Virus record (IMG/VR): IMGVR_UViG_3300007609_000003
Location: 124,001 to 188,000 of that record
Direction: 5' to 3' (one strand)
Origin: a virus
Length of the DNA: 64,000 nt
In this document: piece after piece, positions 1 through 64,000 of the stretch
Numbering within the stretch: position 1 is the stretch's first letter
Layout: each line of letters begins with the position of its first letter
Program-made: the position numbers and the translations under genes
Notes under the pieces: model-generated
What the model saw: only the letters and a program-made list of their open reading frames with translations
Database searches by the model: none
What the model was told of the DNA's origin: nothing

Positions 1-126
1 GCCGAAAACGAGTTCTGGGACTGAGTAACTTGGAACCTCAATGATTGATTCCCAATCCTCTGTGAGTGTAACACTAAGACCAACCGGCTTGGCGTCTGGT
101 GCTTGGCTTGTTGTAATGATTGTCAT
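1..126 (-). CDS. Unidentified virion-region protein, N-terminal part only
   Basis: Partial gene cut off by the left edge of the window. The ATG at 126-124 overlaps the TGA of the upstream tail-fibre-like gene (ATGA), so the two are translationally coupled. The 42 visible residues begin MTIITTSQAPDAKPVGLSV and are hydrophilic, with no signal peptide. The position at the end of the late tail-fibre block suggests another virion structural protein. No family is recognised from so short a piece. Confidence 0.6.
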   Translation of the reverse strand, partial: MTIITTSQAPDAKPVGLSVTLTEDWESIIEVPSYSVPELVFG

Positions 127-3100
127 ATTGATGTCCTACTGTTTGCGGCTCTACGAGCTAACTTTCTTACTGAAGATGTGAATGGTCTACCTTCAATCCT
201 ACCGGTTTTACCGTTAATCCTGAGACCCTTTGCAAAATATTGATTGTTATTTTCATCGGCACCAGACCACCTTACTCTACCACCGTCCTCTTGAAGAACC
301 GATGCCGCCGCTGATACCGGTTGGCCCAATCTTCTAAAGTTTACAGGAAGAGCATTGACGTTAACACCAGCGCTTGCTAGGTTAAACTGATGAGAGAGAC
401 TCTCGACCAAGCTTCCGAAGTTGATAACGGTTGGGCTTCGAACGCTCGCTATGAGTACATCGTCGATGAGTCCGTCAAGCATATCCTCTTCGCCAGACGT
501 AAGAGTAAACTCGCTCTTAATCTTAGTACGTATACGATCCCAAGAACTTGTGAACGCGGTAAGTAGTGATACATCGTTCGCACCGTCTGATGTCCATGCA
601 GATCCGTCCCAATAGTATACTGTACCATCATATAGGTTTGAAGCACTTGAATAAACAATATATGCATCATTTATTTCTACAGTTGATCCGGCAGGTAGAT
701 CACCGACCTGGGCAACGCTACCTAGGTATCTGAGCCCAACTGTAGTCGGATTGAATACTGAGAATACGTGTTGCCCCTTATAGTTAAACAGGCCAGCAGT
801 AAAGATACGCGTTCCTGTCTGCGTACCGCGTCTAAAGTCATTCGTAATCGAACGAAGGAAGTTTAAAGAGTCTCGACGCGTAAGAGTCTCGTCAATGAAG
901 TCGTACTCAGCGTTTACAAATCCAACGGTCTTTCTTTGAAGGTCCGCTTTGTTCGCGTTGATTACTTCTTTACCGTTTACATAGTTTGCATCAACCCATG
1001 ATAGGTCCGGATCAATTGGGCCTGGGAGATACTTAAGTGACTGATACTTTATAGTATTTTCTATGACGCTCGTAAGTTCTACACATCGGTCAGCTTCAAC
1101 TTGAGATGCGATACCGGATGCATCATCTTGACCTGTATATGTTCCTAACATAATTGAAGAGCATATAGTACCTAGCTGTTCATAAGCAGCCGCAGTTGGA
1201 ATAATTTGGTCAGCAGGCAGAGTGTCGATCGATGTTCCAACAAAGTATGCTTCTGCGTTAAGTATAGTTGCAATATTTGTATCGTAGTTAAGATCGTGTG
1301 ACAAAGCATCAATAATATAACCAGTATCACGAGTACACTTACTTTGGTCATACGTAAGATCTGGGTAGTTCGTATTGATCCAAGCTATTAGGTCTGTTTG
1401 AATGAGAGACTTGTTTGCGACCAAAAGATCCTTTGCTCTTGCGTGATTTTCTACACCCGTATTTGTAAAAGTAAGAGCATCGGCATTACCTAAACCATTT
1501 TCGAGGATATCGATAATCTCGTCGAATGAAGCATCGGTTCTCGTTTCGTTTGCCGAGTTTTGCAAAAGATCCTTGACAGAAGACTTAAGGAACGATATGG
1601 CACCGGATGTTTCGGTTAATTGATCGTCAATTACAACTGTTGATGTTGCTCTACGATATGAATTACCATTCGTTACTGCCCAGTAGTTAGTACCGAGTAC
1701 AAGATCATTTCCAACGCCGTCAAGAATGTATCCAGTATCTCTCTTACACTTTATCGAGTCGTACCCCTCGTACCCGAGAGTGTTCGTCAGATGGTCCCAC
1801 AGATCGTCAATAACAGTGTTTGCGCCATCGATAATTGTATCAGCAAGAGTACTGTTGGCAACTAGAGTTGCTGATGTTTCCGATGGGTTGAATATTGAAG
1901 TAACACCCTTTGCGCGCATCGAAATGTCACCGAACTGCGTACCAGAGTTGTTAAGAGTAATCTGTCCGCCGTCCAACGCGTAGAAGGAACAGCGAGCAAA
2001 GATCGACAACGAAGAAATACCGTTAATACCTGCACCGTTCTTTGCGACGTAACCTATACCGTTCTGTGTACGAGGTGTTGCGCCAAAGCAGAGTATATAA
2101 GGAAATATGGAGTCCGTATCGACTACAGCACGATCCGCGAGGATCATACCACCACCGCGACCAACCTCTTTATTTGGGAAGTCTTCTTCGCCAACGGTAG
2201 TGATTGTTGCGCTACCGCCGGATGAAGATGTAATAGTTGTAGCTGCAGCGAAATCGCCAGTGTTGTTTCTTACGTAGATCGTACCGGATCCAATCTCATC
2301 GACTCTCGACACGAAACCGTTTACATCATCGCTCGTTTCGATCGCGTCGCCAACCTCAAATGTACCTGTAACACTCGACACCGTTAGTTCAAATCCAAGG
2401 TCATCGATTGTGTTGCGGCTGTTAAGTGGATTCAACAGCGGTGGGATCTGTCTCTCGAAGTAGTTTGATATCTGACTCGAGTCTCTTACGTATGGAGATC
2501 TTGTGATCGTAGCACCAGGCCTAAATGCAAATGCAAAACCGCCGGTTGGATTATCAAAGTTGTCTACCTTAAGGTTAAAGAACGAAAAACCTTGGACGTA
2601 ACAGCCCGATCCTAGGAGGATACAGTTCTTAGTTTCATAACCCTCGTTCATTACGATAGTTGTTGTATACTGACCGGACATTGAAGTCATAGAACAGAAG
2701 TCAGGAAGAGCCAATTCGCCGTTCGTGTAATACGTTCCTGGCATAACACTGATATGAACAGTCTGTCTCTCAAGAACTCCTGGTGTTACGATCTTTGCCT
2801 TTTCTTGGGCAATCGTTACAGCGCGCTCAAGAGTTGCGACCGGCGCAATGTCACTACCGACGTTATCGTCATTACCGTCAACACTTACGTATACCTTCTT
2901 TGCGGTTTCTGCAGATCTACCGATCTCTCTATAGAGCTGTGAATATGAAAACGCAACGGTCGTTCCTGAAGATACGTCCTTAAGATAGAAGTAGTCATCC
3001 CCCTCAATGTCGTCTGTCATTGGAGTGTTGACTGATATATTTGGGTCGTTGATTGGTGTATTATCTACAACACCACCCTGGACATTAATATCATCAAAGG

Positions 3101-3245
3101 CTTCTTGTTGGAGGGCCTTAAGTAATTCTTCCCTCGTAATACTCTTAGTGCCGTCTTCGCCCTGGTCTAGGTTAACCATGACAAAAAGATCTCTGCCTTT
3201 GGTCTTATCGCCAGAGATAGGATCCAGGTCTGTAATTTTTGTCAT
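123..3245 (-). CDS. Large tail-fibre-like virion protein with beta-helix region
   Basis: 1040-residue protein lying just after two late promoter boxes and in the tail-fibre/baseplate block. The N-terminus (residues 1-110) is acidic and probably mediates attachment. Residues ~115-270 have the DG/PG-turn pattern 'VYVSVDGNDDNVGSD...VMPGTYY' common to pectate-lyase-fold beta-helix tail proteins. Two copies of a 'KCxRDTGYI(L/I)D' motif lie near the middle, indicating an internal duplication. The C-terminal part contains 'VYYWDGSAWTSDG', a carbohydrate-binding-like signature often seen in phage fibres. The role is inferred to be host recognition or baseplate-associated fibre. The receptor cannot be deduced. 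Confidence 0.7.
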   Translation of the reverse strand: MTKITDLDPISGDKTKGRDLFVMVNLDQGEDGTKSITREELLKALQQEAFDDINVQGGVVDNTPINDPNISVNTPMTDDIEGDDYFYLKDVSSGTTVAFSYSQLYREIGRSAETAKKVYVSVDGNDDNVGSDIAPVATLERAVTIAQEKAKIVTPGVLERQTVHISVMPGTYYTNGELALPDFCSMTSMSGQYTTTIVMNEGYETKNCILLGSGCYVQGFSFFNLKVDNFDNPTGGFAFAFRPGATITRSPYVRDSSQISNYFERQIPPLLNPLNSRNTIDDLGFELTVSSVTGTFEVGDAIETSDDVNGFVSRVDEIGSGTIYVRNNTGDFAAATTITSSSGGSATITTVGEEDFPNKEVGRGGGMILADRAVVDTDSIFPYILCFGATPRTQNGIGYVAKNGAGINGISSLSIFARCSFYALDGGQITLNNSGTQFGDISMRAKGVTSIFNPSETSATLVANSTLADTIIDGANTVIDDLWDHLTNTLGYEGYDSIKCKRDTGYILDGVGNDLVLGTNYWAVTNGNSYRRATSTVVIDDQLTETSGAISFLKSSVKDLLQNSANETRTDASFDEIIDILENGLGNADALTFTNTGVENHARAKDLLVANKSLIQTDLIAWINTNYPDLTYDQSKCTRDTGYIIDALSHDLNYDTNIATILNAEAYFVGTSIDTLPADQIIPTAAAYEQLGTICSSIMLGTYTGQDDASGIASQVEADRCVELTSVIENTIKYQSLKYLPGPIDPDLSWVDANYVNGKEVINANKADLQRKTVGFVNAEYDFIDETLTRRDSLNFLRSITNDFRRGTQTGTRIFTAGLFNYKGQHVFSVFNPTTVGLRYLGSVAQVGDLPAGSTVEINDAYIVYSSASNLYDGTVYYWDGSAWTSDGANDVSLLTAFTSSWDRIRTKIKSEFTLTSGEEDMLDGLIDDVLIASVRSPTVINFGSLVESLSHQFNLASAGVNVNALPVNFRRLGQPVSAAASVLQEDGGRVRWSGADENNNQYFAKGLRINGKTGRIEGRPFTSSVRKLARRAANSRTSI

Positions 3246-3267
3246 GCGCTATTAACCTTTTTTCTTA

Positions 3268-3275
3268 TATTTATA
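3268..3275 (-). promoter_or_regulatory. T4-type late promoter (TATAAATA)
   Basis: Exact TATAAATA on the minus strand, 23 bases ahead of the ATG of the large tail-fibre-like gene at 3245, with an AAAGGTT ribosome-binding site between them. This is the -10 box used by gp55 and the gp45 clamp in T4 late transcription, and its placement before a structural gene fits. Confidence 0.8.
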
Positions 3276-3334
3276 AAACGCGTGATGCTGTTTTGAATTC
3301 ATTAATGGGTAATCTCAAATTTATTTATTACTTC

Positions 3335-3342
3335 TATTTATA
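3335..3342 (-). promoter_or_regulatory. Second T4-type late promoter (TATAAATA)
   Basis: A second exact TATAAATA 60 bases upstream of the first, just past the stop codon of the ParB-like gene. The tandem pair would give two late transcripts for the same 3.1 kb structural gene. It is an exact match in an intergenic region, so probably functional. Confidence 0.7.
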
Positions 3343-3354
3343 TCCGATTTAAAG

Positions 3355-3693
3355 TCAAACCGGCTTAATAAACTTCAGAGCCTGTTTTTCAGTCAAAACG
3401 TAAGTAAGTATCGTGTCCTTTCCTTGATCCAACGACTTCTTTAACCTATGTCTTCCGTCAATCATTCTGTAATGGTTTTCCAACTCAACCACGATACCCG
3501 GTAGATTCAGATCCGCTACTATATATCTTGCATCACTATTCGTTATAAGATCTAAGTTATTGCATTTTATATTCTCATTACTTATGTAATCCGGCTTCAT
3601 TCTTTTATAAGATATCCAATCATATACATCTTTACATTCTATTATGAAATGTTTATCCTTATCAATCCAATCATCAACTATATGGTGTTTCAT
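3355..3693 (-). CDS. Small ParB/sulfiredoxin-like domain protein
   Basis: 112 residues. The central 'MIDGRHRLKKSLDQG' preceded by 'VVELENHY' resembles the 'IIDGRHRLxAA' box of ParB N-terminal (ParB/Srx fold) domains, but most of the usual ParB DNA-binding portion is absent. Its ATG overlaps the TGA of the upstream oxygenase-like gene (ATGA), so the two are probably co-translated. The function is unknown. The similarity rests on this one motif. Confidence 0.5.
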   Translation of the reverse strand: MKHHIVDDWIDKDKHFIIECKDVYDWISYKRMKPDYISNENIKCNNLDLITNSDARYIVADLNLPGIVVELENHYRMIDGRHRLKKSLDQGKDTILTYVLTEKQALKFIKPV

Positions 3694-4223
3694 TGTATTG
3701 CATAACCAAAACTCAATCTATCCGTTTCGCTCCCGACGCAGTGCCAGAATAAAGGTTCTTCGCCAGTAACTTCAAACAGCCGAGCAGTAAGACCTGCTTC
3801 ATCGTAGTCAGTAACCTCTTTACCATCCTTTAAATATCTAAAAAAAGATTTACCACCTTCGTCTGCCCATGTTAGATATAAACGGCTACAGGGTGCATTA
3901 CTGTTTGTGTGCCATCCCATGTAACCAGTTGGAGGGTAATGAAAGTAACCTGTTGAAACTACTTTATTTTCTGGAAACAACTCTTGGATTAAATGATTCA
4001 TTCTCTGAGAAACGCCGAGGTTATTAAAATTAATCATATTTTTAATTTCACTCACCGGAACGTTTTTTGCGCCAATCTTGTCTTTTGTTAAGTGCTCTTT
4101 CCAGTTTTCTACTCTTTTTGTTCCAACTAATCGCGAGTTTATAAGAATATCTTTGCGGTGTTTTTGTATATGATTTTCAATTTTTAATTTAATATCTTTT
4201 TGAATATTAAATCGTATATTCAT
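3690..4223 (-). CDS. 2-oxoglutarate/Fe(II) oxygenase-like protein
   Basis: 177 residues. The C-terminal half has a double-stranded-beta-helix pattern: 'YFHYPPTGYMGWHTNSN', then 'RLYLTWADEGGKSFFRY', then 'FWHCVGSETDRLSFGYAI'. Known 2OG oxygenases bind iron with HxD...H and 2-oxoglutarate with a downstream Arg. Here His-Thr-Asn stands where HxD is expected, with a distal His and Arg present. The Asn substitution makes iron-dependent catalysis uncertain. The gene is coupled by ATGA overlaps on both sides within the tail-fibre cluster, so the substrate may be a virion protein rather than DNA (inference). Confidence 0.55.
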   Translation of the reverse strand: MNIRFNIQKDIKLKIENHIQKHRKDILINSRLVGTKRVENWKEHLTKDKIGAKNVPVSEIKNMINFNNLGVSQRMNHLIQELFPENKVVSTGYFHYPPTGYMGWHTNSNAPCSRLYLTWADEGGKSFFRYLKDGKEVTDYDEAGLTARLFEVTGEEPLFWHCVGSETDRLSFGYAIQ

Positions 4224-4726
4224 TTTAAAGCGTCCTCGTATTTTGAAACGTAAGGTTCTGGAACTAGATCTGCGAATGGTATTGCTTTACATGCTGATCT
4301 AAAATCAGTTACATTCTCAAAATCAATTGTGTCTGGGATATCTCTTAATTTTTGTTTATCTGACTCGATCCGAGCAATCACGTCTTGATCATTTTTAGCT
4401 ATGGCTCTCATTTGATAAGTGTCAAGTAAAGATAGACATTCTAACCTTGCTGTTTTTATTTCAGACATAACAAAACTGTTTATTAAATCAATGTCAAGCA
4501 TAACTTCTGTTGGATTTTTATAATCATCAAATACACAGCGATCTGGAAAGGAAACTAGAGCTACCTTTTCAATCGACGAGCTTTTGTCAATAAATGGCAT
4601 TGATAAGGCCGCTGATTTTTTTGGTATTATGCCGTTATCTTTTAATGCTTCAACGCTAAGATCAGACACAATAAATTGCAGCTTTTCAGTTCCAACAGGA
4701 TTGTTAAAAAATATTGTTTTCTTCAT
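4220..4726 (-). CDS. Tail-fibre assembly chaperone-like protein
   Basis: 168 residues from the ATG at 4726, chosen because AAGGAAAT lies just upstream. A longer frame would begin without a good ribosome-binding site. The C-terminal segment 'KQKLRDIPDTIDFENV' resembles the 'LRDIPxxIDxxN' stretch in phage tail-fibre assembly chaperones and collar-attached fibre proteins. It directly follows the repeat-rich fibre gene, the usual place for a fibre chaperone. The family assignment rests on this short motif plus position. Confidence 0.5.
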   Translation of the reverse strand: MKKTIFFNNPVGTEKLQFIVSDLSVEALKDNGIIPKKSAALSMPFIDKSSSIEKVALVSFPDRCVFDDYKNPTEVMLDIDLINSFVMSEIKTARLECLSLLDTYQMRAIAKNDQDVIARIESDKQKLRDIPDTIDFENVTDFRSACKAIPFADLVPEPYVSKYEDALK

Positions 4727-4736
4727 TGTGATTTCC

Positions 4737-5969
4737 TTAGAAAAGTACGGAAGCTGTAATATATTCAGGATCAACGGCAGTAATACCAAATCCTACTGAG
4801 TTGTCATCGCCGTAGTTTGCAATGTTAGTTAATGCTTTTACGGCACGTATTGTAAATCCAGCGGAAGTTCTTGATTCTATAAATGTGTTGTAATTTTGAA
4901 GGGCTTCGCCGATGTTGCCTCGATTGGCACTTGTAAGTGCAGATTCTGTTCTGCCATCATCAACGTTACCTAGCACAACTGCATAGTTTGCGTCAGATGG
5001 CGCATAACCAGAATCAAACGTTACCGCATAATTACCGGATCCAACTTTTGTTATTGTTAGGCCGGCCGTTGATATTGTACTACCGGTTGTTCCATCAAAT
5101 GCAACAAATGCTTTTATTCCGACTATGCTTGTTATAGATCCTTGCGGCGCATTGTTGATCGCATCAATTGCGCGCTGATCTGTAAAATACATGGTGCCAC
5201 TGTTAGTCGTAGCATTAGGATCCTCGGTAAGATCTGAAGTATCGAAGTTTGAAATGCTTGATATGTGTCCGGTTAAAAACGCGTCAGTTCCATCTGCACC
5301 GTTTTGAAATACCAGGACCCCATTGTCTGAATAGATATCACCGGTTAAATCCCCTGTAACATTACCAGTAAGATTGCCGGTTACATCACCTGTAAGATCG
5401 CCGGTTACGTCGCCAGTCACGTCGCCGGTCACATCGCCAGTAAGATCGCCGGTTACATCACCAATCAGGTTACCAGTAATTGAAGTGCCGGAAGGAAGCT
5501 CAATTCCACCAGTAGGAATAAACTTGCCGGCGATCGTCAAGTCTCCTGTCGGTGTAAGTTCCAATTTACTTTGGCCGGTGCCAGTATCAATTATAAAGTT
5601 GTTATCGGCGGTATCCTGAAATCCTGTTCTCCAGCTTACCGTCCCGGATGAGTATCTCATCCTCGGTCCAACTGGGCTAACGATCGTCTGCGCAATCGTT
5701 CCAGACGAAGTGATTCTAATTGGCGACGTGTGTGATACTTCGGTGAAACCCGCTCGAGGAGATATAGTGTTTGTCTGAAGAGAAACTTCTGCGATAAGGT
5801 TATTCGCCGTGAAGTTACCAACTAGAGTGGCATTACCAGTCGTCGAGTCACCTAGAGCCGATGCTGTCATAACATCTGATTTTAGCAGATCTACAATATC
5901 GTTAGTTTTATCCAACCAAGACTGAAAAGTCTGAGTAGTTGTAACTTGGGTTATATTTGGTTTTGCCAT
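4737..5969 (-). CDS. Tail fibre protein with GD(V/L)TGD repeats
   Basis: 410 residues. The N-terminal region (1-60) includes 'QTFQSWLDKTNDIVDLLKS', a segment common at the virion-attachment end of marine T4-like fibres. Residues ~165-211 are about twelve tandem tetrapeptides of the type GDVT/GDLT/GNLT, a fibrous trimeric beta-structure. The C-terminal ~130 residues form a globular tip of the kind that binds receptors. The gene sits between the large baseplate protein and its putative chaperone. It is probably a short or side tail fibre. Receptor specificity is unknown. Confidence 0.75.
   Translation of the reverse strand: MAKPNITQVTTTQTFQSWLDKTNDIVDLLKSDVMTASALGDSTTGNATLVGNFTANNLIAEVSLQTNTISPRAGFTEVSHTSPIRITSSGTIAQTIVSPVGPRMRYSSGTVSWRTGFQDTADNNFIIDTGTGQSKLELTPTGDLTIAGKFIPTGGIELPSGTSITGNLIGDVTGDLTGDVTGDVTGDVTGDLTGDVTGNLTGNVTGDLTGDIYSDNGVLVFQNGADGTDAFLTGHISSISNFDTSDLTEDPNATTNSGTMYFTDQRAIDAINNAPQGSITSIVGIKAFVAFDGTTGSTISTAGLTITKVGSGNYAVTFDSGYAPSDANYAVVLGNVDDGRTESALTSANRGNIGEALQNYNTFIESRTSAGFTIRAVKALTNIANYGDDNSVGFGITAVDPEYITASVLF
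5338..5480 (-). repeat. Tandem 12-base repeats coding for GD(V/L)T units
   Basis: About twelve imperfect copies of a 12-base unit (on the plus strand gccggttacatc / gccagtaagatc variants) within the tail-fibre gene. The unit length is a multiple of three, so copy number can change without a frameshift. This would let fibre length vary by slippage or recombination. Confidence 0.85.
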
Positions 5970-5972
5970 TTC

Positions 5973-6149
5973 TTAAATGCTTTCTATCCTGTCAAGTCTT
6001 TCACAGACAGATGTAAGAACTTTTTTAATCTCTCTTACTTCTTTTGAAAGATTTTCAATCTTCCGAATACGATCTCGTTCTAACTTATATTTATTAAGAG
6101 CAGCAACATCGTTACTAATCAAAGCTTTAGATTTTTGGTCTCTTATCAT
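5973..6149 (-). CDS. Small coiled-coil protein
   Basis: 58 residues, strongly charged and helical (…NKYKLERDRIRKIENLSK…, then EVREIKKVLTSVCERLDRI), predicted to form a coiled coil. Its ATG overlaps the TGA of the large DUF4815 gene (ATGA), and it ends three bases before the tail-fibre ATG. It is probably a small virion or fibre-attachment protein expressed with its neighbours. No family is recognised. Confidence 0.65.
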   Translation of the reverse strand: MIRDQKSKALISNDVAALNKYKLERDRIRKIENLSKEVREIKKVLTSVCERLDRIESI

Positions 6150-9100
6150 GTCAATGAAATTCCTCTGTAATCTAATAGTCTAGGTGCTTTAAATATATTT
6201 TCAGAATGCAATTCTATCTTAACTGCAAACCTGCGATATCCTTCAAACGTAGATATAGCATTTGTATACGTTAATACTCCAAGTGATTTGTCTGTTTCTT
6301 TAACACTGTATACGTATTCTTTAAAATCATTTACGTTACTGATTGAAGAATAAAGATTTGCGCCTTCTGTGACTTCAAGCTCTATCCAATCGTTTGTATC
6401 AAATACGCTTGGGTCGTTTGCTGACTGAGGTTTAATAAAGACCTTTACATCAGTGCCAATTGGGCGGTATGCCGTCGTATACAACGTAAAGTCTTCAGCA
6501 TCAAGGTTTTCTGAGAGTTCAACCGTTCTTGAAATATATTTTGAAGTTGTGTTACTATCATCTGTAATCTGCCACTCGCTTGCAAGAAGCGCTGCTGTTT
6601 CGATGTCAACTATCGGCGAAGACGTTGGGTTATTTCCATTTGCTAACGATACCGTTAGATCGAGGCCACGAACTCCATTGACATCGTTTGATCTACTATA
6701 TATAGATATACCATTCTTTGCAAATAATGTCTTATCATTAAACGCAACGCCCTGGTTATAAGTAGCACCAGAAACAGAATTTACAAATGTACCGGAAAGA
6801 GTAGTACTCGTTACCATATCGTTCGTTCTCATAATCATAGGTTGTATGTAACTAACGTTTTTATTATCAACCGAATCGATCGCAGCAGTTGCTTCACTAT
6901 CAAAACCAATGATCGTATCACCGGCCTCAAACTTTCTATCTGCGTTTGCTGATGATTGTTCAAGAACCATGAATGTTGGGTACCTAAAGTCATAATGAGA
7001 TATAGTACCAACCGTGATTGGAGTAGAGTCGACCGTAGCACTAAAGAACGCATTTCTATCAGCAGTAATTGTTGAAGTAGTTGAACTCACAACTTTAAAT
7101 ATTTGCTTATTCGTAGAACCATCGTCCAATAGAATATAATCACCGGCTGCATATGTGCTCGACAGTGCAGTGCCAGTAATAACATTACTTCCAGCCGTAA
7201 CGCTCACAGAACTCGCGGTTGAGCCAATGAGAGGCTGTTCGGTGTATACGAACTCTCCGACTTCAAAGCGGCCTACGTTATTTGCGGTAGTAAAGAATTC
7301 GTTGTCGTCATTCGTAAACGTAATTGTACCGGCCGATGATCCAAAGTTGTGTCGATATAACTTAAACTTAACGTCTTCATCTTGGTAAGATTTCCACGCT
7401 CTGTTGTTCGTAGATGTAAACAGAACACCGTCGCCCCAGTCTTGTACGATTGTAAGACCTTGCGTTGCGCCCGGAGTAAGATCCGACCCTCCTACCTTTG
7501 AAGTAAACAAAAGATATTCTGGATCGTTTGCATCTGGTTTAACTACGAATGCATATTCTTTTTCTGCATCCAAACGAATTGGAGATTTGAATGTTATAGT
7601 CGTAGCCGCCGATGCATCGTCCGAGACCTGCACTTCGCTTGCCCTCAGGTGTACTTTTGATAAAGGAACGGATACATATGAAGGGTAACCGTTGATTACT
7701 TCTCTAATGTCTACGAGTACACCGTTCGTAGTGCTCTTTCTCTTAAAGAAGATGTCCAACTTAGATATGAATACCGTTTCAGAACCAGCTCCCATACCGT
7801 TCTTAATGAAGAACGTTTGCGATAGAGGATCTCCGCCGCCTCCGCCCTCACCACCTTCATCGCGTCTTGGCGCTTGGCGGCGAGTAACAGATCTTTCGGA
7901 AGTTGATGTAGTAGTAAAGTTTTCTGGTGCTCGTGTTGATACTGACAGCGAAGATTTTTCTACCGAAAAGTTATACGCACGATATACCAATGAACCATAT
8001 GATGTTTTTGATGCAGCTATTGAAGAATATACATCAACATCAACGATCTCTAGTTTCCTATCACCAACAAAGAAAGTACTCTCTGGTATTTTAAATATAG
8101 CTCTTACAACACCGTCTGAGTCTGAAGTTACCGCGTCCCCGAGGTTTCCTGCGCGAGCAAACAGCACTGCGTTATCTACGTCGTTAGGATCTCCGTTTGC
8201 AGGGTAAATATGTTGGTTAACGTCCTGTTCGTCAAAGAAGAAGTAGTGTTGAGTGTTAGGTCTTAGACCCGACATAAACACCTTTACTTCTCTCGATCTC
8301 ATGTAAGGATTAAAGTTAAAGTTAGTAACAAAGTCGCCAACCTTTTGCTCGTTTACATTTTCACCGGATAATTGAACCGCAGTCGTTGTGTCTCTGAACC
8401 TAGTAGTCGTAGTTGTGCCGGTTCTTCGAGTACCGGTCCTTGTAGTTCCTAGGTTCTCTGTTGTTGTAGATGTTAACGGAACAAATTCCTGAATTGCATC
8501 TACTAACTGAGTAAACGGAGTAGTCAGGTCTATGTCTATGTTAACAGGGTTTGTAACCGTGTCATACAACGCATCGTACTCTGGAGAAAGACCGCCAGTT
8601 CCTACATAGTTATAAAAGTTACTTACGCAGTTTCTAAATCCTGTTGCATATGGTTGCGATATAATCTCAACGTCAGAGTCTCTCTGCAAAGAACCTGTGA
8701 TTGGATTCGTAGCATCCGGGAATACACTGGCACTCGAAAAGGTTTTTAACTTTAGATTAATTGGGAACGACTTTACAGCAGGCATAAGAGATTTTTCTGT
8801 AAAGTCTATCGCGGCATTATACTCAGCATTTTCTAGATTTGCGATGCTTAAGTCATTAAACGGATCAACGATAATGCCGTTCTTAAATCTACTTAAACCA
8901 TTTTCGTCAACGATATTTAAGTTTTTAGTATCGGCCTCAAGAGTACTCAATAGAACGTAGTACTGAAGTGCATCTACCTTTTGTTCTATGTTTTCGATAG
9001 ACTTCATAGTGTATCCGCGAGTGCCTTTTTGTTGGATCGTTGCGGAATATTCTATTCTGTTTTGCGCATATGCTTCAGCTGGAGAAAGAGCAGGTCTTCC

Positions 9101-11527
9101 TGGAATAAAGATCTCGGCGATTTTTAATTGGTCACTCGGCGTTGTCTGTGGGAATGGGTTCTCTGACTCGATTCCTTTGATGATAGAAATTCTCGAGAAA
9201 GAATCCAATACAACAGAGTCCTTTCTTCCAAAGAAGTATTCGTAATCAATTTGGCCGGATTGGTTATATGCCGGAGTAAGTATCTCATATGAACTTGAGA
9301 AAGTAGGTGATACGTTTACACCGGTCGTGGAATCGCTTACTGATGGGGCCGTACCTACAGAGGCCGCATTCGTATAATCTGCTGGCGATAATGGTTCAAC
9401 ATATGGTCTAAAATCTAAACTATCCCTGAGGTTATAAGTAACACCAGAAGATGAAGTGTAAGGCTGCAGTTTGTTCGTAGCCACACTAGTTGGGTAGCTG
9501 TTTATATTAAAGTAGTAATTACCCGTCGTGTCATTAAGTTTGAAGGCTTTCATTTCAACGGTCATTTCACCTGCGTCAGGAACAGTGCGCCCAGGAATAA
9601 ACTCGATATAAGAATGATCGTAGTAGTTATCTCTTTGGTTAGTTCTGAGTCTAAAGCTATCCGTAACGTCATTACCACTAATATCAGTAATAGAAACAAT
9701 TTCATATACGTCAGGGAAACCTAGATTGTACTTGGAATTTGCTGATGTGATTGGTGGATTATCAAAATCGCATTTTACATAGAGAGTCGCTGTGTCTTTT
9801 GTAAACGGAGACGCGTTTGTGATTCTCTTGTTATAATAAACCGTAGCTGTCGCAGAAGGAAGCTGTGCCAAAGTTAAGTTAAGAGTGCTTCCTGCGATAG
9901 AATTATTTAGAATGTCTATCTGCGTGTTCGTTGCATCAACGAAAAGAACATCGTCGTTGTTTACAATAAAGTCTTCACCAGGATCTGGCGATATGAGAAC
10001 TGTAGTACTCGTTAATCCAGACAAAGATTTTTGAGCTCTTACTGGAATTGAAGCATTATCAACTGAACTTAAACTTACCATTCCGGTGTCAAACACCATA
10101 GACGATTTACTTGCTTCTTGAATGACCGATCCCGGTGGGATCGTTATGGATCCACCAGTCCCACTAATTTCTTCTACGTCTGCGAACGTTTGTCCACTTG
10201 AAGTACGAATGTCAAATAAGAATATCTTATCATCTGTTATGTTACGAACTCTTGCAGTACCGGCTGCGTTTCCACTACCGTCTTTCAACGATACAGTATC
10301 AAAGGTTCCAAGTGTAACCGTGCCGGACGTGTTTGCCGTAGGAACAGAAACGTAAGACCCGTACTCGAACGAGATCGGCTGGTTTACTCTTTCGTCTACT
10401 GAAGTGTTTGCAATCTCTTCAATCGGTTCAAAGATTTCAGCGGCGGTCTCAATGCGATAGCCTTTGATGTATGCAAGACCGGCCGATATTGAGGCCGTAA
10501 GAACACCATCTTTTCTAACTATCTTTGGTTTAAATCCTCTTACGACATAGTCGCCAGACTCTTCAAATGTTCGGCGAGCCATCTCATCGCCAAGAACGTT
10601 GTACTGAGAAACGTTCCTGAGCACAACGGCATTACCGTTCGAATACCTAACTAACGAGAAAAAGTCTGCGTTATTATCAGCTTCTTCAGTTGGAAGGGAT
10701 GTAAGTACTGGAATTAGTTTGAGACGGTCTGCCCCAGGAGCATTTTGGTTAAAAGACCCATTGGCATTGTCGAGTAGAGTTTGATCGTCGAATGAATTTA
10801 TAATCTGTTCTTCAACTGCATATCCTATTGAAACATCATCCGGAATATTGGTGTATTTAGAGATGATTATCAGCTGTTCTTCGGCGTATAGGAAATGACC
10901 GCGCTGATAAGTAATACCTGGCGCAGAGCGTAGACCAAAAGAGGATCCTGTTGCGTTCGAAAAGGAAGTAACGTTGATAGAGTCGACTAGAGTCTCGGTT
11001 GTATTTACACCGGCGCCTACTTCGACTGTACTTATTTTATAAATTTCTAAGAGTTCACCGGTTTGAAATTCTTTGGTTGTACCTGATGTAGTCGTGTAGT
11101 TAATAAAGAATGTGTTTAGGTCTGGGTTTCTTGTTTCAAAACCAGCCGCGGCCGCAACAACTGAAGCTCTTACACCGGATACAACGCCGCGCAGCTCATA
11201 AGTATTGTCCCTGTTATACTCTTCACCTGATACGGTAACTGTGTCTTCAAACCCGACGTAGTCCGAGATATTAAACCCGGCACGATCGGTTAGCTTAACG
11301 AAATTAATATCATCAAGTTCTGTAAAGTTACAGCCCTTAACGATAGAACCTTCTTTAAAGATGTTATCTCCGAACTGCTCTACCTGATTCTGTAGAACAG
11401 TCTGCAGCTGAGTAAGTTCTCTTGCTTGCACCGGAAACGACGGCTTAAAGAGAACCTTATAGAATTGTTTCTCTAGGTCGTAATCATCAAAGTATGGATC
11501 AACATTAAGATCTGTATTAATTGGCAT
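6146..11527 (-). CDS. DUF4815-type giant virion structural protein
   Basis: 1793 residues, the largest gene in the window. The N-terminus (MPINTDLNVDPYFDDYD, then 'LFKPSFPVQARELTQLQTVLQNQV') is the hallmark of the DUF4815 family found next to gp8/gp6 in marine T4-like phages. The middle is a long series of beta-rich modules. Residues ~1210-1240 are a flexible glycine-rich linker (RRDEGGEGGGGGDPLS) after which the C-terminal half resembles a sugar-binding or adhesin-like domain. It is inferred to be a baseplate-peripheral component that replaces the T4 gp9-gp12 region. It has no T4 equivalent by sequence. Confidence 0.75.
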   Translation of the reverse strand: MPINTDLNVDPYFDDYDLEKQFYKVLFKPSFPVQARELTQLQTVLQNQVEQFGDNIFKEGSIVKGCNFTELDDINFVKLTDRAGFNISDYVGFEDTVTVSGEEYNRDNTYELRGVVSGVRASVVAAAAGFETRNPDLNTFFINYTTTSGTTKEFQTGELLEIYKISTVEVGAGVNTTETLVDSINVTSFSNATGSSFGLRSAPGITYQRGHFLYAEEQLIIISKYTNIPDDVSIGYAVEEQIINSFDDQTLLDNANGSFNQNAPGADRLKLIPVLTSLPTEEADNNADFFSLVRYSNGNAVVLRNVSQYNVLGDEMARRTFEESGDYVVRGFKPKIVRKDGVLTASISAGLAYIKGYRIETAAEIFEPIEEIANTSVDERVNQPISFEYGSYVSVPTANTSGTVTLGTFDTVSLKDGSGNAAGTARVRNITDDKIFLFDIRTSSGQTFADVEEISGTGGSITIPPGSVIQEASKSSMVFDTGMVSLSSVDNASIPVRAQKSLSGLTSTTVLISPDPGEDFIVNNDDVLFVDATNTQIDILNNSIAGSTLNLTLAQLPSATATVYYNKRITNASPFTKDTATLYVKCDFDNPPITSANSKYNLGFPDVYEIVSITDISGNDVTDSFRLRTNQRDNYYDHSYIEFIPGRTVPDAGEMTVEMKAFKLNDTTGNYYFNINSYPTSVATNKLQPYTSSSGVTYNLRDSLDFRPYVEPLSPADYTNAASVGTAPSVSDSTTGVNVSPTFSSSYEILTPAYNQSGQIDYEYFFGRKDSVVLDSFSRISIIKGIESENPFPQTTPSDQLKIAEIFIPGRPALSPAEAYAQNRIEYSATIQQKGTRGYTMKSIENIEQKVDALQYYVLLSTLEADTKNLNIVDENGLSRFKNGIIVDPFNDLSIANLENAEYNAAIDFTEKSLMPAVKSFPINLKLKTFSSASVFPDATNPITGSLQRDSDVEIISQPYATGFRNCVSNFYNYVGTGGLSPEYDALYDTVTNPVNIDIDLTTPFTQLVDAIQEFVPLTSTTTENLGTTRTGTRRTGTTTTTRFRDTTTAVQLSGENVNEQKVGDFVTNFNFNPYMRSREVKVFMSGLRPNTQHYFFFDEQDVNQHIYPANGDPNDVDNAVLFARAGNLGDAVTSDSDGVVRAIFKIPESTFFVGDRKLEIVDVDVYSSIAASKTSYGSLVYRAYNFSVEKSSLSVSTRAPENFTTTSTSERSVTRRQAPRRDEGGEGGGGGDPLSQTFFIKNGMGAGSETVFISKLDIFFKRKSTTNGVLVDIREVINGYPSYVSVPLSKVHLRASEVQVSDDASAATTITFKSPIRLDAEKEYAFVVKPDANDPEYLLFTSKVGGSDLTPGATQGLTIVQDWGDGVLFTSTNNRAWKSYQDEDVKFKLYRHNFGSSAGTITFTNDDNEFFTTANNVGRFEVGEFVYTEQPLIGSTASSVSVTAGSNVITGTALSSTYAAGDYILLDDGSTNKQIFKVVSSTTSTITADRNAFFSATVDSTPITVGTISHYDFRYPTFMVLEQSSANADRKFEAGDTIIGFDSEATAAIDSVDNKNVSYIQPMIMRTNDMVTSTTLSGTFVNSVSGATYNQGVAFNDKTLFAKNGISIYSRSNDVNGVRGLDLTVSLANGNNPTSSPIVDIETAALLASEWQITDDSNTTSKYISRTVELSENLDAEDFTLYTTAYRPIGTDVKVFIKPQSANDPSVFDTNDWIELEVTEGANLYSSISNVNDFKEYVYSVKETDKSLGVLTYTNAISTFEGYRRFAVKIELHSENIFKAPRLLDYRGISLT

Positions 11528-11538
11528 CTTTTTCTCTC

Positions 11539-13215
11539 TTAAAATTCAAGGACGATTTTAAATTGTTCTCTTGAGTCTCCTGTCCTCGTAATTGGAAGAA
11601 AACTGTGCATGTAATAGACTTCTCCGGTTCTTTGAATATATGGAGATAATTTGAAACCAGGATATGTGGAATCATAACCTCCAGTATACACCGGATCGTT
11701 ATCTGTATTTATTGTGACCAGCTGTCCCTGCGAGGAAATTAAAGGTAAAGTAACGTCTAAAGATATGTCGCTAAAGTCGGTATTAGCATATACCCCTTGG
11801 TCGCCTGGAAACGCACCGGAATATTCAGCCAAGTAAATAAAGTCGCCGTCCACTTCGTGAACCTTTGCACTAAACCTAGCGTCATCAAAGAATGGGCTAT
11901 CCGTATTTGCTGTCTCGAGTTGAGTTACTACTTCATTTGCTATGAATGGGTTTGTATCTAATGCAAGTTCTATCCTATTGTCAAAGATCTCTGGATATGA
12001 AAAATCTTTAAACTCTGGGTTCTTTACAATACCAATACTTGCATACTTATTTGAAATAGGGATAGAAGTGTTATCGACCGCGTCTAAGTCAGTGTATGCT
12101 AAGACGCGCGTACAACTCAACTCATCAACTAGGTTCTTTCCATGGCCACCTGGAGGAGAAAGAACTGGTCGGAGTTCAACTCTTGCGTCTATACTGTTTG
12201 GCGCTGTTGGGTCGAATGAAAACGGATCGACTACTCTCGCTGTTGCGTTTGTGTATTCTGAGCCGGAGTCAAGAACAGTAACGCTTACGATAGATCCGTC
12301 ATTATCAACACTGGGTATAGCTACCGCGTTATCCCCGTCTCCTCTTATCTCAATTCTTGGAAGAAGGCTAAACGTCGCAGCATCTACTAGTATCCCATCA
12401 GAAGGAGTTCCTTCTACTAATGTAAGAGTCGCACGGCCGGTTATTGGATTGAAGGTATATGTATCAACTTGATATACCTCTGACTGCGTGTTTTGGTTCG
12501 TAACGTAGAGAGTATAGCCGGTGTAATAGTTAGCGATCGCACTCAATTGATCTGCGGCGTTAGGAGTAATCGTAACTGTGTTGACTGGCGATCTTAACAC
12601 TTCAAAGATTGTACCAACCACCTTTTCGTAACCAGAATTTTCTTCAGGATTCGTGACAAATATTTGATCTATCGTGCTCGTACTCGATGAAGTAGTGTTA
12701 GCTGTATCAAAATCATCCTCTATGATAGGTATATATCCTCGAGTATTATACTTATCAAACTCTGCGACACTGAGAGAATACATATATTTCCAAATGTAAC
12801 CATCCGGCATAATGTATATTTGGTTTGGTGTAGATACCTGATAGTTTGGGGGATTTGAAGATACCCCGCCGTAGTTATTGAATAGGCACTTATAGATCTT
12901 ATAATCACCTGTTGAGTTATCCTGGGGGTAAACTATCGCATAGTATTTTTTACCTTCCAACTCTGCATTATCATCGTATTGTTCATATGTAGTACCACTC
13001 TGCCATATGTTATTCTTTATCACATAAAACATGCTGTCGGATGATAGTTTTTTACCAAAGATTGTTTTTTCTAAAAAAGATCTCTTTGAAACCGCAGTGT
13101 TGTCAACTGAAGTGTTTGACATGCTTGATGTAAAGAGGTAGTAATCATTAAAAGTCACGTCTTCAACAAAAAGACGTGCTGTATCTGATCTATACTTTGT
13201 AGTGATTACTGTCAT
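11539..13215 (-). CDS. 8: Baseplate wedge subunit gp8
   Basis: 558 residues. The N-terminal third contains the gp8 signatures 'NDYYLFTSSM', 'YYAIVYPQDNSTGDYKIYKCL' and 'YIMPDGYIWKYMYSL'. T4 gp8 is a dimeric wedge protein that joins gp10 and gp7 to gp6. This protein is longer than T4 gp8 (about 334 residues), as is usual in marine relatives. It is preceded by an exact late promoter and lies next to the DUF4815 protein, to which it probably connects. Confidence 0.8.
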   Translation of the reverse strand: MTVITTKYRSDTARLFVEDVTFNDYYLFTSSMSNTSVDNTAVSKRSFLEKTIFGKKLSSDSMFYVIKNNIWQSGTTYEQYDDNAELEGKKYYAIVYPQDNSTGDYKIYKCLFNNYGGVSSNPPNYQVSTPNQIYIMPDGYIWKYMYSLSVAEFDKYNTRGYIPIIEDDFDTANTTSSSTSTIDQIFVTNPEENSGYEKVVGTIFEVLRSPVNTVTITPNAADQLSAIANYYTGYTLYVTNQNTQSEVYQVDTYTFNPITGRATLTLVEGTPSDGILVDAATFSLLPRIEIRGDGDNAVAIPSVDNDGSIVSVTVLDSGSEYTNATARVVDPFSFDPTAPNSIDARVELRPVLSPPGGHGKNLVDELSCTRVLAYTDLDAVDNTSIPISNKYASIGIVKNPEFKDFSYPEIFDNRIELALDTNPFIANEVVTQLETANTDSPFFDDARFSAKVHEVDGDFIYLAEYSGAFPGDQGVYANTDFSDISLDVTLPLISSQGQLVTINTDNDPVYTGGYDSTYPGFKLSPYIQRTGEVYYMHSFLPITRTGDSREQFKIVLEF

Positions 13216-13240
13216 TTTTTCCTCGAGATTTTCTTTAATT

Positions 13241-13248
13241 TATTTATA
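13241..13248 (-). promoter_or_regulatory. T4-type late promoter (TATAAATA) for gp8
   Basis: Exact TATAAATA on the minus strand, 26 bases upstream of the gp8 ATG, in the 47-base gap between gp8 and the preceding wedge gene. The spacing matches the other late promoters here. Confidence 0.8.
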
Positions 13249-13262
13249 ATAAAAGGTCTAAC

Positions 13263-15401
13263 TTAATCTGTCTCTGAGCGATTAATCTCAATAATAGACT
13301 CAATTGGCGTAGAAATAAATTCCTCAAGATTAAATCTTGCGAACACCTTTGTGCCAGCGACGTGAGTAATTTCTTTGAGAGATTCTTCATAGTTTTCAAG
13401 ATTTAGTTTGGATTGGATTTCATATGAGTATTCCTGGTAGTAGTTGCTATCCTGCACGTACTTGCCTGAGGAGTAATACTCTAATTCACCTTCAACGTTT
13501 CTATATCCGTTCAAATGCGAATTAAATGATGACCAGAAACCGCTCGACTTGCCCGTACCGCCGGTTGTGATAATTCCTGCAGAAACGACCTGCCCATTTT
13601 TAATTATATCGGCTTGAGAATTATCAACGTACCCAAAACCAGAATCGATAATATCAACGGTATCTATTATACCCTGTGCAAAATTTGTAGTAGCCTTTGT
13701 AAAGGCATTATCACCGGCTATCTTGTTACTTGCATAGTCTCGAGTTATACCTACGATTGGAAAATTAACTCCACCATATGTAATCGGATCCGTTGAATTA
13801 AACCCGTAGTACCTATATGGTCTTACAGTTAGTGTGTTGCTAGTAATTCCAACCACCTTACCTTTTGTAGATCCTTGGTCTATTTCGTCGCCTATACTTA
13901 ATGAAGACGGAATAGAACTTAGAGTAATAAGTTGGTTCTTTCTTTCAAACGAAGCAAGGCGCGTGTCGTAGGTATGTGTAACAACATCGTTAACATATGC
14001 AATTCCAGGATCTATGTTGTCAAATCTAACGACTGACCCAATTTCTACATCAGTCACGTTGAATGCATCGACCAATCTCGTGTCAATATCAACAGGATCC
14101 GTGTTTCCTGACATTGGAACGTTAGCAGGTGGAACATCGTTATAATTTGTTGCATCCAATGGAACGTTAACAAAATCTCCAATGATATCAAATATAAGAC
14201 CAATGGTTTCTACGTTTTCCAATTCGCCTACGATAACGTCTCCTGCATTTGTAGTTTCTGGGTAAAGATCACCAGGTGAAGTTTCGTTTTTAGGTGTTAC
14301 CGATAGAGTAACGTTAGATAAGGTTTGTATGTTGATGTTAGGAGATCTATTAACTGTACTAATAATCGATGTATTTGAAAATTCGTCCCCAGGTTCCATT
14401 CTTACGCCAACGAAGAAATCCCCTTGGTCTACAACCACACCGCGATTTCCAGATGTATCTTCAAGAATTTCTAGCTGAGTAAAGTTTGATGACTCGTTTT
14501 CCAAAAAGATGAGCTGGTTCGATACATACAAATGCGTACTATCTATAGTATAGCCCCACCCACCATCTTCTACTTCATAGGTGATAGTTCCTGTATCTAG
14601 ATTGCGTATTTTAGAAATTCTACCAGTCGCACCTATACCGTCCGGTGTTGCTTTGAATGTAACCGTTTCTCCAACTTTATTTCCACCAGTTCCATCAACG
14701 TTAATTGCAATGCTAGCAAGTGCGCCGTTCACGATACCAAAGCTAATCGGAATACCATTAATTTCTACAAAGATACCTTCAGCGCCTAAAAACTCTCCGA
14801 CGATATCGTTAATAAAGATGATTGGAACGAACGAGTTGTTTATAATAAAGAAGTTAATCTTATCAACGGTTGCCTTTGCACCTGAAGATTCGCCGACGAT
14901 CGTTTTGTTTACGATATCGTTATATACAAACTCGTCCCCAATTTTTGTAGAAGTAAAGATACCTGCGTTTGGAAAGAGTTGCAGGTAGTTACCTGTTCTC
15001 CATTTTGAGTCCGACGGTTTAAACATATCCCTGGCTGGGTAGTATACTTTGATAAACTCGTTATAAAATAGTCTAAAGAATAGTTCCAAACCACCCGAAG
15101 TACCCTTACGACGATAAAGACCAAGGATGTTCTTTACGATAATACGAACGGATGTATCATCAAACGGAAGATCGGCGAGATACTTATTCTTAAAGAATAT
15201 CAGCAGTCTTTCAAGAGTTTCATCGATATCCCTGTATTCAAATAACCTTCTACCGTTATATAAAGATTGGTTTTCGTTAGTTTCCAGGAACTTATAGTAT
15301 TCCTTTACGAACTGCACGAGCTCCTGACCTTCCTCACGATATATCGCAGGGAACTGTCTTTCAATATGAAAGGATATAAGTTTATCTACTGGGACTGGCA
15401 T
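13263..15401 (-). CDS. Baseplate wedge protein (positional gp7 equivalent)
   Basis: 712 residues. The N-terminal 120 residues are the most distinctive: 'FPAIYREEGQELVQFVKEYY', then 'RRKGTSGGLELFFRLFYNEF', a pattern conserved among marine T4-like virion proteins between gp6 and gp8. The rest is beta-rich. Its ATG overlaps the TAA of gp6 by one base. T4 has gene 7 in this exact place (6-7-8), so it is probably the wedge protein that bridges gp6 and gp8. Assignment to gp7 is by position only. Confidence 0.65.
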   Translation of the reverse strand: MPVPVDKLISFHIERQFPAIYREEGQELVQFVKEYYKFLETNENQSLYNGRRLFEYRDIDETLERLLIFFKNKYLADLPFDDTSVRIIVKNILGLYRRKGTSGGLELFFRLFYNEFIKVYYPARDMFKPSDSKWRTGNYLQLFPNAGIFTSTKIGDEFVYNDIVNKTIVGESSGAKATVDKINFFIINNSFVPIIFINDIVGEFLGAEGIFVEINGIPISFGIVNGALASIAINVDGTGGNKVGETVTFKATPDGIGATGRISKIRNLDTGTITYEVEDGGWGYTIDSTHLYVSNQLIFLENESSNFTQLEILEDTSGNRGVVVDQGDFFVGVRMEPGDEFSNTSIISTVNRSPNINIQTLSNVTLSVTPKNETSPGDLYPETTNAGDVIVGELENVETIGLIFDIIGDFVNVPLDATNYNDVPPANVPMSGNTDPVDIDTRLVDAFNVTDVEIGSVVRFDNIDPGIAYVNDVVTHTYDTRLASFERKNQLITLSSIPSSLSIGDEIDQGSTKGKVVGITSNTLTVRPYRYYGFNSTDPITYGGVNFPIVGITRDYASNKIAGDNAFTKATTNFAQGIIDTVDIIDSGFGYVDNSQADIIKNGQVVSAGIITTGGTGKSSGFWSSFNSHLNGYRNVEGELEYYSSGKYVQDSNYYQEYSYEIQSKLNLENYEESLKEITHVAGTKVFARFNLEEFISTPIESIIEINRSETD

Positions 15402-17185
15402 TAATTAGACTCTGTAAAGTTAATTTGAATATCTTCACTTCGAATAGAAATGACTCTGTTCTTTGGCGCTGTAATGTTTGGCGTCATCGATGCAGCATAT
15501 ATTTTAATAGCATCGCCACTGAATGCGTCTACTGCAAAATTGATGAGTCTTACTTCGCCGAGATCGTAGTCAACTGTTCCTATCGAAGGATCAATTATGG
15601 TTTCGTTTAAAGTACTTGCACTTCGAATAGCCATGTTGCCTGCACCATCGTCAATCAATTTTGACAAGACACCCTTATATGTAAACGTCGAGCTGGTAAT
15701 AGACGGTTTAAAATCGGACAACCCATTCGTTGCTTTATATGGATAAGGTTTGATTAGTTGTGTTCCGAACTTAAACTTTGGGTTTAATTCAAGTTCAAGA
15801 ACTGGCGCATATTCAATAATAGGATTTGCACAAACGTTATTACTTAATATGCCGTCGTCAATATCATCAATGATTGACATGAGTCTTGAGACTCTAAGTG
15901 TCTCTCCAAAATCATCTAGATTTACAGCGTTATAAGTTGCGATCTCAGACCTAATTAGATCCTCAAGTTCCTGTGTCGACTTTGTTGTAAACTTTTTCGA
16001 ATAGATTACATCAACAATGATCTCACCGTATAAGAATTCAGGATCAATAAAGATAGGTTCAATTGCAATTGGAGTCTTATCAGACAGGTATCTTATATAA
16101 GAGTTTTTAGCCGTTTCGGATAATAAACCCTCTCCTTGTAGATTAACCGAGATCGCAACGCGACCAAACTGAGGTGGATCTAATTCATCACCACCGTATG
16201 CTGATACACTCTTAATCTCTGGAAACCTTTGAGAGAGTATGATCTGATAATCGTCTGCAGTGATAGCCCTTTCTTGGACCTGAATTGATTTTGGAGCAAA
16301 GAACTTTATACTCTCTAAACTTTCACGCTCAGCCCCACCCGTCGCTGCTGTAACTGTCGTCACTGTTGAGTTTGGTTTGAACGAAGTTGAGAAAACGCTT
16401 GCACCATTTACTTCTGTACCACTACATACACGATATTGGATCTTTACATCAATGTCTCTTGCCGGCTGCTCACCGAACACGTTCCCACCAAAGTATACTG
16501 AATACCTATTATCAAAATGAGGTTCGAGATAGAACACCTTACTCGTTGGAGTAACGCCGAATATATCTGGAGTATAAAAGAATTGGTTCTGACCCTCTGT
16601 AGCTTCATCATCAACATATACTTCAATCGTGTTTGTGTCAATAGAATCATTCGTTAGATTACACTTAAACGTGTTGTTCTCATCGATAAAGAAACCGTCC
16701 TTTTCGAATGCCGTAAGGATCTCACCTTCAAATATTTCTACGTTTGTTGCAACGAATACTCCGGCCGCAGTCTTTCTTGCGATATATGATTGGTCCGTAA
16801 GGAACGTGTAACTGTTATTCTCAAATGTAGTGGTGAACTCGGTGAACCTAGGAATGGTAATCGTAGAAGCAGTCTCAGCCGTATCTCTCAGAGTAACGTT
16901 CACAACAGCCTTCGCGGACTTTCGCGAGCGTGGCAGGTAGTTAAGTTCTTTTGAGTGTGAAACAACAGAGTTCTTAACAACAGCGGAATCAAGGAACATC
17001 TCATTGATTGCCATATTTGTATAGAAGTTATTTAAATGGGTGTTGTATGCAAGAACATCAAGTAGGACGTTCATATTCGCGCCGGTAAAATCGTAGTCCT
17101 TAAACTGCGTTTGACCTTGCAGGTGCGTTATGAATTGATCCTTAATGGTTGCAAAATCCAGTTCGTTAATTGGTTTGGTAGCCAT
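15401..17185 (-). CDS. 6: Baseplate wedge subunit gp6
   Basis: 594 residues with the typical gp6/baseplate-J start (residues 10-90): 'IKDQFITHLQGQTQFKDYDF', 'NVLLDVLAYNTHLNNFYTNM', 'LPRSRKSAKA'. The central 'FAPKSIQVQERAITADDYQ' stretch is the baseplate J-like core. gp6 forms the dodecameric ring that holds the baseplate wedges together. It follows gp25 with a three-base gap, the same pair order as in T4. Confidence 0.9.
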   Translation of the reverse strand: MATKPINELDFATIKDQFITHLQGQTQFKDYDFTGANMNVLLDVLAYNTHLNNFYTNMAINEMFLDSAVVKNSVVSHSKELNYLPRSRKSAKAVVNVTLRDTAETASTITIPRFTEFTTTFENNSYTFLTDQSYIARKTAAGVFVATNVEIFEGEILTAFEKDGFFIDENNTFKCNLTNDSIDTNTIEVYVDDEATEGQNQFFYTPDIFGVTPTSKVFYLEPHFDNRYSVYFGGNVFGEQPARDIDVKIQYRVCSGTEVNGASVFSTSFKPNSTVTTVTAATGGAERESLESIKFFAPKSIQVQERAITADDYQIILSQRFPEIKSVSAYGGDELDPPQFGRVAISVNLQGEGLLSETAKNSYIRYLSDKTPIAIEPIFIDPEFLYGEIIVDVIYSKKFTTKSTQELEDLIRSEIATYNAVNLDDFGETLRVSRLMSIIDDIDDGILSNNVCANPIIEYAPVLELELNPKFKFGTQLIKPYPYKATNGLSDFKPSITSSTFTYKGVLSKLIDDGAGNMAIRSASTLNETIIDPSIGTVDYDLGEVRLINFAVDAFSGDAIKIYAASMTPNITAPKNRVISIRSEDIQINFTESN

Positions 17186-17188
17186 ATC

Positions 17189-17605
17189 TTATCTAGTCCT
17201 CTCTAGAAACACCGTGAGTGAAATTGGGTCTGCAATGTTATTTATGTAAAAGTATATGTCTATTTTTACGGTATTGTCGTCTATCATAGAAAGCACATTT
17301 ACATCAATAAGGGAACACCTTGGCTCGTATGTTTCGATTGTAGTTCTTACTTGTTCTTGTATCATTTTAATTACAGCAGGAGTATTGTTCTCAAATAACA
17401 TTGCGCGAATGTTACCTCCAATGAGAGGCTGCATTAGTCTTTCGCCTTTATCCGTAAGAATTAAGTTCTTTATGGATTCTTTAACGGCTTCTTCGTTTCT
17501 TTTTGCTGCAAGGTCGCCAGATACAGGGTTCACAGTCATATCCTTGTGAACGTCGGAATACAGGTTCCGCTTTTTGAGTCTTGGAGTTATGAGTTGTACT
17601 ACCAT
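17189..17605 (-). CDS. 25: Baseplate wedge subunit gp25 (lysozyme-like fold)
   Basis: 138 residues, the usual gp25 length (T4: 132). Signatures include 'DLAAKRNEEAVKESIKNLIL', 'TDKGERLMQPLIGGNIR' and the C-terminal 'IDIYFYINN'. gp25 belongs to the gpW/gp25 family shared by all contractile tails; with gp6 and gp53 it nucleates the wedge and the sheath. It lies directly upstream of gp6. Confidence 0.92.
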   Translation of the reverse strand: MVVQLITPRLKKRNLYSDVHKDMTVNPVSGDLAAKRNEEAVKESIKNLILTDKGERLMQPLIGGNIRAMLFENNTPAVIKMIQEQVRTTIETYEPRCSLIDVNVLSMIDDNTVKIDIYFYINNIADPISLTVFLERTR

Positions 17606-17622
17606 TTAACGTCCTTTAAATT

Positions 17623-19323
17623 CTACTCTTGCCAAGTCTTTGGATCTCTAGGGTTTATGCCGTCTACAGATCCCCAAAAACGAGCATGCCCTTCATCTAT
17701 GTGAACAAATTTAGAATATCCACCGATTCCAACCATACCTTCTTGCACTGCAATTTTTAAAAACTCTTTACGCCCAGACGGATAACCATCCCATTTTATA
17801 TCGTATGCGTGGCCTTGCTCGTGTTTTGAACTTCCAGGTTTAGCCACCTTGCTCTTATCTCTTGTACTATTATATATTGCTACCTGTTCTTGATATGTTC
17901 TTCTTGCACTTAAGACCTTTAGTTGTTTCCCAAAGCGAGCCTGTATTCTCATAACCTTTGCGCGCGATCTTAAGGATTGGTTTTCCCATCTCCATGCAGG
18001 TGGCTTCTTACCTTCCTTAGTGATAGCTGGTTTTAATGTACCCTGGATAAATGTAACTCTCGAGTCACCCTTACCTTCGTTGTACTTTGTAATGTCATTA
18101 AAGTCCTCGGCCGAAAATGGTTTTATATCGCCGGATGGTACCTGCGTCACTGGTGTTTGGTCAGAAGGATTTTGAACCGTCGACCCGGTGGCTTGAGTAG
18201 AAGGAGCGGATCCTGTTGCCGCAGATACGATAGAAGCCTTTTCCTCAGGAGAGATGCGAATTGCACCAGCTCTTATTGCATTTGAAGTGTTTCTATTTGA
18301 ACTCGATGAAATGGTATTTAAAGAGGATTGATAATTACTCTGATACTCCTTTAAAGGATTTATGAGACCCTTTATACCATTTTCTACCTGCGATCCAAAG
18401 TTACAAAAACGGTATATAAGAAACTGTATTTCATCTAGAGTTGGGTTCTTAAATAAATTAAGAGCATAGTCTATCATAGCTTTTATTTTATTCTTAAAAC
18501 TCTCTATGTTTGCTGGGCTAAAAAAGTTTAAAGCCTTTTCTTTTATATCATAGAACCTTGCTACTACATTTTCTTGAAGAGCTGTCGTAACTCCTTTGAT
18601 GATATTTGCTATACTAAAATTATCAATTATATTCTTTACATTTTCAATAACTCTTTCAACTACACTTAGTATTTGATCTTTAATTTTATCAATCAGAGCC
18701 TTAAGTGCCAAGTCTTTAAAAGAAAAATTCTTTATTGAACTTATTAAATTTTGAATGTCGTTAAGTGCATCAAAAAAGCCATCTACTGCACCAAACACAG
18801 CTGGCATTAGAGAACAGAAACTATCTAGGATTCCGCCAGAAATCCCGCCGCCATAAAAATCTTCTACTTCATTGCACAATTTTGGAGTAACGGTGTTTGC
18901 CTGTTCCTTAAGTGTAATTGGCACATATTGGAATTCTGACGTAAATTCTGCAACTTCAATAGGAGTAAAAACAAAGCCGGCGTCTATTCTTTTCGTAAGA
19001 TTTGGATATCTATCCGGATCGCCTTGAATTAATTCTTTTATATCACCGTTTTCAAAGTAAGAGTTAAATGCAGTAACGGAATCGTAGAAAGGCTTTTCAC
19101 CATACTCCTGTATTAAAGCTTCGGTGGTTGTAATCGAGTTAAATGCTTCGCCGTTTTGAGAGTTATTACTTAAAGAGTCGGCATCGTTAATTGTGTATGT
19201 ACCAAAGTTTAATTCATTTGCAAAGGCATCAACGACAGCATTAACCGCAGCTTCTGGATCGGAAGCCGTTGATCCTATTCGGATAACGCAATGATTTCTT
19301 TTTGATAGTGTTGATCCAGTCAT
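17623..19323 (-). CDS. Baseplate protein with C-terminal M15-type peptidase
   Basis: 566 residues. The N-terminal ~380 residues are a structural region with a long helical stretch (~160-330, rich in I/K/N). A proline/threonine-rich linker (~375-405) follows. Residues ~430-560 form a peptidase M15A / VanY-like domain: 'SARRTYQEQVAIYN', 'SSKHEQGHAYDI' and 'KFVHIDEGHARFW' carry the zinc-ligand His-Asp-His triad (SxHxxGxAxD...HID). M15 enzymes cut D-Ala-containing peptide cross-links in peptidoglycan. It probably helps the tail penetrate the cell wall and sits between gp25 and gp5. Confidence 0.8.
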   Translation of the reverse strand: MTGSTLSKRNHCVIRIGSTASDPEAAVNAVVDAFANELNFGTYTINDADSLSNNSQNGEAFNSITTTEALIQEYGEKPFYDSVTAFNSYFENGDIKELIQGDPDRYPNLTKRIDAGFVFTPIEVAEFTSEFQYVPITLKEQANTVTPKLCNEVEDFYGGGISGGILDSFCSLMPAVFGAVDGFFDALNDIQNLISSIKNFSFKDLALKALIDKIKDQILSVVERVIENVKNIIDNFSIANIIKGVTTALQENVVARFYDIKEKALNFFSPANIESFKNKIKAMIDYALNLFKNPTLDEIQFLIYRFCNFGSQVENGIKGLINPLKEYQSNYQSSLNTISSSSNRNTSNAIRAGAIRISPEEKASIVSAATGSAPSTQATGSTVQNPSDQTPVTQVPSGDIKPFSAEDFNDITKYNEGKGDSRVTFIQGTLKPAITKEGKKPPAWRWENQSLRSRAKVMRIQARFGKQLKVLSARRTYQEQVAIYNSTRDKSKVAKPGSSKHEQGHAYDIKWDGYPSGRKEFLKIAVQEGMVGIGGYSKFVHIDEGHARFWGSVDGINPRDPKTWQE

Positions 19324-19348
19324 TTTCTTTTCTTTTTGCTTTATAATC

Positions 19349-19356
19349 TATTTATT
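19349..19356 (-). promoter_or_regulatory. Probable late promoter variant (AATAAATA)
   Basis: Seven of eight matches to TATAAATA on the minus strand, 26 bases upstream of the M15 baseplate gene's ATG, in the 59-base gap after gp5. The position is the same as at gp8, but the first base differs, so it is less certain. Confidence 0.45.
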
Positions 19357-19382
19357 CTTGTTAAAAGAATGACTTAATATAA

Positions 19383-21224
19383 TTATACGATTGGTACTGT
19401 TCTACCTGATCTAAATCCTTCCTGGCGCTCAAATGCATCAAGGATCTTAGTTCTTGCACTCGGTGGGATATCTGACATTCGAGTTCCTGGCGACACTCCA
19501 GCTGACGAAGCAACATTTGATATGTATGCCGACGTGTTGTTCTCAAATGACGGGGCATATCTATTAATCGCACTTGACAGCGTAAGATTTCTATACGAAT
19601 TCGTATCAAACAGCAGTTTCTCTTTTGCCGCTCTGCCAGTTTCATAATCAGGGAAGATAGCAAACCTGCCGTCGGTTCCTATTGCGCCTTGGCTCTTAGC
19701 AAAGTTTCCAAACTCAATGTTACCTGGATTATTGTTTCTCCAGGCTCGTGCACCTTCTTGTCTTACAACACTACCATCCGCCAAACGAACAACGTTGTAT
19801 CCCGGGCCCTTCTCAATCACTTCTACGATATCATTTCCGGAAGAAGAAGTTCTATCCACGTCTTGTACATTGGTATCAGCATCAGCGGAAGTATCAACAA
19901 CATCATCTTCAAGTTCTTCTTGTTCATAGTCTTCTGGTTCATCCTGTGATGCATAACCACTCGATCCAATCATGCCACCGTCATACGATTCGTTACGAGT
20001 TGTACTTATAGCTTTACCAACTGGTTCAGGCGCTTCTACCTTCTCGGCATCACCCGCAGCGCCAGAGTCGTCAGGTCTAACTGCTTCTCCCATTGCCATA
20101 TGTACGAAGTCGTCGATCGCAACTAGGTCGGCATCAATACTTACTTGAGACTTACCACCGATCTTTGGATGTTCAGCGCTGATGTTTAAGTCGCCGTTTA
20201 TATCCATGTACATCGTTTCAGTCTTAAAGTTAATTGTTTCTACAGACTTAAGATTGATACTCTTATTTGCGTTTAGGTTTATGTTCTCAACGTTTGACTC
20301 GAGTCTAAGTTTTGCCCCTCGGATCTGAACCTCTTCACTTGCATTAAGAGTTGATTGACCACCGACGGAAAGAAGATGATTACCTCTAACGTTCTGAATA
20401 AGATCTCCAGTGATCTCTTCTATCTTATTACCTTTCACGTATACCTGCGAGTCGCCCTCGATGGTAACTATGTTCCTGCCCTTAACATACACGTAGTTAT
20501 TTCTGTCGTTTATCTGAAACTTATCAGAAGTGGACTTGTGAGTTGTGCTACCTCTTGCATCGATAGTGATGTAGGATCCTGCGTTATGATATACGGTAAT
20601 TCGTTCTGCGCCAGGAGTATCATCGAGTTCTATTGAGTGGGTAGCAGTTTCAATAACACGGTTGAATGGATACTGAGCATTATATGCAGGTGAAGGTTCC
20701 GCGAAAAATTCTCGATCCGAATCTTCGGCTTTATCTGGATTTGGATCGCCTATCGGTATCTCTTTTACACGAGACATTTCTTGTTGCATAACGTATGTTT
20801 CTTCGATAGACTCGCCGCGACCGAGTCTTGAATTGGATGGCTCACCAATATCAGTTGGGAGCGATCTCATCGCAAGAATTTTTGAATCTGTCTCTGGTAT
20901 CCTGCCCCAGCCAGTTACATCAGGATTTACGATCTCGGTCATCTGAGTTGGTATTAGGCCAAGGATCATTGGCTGCTGGGCATCTCTACCGTCAACGAAG
21001 AACCCAAACACAAATGAGTTTACACGCGGTATCTCAGCGTTAGGGTCGTAGCTACCATGTATAAGGGTAGCCCAAGGAAGATCCTTAGTTGGGACCTGTT
21101 CGACGGTACCATGCACTCCAAAGGCACGTACTTGTACTCTTCCTTCGAGACGCTCGTCAACGTTGTTTTCCACAACACCAATGAAAAAGAGAGGTTCTAA
21201 TATTCCAACTCCAGTTTCTCTCAT
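19383..21224 (-). CDS. 5: Baseplate central spike gp5 (OB fold, beta-helix, C-terminal muralytic domain)
   Basis: 613 residues from the ATG at 21224, chosen over an upstream TTG because it overlaps the hub gene's TGA (ATGA) and has GGA spaced before it. Residues ~10-110 are the OB fold ('FIGVVENNVDERLEGRVQVR'). Residues ~215-370 are the repeated beta-prism strands of the needle ('VYVKGRNIVTIEGDSQVYVK'). Residues ~490-605 ('RAWRNNNPGNIEFGNFAKSQ', 'RFAIFPDYETGRAAKEKLL') are a domain found in phage muralytic structural proteins. In T4 gp5 the lysozyme sits between OB fold and helix; here it is at the C-terminal end. Confidence 0.85.
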   Translation of the reverse strand: MRETGVGILEPLFFIGVVENNVDERLEGRVQVRAFGVHGTVEQVPTKDLPWATLIHGSYDPNAEIPRVNSFVFGFFVDGRDAQQPMILGLIPTQMTEIVNPDVTGWGRIPETDSKILAMRSLPTDIGEPSNSRLGRGESIEETYVMQQEMSRVKEIPIGDPNPDKAEDSDREFFAEPSPAYNAQYPFNRVIETATHSIELDDTPGAERITVYHNAGSYITIDARGSTTHKSTSDKFQINDRNNYVYVKGRNIVTIEGDSQVYVKGNKIEEITGDLIQNVRGNHLLSVGGQSTLNASEEVQIRGAKLRLESNVENINLNANKSINLKSVETINFKTETMYMDINGDLNISAEHPKIGGKSQVSIDADLVAIDDFVHMAMGEAVRPDDSGAAGDAEKVEAPEPVGKAISTTRNESYDGGMIGSSGYASQDEPEDYEQEELEDDVVDTSADADTNVQDVDRTSSSGNDIVEVIEKGPGYNVVRLADGSVVRQEGARAWRNNNPGNIEFGNFAKSQGAIGTDGRFAIFPDYETGRAAKEKLLFDTNSYRNLTLSSAINRYAPSFENNTSAYISNVASSAGVSPGTRMSDIPPSARTKILDAFERQEGFRSGRTVPIV

Positions 21225-22549
21225 TCTGTATTCCAATCATACTTAAGTAGTTTAAGAGCGGTTGTATGAACGTCTCTTGTAAAGTTATGAGTCATAGTAT
21301 CTATCATATAGTAACCGGACAACTGTGGGTTTAATCCTTTCTGAGAAGAAGCAATAAACTGCGGTATCTTAATGTTTATCATGCTACCTGCATTTAGATC
21401 GAGTCTGCCATTCGCGGTTGCATACACGACAGTATTATTCAAATGATGTCGATACGCGGTTCTATTCGCAACTATCTCTGGAAGGAACTGGTCCCCTCTT
21501 AACTGAAACTCTCCACTGTCGTGAGTATAGTCTCGAACGACCATGTATCTCTTTTCATTCTCTTGCGTAAAGTATAGATCCCTAAACTCCGGTGTATGAA
21601 CATCACTGTCTGATCCACGGCCGGAAGTAGATATGTATTTCGATTTTTCATCCTCGTAGTTATAGGAATGCAGAGTTGATTTACTCGGAAGATTGGCTCG
21701 TCTTCTTACAAGGTCGATTTCTATGACGTGACTGCGGTATGCACCGGATGCAAGATCCTTCATCGTATTGATACGATCTTCGTTCTTAATCGTTATTAGG
21801 TTCTGCATCTGCTCGGAGTATTCTTCACCGGATTTATCCAAAGCATCACTGTAACTAAACTCTTTAATATCGTCTACGTTTTCTAACGCTCTCTTTATTA
21901 AGTATTCATCTGATACGAAGAAGTGGTTATGAACCGTTTCAAAGAAACGAAAGGAGCAGGACGGGCTCGAAGTACTATATGCGCGCTGTGATAAAAAGTT
22001 CATAGCCTGAGTAGGAGTATAGTTCGGTATTACACAACGAAATATTCCTTCTGTCGGTTCTATGACTAGATTGCGCGCGTCCTTTGGTGGATTATAATAG
22101 TTATCAAATATAGTCGAAGCGATGTTTGATATCTTATCCTCAAAAGGTTCTATGATACGTCGTGCGCTAACATTAAATCTAGAATTTGAAACGAAATGTA
22201 TTTCATATCTTAAACCATCGTTTGCATTGTTTATTTCAACGTTTACAATTTTATAGATGCGCATTTGATAAATTCTACGGTTCTTCATCGCATCTTCGAT
22301 CGTAAGAATTAAATGCTCTTCACCACGCATAGGAAGATCTTCAAGAAACCCTATGTTATCTATGATCTCGGCATAACCCTTTATACAGTCCGAATTGATC
22401 GATTCCTCGATTACAAAGACTGGTATGAATCCAGAATATTCATTTGAAGAACCTTGGCCGGATACACCCAACTCCACAGAAGGCGCTGAATCAGAAACGA
22501 GTGAAGCACTTAATAACTTGTACTGACCTGGTAAAATAAACTCACTCAT
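21221..22549 (-). CDS. 27: Baseplate hub protein (gp27-like)
   Basis: 442 residues. It shows the hub-protein pattern of two tube-like barrels: 'VFVIEESINSDCIKGYAEII' near residue 45 and 'MNFLSQRAYSTSSPSCSFRF' near 185, ending 'GYYMIDTMTHNFTRDVHTTA'. Cyanophage T4-like hubs have the same elements. gp27 trimers form the torus on which the gp5 spike sits. The immediate coupling to gp5 (ATGA) supports this. Sequence identity to T4 gp27 itself is weak. Confidence 0.75.
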   Translation of the reverse strand: MSEFILPGQYKLLSASLVSDSAPSVELGVSGQGSSNEYSGFIPVFVIEESINSDCIKGYAEIIDNIGFLEDLPMRGEEHLILTIEDAMKNRRIYQMRIYKIVNVEINNANDGLRYEIHFVSNSRFNVSARRIIEPFEDKISNIASTIFDNYYNPPKDARNLVIEPTEGIFRCVIPNYTPTQAMNFLSQRAYSTSSPSCSFRFFETVHNHFFVSDEYLIKRALENVDDIKEFSYSDALDKSGEEYSEQMQNLITIKNEDRINTMKDLASGAYRSHVIEIDLVRRRANLPSKSTLHSYNYEDEKSKYISTSGRGSDSDVHTPEFRDLYFTQENEKRYMVVRDYTHDSGEFQLRGDQFLPEIVANRTAYRHHLNNTVVYATANGRLDLNAGSMINIKIPQFIASSQKGLNPQLSGYYMIDTMTHNFTRDVHTTALKLLKYDWNTE

Positions 22550-22796
22550 TTATTTTATCTACGATCTCTTTTTCGATCTTTGATATAAGATTTCTATCAA
22601 TAAGCTGGATGTTTCTTTTGTTATCATTCACAGTCTGTTCAAATTCGCCGATACGATACGGTGTCCATTCCTCAGGAATAATTCTCTTTATGATTACTCG
22701 GCGACCTGCTTCTGTTCTTACGATAACTCGATCTTCTTTGCGTAGATAAAGAGTTCTGAAACTCTCTGGGCCTAATTTTATTATATCAACTGCCAT
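22542..22796 (-). CDS. Small baseplate-cluster protein of unknown function
   Basis: 84 residues, highly charged (MAVDIIKLGPESFRTLYLR…). It overlaps the hub gene by eight bases and lies two bases from gp53, so it is translated with the baseplate genes. There is no transmembrane segment. It may be a small hub or wedge accessory protein. No family recognised. Confidence 0.6.
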   Translation of the reverse strand: MAVDIIKLGPESFRTLYLRKEDRVIVRTEAGRRVIIKRIIPEEWTPYRIGEFEQTVNDNKRNIQLIDRNLISKIEKEIVDKINE

Positions 22797-22798
22797 CT

Positions 22799-23182
22799 TT
22801 ATACCTCTTTATAATAATAGGCTATGTTGTCTGGGTTCGTTTCGTCTTGTGTCCACGCAATTACATCATAACCTTTTTTACCACCGGATTGTACTTCATA
22901 CTTGCTAATTAGATATTCGTTGAATGTATGTTCATCCATCGGCCATTCGTTATATGGATCTATAATATCATTTGCGAGGTATACAAGCCAGGCGTAGTTC
23001 GCGTCACCGTAGTAGTGATACGCAATATCTTCAGCGCGCTCGCCTTCCTTTACAGTGTAAGGTAAGAAAGCATACGGATTATCTAAGCTTTCTTTTAAAA
23101 ACTTTACTCTTCTTGTTATATCCTTGACGAGTACGTTGTTATAACTTATTTCTGGAAATTTGTCAAAATATTCTCCGGCCAT
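22799..23182 (-). CDS. 53: Baseplate wedge subunit gp53
   Basis: 127 residues. The central 'YTVKEGERAEDIAYHYYGDA' followed by 'NYAWLVYLANDIIDPYNEWP' is the gp53 LysM-like signature. In T4, gp53 completes the wedge and contacts gp48/gp54 at the hub. It is immediately downstream of gp48 with no gap. Confidence 0.88.
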   Translation of the reverse strand: MAGEYFDKFPEISYNNVLVKDITRRVKFLKESLDNPYAFLPYTVKEGERAEDIAYHYYGDANYAWLVYLANDIIDPYNEWPMDEHTFNEYLISKYEVQSGGKKGYDVIAWTQDETNPDNIAYYYKEV

Positions 23183-24178
23183 CTATCCTGCTCCACCACT
23201 TATTGTTTGATCACCAACTTGCAATGCACTAATTGACCCAGAGTTACCTGTTGATACGCCACCGTAGTCCTCGGACGTATGAATGTCCATTTCCATGAGA
23301 GTCATATTCATAGATACCATCGCAGGTTTGCCGCCAGTAACGACAGACAAACCGTTTGGTGTATAATTGTTTTGAAACTGTTGAACCATACAAGTCTTAT
23401 ATTTAAAAAAGTAATTATCATCCACTCCTAGAAAGAATATATCGACTGTACTAGGATAGTTTAACAATACTTTATTTAAACCAACCGCACTTCCATATGT
23501 AGGAAGAATGTTTCTTCGAATAGTCGTAATAATATCTCTTATCCTATCGGACTCTGCACTCTCGGTCGGTGCAAGCGTCCAGTTAAAGTCAAACTGTTTT
23601 AAGTTTACACCTTCAAAGAATAAGGATGATTTTGGATTTACCGTATTTCCTAGTCCTTGGTCAACTGCTCGGCTTGCGCCTGATAAAAGACTGTCTATCG
23701 CTCTTCTTCCTAGGAACGAAACGTTTCTTGAAGCTTGATCTAGATCTGGATTTAAAACTTGCTGCCAATTAACAGAAGGAAGTGCTTCTCCTAGAATATT
23801 TCCTAGAGCACCGGTAGAAATATCACCAGCACCAGCAAACTGAGATGCTCCTGATGCTATTGCGGCACCACCGATGCCCATATCATGACCTGCGACTCGA
23901 ACAGAATATGTATCCTGGATGTTTGCTGGTAATGGCAGTTGGATTACATCGGTGCCATTTGGAACTGGTCCAAACTGTCCTGCTCTGTTTCGGCTAGACC
24001 CACCGGCAAGAGTATTTAATCCCCTTTCGCCTGGCGGAACGAATGCATACTTATTAAAAGCTAAGAGTATGCTGTGAGCTCCAATATTCAAAGGAAAGTT
24101 TAGAAAATTTGAGCTCTGTGAACTTCTGCTATCAGCAATAACCTTTTCAGGTCTTTGTCCAAGATCTTGATACGGCAA
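23183..24178 (-). CDS. 48: Baseplate tail-tube protein gp48
   Basis: 331 residues. Start is a TTG at 24178 with AAAGGAAT six bases upstream; no ATG is available before the conserved N-terminus 'PYQDLGQRPEKVIADSR'. The C-terminal tube domain has 'KSSLFFEGVNLKQFDFNWTL', 'DIITTIRRNILP' and 'SVVTGGKPAMVSMNMTLME', typical of gp48 in marine T4-likes. gp48 caps the hub and starts the tail tube with gp54. It is driven by the late promoter at 24220-24227. The alternative gp54 is assigned to the plus-strand gene at 25829. Confidence 0.75.
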   Translation of the reverse strand: MPYQDLGQRPEKVIADSRSSQSSNFLNFPLNIGAHSILLAFNKYAFVPPGERGLNTLAGGSSRNRAGQFGPVPNGTDVIQLPLPANIQDTYSVRVAGHDMGIGGAAIASGASQFAGAGDISTGALGNILGEALPSVNWQQVLNPDLDQASRNVSFLGRRAIDSLLSGASRAVDQGLGNTVNPKSSLFFEGVNLKQFDFNWTLAPTESAESDRIRDIITTIRRNILPTYGSAVGLNKVLLNYPSTVDIFFLGVDDNYFFKYKTCMVQQFQNNYTPNGLSVVTGGKPAMVSMNMTLMEMDIHTSEDYGGVSTGNSGSISALQVGDQTISGGAG

Positions 24179-24191
24179 ATCTAAATTCCTT

Positions 24192-24199
24192 TATAAATA
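24192..24199 (+). promoter_or_regulatory. T4-type late promoter (TATAAATA), rightward
   Basis: Exact TATAAATA on the plus strand, reading toward the NUMOD3 gene, gp4, gp2-like, gp54 and gp26. It lies to the left of the opposite-facing late box at 24220, so the two promoters face each other and their transcripts' 5' ends overlap. Confidence 0.75.
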
Positions 24200-24219
24200 G
24201 ATGTAGTTAGTTTTGATTC

Positions 24220-24227
24220 TATTTATA
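24220..24227 (-). promoter_or_regulatory. T4-type late promoter (TATAAATA), leftward
   Basis: Exact TATAAATA on the minus strand, 42 bases upstream of the gp48 TTG start. It would drive gp48, gp53, the hub and the spike. Only 20 bases separate it from the rightward box at 24192-24199. Confidence 0.75.
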
Positions 24228-24245
24228 TTAAAAATTGGAAAGCGT

Positions 24246-24755
24246 ATGTTAAAAGACATGATATCTCAATCTCTTGGCTTATATCCACTACAAAATAATG
24301 ATCTTTTAGAAATTGACAATGATATGAATTGGATAAAGGAGAATACCGATAGCAACGTTTCGGGAGAAAATAATTCTTTCTTTGGAAAAACACACACTTT
24401 AGAAGCTAGAAAATTGATTTCAAAAAAACAGCTTGGAAATAAAAAAAGACTTGGAAAATATCATAATAAAGCTACAAAAGAAAAAATATCTACATCTACT
24501 ATAAATAGATTTGAAGATCAAAATGAAAGAGATAAAATTTCCAACTCATTAAAGGGAAGAAAACTCTCTAAGGAAACAAAAATAAAAATGTCCTTGTCTA
24601 GAAAGGGAAGAACATTTTCTGAAGAACACAGAATTAAAATAGCAGAATCAAATAAACAAGCTAAAAAAATACAATGTACCCACTGCGGTAAATGGATGCA
24701 AACTGGACTTCATAATAGATGGCACGGCAATAACTGTAAAAAAGCAAATGGCTAG
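24246..24755 (+). CDS. NUMOD3-repeat protein, orphan homing-endonuclease DNA-binding part
   Basis: 169 residues from the ATG at 24246 (GGAAAG just upstream). It contains NUMOD3-type repeats: 'GENNSFFGKTHTLEARKLIS', then 'GRKLSKETKIKMSLSRKGRT' and 'FSEEHRIKIAESNKQ'. The C-terminal 'CTHCGKWMQTGLHNRWHGNN' resembles the zinc-finger end of GIY-YIG/HNH homing endonucleases. No catalytic GIY-YIG or HNH motif is visible. It is A/K-rich and lower in GC than its neighbours, as expected of a mobile gene. It overlaps gp4 by eight bases, so it has inserted between the late promoter and gp4. It may be a degenerate homing endonuclease or a DNA-binding regulator. Confidence 0.75.
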   Translation: MLKDMISQSLGLYPLQNNDLLEIDNDMNWIKENTDSNVSGENNSFFGKTHTLEARKLISKKQLGNKKRLGKYHNKATKEKISTSTINRFEDQNERDKISNSLKGRKLSKETKIKMSLSRKGRTFSEEHRIKIAESNKQAKKIQCTHCGKWMQTGLHNRWHGNNCKKANG

Positions 24756-25212
24756 AGGACATAAAGGGCGGTTTAGGCCGAAACATCCAGAAAAGTATAA
24801 AGGTGATCCTTCAAAGATCATCTATAGATCGTTATGGGAGTTTAAGTTCTTTCGTTATGTTGACTCACACCCTGATGTAATGTGGTGGGCATCCGAGGAA
24901 TACATAGTTCCATATACGTCTCCGATAGACGGAAGAATACATAGGTACTACCCAGACGTTGTCGTAAGAAAAAAGAAACCAGATGGATCGACCGAGACCG
25001 TTATGATAGAGATAAAACCACACTCGCAGACGAGACCGCCGGATATTCGAAAGAAGAACGCTACACCTTCCGGTAGACTGTCAAGAAGATATATAAACGA
25101 AGTTAAAACGTATGGTGTAAATGAGTCTAAGTGGAAAGCTGCGCGTAAATACTGCGCAGACCGCGGATGGAAGTTTGAAATATTTACCGAACACGAGTTA
25201 GGAATTAAGTAA
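24748..25212 (+). CDS. 4: Head completion protein gp4
   Basis: 154 residues (T4 gp4: 150). Conserved features: 'YRSLWEFKFFRYVDSHPDVM', 'RIHRYYPDVVVRKKKPDGST', 'MIEIKPHSQTRPP', 'KWKAARKYCADRGWKFEIFT'. The W-E-F...D...E-I-K pattern is a PD-(D/E)xK nuclease-like core. gp4 is needed to complete filled heads before tail joining. Its ATG lies inside the end of the NUMOD3 gene with no obvious ribosome-binding site, so it may depend on translational coupling. Confidence 0.9.
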   Translation: MARGHKGRFRPKHPEKYKGDPSKIIYRSLWEFKFFRYVDSHPDVMWWASEEYIVPYTSPIDGRIHRYYPDVVVRKKKPDGSTETVMIEIKPHSQTRPPDIRKKNATPSGRLSRRYINEVKTYGVNESKWKAARKYCADRGWKFEIFTEHELGIK

Positions 25213-25213
25213 G

Positions 25214-25828
25214 ATGGCTGCAAAGGTCTTTGATGATATTCTTTTAAAAGGCATTCGCCAGGGTCAGGTTCCTGCGCGCACCAAGCAGGCTCGTGATTGG
25301 TATCGTAACCAAGCGAAGGGCGTATCGAGATCCTCTATCTCAGAGACGCAGCTTATTCGTGGAATGGGCAAGGACAGATATGAGAGTAGGTTTCGCGTTG
25401 GACATATGTATACCTTTCTATACGATCCAAAGCATAAAGCAACTCTTCCATATTATGACAGGTTTCCACTCATATTTCCAATAAATAGAGCTAAGGGTGG
25501 TTTTCTCGGCATAAACTTCCATTACTTACCACGTCCTCTAAGGGCAAACTTAATGGATGCTTTATACGAAGTCGCAGGGAATCAAAGGTATGACGAAACA
25601 ACAAAAATGCAAGTATCATACAGTATCTTAAACGGTGCTGCAAAATATAGAGAATTTAAACCTACGGTGAAACATTATTTAACGTCTCAGGTAAAGTCAA
25701 AGTTAGTATACATACATCCAACAGAATGGGATGTTGCGCTATTCTTACCGACCGAGCATTTTGAAAAGGCTTCAAAGGGAAGAGTCTGGGCCGACTCAAG
25801 AAAAATCATAAGAGGCGGGGCTGGATAA
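25214..25828 (+). CDS. 2: DNA end protector / head completion protein gp2-like
   Basis: 204 residues. The centre 'MYTFLYDPKHKATLPYYDRF' followed by 'PLIFPINRAKGGFLGINFHY' and the C-terminal 'EWDVALFLPTEHFEKASKGR' match a family in many T4-like and larger myoviruses that sits beside gp4. T4 has genes 2 and 4 adjacent; gp2 caps DNA ends to protect them from RecBCD. The family is recognised from pattern; the gp2 function is assigned mainly by neighbourhood. Confidence 0.55.
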   Translation: MAAKVFDDILLKGIRQGQVPARTKQARDWYRNQAKGVSRSSISETQLIRGMGKDRYESRFRVGHMYTFLYDPKHKATLPYYDRFPLIFPINRAKGGFLGINFHYLPRPLRANLMDALYEVAGNQRYDETTKMQVSYSILNGAAKYREFKPTVKHYLTSQVKSKLVYIHPTEWDVALFLPTEHFEKASKGRVWADSRKIIRGGAG

Positions 25829-26635
25829 ATGCCGTTCAATGTAAACGAATTTAAGAGTACCATGAATAAGTACGGCGGTCCTGCTCGTAAGAACTTATAC
25901 GTAGTAGAAATTCTAAATGGGCCGGTGCAATCGGACGGTATGGAAATGCGCGACTTGCGTTTCTTCTGTCAGACTGCAACGACTCCTGGGCTAAACTATA
26001 GTGTAGTTGATTACTACCCAAATGCATTTGGCGTAAAACAGTCTATCCCTACAGCAGTTCAACCCGACCAGTTTAACGCAGTGTTTATGCTGGACTCTGA
26101 CCACATGGTACTTAGGTTCTTTCATCAGTGGATGCAGTCTGTAATTAACTACAACTACTCAGACGGACCTTTCTCTCAAGTTAATGGTCAGCTCCCGTAT
26201 GAAGTTGGTTACAAAAAAGATTTTGCGTGTAACATATCCATTAAACACTACAGTACCGATGGTACAGACGAAAACCAAAAGTTCTATGAATATATATTAT
26301 ACGACGCATTTCCAACTCAGGTAAGTGGTGTTGATGTAGCGTGGGCAGATAACGATTCTTTTGCGACGGCAACGGTCAACTTTGCATATGCTCATATGGC
26401 AGTTACGAGCTCGAGAGTAGGTACTCCAACTGAAAGGTTCGCGAGAGGAACTGGGTTCGTTGATTATATCAATACGCTAGGATCTACTGGCCAAGTAATC
26501 GGACAGGGCAGCTTGCCAAACTCAGTGCAGGACGCGATCAACGCATTTACTAAACTTGGTAATATAAAGAATAACATAAATAATTCTGTTTCGCAAATTA
26601 AATCCGGTTTAAGCGGCCTGCGAAATATATTTTGA
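25829..26635 (+). CDS. 54: Baseplate tail-tube initiator gp54-like
   Basis: 268 residues with a tail-tube fold pattern: 'ARKNLYVVEILNGPV', 'DLRFFCQTATTPGLNYSVVD', 'FMLDSDHMVLRFFHQWMQSV', 'YDAFPTQVSGVDVAW' and 'TATVNFAYAHM'. Tube proteins gp19, gp48 and gp54 share this fold. The position among gp48/gp53/gp26 and the extra C-terminal ~60 residues favour gp54, which starts tube polymerisation on the hub. gp19 itself is possible but usually lies with gp18 and is shorter (163 residues in T4). Confidence 0.65.
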   Translation: MPFNVNEFKSTMNKYGGPARKNLYVVEILNGPVQSDGMEMRDLRFFCQTATTPGLNYSVVDYYPNAFGVKQSIPTAVQPDQFNAVFMLDSDHMVLRFFHQWMQSVINYNYSDGPFSQVNGQLPYEVGYKKDFACNISIKHYSTDGTDENQKFYEYILYDAFPTQVSGVDVAWADNDSFATATVNFAYAHMAVTSSRVGTPTERFARGTGFVDYINTLGSTGQVIGQGSLPNSVQDAINAFTKLGNIKNNINNSVSQIKSGLSGLRNIF

Positions 26636-26653
26636 ATGAGAGGATAATATAGA

Positions 26654-27355
26654 ATGTCACTACCAAAGATTGATATGCCTACCTTTGAAATGGTGCTACC
26701 ATCTTCAGGCGAAACTGTAAAGTATAGACCATTTACTGTAAAGGAAGAAAAGATACTCCTAATCGCACAGGAAGGTGATGATGTCAAATCTGCGATCAAT
26801 GCGGTAAAGCAAGTGGTAAACAACTGTTTGATAGACGTGGATATCGAAAAGTTTTCAATGTTTGATCTTGAGTACATACTCTTGTTACTTAGATCAAAGT
26901 CTGTTGACAACAACGTAAAGTTTGCGATTCGTGATCCGGATACTGATGAAACGGTTGAGCTTGAGTTGGATCTTGATGATGTAAAGGTAACAACTGTAGA
27001 CGAACATACCAATAAGGTAAGAGTGAACGAAGAATACACGATGTTCCTGAGGTATCCAACGATCAATCAGTTTGTTGAGTTTATCGAGGGTGACCAAGAG
27101 GATCCGTTAGTTACATATAATATTATGGTGTCGTGTTTGGATAAGGTTGCGTCTGAGAGTGAAGTGTTTCATTTTAAGGACTTTTCAAGAGAAGAGATCG
27201 ACAAGTTCATGGACGATCTAAGTGGTGATGTATTGGTACAGATAAAACAGTTCTTTGATACTATGCCAAAACTAAGACACGAAATGAAGTATAAGAATAA
27301 GAACGGTGACGATAAGATTTTTGTCTTGGAGGGTATGAAAAGTTTTTTTATCTAA
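26654..27355 (+). CDS. 26: Baseplate hub assembly protein gp26 (tail assembly chaperone-like)
   Basis: 233 residues, similar to T4 gp26 (208). Signatures: 'MVLPSSGETVKYRPFTVKEE', 'KILLIAQEGDD', 'FDLEYILLLLRSKSV', and the C-terminal 'FFDTMPKLRHEMKYKNKNGD'. T4 gp26 helps assemble the hub. The gene ends over a run of seven T's directly before a small -1-frame ORF and the tape measure, the arrangement of frameshifting tail assembly chaperones. Confidence 0.8.
   Translation: MSLPKIDMPTFEMVLPSSGETVKYRPFTVKEEKILLIAQEGDDVKSAINAVKQVVNNCLIDVDIEKFSMFDLEYILLLLRSKSVDNNVKFAIRDPDTDETVELELDLDDVKVTTVDEHTNKVRVNEEYTMFLRYPTINQFVEFIEGDQEDPLVTYNIMVSCLDKVASESEVFHFKDFSREEIDKFMDDLSGDVLVQIKQFFDTMPKLRHEMKYKNKNGDDKIFVLEGMKSFFI
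27343..27349 (+). other. Probable -1 ribosomal frameshift site (T7 run)
   Basis: The last codons of gp26 read AGT TTT TTT ATC TAA. Two tandem TTT codons in a T7 run allow slippage by -1, after which reading continues TAT CTA ATG into the downstream 56-residue ORF, whose start lies in that same -1 frame. The result would be a fusion of about 290 residues. Tail assembly chaperones upstream of tape measures in many phages (e.g. lambda G/GT) do exactly this. Confidence 0.55.
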
Positions 27356-27525
27356 TGCTGTCCCATACGAACTTGGCGATATATTATCAGATCATTTTTC
27401 AATTGGCACAGCATCACAAGTATCAAATATCTGAAGTAGAAAACCTAATACCATACGAACGAGATCTTTACTTTGAAATGCTTTTGGAATACATAAGAAA
27501 AGTCGAAGAGAGTAAAAGGAATTAA
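27355..27525 (+). CDS. Small gp51-like ORF, likely frameshift partner of gp26
   Basis: 56 residues (start MLSHTNLAIYYQIIFQLAQH). Its ATG overlaps the gp26 TAA (TAATG). The C-terminal 'VENLIPYERDLYFEMLLEYI' matches the 'xMxPWERxIYxxLL' motif in the second ORF of tail chaperone pairs and in the gp51-like hub proteins of marine T4-like phages. It may be made alone by reinitiation or as a gp26 fusion by -1 slippage at the T7 run just upstream. It lies directly before the tape-measure gene. Confidence 0.7.
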   Translation: MLSHTNLAIYYQIIFQLAQHHKYQISEVENLIPYERDLYFEMLLEYIRKVEESKRN

Positions 27526-27528
27526 AAA

Positions 27529-29490
27529 TTGGCAGAAGACATCGGCGATAGAATAGTTGAACGCCTCGAGGCTGAGGGGCAACTCATTCGCAACACTGGC
27601 ACAAACTCAATGAAGGCTGTTCGCGAGCAGCTTTTTAAGTTTGATGATATTTTTAATTCTATAAACGAGAATATAATAAACCAAACCGAGATCCTAAGAA
27701 AGACTCTTGAACTAGAAATAGACCGTGCAAGCGATCTGACTCGCCTCGAACGCCTCGAAGCAGCAGAAAGGTCAAGGACTGGGCTAAACGATATACCTTC
27801 AAGACCTACTCAGGCACCTCCGCCAGACACTTCAGTACCAACAACAGCGCCAGAAGCGCCAGGATCCTTTGGTGGTCTCGGTAGTCTATTCGGTGGTTTT
27901 GGATCTATCGGTGCAGGTGGATTGGCAGGAGGAATCGCGGGCGGTCTACTTGGAGCAATCAAAACTCCTCTTAAGGCTGCTATCCTTACTACTCTTGCTC
28001 CAACCGTTGGTAAGTTACTCGGTAGCCTTACTGAAGCCGGTCTATTAGAACTGGGAGCAGAAGAAGGTTTAGCAAAGAACTTCGGAGAAGCCGCAAACCT
28101 TGCCGGTATCGGTGGAATGGTTGGACTCGCATTTGGTAAACGCATGGGTCTCGTCGGTGCCGCGGCCGGTGCAGCAGCTTCCTTTGGAGACGATGTGCTC
28201 GATGCTATGGGTTTAAATAAAGATGAAATGATTACTATCTTTGGGAAAGAGATGAGGCTTGAGACCGCGGCACAAGGTGTAATGGGTGCGCTCGGTGCGT
28301 CTGTCACGGCCGTTGCAACTTCTCCGGGTTTTACAAAAAGTGTAAAAGATTTTGTAAGTGGTTCTGTTACTGGAGTTGGAAGCGCGTTAAATAAGTTTCC
28401 AGCTAAACGGCAATTACTCGGCGCAACTATAGGAAGTGCCGTTCTTGGGGCGTATATAACATATGGTGATGATCTAAAGGGCTGGATTGAAGATCAAGAC
28501 TTTCCAACTCCAGTTGAAGGAGTTGCCTCAGCAGGTGTTGATGTAGCTGGAATGGCAGCTACCGGTGCGTCATTTGGTTTAATGTTTGGACCTCAAGGTG
28601 CATTAGCTGGAGCGGCGATTGGATTTGCTCTGGGTATAGGTAAAACCCTGTTCTCTTGGTTAGAAGGGAGAAAGGATAAAGCCAGAGCTGAATTTGAAAA
28701 AGAAGTTGAAGAATTGGCGCCCGTCCTAGAAAGAGCCGAAGCAGGAGAAGAGATAGATCCAGAAGAAAGAAGAAGAATTGCCGCGCAAAGACAAGAAGCC
28801 AACAGGATAACTCAATTAGCACGACCTGAAGAAGAAACTACTGCTGCTCAGGAATTTGTAGATAGAGCAGACGCGGCTCTTGGCAGAGAACCTTTAGACG
28901 CAGATAAGGGTATAAATCGTTTGCAGATGAAAGACCGAGTCATTGGCGCTATTTCCGGTGATAGTGGCGATCTTGAAGAACTTGTTCAATATATAAAGGA
29001 TACGGGTGGGACGGATAAGAAAGACATATCCGAAGGACTATTATATTTTGGACAACGCGCGCTTCTTGATGCAAACGATAAAAGTATGTCATATGACGAG
29101 CAAGCTGAAAACTTTAAAAAGTGGGAAGCGATGGTAAAAGAAGCCGAAGAAAATATGTTTAAAGGCGGGACAACTGGTTTCCAAGACTTTGGCCGAGGAT
29201 CATTTGCAGTACTCCATGGAAGAGAAGCCGTAGTTCCAGAAGCAACTCCTGCTGGGCAATTCCTTAAGAACTACTTCGATGAGAGCTTTCAGCCTATAAT
29301 GAGTGGAATAAGTGAAGTATCAGCCTCAGCAATGAAGCAGGTGTCCGGTGCTGTTACATACGCACCAGTTACATTAGCACCAATCACAAATAACAGTGTT
29401 CAGGGCGGATCTACAAGTACGGTGATAAACTCACTCGGAAAAAATACATCCGATCTAGACGTCTTTTCAAGGCCTGGTGGAGTACATTAA
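27529..29490 (+). CDS. Tail tape-measure protein (gp29-like)
   Basis: 653 residues. Start is a TTG with AAAAGGA ten bases upstream; the sequence then runs AEDIGDRIVERLEAEGQ. Residues ~110-390 are long alanine/glycine-rich hydrophobic helices ('GAGGLAGGIAGGLLGAI', 'GALAGAAIGFALGIG') typical of tape measures that later contact the host membrane. Residues ~395-460 are charged coiled coil. The C-terminal 'GTTGFQDFGRGSFAVLHGRE' and 'AVVPEATPAGQFL' is a motif common at tape-measure ends. The position after gp26 and the frameshift ORF is canonical. T4's equivalent, gp29, is 590 residues. Confidence 0.8.
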   Translation: MAEDIGDRIVERLEAEGQLIRNTGTNSMKAVREQLFKFDDIFNSINENIINQTEILRKTLELEIDRASDLTRLERLEAAERSRTGLNDIPSRPTQAPPPDTSVPTTAPEAPGSFGGLGSLFGGFGSIGAGGLAGGIAGGLLGAIKTPLKAAILTTLAPTVGKLLGSLTEAGLLELGAEEGLAKNFGEAANLAGIGGMVGLAFGKRMGLVGAAAGAAASFGDDVLDAMGLNKDEMITIFGKEMRLETAAQGVMGALGASVTAVATSPGFTKSVKDFVSGSVTGVGSALNKFPAKRQLLGATIGSAVLGAYITYGDDLKGWIEDQDFPTPVEGVASAGVDVAGMAATGASFGLMFGPQGALAGAAIGFALGIGKTLFSWLEGRKDKARAEFEKEVEELAPVLERAEAGEEIDPEERRRIAAQRQEANRITQLARPEEETTAAQEFVDRADAALGREPLDADKGINRLQMKDRVIGAISGDSGDLEELVQYIKDTGGTDKKDISEGLLYFGQRALLDANDKSMSYDEQAENFKKWEAMVKEAEENMFKGGTTGFQDFGRGSFAVLHGREAVVPEATPAGQFLKNYFDESFQPIMSGISEVSASAMKQVSGAVTYAPVTLAPITNNSVQGGSTSTVINSLGKNTSDLDVFSRPGGVH

Positions 29491-29492
29491 AA

Positions 29493-29515
29493 AAGGGGAG
29501 CTATTCGCTCCCCTT
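29493..29515. terminator. Bidirectional hairpin terminator between tape measure and Hsp20
   Basis: Perfect 9-base-pair stem (AAGGGGAGC / GCTCCCCTT) with a five-base loop, between two genes that converge. On the minus strand it is followed by a run of T's (CCCCTTTTTT), and on the plus strand by TTCTCTGTTT. It should end transcripts from both sides, better on the minus strand. Confidence 0.85.
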
Positions 29516-29521
29516 CTCTGT

Positions 29522-29965
29522 TTATTCTGTAAGAAGTTCTGGACCCTTTGAAATAGGTATCTTCTTAGGCTTTTTTTCCTCAGGTATTACATTGTGCAGC
29601 TGAACCGTTAGCATCCCTTGGTGTAAAGAAACTCCAGTTACTTGCACCGTATCAGCAAGAGTAAACTTACGAACAAAGTTTCTTGCAGCAATACCCTTAT
29701 GTAGATAATTAGTTGAAGTATCCGTTGCCTTAATATCTGCTTGGATGGTTAGGATACCGTCGTGCAGCTCGATATCAAAGTCGTCTTCATCGAAACCAGC
29801 AACAGCCAATTCAATGAGAAAGGTATCATCGCTAGTTTTAATTAGATTGTAAGGTGGATAGTTTGATATATTGGTTTGTGTATGATTTAGTTTATCAAGT
29901 ATTGAGTCAAAACCAATAAAAAATGGATCGTTCAAAAGATCCGCATTGAACCTACGAGTGTTCAT
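29522..29965 (-). CDS. Small heat-shock protein Hsp20 (IbpA-like)
   Basis: 147 residues. Opens 'LNDPFFIGFDSILDKLNHTQ', then 'NYPPYNLIKTSDDTFLIELA', and has the alpha-crystallin core 'VAGFDEDDFDIELHDGILTI' with 'GIAARNFVRKFTLADTVQV' and the C-terminal IPI-type tail 'KKIPIS'. Hsp20 proteins hold unfolded proteins in soluble form. They are frequent in marine T4-like phages, probably aiding capsid or scaffold folding. Both an early and a late promoter lie upstream. Confidence 0.92.
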   Translation of the reverse strand: MNTRRFNADLLNDPFFIGFDSILDKLNHTQTNISNYPPYNLIKTSDDTFLIELAVAGFDEDDFDIELHDGILTIQADIKATDTSTNYLHKGIAARNFVRKFTLADTVQVTGVSLHQGMLTVQLHNVIPEEKKPKKIPISKGPELLTE

Positions 29966-30023
29966 ATCGTTCTCCTTATATTAAGCGAGTATGTAAATTT
30001 GCCGTCAGCGACCGGCGATTAAA

Positions 30024-30052
30024 AAGTGGAGACCCATACGGCGCCTCCACTT
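30024..30052 (-). terminator. Hairpin terminator overlapped by the Hsp20 promoters
   Basis: Perfect 8-base-pair stem (AAGTGGAG / CTCCACTT) with a 13-base loop, followed on the minus strand by TTT and an AT-rich stretch. It would stop transcripts arriving from the genes to the right. The late and early boxes at 30054-30085 place their start points at about 30048, inside the first arm, so RNA started there cannot form the stem. Confidence 0.65.
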
Positions 30053-30053
30053 C

Positions 30054-30061
30054 TATTTATA
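30054..30061 (-). promoter_or_regulatory. T4-type late promoter (TATAAATA) for Hsp20
   Basis: Exact TATAAATA on the minus strand, 89 bases ahead of the Hsp20 ATG. It overlaps the -10 region of a sigma70-like early promoter whose -35 (TTGACA) is at 30080-30085. Hsp20 could therefore be made both early and late. Confidence 0.75.
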
Positions 30062-30085
30062 TAATACTTTTATTGTAGATGTCAA
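30056..30085 (-). promoter_or_regulatory. Sigma70-type early promoter for Hsp20
   Basis: TTGACA at 30085-30080 with TATAAA or TATATA 18 or 16 bases downstream on the minus strand, sharing bases with the late box. The -35 is a perfect consensus and matches the other early promoters in the window. Confidence 0.6.
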
Positions 30086-30112
30086 TAGTTAAATAAAAAA
30101 TATTTTACTTAA

Positions 30113-30334
30113 TTAGTCTTTTTTTGAAACAAAGCTATACATCTCTTTAGCTTTTTCCATCAAGTCATCCATGGAATACATTTCCGAGGCTTTTTGCATA
30201 TCCTCAAATGATTTCTTGCCTTCTTCGACAGCTTTTTCCATGAACTTCATATTCATCTGATATTGTTGATCCATGTACTCTTTTGCGAGTGTTAGCATTT
30301 CTGCACGGATCTCGAATGGGTTCTTATTTGTCAT
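30113..30334 (-). CDS. Small helical protein of unknown function
   Basis: 73 residues (start MTNKNPFEIRAEMLTLAKEY), almost wholly amphipathic helix with many Met and Lys/Glu. Small proteins with the same 'NKNPFEIRxExLxxAKE' opening occur near the clamp genes of marine T4-like phages. It could be a scaffold-core or phasin-like protein, but no function is established. Confidence 0.65.
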   Translation of the reverse strand: MTNKNPFEIRAEMLTLAKEYMDQQYQMNMKFMEKAVEEGKKSFEDMQKASEMYSMDDLMEKAKEMYSFVSKKD

Positions 30335-30374
30335 TTATATTCTCCTGTGTGTTGTGTGTCGTGGTTAGTTTAAG

Positions 30375-30860
30375 TTACGCATCTTCTGCCACGTCATCGG
30401 ATGGTAGTTCTGTAATCTCTGAGATCGAGTACTCATGCATCTTTTCGAGTTGAGCAAGAGAGATATCTTCTCCGGTCTCGATCAATGATACTCCGTCTGT
30501 AACGTTCGTAATCATTACGTGTACTTCACCGTTATCTCCATGGCGAACGAGCTCAACACCACTCGATAGCATTAGACCCTTTGTCTTTGATATGCTCGGG
30601 TGCGAATACATTTTTAATACGCAGTCGTCAGGAATAAAGAATATCAGCCCGGTTGGAATCAGCATTCTCTGTTGTGGATATACCTGTACAACGGTCTTAC
30701 CCTGAACAACCTTAGCTGGTGCATAGGTTTCTTTATTCAACGGATTAAGTAAACGTACTCTATCGCCAGGTTCAAAACAAGCCTTTAGATTAAAAACCGC
30801 GTCCTTATGATTCTTAAACGTTGGACGAACTGCGTTTTCATTCTTTCGAAAAACTTTCAT
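30375..30860 (-). CDS. dUTPase-like protein
   Basis: 161 residues with the trimeric dUTPase/dCTP-deaminase beta fold: 'DAVFNLKACFEPGDRVRL' (cf. AGxDL), 'LIPTGLIFFIPDDCVLKMYS', 'HPSISKTKGLMLSSGVE' (RSGL-like), 'VMITNVTDGVSLIETGEDIS' with 'LAQLEKMHE'. The canonical catalytic 'GxIDxDYRG' is altered to 'SSGVELVRHG', so activity as a true dUTPase is uncertain. It lies next to RegA in the replication block, where a pyrophosphatase on dUTP or dCTP would support DNA containing modified cytosine. Confidence 0.6.
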   Translation of the reverse strand: MKVFRKNENAVRPTFKNHKDAVFNLKACFEPGDRVRLLNPLNKETYAPAKVVQGKTVVQVYPQQRMLIPTGLIFFIPDDCVLKMYSHPSISKTKGLMLSSGVELVRHGDNGEVHVMITNVTDGVSLIETGEDISLAQLEKMHEYSISEITELPSDDVAEDA

Positions 30861-30875
30861 TATATAAAACTCCGA

Positions 30876-31280
30876 TTATTTCTTCTTACCGATATTATAT
30901 TTAGGTTCGAGGATCCAAGAACCTTTTTCTTTATGTGATAGTATCTTAATCTGACTAAGCGGAGCAATCGGATCCTCGGACTTTGAAGGATCTACGATCT
31001 CAAGAAGTCCCCACTCTTCTAATAGATTAACGATTGTATTTCTTCTTGCACGATCTTCATCAGCAAAAGAATTCTCTTTTCCATCAAGGATAAAAAGTTC
31101 TTTGAAATGCACGATCGCATACTTACCCTGTTTATGCAGGATGTGGCAGGACTGGTACAATTTCTTTTCTTTTTTCGAAGCTATTCCGATACGCGTCAAA
31201 GTTTCTTTTATCTTAAGGAAGTTATCTGGATTAGGTAGTTTTAACTCAACTCCAACTCCTTTAAATAAATCTTTCTCCAT
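30876..31280 (-). CDS. regA: Translational repressor RegA
   Basis: 134 residues (T4 RegA: 122). The core 'PDNFLKIKETLTRIGIAS', 'KKEKKLYQSCHILHKQGKYA' and 'IVHFKELFILDGKENSFADE' matches T4 RegA almost residue for residue. RegA binds AU-rich sites around start codons of early mRNAs, including clamp and clamp-loader genes. It keeps the T4 order 45-44-62-regA. Confidence 0.95.
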   Translation of the reverse strand: MEKDLFKGVGVELKLPNPDNFLKIKETLTRIGIASKKEKKLYQSCHILHKQGKYAIVHFKELFILDGKENSFADEDRARRNTIVNLLEEWGLLEIVDPSKSEDPIAPLSQIKILSHKEKGSWILEPKYNIGKKK

Positions 31281-31338
31281 GATGAGGTCACCTTTGTTTT
31301 TATTTTTATTGTGATAATGCTCATACAGACCATCGGAA

Positions 31339-31346
31339 TATTTATA
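31339..31346 (-). promoter_or_regulatory. T4-type late box (TATAAATA) upstream of regA
   Basis: Exact TATAAATA on the minus strand, in the 67-base gap between gp62 and regA, 59 bases before the regA ATG. It would allow regA and the dUTPase-like gene to be made late without the clamp loader. Confidence 0.6.
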
Positions 31347-31347
31347 A

Positions 31348-31743
31348 TTATCCGCCTTTCTCCAATTTTTTATGAACGCTTTTCAACTCATCATTTGAAA
31401 GCGTTTTAAGATACATTTTTGCTACCGTTCTGTTTACGGAATACACTTCTTGGATTGCATCAAGGTCTTTATTCTTTTCAGCCTTATGCCACTTAGAGAA
31501 ACGATTGCGTGGTCGTAACATTCCAAGGTAGTATCGGTACTGCGCATCCTCAAACAAATGGTGGCGCATATTCAGTTCGTTTGCATGGAGAATGGTATCC
31601 TCAAAGTAGGAGAACCCACGGTTTACGATATATGCGTTGTACTGTTTTTCCATTTGATCCGGATACTCAGAGTCTCGAATTAGATCCTTCTTATTGTGTG
31701 ATACTGATTTAATAAAATCAAATGGTGTCAAATCCTTGGCCAT
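31348..31743 (-). CDS. 62: Clamp loader small subunit gp62
   Basis: 131 residues. 'PFDFIKSVSHNKKDLIRD', 'NAYIVNRGFSYFEDTILHAN' and 'FEDAQYRYYLGMLRPRNRFS' are gp62 signatures. It is shorter than T4 gp62 (187 residues), as in other marine relatives. One gp62 joins four gp44 to load the gp45 clamp. Its start overlaps the end of the zinc-ribbon gene by 26 bases. Confidence 0.88.
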   Translation of the reverse strand: MAKDLTPFDFIKSVSHNKKDLIRDSEYPDQMEKQYNAYIVNRGFSYFEDTILHANELNMRHHLFEDAQYRYYLGMLRPRNRFSKWHKAEKNKDLDAIQEVYSVNRTVAKMYLKTLSNDELKSVHKKLEKGG

Positions 31744-31915
31744 ATGCCTTATCCTTTAAATCTGCGAGTTCGTCAAAAGTTTTTGAACAGTCACCGCACA
31801 TGGTTTCAGTATGTACACCATCGGCCGATGAGTACTGTAGAGTGAAAGAGTTATCGGCCGATAGTCTGACCTTACAGAAAAAACATTCCTTTTTCTTTTT
31901 TCTTAGAAAGTTCAT
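31718..31915 (-). CDS. Small zinc-ribbon-like protein between gp44 and gp62
   Basis: 65 residues with two cysteine pairs, 'CFFCKVRL' near residue 11 and 'CGDCSKTF' near 40, the spacing of a small zinc ribbon. It overlaps gp44 by the ATGA junction and gp62 by 26 bases, so it is translated with the clamp loader. T4 has no gene here. It may bind DNA or a replisome protein (inference). Confidence 0.65.
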   Translation of the reverse strand: MNFLRKKKKECFFCKVRLSADNSFTLQYSSADGVHTETMCGDCSKTFDELADLKDKAYGQGFDTI

Positions 31916-32865
31916 TTGTAACTGGTCTCAAACATAACTTCTGTAAGGAACGCGATCATATTGATCTCGGCGTCTGCAACGAAGTGAGCCTTATACATAT
32001 AGTCAGCAAGAGTTACGATAAATCCTGGAAGACTCTTAAGTTCAACTTTATTGGTTGCCATATCATATATGTGACGGAACATTTCATTCGTATCCTGGTC
32101 ACTGTTATCAGCACACCACTTACGCATTCCTGTAAAGTTCTTTTCCTTCAACATAACAAAGAGTTGGTCGATCGACTCTTCCTTTAGATTTGTAAAGATA
32201 CCTTCATCAATTCGACCGGATGCGGCATACGTCTGTAACTCAGTAAGTACTCGGCGGAAATCTGGAAAGTGTTTTTCGATTACTTTTGCGACCACGGCTT
32301 TATCGTGATCAACATTTTCTTGCTCAAGAATTGATAAAACACGCTTAAAGAACTGCGCAGCCATCTTTGGACGATCCGTCTTCTCAATAGAAAAGTCAAC
32401 TTCAGATAAACGAGAACGAAGTGGTTCAATAATACGGTTCTTAAAGTTACATGTAAAGATAAAGCCACAGTTCTTAGAGTATTCTTCGATAAAGTTACGA
32501 AGAGCTGGCTGGACCGTTGCAGCATTTAGGTAATCAGCTTCGTCAAGAATAACATATTTACGACCGCCTGTAAAGGATACCGAGGATGCAAAGGTAGAGA
32601 TCTCGTAGCGAAGAGTATCAATGTTTACGTTGAGAGAGCCGTTCTTTACAATGTAATCGCAACCCAGCTCGTTTAACATTGCCTTTGCGATAGTTGTCTT
32701 ACCCATGCCAGGACCGCCGGTAAGCAGTAGATTTGGCATAGAGTTATCAGATACGAATTTTTTGAATACGTCTTTTGTCTTTTGTGGCAGGATAGTTTCT
32801 TCAATCGTACCTGGGCGATATGCTTCAACCCAGAGTACTTCATCAGCTTTTTTGTTCAGTGTCAT
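31912..32865 (-). CDS. 44: Clamp loader ATPase subunit gp44
   Basis: 317 residues (T4: 319). AAA+ ATPase: Walker A 'GGPGMGKTT' at 50-58, Walker B 'VILDEADYL' at ~105-113, sensor-1 'FIFTCNFKNRI', arginine-finger region 'EPLRSRLSEVDF'. T4 has SRC at the finger; here it is SRL. It uses ATP to open the gp45 ring at primer-template junctions. Confidence 0.95.
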   Translation of the reverse strand: MTLNKKADEVLWVEAYRPGTIEETILPQKTKDVFKKFVSDNSMPNLLLTGGPGMGKTTIAKAMLNELGCDYIVKNGSLNVNIDTLRYEISTFASSVSFTGGRKYVILDEADYLNAATVQPALRNFIEEYSKNCGFIFTCNFKNRIIEPLRSRLSEVDFSIEKTDRPKMAAQFFKRVLSILEQENVDHDKAVVAKVIEKHFPDFRRVLTELQTYAASGRIDEGIFTNLKEESIDQLFVMLKEKNFTGMRKWCADNSDQDTNEMFRHIYDMATNKVELKSLPGFIVTLADYMYKAHFVADAEINMIAFLTEVMFETSYK

Positions 32866-32893
32866 TCATAACCTCAGGAATTTCATAATGTAG

Positions 32894-32922
32894 AGTCAGG
32901 ACAATACGAGACTGTCCTGACT
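32894..32922 (-). other. Strong hairpin in the gp44 leader region
   Basis: Perfect 10-base-pair stem (AGTCAGGACA / TGTCCTGACT) with a nine-base loop in the gap between gp44 and the small gp44-45 spacer gene. On the gp44 (minus) strand it is not followed by a T run, so it looks more like an RNA processing or stability element than a terminator. On the plus strand TTTTA follows, but no gene needs terminating there. Confidence 0.6.
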
Positions 32923-32960
32923 TTTATATAATATACTACTTTCACAAGTTTGTATATAGT

Positions 32961-33140
32961 TTATTTCGCTTCGACTTCTTCATCAGGAGTTTCTTGCTTT
33001 ACGTATGAATCAAGTTTATCACGAATCGTTCCAACCGTAGTCATTTCATCACCTTGGATCGCTCCACGTTTTACACAGACGTCAATGATAGCAACCGCGT
33101 TGCGAATATCCTGCGCAGTAATTTCAATCTTATCTGCCAT
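32961..33140 (-). CDS. Small protein between sliding clamp and clamp loader
   Basis: 59 residues (start MADKIEITAQDIRNAVAIID, end acidic DEEVEAK). The ATG overlaps the gp45 stop by one base (TAATG), so it is coupled to the clamp. Related small proteins occur between gp45 and gp44 in marine T4-like phages. Function unknown. A role with the clamp loader is suggested only by position. Confidence 0.7.
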   Translation of the reverse strand: MADKIEITAQDIRNAVAIIDVCVKRGAIQGDEMTTVGTIRDKLDSYVKQETPDEEVEAK

Positions 33141-33808
33141 TATTCACCTTTTTCGTATTTTGACTTTGTATCAATTCCAACGTAGTAAGATACATCAGCA
33201 CCTTTAAAATAGGAGATACCTTTTGCGCAAAGAGTTACCTCATAGTCTTGTGGGAGCAACTTGAGGTTATCAGTCTTAATGATGATTGTAAACGTATCGT
33301 TCGTAGTACCGATCTCTACACCATACGCGTCGGCAGTTGGGTTCTTACTGTCGATTGCACGTAGGAAACATTTACCATCTTCACCGACGAATGCGATCTC
33401 TTCAAACTGCAGGACACCAGCGGCCTTAAGGACAGACTGAAGGTCGTCCCATACTACGTTTACTTGTACGTCTTCTGAAGGAATAGAAAGCTCTTTCTCG
33501 GGTGGTGCGATAACCATAGAAGGATCTGCATGAACATATTTTGTTTTCTTTTTGTTACCTTCAGAAATAGTAAAGTAACGATCGTTGAACTGTACATCAG
33601 GATCTTGGTGAAGGCTGAGGATCGAAAGAAAACGAGACAGATCATAGATAACAGCTTGTTCAGGGATATCATCTTCGATGTTTGCGATTGCAATCAGTGT
33701 TTTTTCTGGTGTAACTGTCTTAAGAACGTTGCCGGGTTTCATAATAATAGATTTATTAATCGTCGCAAAGCTTTTTAGGATAGTAAGGGTACGGTCAGAA
33801 ATTTTCAT
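33140..33808 (-). CDS. 45: Sliding clamp gp45
   Basis: 222 residues (T4: 228). Opens 'MKISDRTLTILKSFATINKS' like T4 gp45. The trimeric ring holds gp43 on DNA and, in T4, also acts as the mobile activator of late transcription with gp55 and gp33. It starts the gp45-gp44-gp62-regA operon and has a consensus early promoter (33843-33871). Several other proteins in this window end in peptides that could bind it. Confidence 0.93.
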   Translation of the reverse strand: MKISDRTLTILKSFATINKSIIMKPGNVLKTVTPEKTLIAIANIEDDIPEQAVIYDLSRFLSILSLHQDPDVQFNDRYFTISEGNKKKTKYVHADPSMVIAPPEKELSIPSEDVQVNVVWDDLQSVLKAAGVLQFEEIAFVGEDGKCFLRAIDSKNPTADAYGVEIGTTNDTFTIIIKTDNLKLLPQDYEVTLCAKGISYFKGADVSYYVGIDTKSKYEKGE

Positions 33809-33842
33809 TATATAGTTTCTCCTTGGTTACGTATATACTCTA

Positions 33843-33871
33843 AATATATCATAGGTATAGGTAAATGTCAA
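33843..33871 (-). promoter_or_regulatory. Sigma70-type early promoter for gp45 operon
   Basis: TTGACA (33871-33866), 17-base spacer, TATATT (33848-33843), followed by AAGGAG before the gp45 ATG. Near-perfect host consensus. Confidence 0.85.
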
Positions 33872-33878
33872 TCATAAT

Positions 33879-34757
33879 TTAAGGTCGAAAGGCCTTTTTA
33901 GTTTTCTTTTTGTAGTTCTTTGGATTAGATTCCTTTGTAGCTGTTGCGCTAACTCCTAGAGTACTTACAGCACCAAGGGATCCACGGAATACATAGTTTC
34001 CTACGTGCTGCAGTTCCATCCAAGGACACATATGAACCTTAATACCAATTTTAGTCGCGTTTCGGCAGAAGAAGTAATCTTCTGATAGATAACGATTTGA
34101 GTCCGGATCAATTTCGCAATCAAAGAACGCCGTGATCTGATGTGAACCATCGAAGTTCTTTGTTCTTGCGTGGTCAGGAGTATATTTGAGTTCAGGATAT
34201 GCTTCTGCGTATTTCTCTAGCGCTTCACGGGGTATCAGCATAAATCCTGTACCAGCTTCACTTACCTCAACCGGTTCATCAATTCGGAAAGATGTTACAC
34301 CCTTGGCCATATTGAACACGTAGTCACCAGCATAGTAATCTAAATGAAACGGACTTTCATCAGCTTTGCCAAGTTCCACGGCCTTCTTTACCTTTTCCCA
34401 GGCAATAGTCTTTTTAGGATACGGTCCGGTCATAATATCGTATGTTTCCGGATTTAGAGTTTGAATTCCTAGTAATGAGAGTACATCATTTGCTTTAAAC
34501 CCGATATCTGAGTCAATGAACATAAGGTGAGTACAGTCAGAACGAAGGAACTCATCTACCACATAGTTCCTTGCGCGCTGAACTAAGCTCTCGTTGAATA
34601 GGTAATAGAACCTTACGTCGATCCCATACTTTGCACACATGGACGCAAGATCGTTCGTTGATTTGCAGAAAGTACCTGCACACTGTCCTCCATACATTGG
34701 AGCACCAATGAATATAGAATACTTTTGAAGATGCTCGGTTGTAATTTGGATATCCAT
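33879..34757 (-). CDS. GT-A-type glycosyltransferase-like protein
   Basis: 292 residues. 'YSIFIGAPMYGGQCAG' begins the domain. 'ESLVQRARNYVVDEF' is followed by 'CTHLMFIDSDIGF', which carries the Asp-x-Asp metal/nucleotide-binding motif of GT-A folds. Later 'EVSEAGTGFMLIPREAL' and 'YLSEDYFFCRNATKIG' resemble the acceptor-side E-D of such enzymes. The C-terminus is Lys-rich. Similar genes exist in marine T4-like phages. The target could be DNA, a virion protein or a cell-surface glycan; its place at the end of the DNA-modification block suggests DNA (inference). Confidence 0.65.
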   Translation of the reverse strand: MDIQITTEHLQKYSIFIGAPMYGGQCAGTFCKSTNDLASMCAKYGIDVRFYYLFNESLVQRARNYVVDEFLRSDCTHLMFIDSDIGFKANDVLSLLGIQTLNPETYDIMTGPYPKKTIAWEKVKKAVELGKADESPFHLDYYAGDYVFNMAKGVTSFRIDEPVEVSEAGTGFMLIPREALEKYAEAYPELKYTPDHARTKNFDGSHQITAFFDCEIDPDSNRYLSEDYFFCRNATKIGIKVHMCPWMELQHVGNYVFRGSLGAVSTLGVSATATKESNPKNYKKKTKKAFRP

Positions 34758-34769
34758 AATATAATTCCT

Positions 34770-35396
34770 TTATAGTAATTCTAAGTCGTTTTCTGCACGG
34801 TGGATCTGTTGCATTCTAAGTACGTCAGCTAGGATATCCCACGCGCTGTCGTGCTTTTTAAACTTTGCATTCCAAGTATTTTCGTCCGTCATAGGAGTAA
34901 AACCGTTCTGCTTTGGGAAGTTGAGTTTGGCGTCGATATAAGTACGAGTATCACGTACTCTCCAATACTTTAGGTATTCTTCCATATGTAAAAGTTTATC
35001 TTCCGCTTCAAAGATCCTCGAAAGAATGATTGGATCAAACGTGTTCGATCGGCTCCACCAGAAATCAATCTTTGGAGACTCAATTAAAAACTCGTGAAAG
35101 CTCTTAATGAATTCCTTTACGGTTAGATCCGATTTCTTTGGAGAAACATTGGCACGAACCTCAGGATCCTGTTCTTCCCAGAACTGTAATGTACTCTTAT
35201 CAATTTCCCAACCGTAGTTCTTAACTTGGTCGGCAACCGAGAGTTTGAACTTTCTTGTCTCTTTTATACTATCAAGCGTATATGGATTGGAAGAAAAGCG
35301 GTCGGTATTGAATACCATAACAGAACAATCTACGATGGCGCACTTTGATGCATCTTTTCCCATAGTCTCAAAGTCAATAATAAAGTGGTTACTCAT
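34770..35396 (-). CDS. dexA: Exonuclease A (DexA)
   Basis: 208 residues (T4 DexA: 227). DnaQ-like 3'-5' exonuclease: 'FIIDFETMGKDASKCAIVD' carries DxE, 'WWSRSNTFDPIILSRIFE' carries the second Asp, and 'KKHDSAWDILADVLRMQ' carries the HxAxxD motif. T4 DexA is a non-essential single-strand exonuclease. Its ATG overlaps the TGA of the methyltransferase gene (ATGA). Confidence 0.88.
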   Translation of the reverse strand: MSNHFIIDFETMGKDASKCAIVDCSVMVFNTDRFSSNPYTLDSIKETRKFKLSVADQVKNYGWEIDKSTLQFWEEQDPEVRANVSPKKSDLTVKEFIKSFHEFLIESPKIDFWWSRSNTFDPIILSRIFEAEDKLLHMEEYLKYWRVRDTRTYIDAKLNFPKQNGFTPMTDENTWNAKFKKHDSAWDILADVLRMQQIHRAENDLELL

Positions 35397-36607
35397 GCGA
35401 AGAATTCCTCTAGTGTGGCCATATCAGTCTTTCCGAGCGGATCGTTTTCCATTCTCTCGTAATGATTGTTCTGGCGTAGATAGTTTGTATCAGATAGTTC
35501 CAATTCACCACGAACGAACTTTCCAATCTCAGTGTGTATATCACGAGACGTAGGTACCGGTACGTTCTGCGCAATATGGTTCATTTTTGCGAGACCACCG
35601 ACGAGTTCAAAGTCGTCAGGGAATCCCATCATATGTAATGCCTCACGAATAGTTAATGAACGATCGTGGATAGGATGAATAGTATCGGCAAGATTTCTAC
35701 CAATTACAGCATTCATACATTCATCAAACACGTGAGTAGAACTGTCCCATACACCTTTACCCATTGCGTACTTTTTAATCGCGTGATCCGATACCTTAAC
35801 TCCACGTTCGTGACCAACTTCTTTAAACCACTTGTTTGCTTCTTCGAGCAATCCTTGGCGTTGGATATATGTAAAGGCTGTAATATTTTGATTACGAATT
35901 AGAATATCCCTTGGGTTCTCGTTTGTTCTCGATTTGAGGAACTGAAAGTATGGTTCATCATCGAGCTTTTGGTTAATAATTAGATCCTGCTGTAGTTGCT
36001 TTTCATCAACTTCAGTTACATAGTCCCTAAAGTTCTTACGATCTCGTTTGTACCAGGACATGATTGGAGCCTTTTCTGATTTCCAACCGATCGCAAAGGT
36101 ACGATCGCGAGCTTGAGGAATACCGTGATACTTGGTAGAAGTTTTGTATAGAGTTAAACTATAACCTCTTTTGTTGCAAATGTCAAACAAATTGTTTGCA
36201 ACTTCACGACCTTTATTTGTATAGAGGGCAGGAGCGTTCTCGACTACGACTGCCTTTGCACCGAATAGATCAAAACCGTCCTCAAATACTTTGTACATCC
36301 ATTCGTTCTTTGCGCATCCTGCGCCTTTTGCTTCTTCGGTCTTACCGGTGTTCAATTGCGACAACGCAGCACAGGGTGGAGTACCCGACACAACATCAAC
36401 CTTATGAATTGGTGGACCTTCGTCTAGGAGCCGATATTCCAATCCACGACCCTTTACGTTATTCTGGTAGTTAACATAGTGGCTATCATTTGCTTGGAAC
36501 CCGTCGTAGGAATAGATTGCCTCTGGTGGTTTACCAAAAGCTTTTTCTGCTCCTAACATTTGACCGCCGATGAGTGGTATATGTGATGCCCATGTAATAT
36601 TGCTCAT
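35393..36607 (-). CDS. C5-cytosine DNA methyltransferase with polymerase-like C-terminal tail
   Basis: 404 residues. C5-methyltransferase motifs: I-like 'HIPLIGGQMLGAE', IV 'SGTPPCAALSQLN' (catalytic Cys ~79), VI 'VVVENAPAL' (Glu ~123), VIII 'IPQARDRTFAIGW', and IX/X 'LTIREALHMMGFPDDF' with 'PVPTSRDIH'. It should transfer or handle a group at cytosine C5. The last residues, ATLEEFFA, match the tails of the neighbouring glycosyltransferase and of gp43, suggesting sliding-clamp binding. In a phage that also has dCMP hydroxymethylase, its substrate may be residual cytosine or hydroxymethylcytosine (inference). Confidence 0.85.
   Translation of the reverse strand: MSNITWASHIPLIGGQMLGAEKAFGKPPEAIYSYDGFQANDSHYVNYQNNVKGRGLEYRLLDEGPPIHKVDVVSGTPPCAALSQLNTGKTEEAKGAGCAKNEWMYKVFEDGFDLFGAKAVVVENAPALYTNKGREVANNLFDICNKRGYSLTLYKTSTKYHGIPQARDRTFAIGWKSEKAPIMSWYKRDRKNFRDYVTEVDEKQLQQDLIINQKLDDEPYFQFLKSRTNENPRDILIRNQNITAFTYIQRQGLLEEANKWFKEVGHERGVKVSDHAIKKYAMGKGVWDSSTHVFDECMNAVIGRNLADTIHPIHDRSLTIREALHMMGFPDDFELVGGLAKMNHIAQNVPVPTSRDIHTEIGKFVRGELELSDTNYLRQNNHYERMENDPLGKTDMATLEEFFA
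36158..36186 (-). promoter_or_regulatory. Possible internal sigma70 promoter in the methyltransferase gene
   Basis: TTGACA (36186-36181), 17-base spacer, TATAGT (36163-36158) on the coding strand. The match is as good as the intergenic promoters, but it lies in codons for FDICNKRGYS, so it could be chance. If active it would add transcripts for DexA and the GT-A-like gene. Confidence 0.3.
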
Positions 36608-36619
36608 TATTCTTATTCC

Positions 36620-37864
36620 CTATGCAAAAAAGTCTTCAAGTGTTGATACGGTTTTCTTTTCATACTTGCTCGTATCCGGCTGAATATAATTCGGATCCAC
36701 TGAGGACATGATCTTGTTGTTTATAAATGTTCCATCGTAGTATTCTGGTTTAAGAACTGCTTTACGCAGATTGGCGAGTACTTCTTCATACCGCGCTTTA
36801 TCATCAATAAGACTCTGCATGCGTTCATAGAACTCAGATGGAGTTTGTGGACGAAGAAACATCGGAATAGGTAGATGACCTTGCGTATCATATGAAGGAT
36901 GAAGGAAAGGAATTACGCCGGCGTGGATCATTTCGATATACTTTGATGTGGTCCAACCTTCTTTAATCGGAATAATGAAGGTAAACTTTACATCTTGTAA
37001 TTTGTTCTGCAGTTCACTAAGATGAAGGGATCCTTTGAAACGACTGTCCTCTCCAGTCACGTCTGACCATTTACCATATACTTCTACGTCGTCAAACTTA
37101 TTCAATACCCATTCCTTGAGTAGATTATAACGAGACGGTTTACCTTCGTTGAGAACAACCATGAAGTCGGTGTTACGATCCATGTTTACCTGTTCACCGT
37201 ATTCATAGTCCCCGCAGAACGCAGTCTCCATACCAGCATACTCTGATTTAACTACACGAGTAATACGTTCCTGGTCCTCATAGTTACGAATAGCAAAGGT
37301 TTCATATTCATAATCAAACTGGCCGAGAGATTTCATTGGCATATGGAACACGTCACGCGGTTGCTTTATGGTATAACGCGGATCGTTTACGATCTCAACG
37401 TAAGGTGGCTTTTCTTCATTCAGCCAAGTAGTAATCGGGGTTGTGTACCACTTAGACATGTCGAGAGTGGCGGCAGGTTTTCCGTCGTTACCCTCTCTTA
37501 CCTTTTGAATACGATTTGGAATAGTCACGTTACTCATTTGACCAATCATCATAATCGTAAAATCGAGTGTAAGGTTCTTTTCTTTAAAGTAGGTAATGAT
37601 ATGGTTGAAGTACTTCTCAGAGATCTCTAACCCAACGCCTTCCCATACATCGACCACGTTATCATATGGAAACAACTCGTTCTTTTCAATATCAGATAGA
37701 GTGGCGTAGTCAGAGCGACCTACGATATAAAAATTTTTGTCCGGATTGTTGTTCGCTACAGCGCGTAGAGTGCAGGATGCTTCGTTGTCTCCGCCAATCG
37801 GAGAGTACTTGTTTGTTCTAAATTTAATAGATTTGCCTACTTTTGCAAAGCCGATGTTTTTCAT
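36620..37864 (-). CDS. GT-B-type glycosyltransferase, candidate DNA base glycosyltransferase, clamp-tail
   Basis: 414 residues. The second half shows the GT-B donor domain: 'VEVYGKWSD', 'KGSLHLSELQNKLQDVKFTF', 'IIPIKEGWTTSKYIEMIHAG', 'VIPFLHPSYDTQGHLP', then a run of helices as in T4 beta-glucosyltransferase (same order of elements, little identity). The C-terminal STLEDFFA matches the gp43 and methyltransferase ends. T4 alpha-glucosyltransferase has been reported to contact gp45, so clamp tethering of a DNA glycosyltransferase has precedent. It lies in one operon with gp42, a nucleotidyltransferase-kinase and a HAD phosphatase. Sugar and exact acceptor are unknown. Confidence 0.65.
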   Translation of the reverse strand: MKNIGFAKVGKSIKFRTNKYSPIGGDNEASCTLRAVANNNPDKNFYIVGRSDYATLSDIEKNELFPYDNVVDVWEGVGLEISEKYFNHIITYFKEKNLTLDFTIMMIGQMSNVTIPNRIQKVREGNDGKPAATLDMSKWYTTPITTWLNEEKPPYVEIVNDPRYTIKQPRDVFHMPMKSLGQFDYEYETFAIRNYEDQERITRVVKSEYAGMETAFCGDYEYGEQVNMDRNTDFMVVLNEGKPSRYNLLKEWVLNKFDDVEVYGKWSDVTGEDSRFKGSLHLSELQNKLQDVKFTFIIPIKEGWTTSKYIEMIHAGVIPFLHPSYDTQGHLPIPMFLRPQTPSEFYERMQSLIDDKARYEEVLANLRKAVLKPEYYDGTFINNKIMSSVDPNYIQPDTSKYEKKTVSTLEDFFA

Positions 37865-37865
37865 T

Positions 37866-38228
37866 TTAACCCCATTCTATAAATTTGACAAAATCCTGCG
37901 GAAGCATTGCTTTGTCATCAACATAATAAACGCCGTATGGTTTACCCCATACGATCTCGTCGTATGGTACCTCGTACTTTTCTAACCAATCGGTAGTAAT
38001 CTTTCCGACATCATCGATAATTTTATTTATATCGCCGTCGTGAGTCACCATTCTACGAGCCGTATGAATTACGATCCGATAGCCCTTTTCTCTTGCGATC
38101 TTTAGGCTATTAATCATTTCAGTCTTAGGACTGGCCATACTATACTTTTCATAACTATCCTTTCTTCCATGGAGTGGAATGCAGATAGTATCATCAAGAT
38201 CCATTACTATTGTTTGTTGCGTATTCAT
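37866..38228 (-). CDS. HAD-family phosphatase (capsule-biosynthesis type)
   Basis: 120 residues. HAD motif I 'VMDLDDTICIP' (residues 8-18), motif II 'IHTARRM', and the C-terminal 'WGKPYGVYYVDDKAML' with motif IV DD. Short HAD proteins of this class occur in sugar-nucleotide and capsule clusters, where they remove phosphate from sugar phosphates. It overlaps the nucleotidyltransferase-kinase gene by 35 bases and precedes the glycosyltransferase by one base, so it probably serves the same pathway. Confidence 0.75.
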   Translation of the reverse strand: MNTQQTIVMDLDDTICIPLHGRKDSYEKYSMASPKTEMINSLKIAREKGYRIVIHTARRMVTHDGDINKIIDDVGKITTDWLEKYEVPYDEIVWGKPYGVYYVDDKAMLPQDFVKFIEWG

Positions 38229-39684
38229 TCACATAACCTATCATTCTCTGTTGTCTTTGTTCACAATCGTAGTGCAGCTTAATGCAGGTAGCAATAAGTA
38301 GAGCACCACCGTCAATGATCTCATCGTATTCTTCTGGATAGTATTTCATTACCATCTTTGAGAAACTTTCTTTGACGTAACTCGGATATTTATGCCCGGT
38401 GACTAGTTCGTTATATCCATGGTAAAGATCGTGAGACAACTTGCACATATCGTATAGGTAGTCGCCACCACATCCTACATGATTTCCATACGAACCGCGT
38501 GGATCTAACAGTGTGATGCTATCGTTATATGGATTATATAGAATGTTACCAAAGTGCAGATCACCGTGCATTGCTGCAACGGGTCGAGCCTTCTTCAAAC
38601 ATCTTTGGGCTACTTCTGTATAATATGGAGAGAAACCGTATGAAGGCAACCTTTCGGCGGTCTTTTCAATCCACATTGCTTCGGCGTTTACATAAAAGTC
38701 TGCAGTGAATTGAAGATCCGCTCTGGTATGAAAGTGTTTCTGCATTACGTTTATTACTTTTTCGATTAAGTAGTCAATCGTACTGTTCGAAATATCCTCG
38801 TGCATAAACAGGTCTGACAGTAGCACGCCGGACTCGTATGACATTGACAGTGCATAGTTGTTCTCAAGGATCTTTGGTACCATCATCTTTTGATGAGAGT
38901 TGAGTGAGTCATACCACAACTTCTCGTTCATAACAGTCTTAACCGCAAACTTGTTCTTAGGATCTGGGTTCTTAGTAACTACATTGAGATCCGGATCATA
39001 TTCAAAGGAGTTGAACTCACGGGCTTTAAAGGTAAGGAACTCGGCACATGTTCTATGATAGGATGAGATGTCGCCAATGTCATACCACCCGTTCGTATAG
39101 ATACGCTTGTACTGAGAGCCGTATGCGTCGAGCGCAGCAGAGATATCGTAGTCATCAGTATTTCGAAAGGCCGAAGTTGCGATCGTACCGTCACTGAAAC
39201 TATACAGTCCTACGAGAGCAACCGCGTCTGCGATCGTTTCCTTTGGTTTGTTGTAGTATTGCTTACCATCCCACATACACCAAGCAAAGTGATCCTCTAC
39301 ATCTTTTACTAATAGAAAGTCTTTACCCAATGGAAGGTTTTCATCAAGGATGATTGCGTCTCCGAGCCATACAACGAGTGGAAGATCTGAATCATCAAGT
39401 TCATCGATGCCAACTCGAATAGCATCGCGGGGACCGTTCAACGATCCCTGTTTTACACAATGAATATTATCGTACTTACTCTTTTCTGCCCATTCTCGGA
39501 TGTCGTTATGTTTTCCATCAACGATAACGATCTCGGCTACATCAGGAGTATTCTTATAGATGGACTCAATGATATACTCGATCGTAGGCTTGCCATGAAC
39601 ACGGACCATCGCCTTTGAGCAGTTTGATGTTAAGGGTCGTAGGCGAGTTGCTTCACCCGCCGCCGGTATTACTACATTGATCAT
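38194..39684 (-). CDS. Sugar nucleotidyltransferase-kinase fusion
   Basis: 496 residues from the ATG at 39684 (GGAGAGGA six bases upstream; earlier Mets lack a site). Residues 1-235 are a sugar-1-phosphate nucleotidyltransferase: 'VIPAAGEATRLRPLTSNCSK', 'VVWLGDAI', 'NGWYDIGD'. Residues ~280-480 are an aminoglycoside/choline kinase-like fold: 'AAMHGDLHFGNILYN' (catalytic HGDxxxxN) and 'ITLLDPRGSYGNHVG' (metal Asp). One protein could thus phosphorylate a sugar or alcohol and activate it to an NDP-linked donor. This supports donor synthesis for the neighbouring glycosyltransferase. The substrate is not deducible. Confidence 0.8.
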   Translation of the reverse strand: MINVVIPAAGEATRLRPLTSNCSKAMVRVHGKPTIEYIIESIYKNTPDVAEIVIVDGKHNDIREWAEKSKYDNIHCVKQGSLNGPRDAIRVGIDELDDSDLPLVVWLGDAIILDENLPLGKDFLLVKDVEDHFAWCMWDGKQYYNKPKETIADAVALVGLYSFSDGTIATSAFRNTDDYDISAALDAYGSQYKRIYTNGWYDIGDISSYHRTCAEFLTFKAREFNSFEYDPDLNVVTKNPDPKNKFAVKTVMNEKLWYDSLNSHQKMMVPKILENNYALSMSYESGVLLSDLFMHEDISNSTIDYLIEKVINVMQKHFHTRADLQFTADFYVNAEAMWIEKTAERLPSYGFSPYYTEVAQRCLKKARPVAAMHGDLHFGNILYNPYNDSITLLDPRGSYGNHVGCGGDYLYDMCKLSHDLYHGYNELVTGHKYPSYVKESFSKMVMKYYPEEYDEIIDGGALLIATCIKLHYDCEQRQQRMIGYVNEYATNNSNGS

Positions 39685-40321
39685 ATTGTCCTCTCCATGC
39701 ATCGTATTCATCTTCAAGATTAACCCACTGCATTTTTGTATATCGTGTTTGCGCAGAAAAACGTTTATCCCAAATTATCCACATATATGCAATCATCCCT
39801 CCTATTTGATCCTTCTTTTCGACAGGTTCAACTAGACCAGAATCAAATTTAGCGCGATCTGATAGAAATATTATATCACTTGGTGGGTTATTTGTAAATA
39901 GTTTTTTTCTCTTTTTTCCTTCAAGAAACGTTAAGCGAAGAAACATTGCGGTGTAACTGTATTCATCAATCCACTTTTCGGCCAACTTACGAGGCAGGTC
40001 CTTATGATACGGTGGATTGGTTACTACACCTTCGGCAAAGTCTTGCTTTGGAGTCTCAAGAGCGTCGTGTGATGTATTTATGCTACATAGAGAGTCTTTG
40101 TATTCGTGTAGGTCATGGCTTAAAACATTATGACCATTTCGAGCAAGTTCAACAGAAATGTTACCCTTTCCTGCGCAGGGTTCAAAAATGTTCTGCGGTG
40201 GTCTATTATATTTGCATAGTATGTAGGTAGCAAGAGGAGGGGTCGGATAGAAGTCGTTCTTCTTACGATTTGGATCGTTCTTTTTTACGCCAACGTATAT
40301 ATCTGTTAAGTTCTTAGCCAA
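39653..40321 (-). CDS. N6-adenine/N4-cytosine-type DNA methyltransferase-like protein
   Basis: 222 residues, start TTG at 40321 (no nearby ATG; AGGTGA upstream). SAM-binding 'IFEPCAGKGNISVELARNGH' and catalytic 'TNPPYHK' (NPPY) are typical of amino-methyltransferases; N-terminal 'KKNDFYPTPPLATYILCKY' is the usual lead-in. No target-recognition domain is evident, so it may have short or little specificity. It overlaps the dCMP deaminase by eight bases and the nucleotidyltransferase gene by 32 bases. Confidence 0.75.
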   Translation of the reverse strand: MAKNLTDIYVGVKKNDPNRKKNDFYPTPPLATYILCKYNRPPQNIFEPCAGKGNISVELARNGHNVLSHDLHEYKDSLCSINTSHDALETPKQDFAEGVVTNPPYHKDLPRKLAEKWIDEYSYTAMFLRLTFLEGKKRKKLFTNNPPSDIIFLSDRAKFDSGLVEPVEKKDQIGGMIAYMWIIWDKRFSAQTRYTKMQWVNLEDEYDAWRGQYDQCSNTGGG

Positions 40322-40865
40322 GGATCGTCACCTGAACGTTTGCTTCTTTAAACATCGGAGCACTTCTTTCTTCCCATATTTTTTGCCAATCACCTTTTTC
40401 TGATTTAAACGTAGGTATAACAACGCGTTTGATGCCAGCTTGGATAACGCATTTCGCACAATCTGAACATACAGGCAAACCATGTACATACATTGTAGCA
40501 CCGTTGAGACTTACACCAGAATACAAAGCATTCATTAGAGCATTCATTTCCGCGTGAATGACTAATCGGTACTTTTCAGGTCGGTCATTTAAACGTTCTT
40601 GAGTATCATCAATACCTTTTGGAAATCCGTTATAACCTGTGGCCAAGATACGATGCTCGTCGTTAACTGCAACAGCACCAATTTGGCTCGTAGGATCTTT
40701 ACTCCAAGATGCAATTAGTTTGGCCATTTCCATGAAACGGTTGTCCCACTTTTTCATTTTAGAAGTTATCTCTCTATCTTTTAGCCGAATATATTCTTCA
40801 TATGGTTCCTGCCTATTTACAGCGTCGTAGTCAGGGTAACCTTTTTCAAAAACAGGGCTTGTCAT
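40314..40865 (-). CDS. cd: dCMP deaminase
   Basis: 183 residues (T4: 193). Zinc site 'IHAEMNALMNALYSG' (HAE) and 'VHGLPVCSDCAKCVIQAGIK' (PxxCxxC), with 'DPTSQIGAVAVNDEHRILAT' and 'GYNGFPKGIDD'. It turns dCMP into dUMP for thymidylate synthesis, and in T4 balances dCMP between dTMP and hydroxymethyl-dCMP. The ATGA overlap with the next gene shows coupling. Confidence 0.93.
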   Translation of the reverse strand: MTSPVFEKGYPDYDAVNRQEPYEEYIRLKDREITSKMKKWDNRFMEMAKLIASWSKDPTSQIGAVAVNDEHRILATGYNGFPKGIDDTQERLNDRPEKYRLVIHAEMNALMNALYSGVSLNGATMYVHGLPVCSDCAKCVIQAGIKRVVIPTFKSEKGDWQKIWEERSAPMFKEANVQVTILG

Positions 40866-41062
40866 TTATTCTCCTTGACCCATTCTTCTTCGCCTGCGTA
40901 TGTGGAACATTTATCGAGTTTGGATTGAGCGTAGAACAAAACTTCATACAACTCTTGTTTACACCCAAATGTAACAAAACCATCCATGCGAGGATCCGAC
41001 TCCGCAAACGCAATCTTGTCGATTTCGTGCTTAATTTTATCTATTGACCAGTTTTTAATCAT
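40862..41062 (-). CDS. Small unknown protein in nucleotide-metabolism operon
   Basis: 66 residues (MIKNWSIDKIKHEIDKIAFA…). Soluble, charged, no motif recognised. It is joined to the dCMP deaminase by ATGA and to the gene before it by an eight-base overlap, with GGAGxx-type spacing in the upstream coding sequence. Presence in a tight operon supports that it is real. Confidence 0.55.
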   Translation of the reverse strand: MIKNWSIDKIKHEIDKIAFAESDPRMDGFVTFGCKQELYEVLFYAQSKLDKCSTYAGEEEWVKENK

Positions 41063-41273
41063 CTATTCTACTCCATTTAAGTCCAAAACAAATTCTTTGC
41101 ATAAATCTATGAAATGCATTTGGCTGATTACCTTCTACCACAAGGTATACATGGTCTGGCGTAAGCTGACACTGCCATGATGCTTTAGGTGGCGAATAAA
41201 TTTTGTAACCGCCGCCGCTGATTGCTTCTTCTACAGAAGAAAACTGTATAGCCTTTACATCTATCTCATCCAT
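41055..41273 (-). CDS. Small unknown protein downstream of gp42
   Basis: 72 residues (MDEIDVKAIQFSSVEEAISG…) containing 'GGGYKIYSPPKASWQCQLTP'. It begins one base after the gp42 stop and overlaps the next small gene. Function unknown. Confidence 0.55.
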   Translation of the reverse strand: MDEIDVKAIQFSSVEEAISGGGYKIYSPPKASWQCQLTPDHVYLVVEGNQPNAFHRFMQRICFGLKWSRIDD

Positions 41274-41274
41274 G

Positions 41275-41964
41275 TTATTGTACCAAGTGAAAATGACGGC
41301 TATACACGTGCAAGTTCATTACCTGCCATGTAAGATCACCTTTTTCAATTTCGCCATGTTTACCATCAATACCAGCAAGTTCATTCCATAGCTTTACAAA
41401 CTCATCCATTAGGTACTGGGCCCAAGCATAATCATTTTTGTAACCAAAGACTACGTCGTTTGAACGCATTTGAGATACCATGTGGAGTTTATCATCACGA
41501 ATATAGAATGTCTGAGCGTTGGTACAGATAAAATCTGATTTACCATTTTCATTGAACTCAACCCAGATAGATGGTCGGTTATATACCATTTGTGAGCGAC
41601 GGCTGTCTCGGTTATACCAAAGCTCATTAAAAGCTTTATCAAATTGATTAAAGTACTTATCAGCAAACACCAAATGACCATAGTTGGAATTGATTTCTCC
41701 ATTGTCGTCTGCTGAATATACCCACGCAGCTGGAGGTTTTTTATCTTTACCATGAATGTCGTTAATGTTAGTAGAGCCTGACTTATACCAAGCCAGTTCA
41801 GCATCAATGTATTCCTGCTTTGGAGTACCAAAGATAGCAGGCTCGTCGGCAATAAAGCTTGCACCTAACATTTCAATCGTTTGCTGGCCTGTCTTGTCGG
41901 TTGTGAAACGTTCTGCCTTGAGTTCTTCAATAAAATAGTTACGAATATCATTTACGTTTTGCAT
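41275..41964 (-). CDS. 42: dCMP hydroxymethylase gp42
   Basis: 229 residues (T4 gp42: 246). Clear thymidylate-synthase-family match to T4 gp42: 'DKTGQQTIEMLGASFIADEP', 'GEINSNYG', 'SRRSQMVYNRPS', 'SDFICTNAQT' (catalytic Cys 147; T4 148), 'RSNDVVFGYKNDYAWAQYLM' (Asp 178; T4 Asp179 selects dCMP over dUMP, where thymidylate synthase has Asn) and 'LHVYSRHFHLV'. It makes 5-hydroxymethyl-dCMP, implying hydroxymethylcytosine in the phage DNA. A perfect sigma70 promoter lies just upstream at 42009-42037. Confidence 0.92.
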   Translation of the reverse strand: MQNVNDIRNYFIEELKAERFTTDKTGQQTIEMLGASFIADEPAIFGTPKQEYIDAELAWYKSGSTNINDIHGKDKKPPAAWVYSADDNGEINSNYGHLVFADKYFNQFDKAFNELWYNRDSRRSQMVYNRPSIWVEFNENGKSDFICTNAQTFYIRDDKLHMVSQMRSNDVVFGYKNDYAWAQYLMDEFVKLWNELAGIDGKHGEIEKGDLTWQVMNLHVYSRHFHLVQ

Positions 41965-42449
41965 TATGCATATTCCTTATAATTAGAAAAGCTGTACTTT
42001 GTAATCTCATTATACAACTTATCGCTGCGAATGTCAACAATTTTTGTAAACGTTTCTAATGGAAAGAGTGCAACCAACCTTCCATCGTGTTGATTTACAA
42101 TAAATTCAAAATCGCGTTTTCCTAACGGCGCAGCTTCCCATAGGGTAACCGCCCTATCTTTGCCAGGATTTTGGACAACGATAAGTCGTTCCACATTCAC
42201 GCATTTGTTGAGTTGATTTCTTGTAATCTTGCCATTTCGCGTATTATATACAGGTATGGAAAAAGAATTGAATTTATGGTATAGAGTCTCGAACTTTACT
42301 TCTGTTCGTACTCCATTGATAAACATGTCTTTTTCTTGGTCGTATGGATCTGTCGACATTTCAACTGTATCGCCTTGCATCGTGAAATAGTCAGACACAA
42401 CCGTTTCGGCAATGTCACCAAGAATTTTTTGTGATTGAGCTCTATTCAT
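41964..42449 (-). CDS. Putative PD-(D/E)xK nuclease-fold protein
   Basis: 161 residues. 'KILGDIAETVVSDYFTMQGD' followed by 'DQEKDMFINGVRTEVKFETL' gives Glu...Asp-x(9-11)-Glu-x-Lys, the restriction-endonuclease-fold active-site pattern. The remainder is unremarkable. It overlaps gp42 by one base and the DUF5664 gene by ATGA. It could cut unmodified host DNA in a phage that carries modified cytosine, but that is inference. Confidence 0.5.
   Translation of the reverse strand: MNRAQSQKILGDIAETVVSDYFTMQGDTVEMSTDPYDQEKDMFINGVRTEVKFETLYHKFNSFSIPVYNTRNGKITRNQLNKCVNVERLIVVQNPGKDRAVTLWEAAPLGKRDFEFIVNQHDGRLVALFPLETFTKIVDIRSDKLYNEITKYSFSNYKEYA
42009..42037 (-). promoter_or_regulatory. Perfect sigma70 promoter for gp42 operon
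   Basis: TTGACA (42037-42032), exactly 17 bases, TATAAT (42014-42009), inside the 3' end of the nuclease-fold gene and 45 bases before the gp42 ATG. Both boxes are full consensus. It would make gp42, dCMP deaminase, the methyltransferases and sugar genes a strong early unit. Confidence 0.75.
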
Positions 42450-42754
42450 TTTTTGAACCTATCATCGGTAGATGGATCTCCTTCGATCGTAGTCATTACG
42501 AGGATCATCATTTGTGTAAGAGCATGTGACAAGTGTGGTAAACCGGACTCAGGGTCTTCATCTTCACCTGACATATATGCCATGAGATGGCGTTGAATAG
42601 ATGAATAATGACGAGAGACAGGAAAGTTGTCAATGTCCTGCCGCCAATTGTTTTCACCATACTTTTCTGCGCCAAAGCCAAAGACCCGAGCAGCTTCAAT
42701 GATAGCCTCAGGTGGTACTAGGTGGATCTTTGGTTTACCTTCATCGTATTTCAT
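42446..42754 (-). CDS. DUF5664 protein (dATP/dGTP diphosphohydrolase type)
   Basis: 102 residues. 'KYDEGKPKIHLVPPEAIIEA', 'ARVFGFGAEKYGENNWRQ' and 'SGLPHLSHALTQMMILV' match the DUF5664 family, annotated as the N-terminal domain of dATP/dGTP diphosphohydrolases, an all-alpha NTP pyrophosphohydrolase relative. It probably trims a dNTP pool. It is coupled to the nuclease-fold gene by ATGA. Confidence 0.75.
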   Translation of the reverse strand: MKYDEGKPKIHLVPPEAIIEAARVFGFGAEKYGENNWRQDIDNFPVSRHYSSIQRHLMAYMSGEDEDPESGLPHLSHALTQMMILVMTTIEGDPSTDDRFKK

Positions 42755-42768
42755 ATTTAAATCCTTTA

Positions 42769-43026
42769 TTAGCGGTCATATACATATACATCGGCAGAAG
42801 TAGCCATGCCAAGTGGCAAGGACTGGTGATAGCGACGTGAGGGGCGAGGACCACGACCTTGTAGTTTTACATACATTTTATTGCTACCAGGAAGTGAGTT
42901 GTGTTTCTTAACGAGAGCTCGGAGATCTTGAACCGCGCCAAGATCATTAGGAGCAACCTGACCATCGACCATATCTACTGTCATGCGGTAGGAAGAAGAG
43001 GTGCGGTTATCAGTAGTCATTTTCAT
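42769..43026 (-). CDS. Small unknown protein under duplicated early promoter
   Basis: 85 residues (MKMTTDNRTSSSYRMTVDMV…, with 'GRGPRPSRRYHQSLPLGMA'). Contains a basic Arg/Pro segment that could bind nucleic acid. Start has AAAGGAACT upstream within the 63-base promoter repeat. No family recognised. Confidence 0.6.
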   Translation of the reverse strand: MKMTTDNRTSSSYRMTVDMVDGQVAPNDLGAVQDLRALVKKHNSLPGSNKMYVKLQGRGPRPSRRYHQSLPLGMATSADVYVYDR

Positions 43027-43086
43027 AGTGTAGTTCCTTTTTCATTTGATATAATCAATATAACTGATTCTAGACCAAATGTCAAT
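43024..43086 (-). promoter_or_regulatory. Duplicated early promoter unit, copy 1
   Basis: 63-base unit reading on the minus strand TTGACA, 17-base spacer, TATATT, then AAAGGAAC and the ATG of the downstream gene. It recurs at 44186-44248 with a single base difference. The unit holds promoter, leader, ribosome-binding site and start codon as one cassette. Confidence 0.85.
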
Positions 43087-43324
43087 GGTTAATTACCCAG
43101 TCTTTAAAATATTTAGAAAAAGAGTTTGCATCTTGATGATGTTCAAAGTAGAATGTATCCTGATATACATCAGTATATTTTTGATGCTTCCATTGGTGCT
43201 TTAACAGCTGGACTTTACAGTAATCAACCGCTTTAGATCTTAAATCAGAATGGATGTCTATTGGATAATTATTTCCAGATCTCATCCACCTATTTTTATA
43301 TTCCGAAATTTCAATTGGAGTCAT
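43082..43324 (-). CDS. Small unknown protein, aromatic and His-rich
   Basis: 80 residues (MTPIEISEYKNRWMRSGNNY…; 'LLKHQWKHQKYTDVYQDTFY'). Rich in Trp/Tyr/His/Lys, no signal peptide. It ends inside promoter copy 1. Unknown function, typical of short host-takeover genes in early phage regions (inference). Confidence 0.5.
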   Translation of the reverse strand: MTPIEISEYKNRWMRSGNNYPIDIHSDLRSKAVDYCKVQLLKHQWKHQKYTDVYQDTFYFEHHQDANSFSKYFKDWVINH

Positions 43325-43340
43325 AATAAATTCCTTTATG

Positions 43341-43348
43341 TATAAATA
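43341..43348 (+). promoter_or_regulatory. T4-type late promoter (TATAAATA), rightward
   Basis: Exact TATAAATA on the plus strand in a 118-base gap, reading into the only plus-strand gene in this area (43443-43607) and its terminator. It makes a short late transcript of about 290 bases within an otherwise leftward early region. Confidence 0.7.
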
Positions 43349-43442
43349 TTGTTGGTACGATACGCTCTAACCTGACACCTTGAAAAGACAAGGGGCGCTC
43401 GCCATAAAAAGCATCATTACACTCTTATATAAGGAGACTTCA

Positions 43443-43607
43443 ATGTCCAAGATAGCAGAAGCTTTGGGCCTTGTAATGATGGGAGTTCGTATACCAAAAG
43501 GTGGTTACGACTCTGCCCTCAGAACATGGGCCGAAGTAGAATACAAAAAGGATAAACATTATGCTTATCATGTGTTATCCACAGGCAAGTTGCCCAATAT
43601 AAATTAA
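43443..43607 (+). CDS. Small late protein on the opposite strand
   Basis: 54 residues (start MSKIAEALGLVMMGVRIPKG). The ATG at 43443 is preceded by AAGGAG at ideal spacing; a longer frame from an upstream TTG lacks a site. It stands alone between a late box and a strong terminator, a complete mini-operon. The leader carries GGGGCGCTCGCC, a small hairpin. Function unknown. Confidence 0.7.
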   Translation: MSKIAEALGLVMMGVRIPKGGYDSALRTWAEVEYKKDKHYAYHVLSTGKLPNIN

Positions 43608-43610
43608 AAG

Positions 43611-43640
43611 AAAGAGCGGATGTAGTGTCCGCTCTTTTTT
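43611..43640. terminator. Strong bidirectional terminator
   Basis: Perfect 10-base-pair stem (AAAGAGCGGA / TCCGCTCTTT), seven-base loop, followed by TTT on the plus strand and by CTTTTAATTT on the minus strand. It separates the convergent 43443 and 43642 genes. Confidence 0.92.
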
Positions 43641-43641
43641 A

Positions 43642-43908
43642 TTACCACTCTTTAAATGACATTTCAATATTCTCATTGAATTCGTAACCAGCTATATATG
43701 CTTGGCGCTCAACATCAGTGAGATCCGTAATCATATCGCTCATATATGTACCACCGACGAAGTAATGTGGGATGCATTGACGACCATAGTAACTATCCGC
43801 AGATCCACGATCAAAGGGACCTCCGTGTCGTCTATCTAACGATTCAATAGAAACATCATATACTCTTTCGCCGTATTCAAAAGTTTCTGACTTGTCACAG
43901 TATCTCAT
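43642..43908 (-). CDS. Small unknown early protein
   Basis: 88 residues from the ATG at 43908 (TTGGAATG upstream; a TTG twelve bases earlier is less likely). Contains 'HGGPFDRGSADSYYGRQ' and 'PHYFVGGTY', Tyr/Gly-rich. Follows the 43910-44188 gene in the same operon. No family recognised. Confidence 0.6.
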   Translation of the reverse strand: MRYCDKSETFEYGERVYDVSIESLDRRHGGPFDRGSADSYYGRQCIPHYFVGGTYMSDMITDLTDVERQAYIAGYEFNENIEMSFKEW

Positions 43909-43909
43909 A

Positions 43910-44188
43910 TTACATTCCAAGAAAATCTGATTTTAAAATGTTAAGTTGCTCTACGGCATTGGGGTACTGAGTAAGTAGATCTTCGCCTTCGTAGTTATCT
44001 GCCAAGGCATCCATGCAATCGTTAATGTAATTGTAGTTATAAAATGAACCAAGATCATATACCATATCCGCAGATACGAAGTCCCAGTTAATAGAACCAT
44101 TATCGTTTACATTGTCTGGATTTTCTACAGCAACGTTGAAGGATTGGATAACGTCTTGTTTAATCATCGAGCCATTTGATAGAAGCAT
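43910..44188 (-). CDS. Small acidic unknown protein under duplicated early promoter
   Basis: 92 residues (MLLSNGSMIKQDVIQSFNVA…), very acidic with 'GSINWDFVSADMVYDL'. Its ATG lies at the end of promoter copy 2. The high negative charge would fit a DNA-mimic or inhibitor but nothing specific supports that. Unknown function. Confidence 0.6.
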   Translation of the reverse strand: MLLSNGSMIKQDVIQSFNVAVENPDNVNDNGSINWDFVSADMVYDLGSFYNYNYINDCMDALADNYEGEDLLTQYPNAVEQLNILKSDFLGM

Positions 44189-44248
44189 AGTGTAGTTCCT
44201 TTTTCATTTGATATAATCAATATAACTGATTCTAAACCAAATGTCAAT
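44186..44248 (-). promoter_or_regulatory. Duplicated early promoter unit, copy 2
   Basis: Second copy of the 63-base promoter cassette (TTGACA-17-TATATT-AAAGGAAC-ATG), differing at one position in the spacer from copy 1 at 43024-43086. The two direct repeats are 1.16 kb apart. Confidence 0.85.
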
Positions 44249-44257
44249 AGATATTTT

Positions 44258-44488
44258 TTAGTTATATCCTAAAACAGCAACTTTATTTATTTCTTCTGCT
44301 TCTCTCGCTGCCCAGGCTGTTGTAAAACCCTTTTCATGAACAACGTTTTCGTGGTTACCCCATATTCGTTTCATGTAGCTATCGTATATACCTTGGACTT
44401 CTTTATCTGACCAGCCGGTTGGGATGAGTTGCCCCTTTACAATCCAATAAAATCTATTAGCTTCTCGACGAACATATGGGCTGCACAT
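44258..44488 (-). CDS. Small unknown protein downstream of pstS
   Basis: 76 residues (MCSPYVRREANRFYWIVKGQ…, 'GWSDKEVQGIYDSYMKRIWG'). No family recognised. Its ribosome-binding site (TAGGAG) lies in the right arm of the terminator hairpin at 44495-44531, so read-through RNA from pstS would hide it, while a transcript started inside the hairpin would expose it. Confidence 0.6.
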   Translation of the reverse strand: MCSPYVRREANRFYWIVKGQLIPTGWSDKEVQGIYDSYMKRIWGNHENVVHEKGFTTAWAAREAEEINKVAVLGYN

Positions 44489-44531
44489 AAAAAATCTCCT
44501 ACCGATTGTAATCTTATTTATCGGTAGGAGA
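44489..44531 (-). terminator. Terminator after pstS, overlapping a late-box-like loop
   Basis: Perfect 12-base-pair stem (TCTCCTACCGAT / ATCGGTAGGAGA) with a 13-base loop and six T's on the minus strand, directly before the ATG at 44488. The loop and left arm contain GATAAATA at 44522-44515 (7 of 8 to the late box). RNA starting from it would carry only the right arm. Confidence 0.85.
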
Positions 44532-44586
44532 AATAATTGTTAGCGCTATCACACTATGTTAACGATAACATGTAACACAATGTTAC

Positions 44587-45561
44587 TTACTTACCTTCTA
44601 CGCTTGCTTGCGTTTTAGCAAGTTCTGGATCGCTAACCAATCCATATTGTGCCAGTGGACCATCTGGGCCTGCTACCATGTCTGCTACAAAGAAACGAAC
44701 ATAGTCATACAATCCTGGGATCGTGTCTGCGTGTGCGTCTTTGACATAGAAGAACAATGGCCGGCTAACTGGATACTCAGCACTTGCGACGGTGCTTGCG
44801 CTTGGACGAACACCATTGATGGTTGCTACTTCGATAGTGTCTGTGTTGTTCTCATAGAACGCTAGTCCAAATACACCAAACGAGTTTTGGTTAGCATTAA
44901 TGTTTGCCAATGTCTCTGTATAGTCACCATCAATATCAATGCTACGTCCATCTGTACGTGTATCCATGCACATAGATTCTGCTTCGTCTTCACCGTGGGC
45001 TGCTTCAAACTTCTCAAAGTCACCTACTGCTTCACAGCCTACCAACAGAACCTTTTCTTCAAATACTTCACGTGTTCCATGCTTCGTGCCTGGAATGAAC
45101 ATTTTGATTTCATACGCTGGGAAACCTGGATCCACTTGATCCCATGTTGTTAGTTCACTGCGATTGTTGAGTGCAAGATAGATGTGTTCTGGTGTAAATG
45201 CGAAACGTTGGTCTTCAATAGAGTTGGCAAATACGATGCCATCATAACCAAACATAACTTCTGTAATTTCTGTTACGCCATTGTCTGCACAAACCTTGAC
45301 TTCTTTAGGTTTGATAGGACGACTTGAGTTTGCGATGTCAATTGTGTTTTCACCTACGCCTTGGCAAAAACGTTTCATACCTGCGCTTGATCCACCCGAC
45401 TCAACAACTGGCGTTGGATAGTCAAAGTTCTCACCAAATGCTTCTGCTACGATTGATGCGTATGGCAGAACAGTTGACGAACCTGCGATTTGGATATTGT
45501 CTCTTGCTGATACGGTCGTTGCAGTCAATGCAATACCCGCAGCTAAAATAAGATTCTTCAA
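44587..45561 (-). CDS. pstS: Phosphate-binding protein PstS
   Basis: 324 residues from a TTG at 45561, chosen because AAAGGAAT precedes it and the resulting N-terminus is a standard Sec signal peptide (MKNLILAAGIALTATTVSA, cut before RDNIQ). The mature part has phosphate-site loops 'IAGSSTVLPYASIVAEAF' and 'VESGGSSAGMKRFCQGVG', then 'FGYDGIVFANS'. PstS binds phosphate in the periplasm for the host Pst transporter. Several phages of phosphate-poor waters carry it. A PHO box lies upstream, so host PhoB probably controls it during infection. Confidence 0.93.
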   Translation of the reverse strand: MKNLILAAGIALTATTVSARDNIQIAGSSTVLPYASIVAEAFGENFDYPTPVVESGGSSAGMKRFCQGVGENTIDIANSSRPIKPKEVKVCADNGVTEITEVMFGYDGIVFANSIEDQRFAFTPEHIYLALNNRSELTTWDQVDPGFPAYEIKMFIPGTKHGTREVFEEKVLLVGCEAVGDFEKFEAAHGEDEAESMCMDTRTDGRSIDIDGDYTETLANINANQNSFGVFGLAFYENNTDTIEVATINGVRPSASTVASAEYPVSRPLFFYVKDAHADTIPGLYDYVRFFVADMVAGPDGPLAQYGLVSDPELAKTQASVEGK

Positions 45562-45590
45562 TTGGAATTCCTTTCCTAAAACATTAATGA

Positions 45591-45608
45591 GGCGGCACCC
45601 TTGCCGCC
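45591..45608 (-). other. GC-rich hairpin in the pstS leader
   Basis: Perfect 7-base-pair GGCGGCA/TGCCGCC stem with a four-base loop between the pstS promoter and its ribosome-binding site. No T run follows, so it is probably an mRNA-stabilising 5' structure rather than a terminator. Confidence 0.6.
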
Positions 45609-45613
45609 CCCAT

Positions 45614-45664
45614 ACTATACTATATATCATGCTTTTGTAACAATCGTGTTAAGGTTTTGTAACA
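45614..45664 (-). promoter_or_regulatory. PHO-box promoter of pstS
   Basis: On the minus strand three heptamers TGTTACA, CTTAACA, TGTTACA are spaced by exactly four bases each (45664-45658, 45653-45647, 45642-45636), giving the 11-base period of PhoB binding sites. TATAGT (45624-45619) follows 11 bases later as the -10, with no consensus -35, as in PhoB-activated promoters. Confidence 0.75.
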
Positions 45665-45721
45665 TGCAAATTATAATTAAGTACTAAAACATTCCTTTGT
45701 TTCCTATAATAAACATTCTTG

Positions 45722-46132
45722 TTACATTGCTTTATCAATATCGCCGTGGTTTCCGGTATGGTCTGGTGGAACCCACCCCTCCGGCTTAATAAGGTCCGGA
45801 AGTCCGAATTTGTTTGGTCGGCCGTCCTTTACACCAACTTCCTTTGAAGTGTTTGCTTCATATACGCGATCCCATGCTTCGTTAGGATCCACTCCAAATA
45901 CATCAAGAGTACCGATAGCAAACACACAGAGGTCAATAAGACCATCAACAACTTCTTCAGGGTCCTTTGCTTCAACAGCGTCGAGAGACTCATCAAGTTC
46001 TTCTTTGCACATAGATAGACGGAACCGAAGGTACTTATCCATCAGATCTTTATCGTGTTTGTTTTCTTCGAACCATTCATGCACACCAAACTTACTGTGC
46101 ATCATATAGATATCGTTTGCCCAATCGCTCAT
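45722..46132 (-). CDS. MazG-like NTP pyrophosphohydrolase
   Basis: 136 residues from the ATG at 46132 (GGAGAAT upstream). 'LSMCKEELDESLDAVEAKDP' followed by 'EEVVDGLIDLCVFAIGTLDV' and 'EAWDRVYEANTSKEVGV' carry the EExxE...ExxD metal-binding pattern of the MazG/phosphoribosyl-ATP pyrophosphohydrolase family. It may lower (p)ppGpp or remove unwanted dNTPs, both proposed for phage MazG. Its promoter is consensus. Confidence 0.8.
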   Translation of the reverse strand: MSDWANDIYMMHSKFGVHEWFEENKHDKDLMDKYLRFRLSMCKEELDESLDAVEAKDPEEVVDGLIDLCVFAIGTLDVFGVDPNEAWDRVYEANTSKEVGVKDGRPNKFGLPDLIKPEGWVPPDHTGNHGDIDKAM

Positions 46133-46161
46133 AGTATATTCTCCATTGTTGTATAGTTCAT

Positions 46162-46190
46162 AGTATATCACATAACTGCAGTTTTGTCAA
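46162..46190 (-). promoter_or_regulatory. Sigma70 early promoter for mazG-like gene
   Basis: TTGACA (46190-46185), 17-base spacer, TATACT (46167-46162), just upstream of the MazG ribosome-binding site; the -35 overlaps the stop of the DUF465 gene. Confidence 0.85.
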
Positions 46191-46384
46191 CCATTAAATT
46201 TTGATAGTGTCAAATATTCTTTAAGTGCAGCTATCTCATCTTTTACTTTTAGTTTTTCAACTTTTGCTTTCTTGATATATGCCTCAGGTGCCTTTTCAAC
46301 CTCAAGTACTTCTATCTTATTATGTAATTGCTTGTGGCGTTTCTCAAGCAATCGAATACGATGTATCCTGTCTTCATTATTCAT
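46187..46384 (-). CDS. DUF465-type small coiled-coil protein
   Basis: 65 residues: 'HRIRLLEKRHKQLHNKIEVL' and 'KKAKVEKLKVKDEIAALKEY' match DUF465, small helical-hairpin proteins common in proteobacteria. It lies after gp43B with an 11-base gap. Cellular DUF465 proteins have no assigned function. Confidence 0.7.
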   Translation of the reverse strand: MNNEDRIHRIRLLEKRHKQLHNKIEVLEVEKAPEAYIKKAKVEKLKVKDEIAALKEYLTLSKFNG

Positions 46385-46395
46385 TTGTTTTTCTC

Positions 46396-47496
46396 CTACA
46401 TGAAAAAACTTTCAAGGGTATCCTTTTTCTCGGCATGCCATCCAATTGCTTCAAGAATGCTTTCAACTGGGCCGAGGAATACTTTGCTAAATTGTGTTTC
46501 ATAATCTACATATTCGTCTAATCCTAACTGTTTTGGCAATACGTTTGGAAACGAAATGATATTTTCACGCAGTGGATTTGGAAGTTTTAGATATACGAAT
46601 TTGATCTTATCGCCGCTTCTTACAGCCTCGTACGTTTTGTTCAATTTCTTTTCCTTAAGAAACTTGTTGTATAGGATTGCGCCGCGAACGTGCATAGGAC
46701 AACCCTTCTTGTAGGTTCCCATAGACATGTACTTTTCGATGTTGTCTGTACCAGAGTTACGGCCGACAGACTCAGGAGGAAGGTTATAGAACTCCGTCCT
46801 AAAGTCTGCGATAAAGTTCTGAACGTCGGTCTCAGTACCCTGCATAATAACTTCAAAGGCTTCTTTCATCTTTTCACGACATACCTCAGGAGTTGAGGAT
46901 CGAACAGACTCCAAACCGGTTACCGAGATCTTTGGCTTTTCGTAGTGAACACCTTCAGAGTTGAGAGTATTCATAATGTAACGTTTCTTTGCGATAAACA
47001 CCGACTTATCAGTAATCTTTTCGCGTTTCATAAACATTGCCTGGCGATATGCGCCCATCTTTTTGGCAAGCTCTTCGTAACCTGCTTCAATGATTGGCTC
47101 GATCTTCATTTGGCAAACTTTATCAAGGAACTCTTCACCCTTCTTACGATCAACGTCAATAGTACCAAAGGCAGACTCGACGATGGGAGACATGTCAACA
47201 TAGATGGAGTCAGTGTCGATATAAACGATGTAGTCGTTATCCGTCTTAAGGATCTTATTCATATAATCGTTTACGGACTTCTGAGCATATCGAATAGACA
47301 ACTGACCGGATGTAGTGATAGCTTCAGCCATGTCATTAATATAGTATAGGAAGTAAATGTTTGCCATCGCGCCATAAAGCGAGTTTAGCGAAATTTTAAT
47401 CGCCATCTGACCGTTGTGTAATTGGTTTGCTTGCCGTTGCTTTTCAGCCAGAAGATCTTCGAGTTCTTCATTGCTTAGATTTTTGAGATTCATCAT
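46396..47496 (-). CDS. 43B: DNA polymerase gp43, C-terminal half (palm motifs B and C, thumb)
   Basis: 366 residues. Contains polymerase motif B 'KISLNSLYGAMAN' (~34-46), motif C 'YIDTDSIYVD' (~92-101) and the thumb, ending 'KKDTLESFFM', the position of the clamp-binding tail in T4 and RB69 gp43. Lacks exonuclease and motif A, which are in the other gene at 48440-49930. Together the halves have 862 residues, near the 898 of T4 gp43. AAAGGAAAAG lies before the tandem ATGs. The two parts must associate to form an active enzyme; split gp43 is known in some Aeromonas T4-like phages. Confidence 0.93.
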   Translation of the reverse strand: MMNLKNLSNEELEDLLAEKQRQANQLHNGQMAIKISLNSLYGAMANIYFLYYINDMAEAITTSGQLSIRYAQKSVNDYMNKILKTDNDYIVYIDTDSIYVDMSPIVESAFGTIDVDRKKGEEFLDKVCQMKIEPIIEAGYEELAKKMGAYRQAMFMKREKITDKSVFIAKKRYIMNTLNSEGVHYEKPKISVTGLESVRSSTPEVCREKMKEAFEVIMQGTETDVQNFIADFRTEFYNLPPESVGRNSGTDNIEKYMSMGTYKKGCPMHVRGAILYNKFLKEKKLNKTYEAVRSGDKIKFVYLKLPNPLRENIISFPNVLPKQLGLDEYVDYETQFSKVFLGPVESILEAIGWHAEKKDTLESFFM

Positions 47497-47632
47497 TCTT
47501 TTCCTTTACAAATATTTCATACGCCAACTCGTCAATTGATTTATTTGAAATATATCCTCTTTCAACAAGAAATGAAGCTTTATCAATGTATTGCTTTTCG
47601 TTCCTCAAGTATTTTAAATCTTTTTCATACAT
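47468..47632 (-). CDS. Small ORF between the endonuclease and gp43B
   Basis: 54 residues from the ATG at 47632 (MYEKDLKYLRNEKQYIDKAS…, 'SNKSIDELAYEIFVKEKNDE'), charged and helical. It overlaps the endonuclease stop by eight bases and gp43B by 29 bases. It is the first gene after the internal promoter at 47677-47705, and its translation across the gp43B start could couple the two. Weak ribosome-binding site; may be a remnant of insertion. Confidence 0.45.
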   Translation of the reverse strand: MYEKDLKYLRNEKQYIDKASFLVERGYISNKSIDELAYEIFVKEKNDESQKSKQ

Positions 47633-48362
47633 ATTTAAAAAGTTCTTCAAAGCATTTGGTTTTTGTATTGTTAATCACTATATCACTAAAACGCAAAACT
47701 GTCAACCCGTTTTCAGCGGCCTGCCCTTCAAATTCTCTATCCTTTTTCTTTTGTTCTGTTGAACTATGCCAGTACTCGCCATCAATCTCAACTAATATGT
47801 TTGTTCCTAATATTTTAAAATCGTAGCGATGCATTCCTTTATCTATTTGATACTGCCTTTCATATTGTATGTTATGCTCTTTGCACCACGATGCGAATTG
47901 GCGCTCTGGTTTTGTAAATCTATACGCACCGTCACCCTGGGCATGCACGCCAATAATTCCATCATAACATAATTGTCGCTGGCGCTCTCTCTTCTCTTCT
48001 GTCCAATATAAGCTTTGATTATTTTTAGGGACGTCGTTTTCACGTAGAATTCTAAGTATGGTATTTTGAACAACCCCGAATTCGCCTGCTATTTTTTTAG
48101 CTGACATTTTTTTATTTTTATACATGTCTATAATAGCCACTTCATCCAACTTAATCTTATGTATCTCAGAATATCTTTTTCTTTTGGCTTCTGAGCTCCA
48201 GTTTCTTTTAAGTATACCTGGGTTTTCTTTCTTTATTTTATTGTAGAACGCGAAGTAATTCAAATCGTTTACTTCGCAAACGTGCCTAAGACTTTCACCA
48301 TCTTGTATTTCTTTAACAACCATATCATAGTTGCTAGTTAACTGCTCTGAATATTTTGACAC
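47625..48362 (-). CDS. EDxHD (Vsr-like) homing endonuclease in split gp43
   Basis: 245 residues from the GTG at 48362, which has GTTGGAG six bases upstream; a TTG twelve bases earlier lies within that site. N-terminal 'CEVNDLNYFAFYNKI' and 'SAKKIAGEFGVVQNTILRIL' are helix-turn-helix DNA-binding parts. C-terminal 'FTKPERQFASWCKEHNI', 'HRYDFKILGTNILVEIDGEY' and 'WHSS' carry the E-D-x-H-D nuclease core related to very-short-patch repair enzymes. This family is often found free-standing in fractured phage genes. Such enzymes cut the uninterrupted allele to spread themselves. Driven by its own late promoter. Confidence 0.85.
   Translation of the reverse strand: MSKYSEQLTSNYDMVVKEIQDGESLRHVCEVNDLNYFAFYNKIKKENPGILKRNWSSEAKRKRYSEIHKIKLDEVAIIDMYKNKKMSAKKIAGEFGVVQNTILRILRENDVPKNNQSLYWTEEKRERQRQLCYDGIIGVHAQGDGAYRFTKPERQFASWCKEHNIQYERQYQIDKGMHRYDFKILGTNILVEIDGEYWHSSTEQKKKDREFEGQAAENGLTVLRFSDIVINNTKTKCFEELFKYV
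47677..47705 (-). promoter_or_regulatory. Sigma70 promoter inside the endonuclease gene, driving gp43B
   Basis: TTGACA (47705-47700), 17-base spacer, TATAGT (47682-47677) within the last codons of the homing endonuclease, 180 bases upstream of gp43B. It is as strong as the gp43A promoter and would let the second polymerase half be made independently. Confidence 0.7.
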
Positions 48363-48396
48363 GTTTTTCTCCAACTAGGTTTGTTCATTACAATTT

Positions 48397-48404
48397 TATT
48401 TATA
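48397..48404 (-). promoter_or_regulatory. T4-type late promoter (TATAAATA) for the homing endonuclease
   Basis: Exact TATAAATA on the minus strand, 35 bases before the GTG start, in the 77-base gap after gp43A. Late control of homing endonucleases inside early genes is known in T4 (e.g. I-TevI). Confidence 0.8.
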
Positions 48405-48439
48405 ATGAAAAGCAAGAGAGTTCATAACAATTTTTATTT

Positions 48440-49930
48440 TTATGCAACTTTTCTACGATTTATCTCTTCTTTAATTTTTTCGATCTCCTGCTCAACCTCC
48501 AACATTTCTTTCTTGATAATTTTACGATTACCGTAGTACTCGTCAATGATCTCGGGAATGATACCGATATGTTTGTTTGTAAAACACGCGCCGTTTGCCG
48601 CGACCGAAACATCAGACTTTTGGTTTTGGTAATTACCATCCAATACCATATCTTGAGAGACATAGTCACGTTCATCCTTCATATACGTCTCAGGAGACAT
48701 GTTGTACTGAAGCATTAGGTGTGGATATAGTGAGTTTAGATCGAAGGAGACGATCCAAGGATGCATACCGACCTTTGGGTCCTTTACATAACCACCGACG
48801 AGATCGCCAGCACGTTGTCCTGGTCCACCCTTAACGTGAGGTACTCTCTTTTCCTGAATCAGTTTGCGATAGAGAGTCGTTTCCCAGATACCAACGGTAC
48901 CGAATGCATCTCCGAAGTTTACTCCGCCACCGTAAGCAACGGTCATAACTAACTGAAGTAGAGACGTTTCATCTTCCATTCTCTGAATAAGATGAGTGTC
49001 CTTAAGGTTATAGTCGAGATACAACTGAGGGTTCTTTTCATATAGAGTCGTAAGATCACCGTACTCTGAATAATCGAGTTTCTTTTCTCCAAGGATTACA
49101 TATGCGATATGGTCGAGTTTATATGACTCTTGAGGACCGTACTTATAACCAAACTTTTTAAACGCGTCCATATAGTCGATTACTGTCATACCGGTAATTT
49201 GATAAGTGGAAGCAGGTTTTCCAAAGATCTCACGCGTTTTCATGCGTATGTTTCTCCAAGGAGACAGCTGCTTTGCCTTTTCTTCACCAAACAGTCGAAT
49301 GATACGTGTAACAACATACATAATATCAAAGTATTCAACGTTCCAACCTGTAATAACCTCAGGATAGTCGTTCATCCAAATCTGAATAAAACGCTGAAGC
49401 ATTGCTTGTTCAGTATCAAACTCCATAAATTGAATATCGTCTGGGTCGATGCCAGTGATAGTTTTTGTCTTATCATAGTCCTTACGAGCCAAGAGATGGT
49501 ACGTACTTGTCTTTGAAGACTTCATTGAGATAGAAGTAATCTCTTTATCAGCTTCATCGATATTTGCGTATCCGTCGCTGATATCGACCTCGATGTCAAA
49601 AGACATGATGTTAATCTTTTTCATATCAAACTTAATATCACCTGGATATTTTTGTTGAATGAACTGAGCTACATAGTTTGTATTTCCATACATTTCAAAA
49701 CCATGTACGTCCTTATGCTGTTCGATAAACTCCTTTGCCTCTGACATAGATAGACATTGCCGAGGAGACAGAGGGCGATCACCGATTAGCGAACGGTATT
49801 CACCGTCTTTGTCTGGCAAGAACAGAACTGGTTTAAACTTTTCCTTACGAATAAACGGTTTTCCGTTTTCATATCCACGCCATAGGATGTTGTTACCAAA
49901 ACGTTCAACATTTGTATAAAAATTAGACAT
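48440..49930 (-). CDS. 43A: DNA polymerase gp43, N-terminal half (exonuclease and palm motif A)
   Basis: 496 residues. Family B: Exo I 'MSFDIEVD' (~109-116), Exo II 'TGWNVEYFDIMYV', Exo III 'YNLKDTHLI', and palm motif A 'SFDLNSLYPHLMLQYNMSPE'. It ends in a helical stretch 'IKKEMLEVEQEIEKIKEEIN' that corresponds to the fingers; motif B starts in gp43B, so the split is in the fingers domain. The helical ends of both halves may pair as the interface. A consensus early promoter is upstream. Confidence 0.93.
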   Translation of the reverse strand: MSNFYTNVERFGNNILWRGYENGKPFIRKEKFKPVLFLPDKDGEYRSLIGDRPLSPRQCLSMSEAKEFIEQHKDVHGFEMYGNTNYVAQFIQQKYPGDIKFDMKKINIMSFDIEVDISDGYANIDEADKEITSISMKSSKTSTYHLLARKDYDKTKTITGIDPDDIQFMEFDTEQAMLQRFIQIWMNDYPEVITGWNVEYFDIMYVVTRIIRLFGEEKAKQLSPWRNIRMKTREIFGKPASTYQITGMTVIDYMDAFKKFGYKYGPQESYKLDHIAYVILGEKKLDYSEYGDLTTLYEKNPQLYLDYNLKDTHLIQRMEDETSLLQLVMTVAYGGGVNFGDAFGTVGIWETTLYRKLIQEKRVPHVKGGPGQRAGDLVGGYVKDPKVGMHPWIVSFDLNSLYPHLMLQYNMSPETYMKDERDYVSQDMVLDGNYQNQKSDVSVAANGACFTNKHIGIIPEIIDEYYGNRKIIKKEMLEVEQEIEKIKEEINRRKVA

Positions 49931-49958
49931 GAGTATCCTTTAATAGTGTATAGAAACC

Positions 49959-49987
49959 ATAGTAACACCTTACAGTGCATATGTCAA
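49959..49987 (-). promoter_or_regulatory. Sigma70 early promoter for gp43A
   Basis: TTGACA (49987-49982), 17-base spacer, TACTAT (49964-49959), followed by AAAGGATA before the gp43A ATG. Confidence 0.8.
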
Positions 49988-49992
49988 CCAAT

Positions 49993-51705
49993 TTAAGCTG
50001 CAATCTGACTAAAGTTCTTAACTTTTTCGAAGCGTACATGCGACTCAAACTTTTCGCTGAACTGATCTCCTCGGTGCGAGATCACGAATATATTGTCATT
50101 ACTATTTAGATTATGCAGAGTATCAATAAGGTTTTCCACTCCGGTACCATCCATAGCGCCGTCGAGAGTCTCATCGAGAATAAGAAGGTTGGTCGATACA
50201 GAGTTCCGCAACTTTGCAACGGCGCGCCACGACATCATGATAGAGAGTGTAATGCGTAGCTTTTCGCCTTCAGAAAAGGATGAGTATGAGAACGCATCGC
50301 GAAAACGAGATTTAATTACTTCGTTGAAGTTTTCATCTAGGTGAAAGTCAACGAATAGTTCAAAGGCTGAAAGGTATTTGTTAATCAGCTTATTCATAAC
50401 TGGAATATATTGCTTAATGATTCGCGTCTTAATACCACCATCCTTTAGCATTGTGCTTACGATACTCAGAGTTTCCTGGTCATCAAACAGTTTCGTCTGT
50501 TCTGACTGAAACGTTTTTAGATCCTTGTTATAACCGTCAAGCTTGCTTGTGTCAACCTCTTCAACCTCTTTCTCGGCATCGTCAAGTTCTTTCTTATACG
50601 ACTTCAATGCGTTCATAGACATTTTAATCTGAGCACGATGTTCACCGATCGTAAGGTTCTTCTCTTGGATCTGGTCCTCGACCAAGGAGATCTCCTCTAC
50701 TCTCGTTTCGTATTCTTTTATCTTTTCCGATAAATTTTCTATACCATCCTTGATTTCATCTACCTTTTTACTCTTTTCGGTAACAATGTTTTCTTTGAAA
50801 TCGTGGTCGATACCCTGCTTACAGGTAGGACAGTTATTGTTATCGTGATAAAAGTTTATGTCTTTTGCATACGATTGTAATTGACCCTGCAGCTCTCGAA
50901 GTAGAGCCTTTCCGTTCTCAAGACGTTTCTTTACAGTCTGCTTATCAGATATAGTCTCAATCAACTCTGCGATTGAAGTTTCTACTCCTTCGATCTCTGT
51001 CTTTTCTGTTTCGACCTTTTCAAGGTGTTCCTGGATCTTTTCTTTGATCTTATTTACTTCAGTCTCTCGGATCTTTACGATGGAGTCGTTATGTTCCTTT
51101 GCGCTTTCTATCTTTGACTGTATAATGTCTATCTGGTACCTATTTTCTGTAATAGACTCACGGTTCGTAGATACCTTGTCCTTAAGTAGGTTGTTCATGG
51201 TACTAAAGACCTGAATATCGAGTAGGTCCTCAATGATTTCTCGGCGAGAGTGAGCCGGTAGTTCCATAAAAGGAACATACGTTGCGCTACCTAATACGAC
51301 GATCTGATTAAACGATTTGTAGTTCAGACCAAGAATGTTTTGCTCCAAGTAAGATTGATAGTCCCTTGATGCCGCGTCCTGGTCAATCAATTCGCCGTTA
51401 CGATAGATCTCAAAGATATTTGGTTTAATACCACGACGAATAAGATACTCGTTACCTGACACCGAGAATTCTATTTCTACAACAGCTTCTTTCTGGTTAA
51501 TAGAGTTTATCAGCTGCGGTTTGTTTACTTTACGAAACGGCTTACCGTATAGAGCAAAGGTAATGGCATCGAGCATTGTACTCTTGCCACTACCGTTTGA
51601 TCCACTTACAAGAGTGGTCTTACTCTTATTTAGATTGATCTCTGTAAATACATTTCCAGTAGATAGCACATTCTTATAACGTACCTTTTTAAATTGTATC
51701 TGCAT
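49993..51705 (-). CDS. 46: Recombination endonuclease subunit gp46 (Rad50/SbcC-like)
   Basis: 570 residues (T4: 560). Walker A 'SGSNGSGKST' (~34-43), Q-loop region 'QIVVLGSATYVPFMELPAHS', long coiled coils around the zinc hook 'CPTCKQG' (~291), ABC signature 'FSEGEKLRITLSIMMSW' and Walker B 'NLLILDETLDGAMDGTG'. With gp47 it resects DNA ends for recombination-dependent replication. The start overlaps the gp47 stop by one base. Confidence 0.95.
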   Translation of the reverse strand: MQIQFKKVRYKNVLSTGNVFTEINLNKSKTTLVSGSNGSGKSTMLDAITFALYGKPFRKVNKPQLINSINQKEAVVEIEFSVSGNEYLIRRGIKPNIFEIYRNGELIDQDAASRDYQSYLEQNILGLNYKSFNQIVVLGSATYVPFMELPAHSRREIIEDLLDIQVFSTMNNLLKDKVSTNRESITENRYQIDIIQSKIESAKEHNDSIVKIRETEVNKIKEKIQEHLEKVETEKTEIEGVETSIAELIETISDKQTVKKRLENGKALLRELQGQLQSYAKDINFYHDNNNCPTCKQGIDHDFKENIVTEKSKKVDEIKDGIENLSEKIKEYETRVEEISLVEDQIQEKNLTIGEHRAQIKMSMNALKSYKKELDDAEKEVEEVDTSKLDGYNKDLKTFQSEQTKLFDDQETLSIVSTMLKDGGIKTRIIKQYIPVMNKLINKYLSAFELFVDFHLDENFNEVIKSRFRDAFSYSSFSEGEKLRITLSIMMSWRAVAKLRNSVSTNLLILDETLDGAMDGTGVENLIDTLHNLNSNDNIFVISHRGDQFSEKFESHVRFEKVKNFSQIAA

Positions 51706-52766
51706 TATAAATTCATTGCCTCTACGTATAGTTCATCAATAACTTTTTTGATCTTTTTCTTTTCTATCGTCGTTTCGATAGAGTCGATATAGGTATGTAG
51801 AATATCTTTTGTTTCCTGCGTTTCATCAAGGATCTCGTCCATACCCGAGGACTCAAGGTTAAGAGTATCGTCAATAGATTTTACATCAGCAGCACCACTA
51901 TCAGCTATCTTATTTAAGAAAGTGTCATATAGGTAACCGTTCGTTCTATTCTTCACAATCACCTTAACATAAGTATTCTTTAGAACATCGGTATCTAACT
52001 TTGCGATATCCTCGATAGTCATATCAACATCGTCGTATTCTATCTTATGGAAGATACGATTTGGATTCTCAACGAATTGAATATCACGAGTCTCAGTATC
52101 GAATACGTGAAAACCTCTACGTCCGCCGTAGTCATTCCATGTCATTTCATATTGAGCACCGAGGTACTTGATGTTACCATACTCAGAAGGATGGTGAAAG
52201 TGACCCGAGTACACAGCTTCAAATCCAGAAAATGTGTCCTTCTTCATACCGTGATCGCATAGCGTACCCTTCATCATTTCAAAACCTTCGATCTCAAAGT
52301 GGCCGAGAAGGATATTTGCGTCTGATGCAGAAATCGCAGCGTGACACGTTTCACGGTTGTTCTTCGTAATCCACGGTACCATCATAAACCGAGTTGAGCC
52401 AAATGTCAACTCCTTTGGCTCGTGTTCATAGATATGAAAGTTATCGTACTCTTGAAGCAATAGAGACATCGAGTTTACTTCGTTAGTATTCGTAAAATAG
52501 ACACTATGATTTCCAACTACGGCATGGTACTCAATGTTTCGAGATGCCAACTGACTAAAAAAGAACTCCTTAGCTCTCTTTAGTGTAACGTAGTTAATAT
52601 ACTTACGTCTATCAAATGTATCACCAAGGTCCATCACAACCTTGACATTATTCTCATCTAGGTAAGGAAAGAATACTTCTGAAAAGAATCGTTCTTGATG
52701 ATCGAGAAATATCTTGCTATCACCCCTACATCCAAAGTGATTATCATTAATAAAAGCAATCTTCAT
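51705..52766 (-). CDS. 47: Recombination endonuclease subunit gp47 (Mre11/SbcD-like)
   Basis: 353 residues (T4: 339). Metallophosphoesterase motifs 'FINDNHFG' (4-11), 'VMDLGDTFDRRKYI' (~44-57), 'VVGNHSVYF' (~83-91), and 'YSGHFHHPS'. It is the nuclease partner of gp46. Overlaps gp55 by ATGA at its start. Confidence 0.95.
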   Translation of the reverse strand: MKIAFINDNHFGCRGDSKIFLDHQERFFSEVFFPYLDENNVKVVMDLGDTFDRRKYINYVTLKRAKEFFFSQLASRNIEYHAVVGNHSVYFTNTNEVNSMSLLLQEYDNFHIYEHEPKELTFGSTRFMMVPWITKNNRETCHAAISASDANILLGHFEIEGFEMMKGTLCDHGMKKDTFSGFEAVYSGHFHHPSEYGNIKYLGAQYEMTWNDYGGRRGFHVFDTETRDIQFVENPNRIFHKIEYDDVDMTIEDIAKLDTDVLKNTYVKVIVKNRTNGYLYDTFLNKIADSGAADVKSIDDTLNLESSGMDEILDETQETKDILHTYIDSIETTIEKKKIKKVIDELYVEAMNL

Positions 52767-53311
52767 TTATCAGTATCTTTCTCAGGATCTTCTTCTAGGT
52801 CCTCTTTAACTTTTTTTGGAACTTTATTCTTTGCTAATTTTTCCTCGTAGTCACTTACAAAGTGGTTGATGTAGTCGGCGTTCGTATTCAAATGTAACTG
52901 AACTTCGTTGGACTCGTAAGTTGCTCCCTGTGCAACCATATTATGAGAAGACTTAAAGCGGATATACATCTGCTTCTTTTCCTTTTGTATTCGGCGCAGG
53001 AAGGCGTACCAAATGATCTGTGTAAAGTATGCAAATGGATTTGAAGATTTGTTCGGATCGAAGTTACCAATATATAATAGACAGTTTTCGATACCGTCCA
53101 TGATCATATCTTCTTTGTATGTATATCCTGAAAAGTTTGGTTTGGTTGCGAGACGATTTGCGATCTTAAAGATACACTCACCGATATACTTAGGGACCGT
53201 CGGCAACTCGTCTCCTTGGTCCTCGGCCTCCTGACACTTTTTCTTGTACTCTATGAGAGCCTCAAGTAAGTCTTTATTATTTACGTAATTCTTTTTGACC
53301 CTTCGAGCCAT
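52763..53311 (-). CDS. 55: Late-transcription sigma factor gp55
   Basis: 182 residues (T4: 185). 'YIGECIFKIANRLATKPNFS', 'YKEDMIMDGIENCLLYIGNF' and 'SSNPFAYFTQIIWYAFLRRI' form the sigma region-2-like core that recognises TATAAATA. The C-terminus is purely charged (ends PEKDTDK) and lacks the hydrophobic sliding-clamp-binding tail of T4 gp55. It is encoded in the order 55-47-46 with a consensus early promoter. Confidence 0.92.
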   Translation of the reverse strand: MARRVKKNYVNNKDLLEALIEYKKKCQEAEDQGDELPTVPKYIGECIFKIANRLATKPNFSGYTYKEDMIMDGIENCLLYIGNFDPNKSSNPFAYFTQIIWYAFLRRIQKEKKQMYIRFKSSHNMVAQGATYESNEVQLHLNTNADYINHFVSDYEEKLAKNKVPKKVKEDLEEDPEKDTDK

Positions 53312-53345
53312 TGGACACTACTCCTTTATTGTGCTGTTAATATAG

Positions 53346-53373
53346 ATTTTAAACTAAAAACTGTAAATGTCAA
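53346..53373 (-). promoter_or_regulatory. Sigma70 early promoter for gp55-47-46
   Basis: TTGACA (53373-53368), 16-base spacer, TAAAAT (53351-53346), followed by AAGGAG before gp55. A TATATT lies a further few bases down. Confidence 0.7.
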
Positions 53374-53416
53374 CCAATAATTACAAAATATTTTTTATTA
53401 TATGCTCATTTTTCCA

Positions 53417-53444
53417 TTGACATTTCTTGAACAATGAGTATAAT
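53417..53444 (+). promoter_or_regulatory. Consensus sigma70 promoter reading antisense into uvsW
   Basis: TTGACA (53417-53422), 16-base spacer, TATAAT (53439-53444) on the plus strand, in the 162-base gap between gp55 and uvsW. No plus-strand gene follows; the transcript would start about 53451 and run antisense across the 3' end of uvsW. Just downstream is the palindrome AGAATTAATAATTCT. Confidence 0.6.
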
Positions 53445-53473
53445 AGAATTAATAATTCTGGGAGTTGTGGAAT

Positions 53474-54970
53474 CTATTCTAGAGGTATCGTGTAGATCTT
53501 GAATGGAAAGTGTTCTTCAGAGTATATCTCGATACGTTTCTTAAAGTGATTCAGAGTATAGTTCGTAAAGGCTCCTACTGATAGATCATCAGCGATATCA
53601 TAAAGAGTAGCTTTATTTGAGTCATCTGCTTTACGCAATGATCTACCGATGGACTGAAGTACTTTGATCTCAGATTTTGAACCTGATGCAAAGATCACGT
53701 TATCCAATCTCTTGATGTTTACACCAGTTGAGAATACGCCGTATGATGCGAGGATGTCGTGTTGTTTGATAGGATCGTTCTCGACGAGATGGCGAATGTT
53801 TTCACGTTCATCTCCTTTTACACCACCATATACAAAATGTAGTTGACGATCGTCTCTCCGAAGGAGTGGCTCTAATACCTTACCATGTTTCTCAACTAGA
53901 TCAAAGAGAATAAGATTGTTCTGTCCCTTAAGAGACCATACGAGATTACGAATAAAAATGTTTCTCTTATCGTGGTTTATAAGGTACTCTCTTTCAGCGG
54001 GGTACCTCTTTTGTTTAACCTGTATTGAGTTAAATGCTTTTCTGAATTCTTTTCGTTTATTCTCTGGATGAGAAAGAACGAGTGCCTTTACCTGAAAGTT
54101 TGCAACGGTACCCTCCTCGATGAGGTCCTTTGTTTTTACGAATCTCTTGACTTGACCGAAGCAACCTTCGAGAATAAGTTGGTGAGTTTTTGTTTCACCT
54201 GACTTTAATGTACCTGTAAATCCATGGCGATACTCGCAGTTCGTTAACTTCTCCATGATGGTCGTCAAGGATTTTGCTTGGAACAGATGAGCCTCGTCGC
54301 CCAGAGCAACTCTAAATTGATCGAACCATTCCTTTGGTTGTTTAATTAGAGACTGCCATGTACTAATTACGATAGGCGCAGACGTTTCTTTATCCACACC
54401 ACCCTGGATCTTATATATCATAGAAGGATCACAGCCATAGTCCTCAAAGTCACCCGCCATTTGATGCACAAGAGAAATGGTTGGAACAATGATAAGAGTC
54501 CTGTGTCCAAACGCTTGATAGTAGTGCTGCTGAATTAGATAAATGATAAGAGACTTGCCAGAAGACGTTGGCGATAGAGAAAGCGAACGGTTGTTCTTAA
54601 CCGCGTTTACAACGTATTCATTCTGATAATCACGTGGAGTAAACTTGCAGTCTATCTCTTTTGCAATTTCGTAGCCATAGTCTTCAGGAACATTATTGTT
54701 TATAGATAATTCATCGGATATTTCGAGTTTATATTCACGTTCTTCGCAGAATTTTTTTAGGTATGGAAGGAGACCGACGTATAACAATGGACGCATCGGC
54801 TGGTAAATTCGAATGTAACCGTCCCAGACTCTCGCTTTGAATTTTGGATTAAACTGATACCCATCCGGGCGAAAGGAAAAGTAATTCATTATCTCCTGGC
54901 GTGTACCAGGATCCGCTGTCACTTTCATGTGAACGGCGTTAATATATTCTACTGTTACCACGTCTGTCAT
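53474..54970 (-). CDS. uvsW: Recombination helicase UvsW
   Basis: 498 residues (T4: 503). Superfamily 2 helicase: N-terminal 'NYFSFRPDGYQFNPKFKARV' domain, Walker A 'SPTSSGKS' (133-140), 'DEAH' (225-228), 'FTGTLKSGE' motif III, and 'QSIGRSLRKADD' motif VI. It unwinds R-loops and branches and in T4 switches off origin replication late. A GATAAATA element (55055-55048) in the upstream gene is a possible late promoter. Confidence 0.95.
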   Translation of the reverse strand: MTDVVTVEYINAVHMKVTADPGTRQEIMNYFSFRPDGYQFNPKFKARVWDGYIRIYQPMRPLLYVGLLPYLKKFCEEREYKLEISDELSINNNVPEDYGYEIAKEIDCKFTPRDYQNEYVVNAVKNNRSLSLSPTSSGKSLIIYLIQQHYYQAFGHRTLIIVPTISLVHQMAGDFEDYGCDPSMIYKIQGGVDKETSAPIVISTWQSLIKQPKEWFDQFRVALGDEAHLFQAKSLTTIMEKLTNCEYRHGFTGTLKSGETKTHQLILEGCFGQVKRFVKTKDLIEEGTVANFQVKALVLSHPENKRKEFRKAFNSIQVKQKRYPAEREYLINHDKRNIFIRNLVWSLKGQNNLILFDLVEKHGKVLEPLLRRDDRQLHFVYGGVKGDERENIRHLVENDPIKQHDILASYGVFSTGVNIKRLDNVIFASGSKSEIKVLQSIGRSLRKADDSNKATLYDIADDLSVGAFTNYTLNHFKKRIEIYSEEHFPFKIYTIPLE

Positions 54971-54988
54971 TATATACCTGCATTCTTG

Positions 54989-55423
54989 TTATCCGCCAGC
55001 TTGGAAACGACTCCAATCGATCATATTTTTAATTACGAAGTTCCTATTATTTATCTGTCGAACAATACTCTCTAGATACTTGGCTCTTTCCTCGTGTAAA
55101 GCAATTTTTAGACTAAGCTGAATAATTTCACTATCGCTTTGAACATAACGTTCTAAATCACCTCGTAGGACCTTAAGTTGAAACGGTTTCCAACCTCGCT
55201 CTTTGAGCTCAAGCTCATCCATAGTTCCACCATAGTAATCAGACTTTACCTTTTCAAATTCAAGAAGGTCGGCCTTTAATTTCTTTACTTTAAGTGCTTC
55301 TCTATAAAATAGGTTATAGTATTTGTTGTGAAGCTCAGGAATGCGCCCAGATTCACGAGACAAGTTAGTCTCATCGATCTTACAGTCCTGAGCCCACAGT
55401 TGGTTAATTCCGTCAATGTCCAT
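54989..55423 (-). CDS. uvsY: Recombination mediator UvsY
   Basis: 144 residues from the ATG at 55423, preceded by GGAG nine bases upstream; an earlier ATG has no site. 'VKSDYYGGTMDELELKERGW', 'RGDLERYVQSDSEIIQLSLK' and 'NNRNFVIKNMIDWSRFQAGG' parallel the T4 UvsY core and its C-terminal end. UvsY loads UvsX recombinase on gp32-coated DNA. T4 also has uvsW-uvsY adjacent. Confidence 0.85.
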   Translation of the reverse strand: MDIDGINQLWAQDCKIDETNLSRESGRIPELHNKYYNLFYREALKVKKLKADLLEFEKVKSDYYGGTMDELELKERGWKPFQLKVLRGDLERYVQSDSEIIQLSLKIALHEERAKYLESIVRQINNRNFVIKNMIDWSRFQAGG

Positions 55424-55456
55424 CACACACTTCTCCATTATATAGTATATAGTACA

Positions 55457-55485
55457 AATATATCACAAAGGTATGTAAATGTCAA
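55457..55485 (-). promoter_or_regulatory. Sigma70 early promoter for uvsY
   Basis: TTGACA (55485-55480), 17-base spacer, TATATT (55462-55457), 34 bases before the uvsY start. The -35 overlaps the stop of the SNase gene. Confidence 0.85.
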
Positions 55486-55958
55486 CCTTTCTGTTTAGCA
55501 ACTTGCTTTTCGTACTCTGCTCTATCGACGATACCTTCGTTGAGTAGTCTTTGGCGATTTACTTCGTGTGCTGCCTGTGTATCCTCTTTTGAACCACCAA
55601 AATAAGCAACAGCATGACCTTCGTCAATAAGTATATCTGTTAAGAGTCTATCCTCGCCTTTATAGTTTTCAATGATGAAGTCTCCGAGCACACGCCCAAA
55701 CTTTCCTTTCATATCTTCGCCGCTTTTGCTAACTTCTGTTTTAAGTATAACATCGCCTGAAAGAAGTTCTTTTACTTTTGCTTTGGCAGCCTCTCCAAAC
55801 AAATCTTCAACTTTATCTGAAGTTCTGGATTCTGGAGTATCGATTCCCATGATGCGAACTCTTTCATCTGCAAGAACTACGCCAAATCCAAGTTCTATAT
55901 CAACGTCAACCGTGTCCCCGTCAATTACTTTGTTTACTGTGCACCTATACTCGTACAT
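55482..55958 (-). CDS. Staphylococcal-nuclease-like (TNase) protein
   Basis: 158 residues. SNase motifs: 'VIDGDTVDVDIELGFGV', 'ERVRIMGIDTPESRT', 'GKFGRVLGDFII', then 'DILIDEGHAVAYFGG'. Key residues Asp/Arg/Glu of the SNase site (D-x-D-T, R-x-x-GIDTPE, R in GRxL) are visible. No signal peptide, so it would act in the cytoplasm, perhaps in host DNA breakdown. Similar genes occur in marine T4-like phages. Confidence 0.85.
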   Translation of the reverse strand: MYEYRCTVNKVIDGDTVDVDIELGFGVVLADERVRIMGIDTPESRTSDKVEDLFGEAAKAKVKELLSGDVILKTEVSKSGEDMKGKFGRVLGDFIIENYKGEDRLLTDILIDEGHAVAYFGGSKEDTQAAHEVNRQRLLNEGIVDRAEYEKQVAKQKG

Positions 55959-55967
55959 TTTATTTCC

Positions 55968-56453
55968 TTATATTTTTGTTATTATGAAATCTCTAAAAGT
56001 AAAGCTAACTGTTGCTTGTGGATATATAACGTCCGTTTGTGTTGTATCCAATGTTATGTCGGATAAACTCACTGGAAAACAATCCCTAAATTGAATTTCA
56101 ATGTTTGGGTTTTTGTGGCTGTTCATAATTACAATAGATATATCTGTAAGAATACCATATTCGCTAGTCTTAATGCCATCAAACTGTGGAAATTCCTCGT
56201 TAAATGATAACGCTCTTAACCAGTCATAAACTTCTATATAATTACTCATTGACTCGTCGACTATAAACGATAATGGCAATTCGCCATACGTCAAACGATC
56301 CCCTGGCACAGGAACAATTTTAAAAGGCGTATTTTGGTCTACTTGGGCTATTGAAACCGAAGGTATATTCACCGTCTGGGAAAAAAATTGAACTCCAGGT
56401 AATCTCTTAACCGATACAACAAACTCCAACGGAGATAAATAATTGGTTATCAT
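55968..56453 (-). CDS. Tail-tube-like virion protein
   Basis: 161 residues (T4 gp19: 163). 'PLEFVVSVKRLPGVQFFSQT', 'GELPLSFIVDESMSNYIEVY', 'YDWLRALSF' and the C-terminal 'DVIYPQATVSFTFRDFII' have the tube-protein beta layout. It stands alone in a recombination cluster but has its own exact late promoter, which fits a virion protein. It may be a tail-tube paralogue or a tail completion protein rather than the main tube subunit. Confidence 0.6.
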   Translation of the reverse strand: MITNYLSPLEFVVSVKRLPGVQFFSQTVNIPSVSIAQVDQNTPFKIVPVPGDRLTYGELPLSFIVDESMSNYIEVYDWLRALSFNEEFPQFDGIKTSEYGILTDISIVIMNSHKNPNIEIQFRDCFPVSLSDITLDTTQTDVIYPQATVSFTFRDFIITKI

Positions 56454-56464
56454 AGTTTTTCCTA

Positions 56465-56493
56465 TTTACATTTGCGAAAAGATGTTATATAAT
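56465..56493 (+). promoter_or_regulatory. Sigma70 promoter for the DUF1289-PMM-cytidylyltransferase operon
   Basis: TTTACA (56465-56470), 17-base spacer, TATAAT (56488-56493) on the plus strand, 42 bases before the DUF1289 ATG. It immediately adjoins the opposite-facing late box at 56495, and AATAAATA (56506-56513) is a possible rightward late variant. Confidence 0.7.
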
Positions 56494-56494
56494 C

Positions 56495-56502
56495 TATTTA
56501 TA
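56495..56502 (-). promoter_or_regulatory. T4-type late promoter (TATAAATA) for tail-tube-like gene
   Basis: Exact TATAAATA on the minus strand, 42 bases upstream of the ATG at 56453. Confidence 0.8.
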
Positions 56503-56534
56503 TGAAATAAATATAGCACGGCCTTAAAGACAAA

Positions 56535-56711
56535 ATGGTAAAAAGAAAAAACAAAAAACCTCCTCTCTTTTTAAATCCATGTTTAAATATATGTATTATT
56601 GAAGATGGCGTATGCATCGGCTGCAAGAGGACCCAAAAGGAAATTTCCGAATGGTTTTGGATGGAAGACATCGACAAACAGATAATCATAAAGACACTAA
56701 AAAATCGGTAA
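56535..56711 (+). CDS. DUF1289 small cysteine protein
   Basis: 58 residues (start MVKRKNKKPPLFLN). 'PCLNICIIEDGVCIGCKRTQ' followed by 'KEISEWFWM' is the DUF1289 signature (PCxxxCxxxxxxxCxGCxRTxxEIxxW), proteins thought to bind iron-sulphur or zinc. First gene of the early plus-strand operon leading to phosphomannomutase. Function in phages unknown. Confidence 0.75.
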   Translation: MVKRKNKKPPLFLNPCLNICIIEDGVCIGCKRTQKEISEWFWMEDIDKQIIIKTLKNR

Positions 56712-56770
56712 CTGAAAACAATCCGTGTGATCCATGCGACGATTGTAGCCACTGGGCAGGAAAAATTTAA
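56651..56770 (+). CDS. Tiny CxxCxxC protein overlapping DUF1289
   Basis: 39 residues (MVLDGRHRQTDNHKDTKKS…, ending 'NPCDPCDDCSHWAGKI'), in the frame +2 to DUF1289 and overlapping it by 61 bases, ending two bases before the PMM ATG. The cysteine cluster at the end suggests a metal-binding peptide. Real coding status is uncertain because the first half lies in the other gene's sequence. Confidence 0.45.
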   Translation: MVLDGRHRQTDNHKDTKKSVTENNPCDPCDDCSHWAGKI

Positions 56771-56772
56771 TT

Positions 56773-57471
56773 ATGATAAAATACGTTTTTGATGTAGACG
56801 GAACTCTTACACCAAGTCGCAGTAAAATAAACGAAGACTTTCGGCTTTGGTTTATTGATTTTTGTATTCAAAATGAAGTATACTTAGTCACTGGATCTGA
56901 CTATGAAAAAACTTCTGAGCAGCTTGGAGAATATTTACTAAGCCACATAAAAACAATATATAACTGTTCTGGAAGCGACGTGTGGTCAAATGGAAAAAGA
57001 ATAAGAACTTCTACATGGCAGATACCTAGGGCTCTTAGAGCAAATTTGGATTTGTGGCTGAATGGTAGCAAGTTTCCGATCCGTGCCGGTTTGCATATTG
57101 AAGAAAGACCTGGCTCTGCAAACTTTAGCATAGTTGGAAGGAAAGCTTCTTATAACGAAAGACTTGAATACGTTAGGTGGGATACCCAAACGAACGAACG
57201 TAAGAAAATAGCTAAGAAAATTAACACTCTTTTTCCAGATGTTACTGCAAGCGTTGGTGGAGAAACTGGTCTTGATTTATATCCAAAAGGAAATGATAAA
57301 TCTCAGATACTCAAAGATTTTAAAGACGATACGATTTATTTCTTTGGTGATAAGATGGATCCGGATGGAAACGATTATCCACTTTCGAGTCAACTCTCAG
57401 ATCCTAGTAAGTCTTTTCACGTAAAAGATTGGAAACATACGTTTGAAATTTTAAAGGAGTTCAAACATTGA
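56773..57471 (+). CDS. Phosphomannomutase-like HAD enzyme (eukaryotic PMM type)
   Basis: 232 residues. HAD motif 'YVFDVDGTLTPSR' (4-16), 'YLVTGSDYEKT', PMM cap 'ERPGSANFSIVGR' and 'ERLEYVRWD', then 'SVGGETGLDLYPKGNDKSQI' and 'YFFGDKMDPDGNDYPLSS'. This is the PMM2-type family that interconverts hexose-6- and hexose-1-phosphate, the step before nucleotide-sugar formation. With the next gene and the nucleotidyltransferase-kinase it suggests phage-encoded sugar-donor synthesis. Unusual in phage genomes. Confidence 0.85.
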   Translation: MIKYVFDVDGTLTPSRSKINEDFRLWFIDFCIQNEVYLVTGSDYEKTSEQLGEYLLSHIKTIYNCSGSDVWSNGKRIRTSTWQIPRALRANLDLWLNGSKFPIRAGLHIEERPGSANFSIVGRKASYNERLEYVRWDTQTNERKKIAKKINTLFPDVTASVGGETGLDLYPKGNDKSQILKDFKDDTIYFFGDKMDPDGNDYPLSSQLSDPSKSFHVKDWKHTFEILKEFKH

Positions 57472-57884
57472 AAACCGGTATTGTAGCATCATCGTTTGAT
57501 CTATTACACTCGGGACATATTATGATGTTAAGGGAAGCAAAGACAAAATGTGATCATTTGATTTGTGCCCTTCAAATAGATCCTAGCATAGATCGAGATG
57601 AAAAGAACTCGCCTATACAGAGTATAGTTGAAAGATACACTCAGCTGAACGCTGTAAAATATGTAGATGAAATTGTCGTGTACCAAACGGAAAAGGATCT
57701 TGAGGACATACTCGAATCATATCCGATTAATATACGTATCCTTGGTGAAGAATATAAAGATAAAGATTTTACAGGTCGCGAGATATGCAAACGGCTAGGC
57801 ATACATATATACTTTAATAAACGAAATCATAGGTTTAGCTCGAGTGGGCTAAGAAAAAGAGTTATAGCAAAAGAAAATGGTTGA
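57468..57884 (+). CDS. Cytidylyltransferase-family nucleotidyltransferase
   Basis: 138 residues, TTG start overlapping the PMM TGA, with AAAGGAG upstream. Motifs 'SSFDLLHSGHIMMLREAKTK' (HxGH) and C-terminal 'RFSSSGLRKRV' (ISSxxxR-like) mark the glycerol-3-phosphate/RfaE-type cytidylyltransferases. It activates a phosphorylated alcohol or sugar with CTP (or ATP/GTP). Coupled to PMM, so it probably uses or supports the same sugar pathway. Confidence 0.8.
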   Translation: MKTGIVASSFDLLHSGHIMMLREAKTKCDHLICALQIDPSIDRDEKNSPIQSIVERYTQLNAVKYVDEIVVYQTEKDLEDILESYPINIRILGEEYKDKDFTGREICKRLGIHIYFNKRNHRFSSSGLRKRVIAKENG

Positions 57885-57909
57885 CATTCCTGTATATTTG
57901 TTGTAGACT
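57881..57909 (+). promoter_or_regulatory. Sigma70 early promoter for TilS-like gene
   Basis: TTGACA (57881-57886), 17-base spacer, TAGACT (57904-57909) at the end of the cytidylyltransferase gene, ahead of the 29-residue ORF and TilS-like gene. Confidence 0.75.
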
Positions 57910-57934
57910 ATATGTATAAACAATGGAGAGTGAT

Positions 57935-58024
57935 ATGAAAGACGGTTATACTATTAAAGAGTACCTCGAATATGTAAATAGCTTACTCAAGCAAGCCGAA
58001 AAGGATGGCTTCATTGTAGGATAA
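57935..58024 (+). CDS. 29-residue peptide upstream of TilS-like gene
   Basis: MKDGYTIKEYLEYVNSLLKQ… ending with GFIVG; ATGGAGAG lies eight bases before its ATG. It ends three bases ahead of the TilS ATG. It may be a real small protein or a leader peptide that couples translation. Helical, no family recognised. Confidence 0.5.
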   Translation: MKDGYTIKEYLEYVNSLLKQAEKDGFIVG

Positions 58025-58027
58025 GAT

Positions 58028-58657
58028 ATGTTTCAGATTCAAGGAAAATTACCTCGGACCGTAAGTGTTGCGTGCTCAGGTGGAGTAGACTCGATGGCTG
58101 CGGTAGATTTCTTACGTAGGAATCACAACGTAAATATTTTATTTTTTGATCATGGTACAGAGACATCGTCAGAAGCATTAGAGTTTTTAAAAAAGTTTGT
58201 TAACCGTAAGAATCGAGAATTTAATTCTAAACCTATTGGTACAAACGTTTCAATAGAAGTTGGAAATATTTCTCGTTTAAAAAAGTCCCGGGAGTCCGAA
58301 GAAGAGTATTGGCGAAATGAAAGGTATGCCTTTTTTCATAATCGTGAAGAAGAAGTAATTACATGCCACCACCTTGACGACTGCGTAGAAACTTGGATCT
58401 GGTCCAGTTTTCATGGGGAAGGGAAAATTATTCCTTATTCAAATAAAAATGTTATTCGACCTTTTCGAATGAATAGAAAGGCAGAGTTTGTAAATTGGTG
58501 TAGACGTAACAACGTTCCTTGGATTGAGGATGTATCAAATGAAGATACTTCCTATATGAGAAACTTTATTCGGCACGAAGTAATGCAAAAGGCTTTAGTT
58601 GTAAATCCAGGACTACATAAAGTAATCTTGAAAAAAATTAAAAAAGACGCAGTATAG
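58028..58657 (+). CDS. TilS-like PP-loop ATPase
   Basis: 209 residues. PP-loop 'SVACSGGVDSMAAVDFLRR' (13-31), 'ITCHHLDDCVETWIW' (HHxDDxxE), 'IRPFR', and 'NNVPWIEDVSNEDTSYMRNF' with 'IRHEVM', the core of tRNA(Ile)-lysidine synthase. Cellular TilS is longer, with extra C-terminal tRNA-binding domains absent here. The catalytic domain alone may modify a tRNA (lysidine at CAU) or another substrate. Rare in phages. Confidence 0.75.
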   Translation: MFQIQGKLPRTVSVACSGGVDSMAAVDFLRRNHNVNILFFDHGTETSSEALEFLKKFVNRKNREFNSKPIGTNVSIEVGNISRLKKSRESEEEYWRNERYAFFHNREEEVITCHHLDDCVETWIWSSFHGEGKIIPYSNKNVIRPFRMNRKAEFVNWCRRNNVPWIEDVSNEDTSYMRNFIRHEVMQKALVVNPGLHKVILKKIKKDAV

Positions 58658-58680
58658 TCCTTTTAAGATATCTTTACTTT

Positions 58681-58688
58681 TATAAATA
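58681..58688 (+). promoter_or_regulatory. T4-type late promoter (TATAAATA)
   Basis: Exact TATAAATA on the plus strand, 33 bases before the ATG of the coiled-coil virion protein. Confidence 0.8.
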
Positions 58689-58720
58689 AAACCAAACAGA
58701 GTCAACAATGGTTTCTAAAA

Positions 58721-59632
58721 ATGAATAAAAGCGATTCAGTATCAGGCACATTAAGTTATCTTAATGATATGTCAAACAAAAAAGCTCAACGTGATATATC
58801 TAATTTAAATGAATCTACGCAACCAAAACAGCGTAGAGCTCCAAATGTTGTACCTCCTAAAGGTTCTGTGAAGGTTAAAAAGGTACAAGCACCTAAGAAC
58901 AACTTTATTGCAGTCGCAGAGCCACATTTGAAAGATTTTGCTAATATGCTTAGCGAAGAACTATCAAATGTTAAAAAAATAAGAGAAGAAGAATTAGAAA
59001 AAATTCGTCAAGAAGAGCTTGCGAAGATCCGCTTTGAACAGGCTGAAAAAATACGTTTAGAAGAAGAAGCGAAAATACGCCAAGAAAAAGAGCGTGAAAG
59101 AATTCGTGCTGAATTGGCCGAGCAGGCTCTCATGGAAAAAGAGCGTGAAAGAATTCGTGCCGAATTGCTTAAAGAATATAATCAAGTAGAAACTCAAGAA
59201 AATTACATAGACCTCTCAAATCATGGTGCAGAAGATATAGAAGTTGTTCAGGTTGATGAGTCTGTAGAATACGAGGAACTTGAAGAAGAATATTACGAGG
59301 AAGAGCCTCAGAATCAAATAGATGAATCTCTATTAGTATTTTCTAATAATAAAAACATTCATCAGCCAAATCAAGTTAACGAACAGGCGGAGTTTGTAAC
59401 CTTCGATGATCTGAAAAAACACTATAGTGATTTCATTAATAAGATTAATCATCAGCTGAGTACTATCGGCGGTGGTGGCGAGGTTCTTTTGAAGAGACTC
59501 GACGACATAGATATGACAACGATTGAGAACGGCGACTTCATATCGTTTGACGCAACAACCGGCAAGTTCGTTGGTGGATCCATTCCGACCTCTGGTGAAG
59601 AAGGCGGAGTTCTCGAAGGCGGAACATACTAA
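58721..59632 (+). CDS. Late coiled-coil virion protein
   Basis: 303 residues. Residues ~80-155 form a long charged coiled coil with two copies of 'KERERIRAEL' (a direct DNA repeat). The middle is acidic ('YEELEEEYYEEEPQ'). The end, 'STIGGGGEVLLKRLDDIDMT' then 'FISFDATTGKFVGG', is a short domain repeated in marine phage structural proteins. A late promoter precedes and a terminator follows, so it is a one-gene late unit. Probably a neck, fibre or internal head protein. Confidence 0.7.
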   Translation: MNKSDSVSGTLSYLNDMSNKKAQRDISNLNESTQPKQRRAPNVVPPKGSVKVKKVQAPKNNFIAVAEPHLKDFANMLSEELSNVKKIREEELEKIRQEELAKIRFEQAEKIRLEEEAKIRQEKERERIRAELAEQALMEKERERIRAELLKEYNQVETQENYIDLSNHGAEDIEVVQVDESVEYEELEEEYYEEEPQNQIDESLLVFSNNKNIHQPNQVNEQAEFVTFDDLKKHYSDFINKINHQLSTIGGGGEVLLKRLDDIDMTTIENGDFISFDATTGKFVGGSIPTSGEEGGVLEGGTY

Positions 59633-59659
59633 AATTAAAGAATCTAATTAACGCAAACG

Positions 59660-59683
59660 GCCTTCCTATATGGGAGGCTTTTT
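59660..59683 (+). terminator. Rho-independent terminator
   Basis: Seven-base stem GCCTTCC/GGGAGGC (one G-T pair), five-base loop, then TTTTT, 27 bases after the virion protein stop. Confidence 0.88.
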
Positions 59684-59684
59684 G

Positions 59685-59692
59685 TATAAATA
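59685..59692 (+). promoter_or_regulatory. T4-type late promoter (TATAAATA)
   Basis: Exact TATAAATA on the plus strand, one base after the terminator's T run and 63 bases before the EF-hand gene, which has a full TAGGAGG ribosome-binding site. Confidence 0.8.
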
Positions 59693-59755
59693 TATCGCGA
59701 TTTGATGATCTTTTATAATGAATATACAATGTTATATAAATTATAGGAGGTACAC

Positions 59756-60133
59756 ATGGCTAAAAAAGCTAAGACGCTAGCTGAAGATTCAATATATGCT
59801 CATTTGGATACAGACGGTGATGGCGTAATCACAGACGAAGAAATGGCTCGTGCAAAAGAGATTGCCGAGTTTGAACATAAAAAGAAGCTTCAAGAAAACG
59901 AAGACGCCAAGGAAGATCAAATCCGTCAGATGGCATGGTTTGCTCTTTGGGGTATGCTACTCTACCCAGTTCTTATTCTTGCAACGAGCATGTTTGGAAT
60001 AGACTCAGCGGCAAGTATCATTGGTGACATTGCTCCGACATACTTTGTTGCAATCGCTGGTCTTGTAGCTGCGTTCTTTGGAGCTCAAGCTTATTCAAAA
60101 GGTAAATCTTCAAGCTCAGACGAAGACTACTAA
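59756..60133 (+). CDS. EF-hand membrane protein
   Basis: 125 residues. Residues 18-29 are a complete 12-residue EF-hand loop 'DTDGDGVITDEE' with Asp 18/20/22 and Glu 29. A charged helix follows (30-58). Two hydrophobic segments, ~59-82 and ~96-113, should span the membrane; the tail is Ser/Asp-rich. It is expressed late at high efficiency (TAGGAGG, terminator and late promoter). A calcium-sensing holin-like or envelope protein is possible. Similar proteins occur in marine phages without known function. Confidence 0.75.
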   Translation: MAKKAKTLAEDSIYAHLDTDGDGVITDEEMARAKEIAEFEHKKKLQENEDAKEDQIRQMAWFALWGMLLYPVLILATSMFGIDSAASIIGDIAPTYFVAIAGLVAAFFGAQAYSKGKSSSSDEDY

Positions 60134-60145
60134 TTACTCATATCG

Positions 60146-60203
60146 TCTATACTGGTTCTAGGCGTCAATATTTTTGTTGACATTTGCATAGAATCAGTAT
60201 AGA
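60146..60203. repeat. 15-base inverted repeat around the gp39 promoter
   Basis: TCTATACTGGTTCTA (60146-60160) and TAGAATCAGTATAGA (60189-60203) are inverted with one mismatch, enclosing the -35 of the gp39 promoter and covering most of its spacer and -10. The right arm includes TAGAATCAGT, also present in the spacers of the 63-base promoter repeats, so it may be a regulator-binding site. Confidence 0.65.
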
Positions 60204-60205
60204 TT
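60177..60205 (+). promoter_or_regulatory. Sigma70-type promoter for gp39
   Basis: TTGACA (60177-60182), 17-base spacer, TAGATT (60200-60205), 59 bases before the gp39 ATG. An alternative -10, TATAGA, has 15-base spacing. Confidence 0.7.
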
Positions 60206-60263
60206 GGTATTGTTGATATTAAATTATGCAAACACACTCTGTGTTTACTACCAGGAGTATATC

Positions 60264-62102
60264 ATGTCAAAAGAAGAATTCAAGATTCTAACCGCAAGGG
60301 ATCACGTACGCACTCGCATTGGTATGTACATGGGATCCGCCTCAAAGGAAGAGGTAGAGCGTTTTGTCCTAGGGCAATGGAAAAAGTCGATATACGTTCC
60401 TGCGTTATCAAAGATGATCGATGAGATCCTTGATAATTCGATCGACGAAGCAATCCGAACAAACTTCCAATTCGCAAACAAGATCAATGTTTCAGTAAAC
60501 GGAGACAAGGTAACGATCTCTGATAATGGTCGTGGCATTCCTCAAGAAAATGTATATGACGAAACATCAAAGACAAATATTCCCCGGCCGGTTGCAGCAT
60601 GGACAAAAGTAAACGCAGGTACCAGCTTCGATGATAATCGAGTTACGATTGGTACAAATGGCGTAGGATCCGCGGCAACCAACTTTCTTTCATCATCGTT
60701 CGTTGGAAGAACGTGGCAAGGCGATAACTGTATTGAGGTACAGTGTAAGTCCGGTGCGCTCGATATTAAGGTAAACGAAAAAGCTAAACAAGGAAACGGT
60801 ACAGAAGTATCGTTTATTCCTGACTTCACTTTGTTTGAGGTTGACTCGCTCGATGAACTGGATACGATTGCACTCCTCGAGGATCGACTCATCAGTCTTC
60901 AGATGGCATTCCCCGAGATCGCCTTTTCTTTCAACAAGAAACGAATTCGTATTTCCAATATCAAGAAGTATGCCGAGATGTTTACTTCCGAAGAGAACGC
61001 TTCGGTAATTACTGATGTATCTGATAACCTTTCGTTCTTCTTTGCTTCGTCCGAGGATGGGTTTCGCTCGAACAGTTTTGTAAACGGTGTGAATACTCGA
61101 CAGGGTGGTGCATACGTTGACTTTATTGTAAATGGTATCGTAGAAGAACTCGGAGTTTTGATTAAACGTCGACATAAGATCGAGGTTGCTAAGAATACGA
61201 TTAAAGGTGGACTTACGTTTGTTATGTTTGCTCGCAATTTTACAAATCCAAAGTTCGACTCTCAGACAAAAGAACGCCTTACGAATACCTACGGCAACGT
61301 AAAGGAACACTATGAGAATGCTCAAGCAAAAGAGTTCCTGAATATCGCAAGAAAGATCTTTGCTGCTAACGATATCATTGAGCCAATCATCGAAGCTCAA
61401 CTCGCAAAGAAACTCGCTGCTGATAAAAGAGCTGCTACGCTTGCTCAAAAGAAACTGCGTAAGGTAAAGGTCGCAAAGCATATCGCTGCAAACACCGATA
61501 GTGCTACTCTTAAGATCGTGGAAGGTGACTCGGCGATGGGTTTCCTACTTAAGGTTCGTGATCCAAATAAGGTTGGCGCGTATCCACTTCGAGGTGTTAT
61601 CATGAATACCTGGGATATGAAACCTGCCGATGTTCTTAAGAACAAAGAACTCTCTGAGTTGGTTGCGGTTCTAGGACTAGATATCAATAATCCAAACAGT
61701 GTCGATGATATGTCATACTCAACGATCGCAACTCTTACCGATGCTGACCACGATGGTATCGGTCACATCTCTCCGTTGCTGATTGCGTTCTTCTATAAAT
61801 TCTGGCCGCGCCTTCTGACTGAAAAGCGTGTAAACATTACTCGTACTCCTATTATGATCTCGACTAAAGGATCCGATGTTAAGTGGTTCTATACGTATGA
61901 AGAAGCAAATCAATTTAAGACAGAACAGTCTGGTTGGAAGCATCGTTACATTAAAGGTCTAGGTAGCCTGCAAGAGGATGAGTATGATAAGATCATTAAT
62001 AGTCCTGTGTACGATACAGTTACCGTTGACGATGCATCGGTCTTTCAGATGATGTTTGGCAAGGAGAGCACATTGCGTAAAGAGTATATGTTTGCACTAT
62101 AA
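60264..62102 (+). CDS. 39: Topoisomerase II large subunit gp39 (39+60 as one chain)
   Basis: 612 residues from the ATG at 60264 (AGGAG upstream). GHKL ATPase: 'ILDNSIDEAIRTNF', 'VTISDNGRGIPQ', 'TNGVGSAATNF'. The C-terminal TOPRIM part has 'LKIVEGDSAMGFLL' (EGDSA) and 'TLTDADHDGIGHISPLLIAF' (DxD). In T4 this polypeptide is split into gp39 and gp60; here it is a single gene as in most relatives. Partner gp52 follows. Confidence 0.93.
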   Translation: MSKEEFKILTARDHVRTRIGMYMGSASKEEVERFVLGQWKKSIYVPALSKMIDEILDNSIDEAIRTNFQFANKINVSVNGDKVTISDNGRGIPQENVYDETSKTNIPRPVAAWTKVNAGTSFDDNRVTIGTNGVGSAATNFLSSSFVGRTWQGDNCIEVQCKSGALDIKVNEKAKQGNGTEVSFIPDFTLFEVDSLDELDTIALLEDRLISLQMAFPEIAFSFNKKRIRISNIKKYAEMFTSEENASVITDVSDNLSFFFASSEDGFRSNSFVNGVNTRQGGAYVDFIVNGIVEELGVLIKRRHKIEVAKNTIKGGLTFVMFARNFTNPKFDSQTKERLTNTYGNVKEHYENAQAKEFLNIARKIFAANDIIEPIIEAQLAKKLAADKRAATLAQKKLRKVKVAKHIAANTDSATLKIVEGDSAMGFLLKVRDPNKVGAYPLRGVIMNTWDMKPADVLKNKELSELVAVLGLDINNPNSVDDMSYSTIATLTDADHDGIGHISPLLIAFFYKFWPRLLTEKRVNITRTPIMISTKGSDVKWFYTYEEANQFKTEQSGWKHRYIKGLGSLQEDEYDKIINSPVYDTVTVDDASVFQMMFGKESTLRKEYMFAL

Positions 62103-62106
62103 ACTA

Positions 62107-62135
62107 TTTACATTTATGCTAAAGTGTGTTAGAAT
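62107..62135 (+). promoter_or_regulatory. Probable sigma70 promoter for gp52
   Basis: TTTACA (62107-62112), 17-base spacer, TAGAAT (62130-62135) in the 57-base gap after gp39, with AGAAGGA before the gp52 ATG. Confidence 0.55.
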
Positions 62136-62159
62136 TAATAGAATCAGAAGGAATATACT

Positions 62160-63512
62160 ATGAGTATACTTGAATTTGCAAAGACCGAGGATGGTACCAA
62201 CGAGTACCCAATTTCAAATGTTGCCAAGAACGAATGGCTAAGCTTTGCGATGTATACCGTAGAGTCTCGTGCAATCCCAAATATGATAGATGGTTTAAAA
62301 CCAGTTCAACGGTTTTATCTCTATTCATCTCTACTTAATTCAAAGCGGGACTTCAAAAAGGTATCGGCGGTTGCTGGTATCATCTCGGACTATGGCTACA
62401 ACCATGGAGAAGCTTCTGCCGCGGGCGCAGGCCAACTTATGGCTGCTACGTGGAACAATAACGTATGTCTAATCGAAGGTCGAGGTTCCTTTGGTACTCG
62501 ACTCATCCAAGAAGCTGGTGCTCCACGTTACGTATACACTCGAGTTCATGAGAACTTTAACAAGTACATTAAGGATCTCGAGCTATCTAAAGTTCATGCA
62601 GACCCTGAACACGAACCGCCTGCGTTCTATCTACCAGTTATTCCATTGGTACTCGCAAACGGTACAAAGGGTATCGCAACTGGTTTTGCTACGAATATAC
62701 TTCCGCGTAACATTAGTGATCTTTCTCGTGCCTGCGATGAATTCCTTACGAATGGTACTATAGCCAAAAGACTTCCAGTGTCATTTCCGGACTTTAGTGG
62801 TACGGTTGAGTATGATGAAACCGAGGATAAACATACGGTCTTTGGTTGTTTTGAAAAGAAGAGCAAAACAGTACTGTCTATTACAGAAGTACCGTATGGA
62901 TTTGACCGAGAGGGTTACGTCAAGATCCTAGATAAGCTCGAGGATGACGGCGACATCGTTTCATACGAAGATCTATGCGACAAGACTGGATTTAAATTCG
63001 AAGTTAAGCTAAAGCAGACATCTTCGGCTTCTTGGTCGGACTCGAAGATCATTCAAAAGTTTAAGCTGAGCAAACCACTTACCGAGAACCTAACGGTCAT
63101 TGACTACGACGGCAAACTACGTGAATACAAAGATGAGCGTGAGTTAATCAAAGACTTCTGTAATTACCGCCTTGGTATTATGAAGAGCCGCATTGAGCTA
63201 CGCAAAGAAGAAGCATCAGAACTCGCTCGTTGGCTGAAGGTAAAAATGCAATTCATTCAAGCAGTCATCGACAGTAAGATTGAATTTAAAAACAAAAAGA
63301 AAGACCAGGTCGGAGAACAGATCCTTTCTCATACGGATGCCGATGGTAATAAAGATATCGACCGCCTTCTTCGAGTCAACATCATGAGCCTTACTCAAGA
63401 GATGGTTACAGAACTCAAAAAGGAAATCAAAGAAGCCCAACAGGATCTAAAGTATTGGAAAGAAACAACTCCTGAGGTACAATTCAAAGATGATCTTGCC
63501 GAGGTATCGTAA
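62160..63512 (+). CDS. 52: Topoisomerase II medium subunit gp52
   Basis: 450 residues (T4: 442). GyrA/ParC-like: 'ARNE'-type start 'SFAMYTVESRAIPNMIDGLK', 'GEASAAGAGQLMA', and the catalytic region 'LIQEAGAPRYVYTRVHENF' with the DNA-cleaving Tyr. It forms the DNA breakage-reunion part with gp39. Its stop overlaps the metalloprotease ATG. Confidence 0.93.
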   Translation: MSILEFAKTEDGTNEYPISNVAKNEWLSFAMYTVESRAIPNMIDGLKPVQRFYLYSSLLNSKRDFKKVSAVAGIISDYGYNHGEASAAGAGQLMAATWNNNVCLIEGRGSFGTRLIQEAGAPRYVYTRVHENFNKYIKDLELSKVHADPEHEPPAFYLPVIPLVLANGTKGIATGFATNILPRNISDLSRACDEFLTNGTIAKRLPVSFPDFSGTVEYDETEDKHTVFGCFEKKSKTVLSITEVPYGFDREGYVKILDKLEDDGDIVSYEDLCDKTGFKFEVKLKQTSSASWSDSKIIQKFKLSKPLTENLTVIDYDGKLREYKDERELIKDFCNYRLGIMKSRIELRKEEASELARWLKVKMQFIQAVIDSKIEFKNKKKDQVGEQILSHTDADGNKDIDRLLRVNIMSLTQEMVTELKKEIKEAQQDLKYWKETTPEVQFKDDLAEVS

Positions 63513-63943
63513 TGTTCTATGTAAGTTATGATAAGCCGCAGAGTATTTCAAATAAGCTTATGGATAAGGCGGTTCGCTTCGCGGCGGATTTCCTAGAGAT
63601 AGATGGGACATTAGAAGTATATTTTGATGGTGAATTTGGTGACAACTGTTGCGGATACTGTGACTATGATCCAGAGGACGAGGAGCTGTCGGTATATATT
63701 AATCCAAAACACGACGGGCACGATATCATCACTACCTTCTTTCATGAGATGGTTCATGTTAAACAATATTTAAAAGGAGAGCTGGAATCAGGAACAGGAA
63801 AACAACCTTCTAAGTGGAAGGGTAAAGAATACAACGTATCGTACTTCGAAGCTCCTTGGGAGCAGGAAGCTTATGAACTTGAAAAAGTAATGTCTGATAT
63901 TTTTAATACTATGAAAGGATACAACTATGGCATGGCCCCATAA
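63512..63943 (+). CDS. Zinc metalloprotease-like protein (SprT-type)
   Basis: 143 residues. 'IITTFFHEMVHVKQYLKGEL' carries HExxH (His78-Glu79-x2-His82), and 'APWEQEAYELEKVM' offers a third ligand Glu. A Cys pair 'NCCGYCDYD' lies near residue 46. The length and layout fit small SprT/wss-like or minimal gluzincin proteins. The target is unknown. Translationally coupled to gp52. Confidence 0.7.
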   Translation: MFYVSYDKPQSISNKLMDKAVRFAADFLEIDGTLEVYFDGEFGDNCCGYCDYDPEDEELSVYINPKHDGHDIITTFFHEMVHVKQYLKGELESGTGKQPSKWKGKEYNVSYFEAPWEQEAYELEKVMSDIFNTMKGYNYGMAP

Positions 63944-64000
63944 GAATAGACCTCGTAAGGGTCGTAGAAAACTCGGATCTGGAAAACGTAAAGCACGTAG
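63927..64000 (+). CDS. Small basic protein, partial at right edge
   Basis: Starts at an ATG inside the end of the metalloprotease gene, with AAAGGA upstream, and runs off the window. The 24 visible residues begin MAWPHKNRPRKGRRK and are about half Lys/Arg, suggesting a nucleic-acid-binding protein. No family recognised. Confidence 0.5.
   Translation, partial: MAWPHKNRPRKGRRKLGSGKRKAR

Follow-up and report, generated by a model that had tools for sequence, protein, structure and literature searches.

The gene block described here most probably encodes a DNA hypermodification pathway built on 5-hydroxymethylcytosine (hmC), in which the base would receive a sugar that is activated by the phage itself and is probably not glucose; we give this explanation a probability of roughly 0.7. 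The block belongs to an aquatic T4-like phage and lies in a window of 64 kb, bases 124001 to 188000 of the 201,055-base IMG/VR virus record IMGVR_UViG_3300007609_000003. A nucleotide search of phage records returned no match, and the combination of genes found here was not found in the open-access literature.

An ORF check recovered every reading frame of the finding (33879-42449) at its coordinates on the minus strand, all of them co-directional, as had been claimed in the preliminary description, with neighbors that abut, leave short gaps or stand at a 1-to-35-nt overlap or spacing. The perfect sigma70-type promoter proposed there was also confirmed (TTGACA-17-TATAAT, 42037..42009, minus strand). 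It is located within the preceding 161-amino-acid ORF, 44 nt before the start of the hydroxymethylase gene, and the 64-kb window contains two such perfect sites when 0.08 are expected. The 161-amino-acid ORF itself (41964..42449, minus strand; phrog_6927) carries an RTEVKFE motif, read by eye, and is possibly a PD-(D/E)xK nuclease. At the head of the cluster, a PF18909 protein (dATP/dGTP diphosphohydrolase N-terminal; 42446..42754, minus strand; Pfam E value of 3e-29) is a candidate nucleotide-pool enzyme, and its gene adjoins that of the hydroxymethylase in many related loci. Downstream, a DexA-like 3'-5' exonuclease (34770..35396, minus strand; PF16473, E value of 9e-19; 31% identity to T4 DexA) is a conserved neighbor and not a modification enzyme; neither this protein nor the possible nuclease had been listed before.

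The dCMP hydroxymethylase (41275..41964, minus strand) is similar to an ortholog of T4 gp42, with which it shares 48% identity, versus only 25% with RB69 ORF048c; according to a report (PMC13390438), the RB69-type enzyme acts as a 5-hydroxy-dCMP synthase. The catalytic Cys147 and the dCMP-selecting Asp178 were found at exactly the predicted positions. The phage's own ThyA, a separate, true one found in the record at 36117-37019, has Asn at the latter site, and all 86 other aligned sequences, T4 gp42 included, have Asp. The gp42-like identity and the Asp, as opposed to the Asn of ThyA, point to hydroxymethyl-dCMP (hm-dCMP) as the product, and the synthesis of hmC as in T4 that had been suggested is supported as far as the sequence can tell.

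Nearby, there are a dCMP deaminase (40314..40865, minus strand; PF00383, E value of 2e-23, and PF14437) and two MazG-like or dGTP-diphosphohydrolase-like proteins. The PF01503 MazG-like pyrophosphohydrolase upstream of the cassette (45722..46171, minus strand) is a candidate dCTP-removing enzyme, and PF00303 (thymidylate synthase), PF00383 (dCMP deaminase) and PF01503 (PRA-PH) are among the domains reported to occur together on contigs from the environment whose cytosine was shown by experiment to be modified (PMC8670742). Searches of the record with T4 proteins (phmmer) gave no homologs of gp56 dCTPase, gp1 dNMP kinase, DenA, DenB, Alc or Arn, and Pfam detected neither the dUTPase_2 (PF08761) nor the thymidylate-kinase (PF02223) family, so that full replacement of cytosine is unproven. 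A search for PF12851 (TET/JBP dioxygenase) had no match in the record, as was the case for the control genomes.

Two proteins are predicted to supply the activated donor. The first (38194..39684, minus strand, with the start set at the ATG at 39684) is a fusion of an N-terminal sugar-1-phosphate nucleotidyltransferase (NTP_transferase domain) and a C-terminal APH-type kinase, in which the key catalytic residues are conserved or invariant. The second (37866..38228, minus strand) is a PNKP/EcbF-like HAD phosphatase with the motifs DxDDT, T56, K96 and D104-D105, and it resembles the EcbF/BcbF capsule phosphatase in NCBIfam. Domain calls (Pfam, PHROG and NCBIfam) agreed with the earlier naming of both, as well as of the hydroxymethylase (thymidylate synthase/dCMP hydroxymethylase), of the deaminase and of an amino-methyltransferase (39653..40321, minus strand; phrog_799 DNA methyltransferase, NPPY at residue 102) whose gene some of the related loci lack. 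By their sequences, the fusion and the phosphatase are distant relatives of the donor genes of the arabinosyl-cytosine phages RB69 and JS98. The fusion is related to RB69 ORF53_52c and Thanatos TH1_060, the phosphatase to RB69 ORF051c, and both to JS98 gp42/gp41 and to genes of Enterococcus phage 9183, with identities of 21 to 29% between the fusion and those of JS98, 9183 and XG4. The RB69 genes have been proposed or implicated in the supply of NDP-arabinose (PMC6024577, PMC13390438), and TH1_060 is required for the propagation of Thanatos (PMC12838424). The logic of the pathway would be that of activated-heptose routes, with kinase and phosphatase yielding a sugar-1-phosphate that the nucleotidyltransferase activates. 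Relatives of these two RB69 proteins beside a BGT-like GT-B support the earlier proposal of a phage-made activated donor.

However, fusion relatives occur without any thymidylate-synthase-like gene in DLP6 and S-SRM01, in the latter inside a surface-glycan-like cluster, and the fusion is therefore not diagnostic of DNA modification. A SIS isomerase (PF01380) is absent from the 201-kb record, which is possibly incomplete, and also from XG4 and 9183, so that the RB69-type arabinose route is incomplete. A scan of bacterial genomes for fusion homologs, intended to infer the sugar, gave only nine distant matches, mostly to the kinase domain.

The GT-B protein (36620..37864, minus strand) had no match in Pfam, PHROG or NCBIfam. 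Its AlphaFold2 model (24 sequences, pLDDT of 89.8) retrieved T4 beta-glucosyltransferase (BGT; 1qkj) at rank 1 of a whole-PDB Foldseek search, and T4 BGT entries made up 6 of the 11 top PDB matches. In the viral structure library BFVD, the match at rank 2 is named DNA beta-glucosyltransferase. The donor domain was aligned to that of T4 BGT by hhalign (E value of 0.0014), which placed R245, K308 and E311 over BGT R195, R269 and E272. The closest BGT match shares only some 10% of its residues with this protein, and T4 alpha-GT, RB69 ORF003c and RB69 ORF050c gave no profile match. The modeled structure thus bears out the initial glycosyltransferase call, and we consider this protein a candidate BGT-like DNA glycosyltransferase.

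From these enzymes and their order, both read from sequence or structure, we infer the following steps. The hydroxymethylase would produce hm-dCMP from dCMP, with dCMP and dCTP being drained by the deaminase and the MazG-like hydrolases, and hm-dCMP would then be phosphorylated to hm-dCTP and polymerized into DNA. A sugar phosphate taken from the host would become a sugar-1-phosphate and finally an NDP-sugar through the combined action of the HAD phosphatase, APH-type kinase and nucleotidyltransferase. With this NDP-sugar as donor, the BGT-like GT-B would glycosylate the hydroxyl of hmC in double-stranded DNA. Arabinose or another pentose is a candidate sugar, given that arabinosyl-cytosine phages use relatives of the donor genes.

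Three scans of IMG/VR found the cassette in many aquatic contigs, and the locus is widespread among the aquatic phages of this database. The shared order is hydroxymethylase, deaminase, donor module, GT-B, C5-methyltransferase-like (C5-MTase-like) protein, exonuclease, phrog_1574, clamp and clamp loader. The donor module occupies one fixed site, where at least three sets of enzymes replace one another: the fusion and HAD phosphatase of the window (type A), a HAD-kinase fusion with a TagD-like cytidylyltransferase (type B), and a KdsC-like HAD, SIS isomerase, ribulose-phosphate epimerase and fusion, i.e., a full pentose route (type C). The GT-B of type C loci is diverged (28 to 31%). On other backbones (L193), the C5-MTase-like gene and the hydroxymethylase are found with a TAGT glycosyltransferase.

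A narrower form of the favored explanation, possible but considerably less probable than the general one, is an arabinosyl-type cytosine as in RB69 and Mosigvirus, in which host arabinose-5-phosphate would be converted to NDP-arabinose and transferred. The kinship of the fusion and the phosphatase with ORF53_52c and ORF051c and the pentose route held at the same site by type C loci speak for it, but the isomerase is missing from the record, XG4 and 9183, the GT-B of type C has diverged as if the sugar differed, and the RB69 5-hydroxy-dCMP synthase (PMC13390438) is only 25% identical to the hydroxymethylase. Plain membership in the RB69 arabinose system was ruled out, as both the isomerase and the RB69-type transferases are absent, and arabinose was retained as a competing candidate for the sugar.

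Hosts provide UDP-glucose, and T4 uses it to glucosylate hmC. Because this supply would make the phage donor genes needless, we favor a sugar other than simple glucose; that part of the preliminary description stands by this reasoning only. Plain glucosylation with host UDP-glucose, leaving the phosphatase and the fusion to serve, e.g., a surface glycan, would fit the use of UDP-glucose by T4 BGT, the top structural match, and the fusion relatives in the glycan-like cluster of S-SRM01. We regard it as improbable, since both genes directly precede the GT-B with a spacing or overlap of 1 to 35 nt, the pair is also found ahead of a GT-B in XG4 and Enterococcus 9183/Planchet, and in loci lacking the fusion another kinase/nucleotidyltransferase pair takes its place. 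A target other than DNA (the nucleotide pool or a virion glycan) is very unlikely: similar sugar-activation genes do serve surface glycans (the S-SRM01 cluster and the EcbF/BcbF capsule phosphatase similarity), but the cassette is in fixed linkage to the dCMP hydroxymethylase and the BGT-like glycosyltransferase and is located at replisome genes.

The phrog_1574 protein (33879..34757, minus strand), with a possible GT-A fold by sub-threshold Pfam matches, had been counted among the pathway enzymes, and here the preliminary description did not hold. In phiM12, DLP6, Cr30 and vB_OspM_OC, its gene has gp46/47 and the clamp in its vicinity, and DLP6 and vB_OspM_OC have no thymidylate-synthase family gene and hence no hydroxymethylase, yet retain it next to the clamp gene. 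Membership in the pathway is ruled out by these two phages, and the gene belongs to the clamp/replisome neighborhood without being specific to the cassette.

The C5-MTase-like protein (35393..36607, minus strand) presents a different problem. Its assignment as a C5-methyltransferase agrees with PF00145, with a confident C5-MTase fold (pLDDT of 91.1; best matches to M.HaeIII, HhaI and DNMT1-type enzymes) and with catalytic motifs IV, VI, VIII and X, of which Cys79, Glu123-Asn124, Gln165-x-Arg167-x-Arg169 and Asn348 are invariant in 86 distinct relatives. In contrast, the SAM-site residues are replaced throughout the family: all 86 relatives have Ile or Val for the Phe and Leu for the first Gly of motif I (I/V-P-L-I-G-G versus the canonical FxGxG) and Ser or Thr for the canonical Glu of motif II, counts that cover every sequence spanning those positions in a register taken from the profile alignment to 3g7u. 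Judging from these alignments, the canonical SAM-site signature of C5-MTases (motif I FxGxG, motif II Glu) appears to be lost family-wide. Moreover, a C5-methyltransferase is redundant where C5 is already hydroxymethylated. A hydroxymethylase-like gene was located upstream of the C5-MTase-like gene in 19/19 nonredundant loci with at least 6.5 kb of upstream sequence, although these loci were found through the C5-MTase-like gene and its neighbor and many share ancestry. The pairing holds also in XG4, L184, L190 and L193. In S-TIM5, the partner is an Asp-type thymidylate-synthase homolog; that phage also encodes a protein to which BFVD gives the name DNA alpha-GT.

The protein could either methylate the cytosine left unmodified or play an accessory part on DNA that contains hmC. 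The chance of an ordinary methylase that shields such leftover cytosine or acts on host DNA, with motif changes that are neutral or a matter of fine-tuning, falls slightly short of even. The C5-MTase fold and the invariance of Cys79, Glu123, Arg167/169 and Asn348 are what would be expected of such an enzyme, and no gp56-type dCTPase was found, which makes residual cytosine plausible. Nevertheless, the substitutions for Phe and Gly in motif I and for Glu in motif II in all 86 relatives and the constant pairing with a hydroxymethylase argue against it, and even CmoX, with its switched cofactor, retains Phe25 and Glu47 (PMC12783734). CmoX (8YF3), to which the family has a profile match (E value of 6e-9), is a phage 5-carboxymethylcytosine transferase that uses carboxy-SAM and requires Arg350 (PMC12783734). 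A carboxy-SAM enzyme of this kind was ruled out, as Asn348 occupies the position of Arg350 (N304 of HhaI) in 86/86 sequences.

Speculatively, the C5-MTase-like protein may be a repurposed, hmC-directed and possibly SAM-independent enzyme. Ordinary C5-MTases act slowly on hmC with the loss of formaldehyde (PMC11347137), which makes a role directed at hmC chemically plausible, though unproven. That a methylase scaffold here acts on hmC without SAM, as a novel class of DNA enzyme in a locus that exchanges sugar-donor modules as cartridges, is a tentative idea that we think rather unlikely. Such an enzyme might, for example, flip the base and attack C6 through its Cys, with the 5-hydroxymethyl group as the site of a coupling, an exchange or a removal, or else it might present the base to the glycosyltransferase as its partner.

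If the explanation of a phage-activated sugar on hmC is correct, a widespread group of aquatic phages combines the T4 route to hmC with sugar donors of its own making, and the turnover of donor modules at a fixed site suggests that phages swap modules to alter what their DNA is chemically coated with, probably in response to modification-dependent restriction. The job of a C5-methyltransferase fold, when the C5 of the DNA already bears a group, becomes a testable question, and its chemistry could yield new enzymes for hmC labeling.

Compared to known systems, the locus shares with the glucosyl-hmC pathway of T4 (gp42 and beta-glucosyltransferase) the gp42-like hydroxymethylase (48%, Cys/Asp), the dCMP deaminase and the BGT-like GT-B fold. 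It differs in encoding donor activation and the extra C5-MTase-like protein, while gp56, gp1, alpha-GT, DenA/B, Alc and Arn were not detected. Relatives of its NTP-transferase/kinase fusion and PNKP-like HAD phosphatase form part of the RB69/JS98/Mosigvirus module, but its hydroxymethylase is of the T4 and not of the ORF048c type, there is no SIS isomerase, and the ORF003c and ORF050c transferases are unmatched. The isolate Pseudoalteromonas phage vB_Psh_XG4 has an unannotated cluster with the hydroxymethylase, HAD phosphatase, fusion, GT-B (44%) and C5-MTase-like protein (48%) in one block. There, the HAD precedes the fusion, an additional GT-B stands between the GT-B and the C5-MTase, and neither dCMP deaminase nor amino-methyltransferase was found. 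Shewanella phage Thanatos, with a deoxypentose-cytosine, shares a dCMP hydroxymethylase-like gene, a dCMP deaminase and an RB69-type fusion, but has a separate UDP-xylose pyrophosphorylase, TH1_063, and the accessible part of its description reports no C5-MTase-like partner (PMC12838424). CmoX is likewise a C5-MTase fold repurposed in a phage; it has Arg350, Phe25 and Glu47, whereas the family described here has Asn348 in 86/86 sequences and lacks that Phe and Glu. What is new, provided that the favored explanation is right, as it probably is, is the union of T4-type hmC, a phage-made donor and BGT-like transfer in a locus that has a surprising C5-MTase-like partner and whose donor modules can be exchanged.

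The hydroxymethylase gene is adjoined on the minus strand by an ORF (41964-42449) whose 161-aa product may bear a PD-(D/E)xK signature. This putative nuclease could degrade unmodified DNA, substituting for T4 DenA and DenB, of which no homologs were found in the whole record. A protein of similar appearance precedes the hydroxymethylase in the type B loci, related phage loci whose donor module combines a HAD-kinase fusion with a TagD-like cytidylyltransferase (L158, 3855-4343). All high-scoring promoter sites around the cassette lie on the minus strand and have 17-nt spacers, and a second perfect sigma70-type promoter sequence was located at 53417-53444 (plus strand).

Elsewhere in the window, the match to DNA polymerase (gp43) spans two separate minus-strand ORFs (48440-49930 and 46396-47496). 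Between them lies an endonuclease-like ORF of 249 aa (DUF559/HTH; 47625-48374, minus strand), and the arrangement resembles that of a split polymerase accompanied by a mobile endonuclease. A PstS-like phosphate-binding protein (44587-45630, minus strand; PF12849, E value of 2e-49) represents an auxiliary metabolic gene frequent among marine phages.

On the plus strand, the genes for a PMM-like HAD protein and, after it, a TagD-like cytidylyltransferase (56773-57884) possibly form a second sugar-activation pair of this phage; the latter is a homolog of the type B donor-module cytidylyltransferase of other phages. Type B loci carry additional genes between the deaminase and the candidate GT-B glycosyltransferase (L139, 6209-6967; L093, 7542-8303; L158, 7361-8278), assigned by eye as sulfotransferase-like and GT8-like, which suggests extra decoration of the sugar; a Pfam search of those tested gave no match. 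Relatives of the HAD protein and of the nucleotidyltransferase-kinase fusion are also present in the T4-like Stenotrophomonas phage DLP6 (L004, 6649-8575), which lacks any thymidylate-synthase family gene.

Follow-up and report, generated by a model that had tools for sequence, protein, structure and literature searches.

The extreme C-terminus of gp43, the DNA polymerase of phages T4 and RB69, is a described docking element for the sliding clamp gp45. The accessible text of PMC3012046 presents the RB69 gp43 tail co-crystallised with gp45 (1b8h), and the available portion of PMC12746103 places the T4 residues SLDFLF in the gp45 pocket. T4 gp43 ends KASLDFLFG and T4 gp55 ends SPSLDFLYEAND; the clamp-interacting motifs of gp43, gp55 and gp33 are interchangeable, according to the excerpted text of PMC2988020. 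At least one DNA-modifying enzyme also contacts the clamp: T4 alpha-glucosyltransferase (alpha-GT) pulls down gp45. In the part of PMC13216743 that is available, the alpha-glucosylation share is mostly set by promoter and ribosome-binding strength and by enzyme activity, and the clamp contact has little effect on it and is not its main determinant.

A C-terminal end common to three proteins of the window

The stretch of viral DNA analysed here (64,000 nucleotides, hereafter the window) contains the following relevant features, all on the minus strand.

31912..32865 (-): gp44, clamp loader large subunit (phrog_168, E 7.5e-107)
33140..33808 (-): gp45 sliding clamp, proposed partner of the tails (phrog_223, E 4.9e-69; best PDB matches T4/RB69 gp45)
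35393..36607 (-): C5-cytosine DNA methyltransferase (MT), 404 aa, predicted C-terminal clamp tail (Pfam PF00145, E 1.6e-20)
35396..35419 (-): MT tail codons, ATLEEFFA
36620..37864 (-): GT-B glycosyltransferase (GT) with predicted T4 beta-glucosyltransferase fold, 414 aa, predicted C-terminal clamp tail (AlphaFold2, Foldseek)
36623..36646 (-): GT tail codons, STLEDFFA
37866..38228 (-): HAD-type phosphatase-like gene of the same cluster (PF25109, E 2e-4, under its cut-off)
38194..39717 (-): nucleotidyl transferase, possible sugar-nucleotide supply (PF00483, E 1.3e-15)
41275..41964 (-): dCMP hydroxymethylase, T4 gp42 homologue (best PDB match T4 gp42, 1b49)
46396..47496 (-): gp43B, C-terminal part of a split family-B DNA polymerase, 366 aa (phrog_262, E 7e-132; Pfam family-B DNA polymerase)
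46399..46422 (-): polymerase tail codons, DTLESFFM, the clamp-interacting peptide (alignment to RB69 gp43)
48440..49930 (-): gp43A, N-terminal part of the DNA polymerase (phrog_262, E 8.4e-154)

A sequence-only reading of this DNA had noticed that MT, GT and gp43B share an ending, and this was confirmed: ATLEEFFA, STLEDFFA and DTLESFFM are the sole three C-termini that fit [ST]L[ED]x[FL][FLWY] among the 251 ORFs of at least 50 aa in the window. gp43B aligns to RB69 gp43, the alignment reaching the start of the RB69 clamp-binding tail, and the hydrophobic and acidic consensus L-x-x-F/L-F/L/Y of MT and GT is the gp43 motif of the same genome and its relatives. This identity with the polymerase's own clamp-binding tail argues against the idea, which we consider improbable, that the peptide binds another replisome protein (e.g., gp32 or gp43) or is a stability signal, and has only the likeness of a clamp tail. 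What speaks for that idea is the clamp itself, whose RB69-mapped pocket is only partly conserved. In a low-identity alignment, the equivalents of RB69 pocket residues 39, 107, 109 and 217 (7 are reported) are hydrophobic in the window gp45, Trp199 is replaced by Cys, and two basic RB69 pocket residues are unmatched.

Predicted chemistry of the tailed enzymes

In MT, the catalytic Cys79, E123-N124 and Q165xR167xR169 were invariant in 17/17 aligned sequences; we take the Cys to be that of motif IV, ENx to be motif VI and QxRxR to be motif VIII. By these motifs, MT is predicted to be a C5-cytosine DNA methyltransferase and to methylate cytosine.

GT matched no Pfam family at E 0.001 and no PHROG. 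When its AlphaFold2 model (mean pLDDT 82.5) was compared with the PDB by Foldseek, ranks 1-6 were all T4 beta-glucosyltransferase (BGT), with a best E of 2.5e-8 and TM-scores, by target length, of 0.58-0.66. The earlier label "GT-B" therefore holds for the predicted structure, and GT appears to be BGT-like by fold, outside PF09198 by sequence.

The dCMP hydroxymethylase scored 217 bits to T4 gp42 (1b49) versus 30 for thymidylate synthase, and the Asp of NDYAW is kept. Since this enzyme is encoded, the phage DNA probably contains hydroxymethylcytosine, the likely substrate of GT. A homologue of the T4 dCTPase gp56 was not found in the four records searched. The occurrence of MT beside a dCMP hydroxymethylase in one genome is puzzling for a role in cytosine methylation.

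The tail in homologues, other viruses and cells

The sequence-only reading had held the tails to be likely clamp-binding, a prediction that gains strong support from sequence conservation in homologues of both enzymes, among which loss of the tail is not the rule. The tail was kept in 80/80 distinct IMG/VR relatives of MT and in 69/69 relatives of GT at >=45% identity; these are best-ranked relatives (the best 80 of 130 for MT, 80 of 98 for GT and 80 of 491 for the MT alignment), so distant ones are under-sampled, part of the GT set was drawn from loci selected by tail, and the loci of named phages, among which XG4 and S-TIM61 are tailless, stood outside the set. ORFs without a stop codon, ORFs shorter than 150 aa, and alignments missing the last 60 query residues or covering fewer than 100 residues had been dropped. 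The tail was missing from 13/13 distant glycosyltransferases (28-31% identity), which form a separate group and most of which adjoin a tailed MT, and it occurred in 0/20 members of a different C5-MTase type. Among MT sequences at 25-45% identity, it was kept in 9/9.

Amino-acid entropy was 0-0.2 bits at the tail Leu and first Phe, versus mostly 1-3 bits in the linker. (Polymerase entropies derive largely from tail-selected loci and carry no evidential value.) Homologues that lack the tail terminate together with the folded domain, at the point from which a linker would otherwise extend; mean pLDDT in the GT model is 57 over the final four residues and 76 over the block ahead of them. The tail thus sits at the extreme C-terminus, outside the folded domain and behind a divergent linker.

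We also considered whether the tails might be functionless copies of the polymerase gene's 3' terminus, arisen by gene conversion or by insertion at the polymerase stop codon with target duplication. There is a precedent in locus L284, where a GIY-YIG endonuclease gene lies 3' of the polymerase gene and its last 22 nt duplicate the polymerase end. In the window, the tail codons are identical at 16/21 nucleotides between MT and GT, 11/21 between MT and polymerase, and 13/21 between GT and polymerase, so the shared ending is not a recent DNA duplication; the tail codons differ in locus L312 as well. Moreover, across the 80 MT and 69 GT sequences the amino acids are kept while the codons vary, with six Leu codons in use. 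Such an origin is accordingly very improbable.

Exact tail searches of IMG/VR, two of three scans giving at least 120 matches each, returned 240 gp43 among the 278 sites listed, along with 32 other proteins of >=100 aa. Among these listed matches, 22/32 belong to known DNA-modification families, namely C5-, N4/N6- and Dam methyltransferases, TET dioxygenases and three glycosyltransferase types. We give no weight to the L284 endonuclease gene, whose ending was probably copied from the polymerase 3' end; it remains among the 32. Seven census proteins of phrog_13881 were not counted as known modification enzymes because their structure matches are weak (model mean pLDDT 75.9; GDSL-hydrolase-like match to 2hsj, E 8e-4, TMq 0.36).

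When the residues of the tail pattern were scrambled, IMG/VR gave 0 matches, versus at least 120 for the tail, and 257 Gb of cellular genomes gave only 12 tail matches, 4 of which, from Archaeoglobaceae, look like clamp-loader large subunits. A relaxed tail was present in 36/59 modification-family ORFs versus 28/1304 others (23/32 versus 21/934 at cluster level, related sequences not being independent); because tailed proteins contributed to the reference set of modification families, this enrichment reflects within-family inheritance as well as independent gain. When T4 alpha-GT was the query, chosen regardless of tail, 4/4 homologues in the IMG/VR loci fetched (27-33% identity) had C-terminal tails, e.g., GLEAFFA. 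A chance likeness of short hydrophobic C-ends is scarcely credible in the face of the scramble result, this enrichment and the persistence of the MT tail at 25-45% identity, even if loose patterns do catch unrelated proteins: in a four-genome census, a 155-aa protein (G000:34125-34592) matched the loose motif, and was rejected because it reads as a coiled coil plus a C-terminal membrane helix.

Among named phages, the tail was missing in 6/6 enzymes from five phages without detectable gp45. In phages with gp45, it was found on TET and TAGT (DLP6), on TET and Dam (C48C1) and on TET (Melnitz), while the TAGT tail of Cr30, DLSKLF, matches that phage's own deviating polymerase tail, DLSSLFD. Both the absence without gp45 and the tracking in Cr30 tell against a partner other than the clamp. 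A counterexample is XG4, which has gp45 and a clamp-tailed polymerase, yet its MT (48% identical) and GT (44%) are tailless.

Proposed mechanism and comparison with known systems

That modifying enzymes of large T4-like phages end in the polymerase's clamp tail suggests DNA decoration right behind the replication machinery. Judging from sequence comparisons, the MT and GT tails very likely bind gp45, and we propose with good confidence that they hold both enzymes, via the clamp, on freshly made phage DNA. Each enzyme would consist of a catalytic domain, a short variable linker and L-acid-x-F-F at the extreme C-end; the peptide would dock in the gp45 hydrophobic pocket, like the polymerase tail, and the ring, staying on the new duplex behind the polymerase, would retain MT and GT there. 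Methylation of cytosine or glycosylation of hydroxymethylcytosine would then follow shortly upon synthesis and fall chiefly on phage DNA.

Binding to gp45 need not imply replication-coupled modification, the second step proposed by the sequence-only reading, and we infer its timing and phage-DNA preference. It is possible, though rather unlikely, that the tail serves only to raise the local enzyme concentration on any DNA loaded with a clamp, or to compete with other clients in polymerase exchange or late transcription. This would agree with T4, where expression and enzyme activity outweigh clamp contact, and with the gp55 of the window clade, which has no T4-type clamp tail, so that clamp clients have been reshuffled. 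Recurrences of the tail, however, are mainly on enzymes that act on newly made DNA, which favours the modification role.

The tail recurs on unrelated modification enzymes of gp45 phages. It is fairly likely that clamp tethering is a general DNA-modification device of these phages, the peptide having been gained repeatedly by eight or more unrelated kinds of enzyme and being able to covary with the polymerase tail. The types are C5-, Dam- and N4/N6-methyltransferases, TET, TAGT, BGT-, AGT- and GT4-like glycosyltransferases, and 5-hmdU-kinase-like proteins. In the window clade, clients of the clamp may even have been reassigned, gp55 being tailless and the modifying enzymes tailed. If true, tethering would provide a mechanism by which post-replication modification keeps up with the fork and chooses phage over host DNA, joining clamp "tool-belt" biology with phage DNA hypermodification. 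It would also supply a simple rule of thumb: proteins of gp45 phages that end in a TLE[DE]FF-type peptide are candidate DNA-modifying enzymes, e.g., phrog_13881. In the open-access literature, clamp tails across DNA-modification enzyme classes appear to be undescribed, in agreement with the earlier statement that no phage C5-methyltransferase with such a tail was known.

The tails resemble those of T4/RB69 gp43, gp55 and gp33 in being hydrophobic and acidic peptides at the extreme C-end, behind a divergent linker, with L followed by F/L/Y three and four residues on; here, in contrast, the carriers are DNA-modification enzymes rather than a polymerase or transcription factors, and the consensus is TLE[DE]FF. 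T4 alpha-GT is likewise a phage DNA glycosyltransferase in contact with the sliding clamp (available text of PMC13216743), but it belongs to a different GT family and ends FDIITK; that it contacts gp45 without this C-terminal motif counts against our proposal. T4 RNase H and DNA ligase also carry short gp45-binding peptides, as described in the accessible parts of PMC3012046 and PMC7892883, but the RNase H motif is N-terminal, and both enzymes trim or join DNA instead of modifying bases. Finally, eukaryotic DNMT1 is, in the portion of PMC9690074 available, a C5-cytosine methyltransferase linked to the clamp PCNA on new DNA. DNMT1 restores an inherited pattern, whereas the phage enzyme would mark or shield its own genome, and the phage peptide was probably gained independently of the DNMT1 PCNA motif; clamp tails on phage modifying enzymes would parallel DNMT1 with PCNA.

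Shared C-terminal tails and their setting

The C5-methyltransferase (MT), the BGT-fold glycosyltransferase (GT) and gp43B, the C-terminal part of the split polymerase, end in ATLEEFFA, STLEDFFA and DTLESFFM, respectively. That the three end alike had been claimed by the sequence-only reading and was borne out, as such an ending occurs on these proteins only among the 251 ORFs of the window (positions 124001-188000 of a source record of 201,055 bases). Other features of this region are the following.

33140-33808, minus strand: sliding clamp gp45, part of the T4-type replisome
33879-34757, minus strand: phrog_1574 protein (292 aa), between gp45 and the MT cluster, without the tail; its FIDSDIGF motif, in our reading, suggests a GT-A transferase
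41275-41964, minus strand: dCMP hydroxymethylase; top PDB match T4 gp42 (217 bits, versus 30 for thymidylate synthase)
44587-45630, minus strand: PBP-superfamily gene (PF12849), a host-like auxiliary gene, in our reading of the phosphate-binding type
46396-49930, minus strand: split polymerase, interrupted by an inserted gene (47625-48374) with DUF559/endonuclease-like and HTH matches

The T4-type replisome comprises gp45, gp44, gp62, RegA, gp46, gp47 and gp43A plus gp43B; in a near relative (G001) the polymerase is unsplit, in an 845-aa frame. The modification cluster adjoining gp45 holds MT, GT, a HAD gene, a nucleotidyl transferase, a phrog_799 methyltransferase-like gene, a dCMP/cytidine-type deaminase and the dCMP hydroxymethylase. 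Because T4 gp42 is the best match of the last enzyme, the DNA of this phage probably contains hydroxymethylcytosine, the natural acceptor of a BGT-fold transferase. No homologue of the T4 dCTPase gp56 was found in the four records searched. An intact-looking MT gene (35393-36607) co-occurs with a dCMP hydroxymethylase gene.

A phmmer alignment of gp43B with RB69 gp43 reaches the tail and pairs DTLESF with ASLFDM. The binding of gp45 by the gp43 C-terminus, noted earlier for T4 and RB69, is documented in two papers: gp45 was co-crystallized with the RB69 C-terminal peptide (PMC3012046), while in T4 892-SLDFLF-897 occupies the gp45 pocket and a polymerase missing its six final residues no longer associates with the clamp (PMC12746103). 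We consider it very likely that the tails bind gp45.

Conservation of the tail

When homologues were searched for TLExFF-type ends, absence of the tail was not the rule. Among the matches listed from IMG/VR ORFs, the tail was present in 80 of 80 distinct MT relatives (68 at ≥60% identity, three at 45-60% and nine at 25-45%) and in 69 of 69 GT relatives at ≥45% identity, but in none of the 13 GT relatives at 28-31%. The tail Leu and first Phe show an amino-acid entropy of 0-0.2 bits, despite up to six codons in use; most linker positions show 1-3 bits. Tailless homologues (those of XG4, the 28-31% GTs and that of Enterococcus phage 9183) end near the expected start of the linker. The catalytic residues of MT are invariant (17/17 aligned).

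A loose tail search was run on records G000, G002, G003 and G004 (858, 906, 911 and 465 ORFs of ≥50 aa, respectively), restricted to ORFs having a homologue in another record. It returned many chance-like ends, with the TLExFF type on MT, GT and the polymerase alone; no polymerase match was found in G004, a record that may be partial.

Tail census and other tailed families

Three exact patterns were scanned in IMG/VR, giving at least 122 (TLEDFF[AG]-TAA), 35 (TLEEFF[AG]-TAA) and at least 121 sites (TLEDFF[AG]-TGA), and a scrambled-pattern control gave no matches there. Among the matches listed, gp43 accounted for 240 of 278 sites; the other 38 were six fragments or ORFs <100 aa and 32 proteins of ≥100 aa, including some truncated at the edge of a contig. 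Among the 32 were glycosyltransferases (ten of the GT family, two TAGT, one GT4-like), methyltransferases (three N4/N6, three Dam D12, one C5) and two TET/JBP dioxygenases, so that 22 belong to known modification families; the remainder were seven phrog_13881 proteins and one each of GIY-YIG, HNH and an unknown. The TAA pattern matched 12 times across 257 Gb of prokaryote genomes. Four matches were Archaeoglobaceae proteins (three of 495-499 aa and one cut copy), presumably RFC large subunits as recognized from the N-end; the longest ORF of the other eight was 126 aa.

Some further observations concern single loci. The Archaeoglobaceae proteins (L425, L426, L428, L420) terminate with VTTLEDFFG or VATLEDFFG, almost identical to the phage tail. 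A 55-aa protein ending TNTLEEFFG (L417:1274-1441, L419:12292-12459) may be a small protein by which T4-like phages bind the clamp. At L284:4640-5482 (minus strand) a GIY-YIG endonuclease gene lies directly past the polymerase stop codon, and the final 22 nt of the polymerase recur at its own end, as a target duplication would leave them.

As a background test, a relaxed tail was scored in the 274 loci from the exact scans after removal of exact-tail ORFs. It occurred in 36 of 59 ORFs matching modification references versus 28 of 1304 others; excluding the Melnitz-type C5-MTase, tailless in 20 of 20 cases, the former figure becomes 36 of 39. Ten of these others were scanned, yielding four 5-hmdU-kinase-helical-domain proteins, one TAGT, one phrog_799 methyltransferase, one Asn-synthase-like protein and three without a match. 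T4 alpha-GT homologues at 27-33% identity carried C-terminal tails in 4/4 cases.

Of 58 distinct ORFs of the family phrog_13881 nearly all bear the tail, and one that does not is a piece of a broken copy. We tie it to DNA modification because it adjoins a 5-hmdU-kinase-like gene (L525, L540 and L451, both proteins tailed) and is fused to a similar region in phrog_17781, a 795-position family matching both proteins. The two form a probable DNA hypermodification pair (L451, L525, L540; Aeromonas phage 44RR ORF233c).

Clamp, tail and known systems

Five of the named phages (S-TIM61, 9183, S-CBWM1, HTVC112P and P12024L) yielded no gp45 match, and all six of their MT, GT and TET homologues (counting the P12024L methyltransferase) were tailless. 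Tails were seen in the gp45-bearing phages DLP6 (TET ATLGDFFV, TAGT DLSSFFN), C48C1 (TET SLEEFFV, Dam TLDAFFG), Melnitz (TET NLNDFLGE) and Cr30 (TAGT DLSKLF, alongside polymerase DLSSLFD). Yet tailless enzymes also occur with gp45 (XG4 MT and GT; T4 Dam, alpha-GT and beta-GT; Bellamy and S-H38 Dam; Melnitz MT), so among the named phages the tail was seen with gp45 only, and gp45 itself does not require it. In Cr30 the TET end TGATLF is perhaps a tail remnant, and ADDT has no clear tail. The TET dioxygenase, amino acid:DNA transferase (PF18724) and TAGT of this cultured Caulobacter phage (L635), whose host is a laboratory strain, lie in one cluster, which suggests a TET-based hypermodification path.

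Docked in gp45 through their tails, the modifying enzymes would be kept on new DNA behind the fork. We regard such replication-coupled modification as plausible and favor it with some reserve. A real caution comes from T4, where alpha-GT binds gp45, as noted earlier, and beta-GT does not, and where the shares of the two are decided mainly by expression and enzyme activity (PMC13216743). On phage DNA modification and clamp binding, this was the only paper found in the open-access literature, in agreement with the earlier statement that no clamp tail was known to be described on a phage C5-MTase.

The late sigma factor gp55 (52763-53311, minus strand, in the window; L205-L208) lacks the T4-type clamp tail in 4/4 of G000-G003, with ends such as EEDPEKDTDK; a review calls the gp55 tail conserved in T4-like phages. 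In XG4, gp55 terminates in YGLDLLIEEE; the Melnitz protein carries GLEKFYDEQ close to its C-terminus. Where described, gp55 has a conserved hydrophobic-acidic end after a divergent 17-residue linker, the same picture as at the MT and GT ends (PMC2988020). Clamp peptides are likewise already known on polymerase (PMC3012046), late transcription factors (PMC2988020), and ligase and RNase H (PMC3012046, PMC7892883), and the pairing of DNMT1 with PCNA is an established case (PMC9690074).
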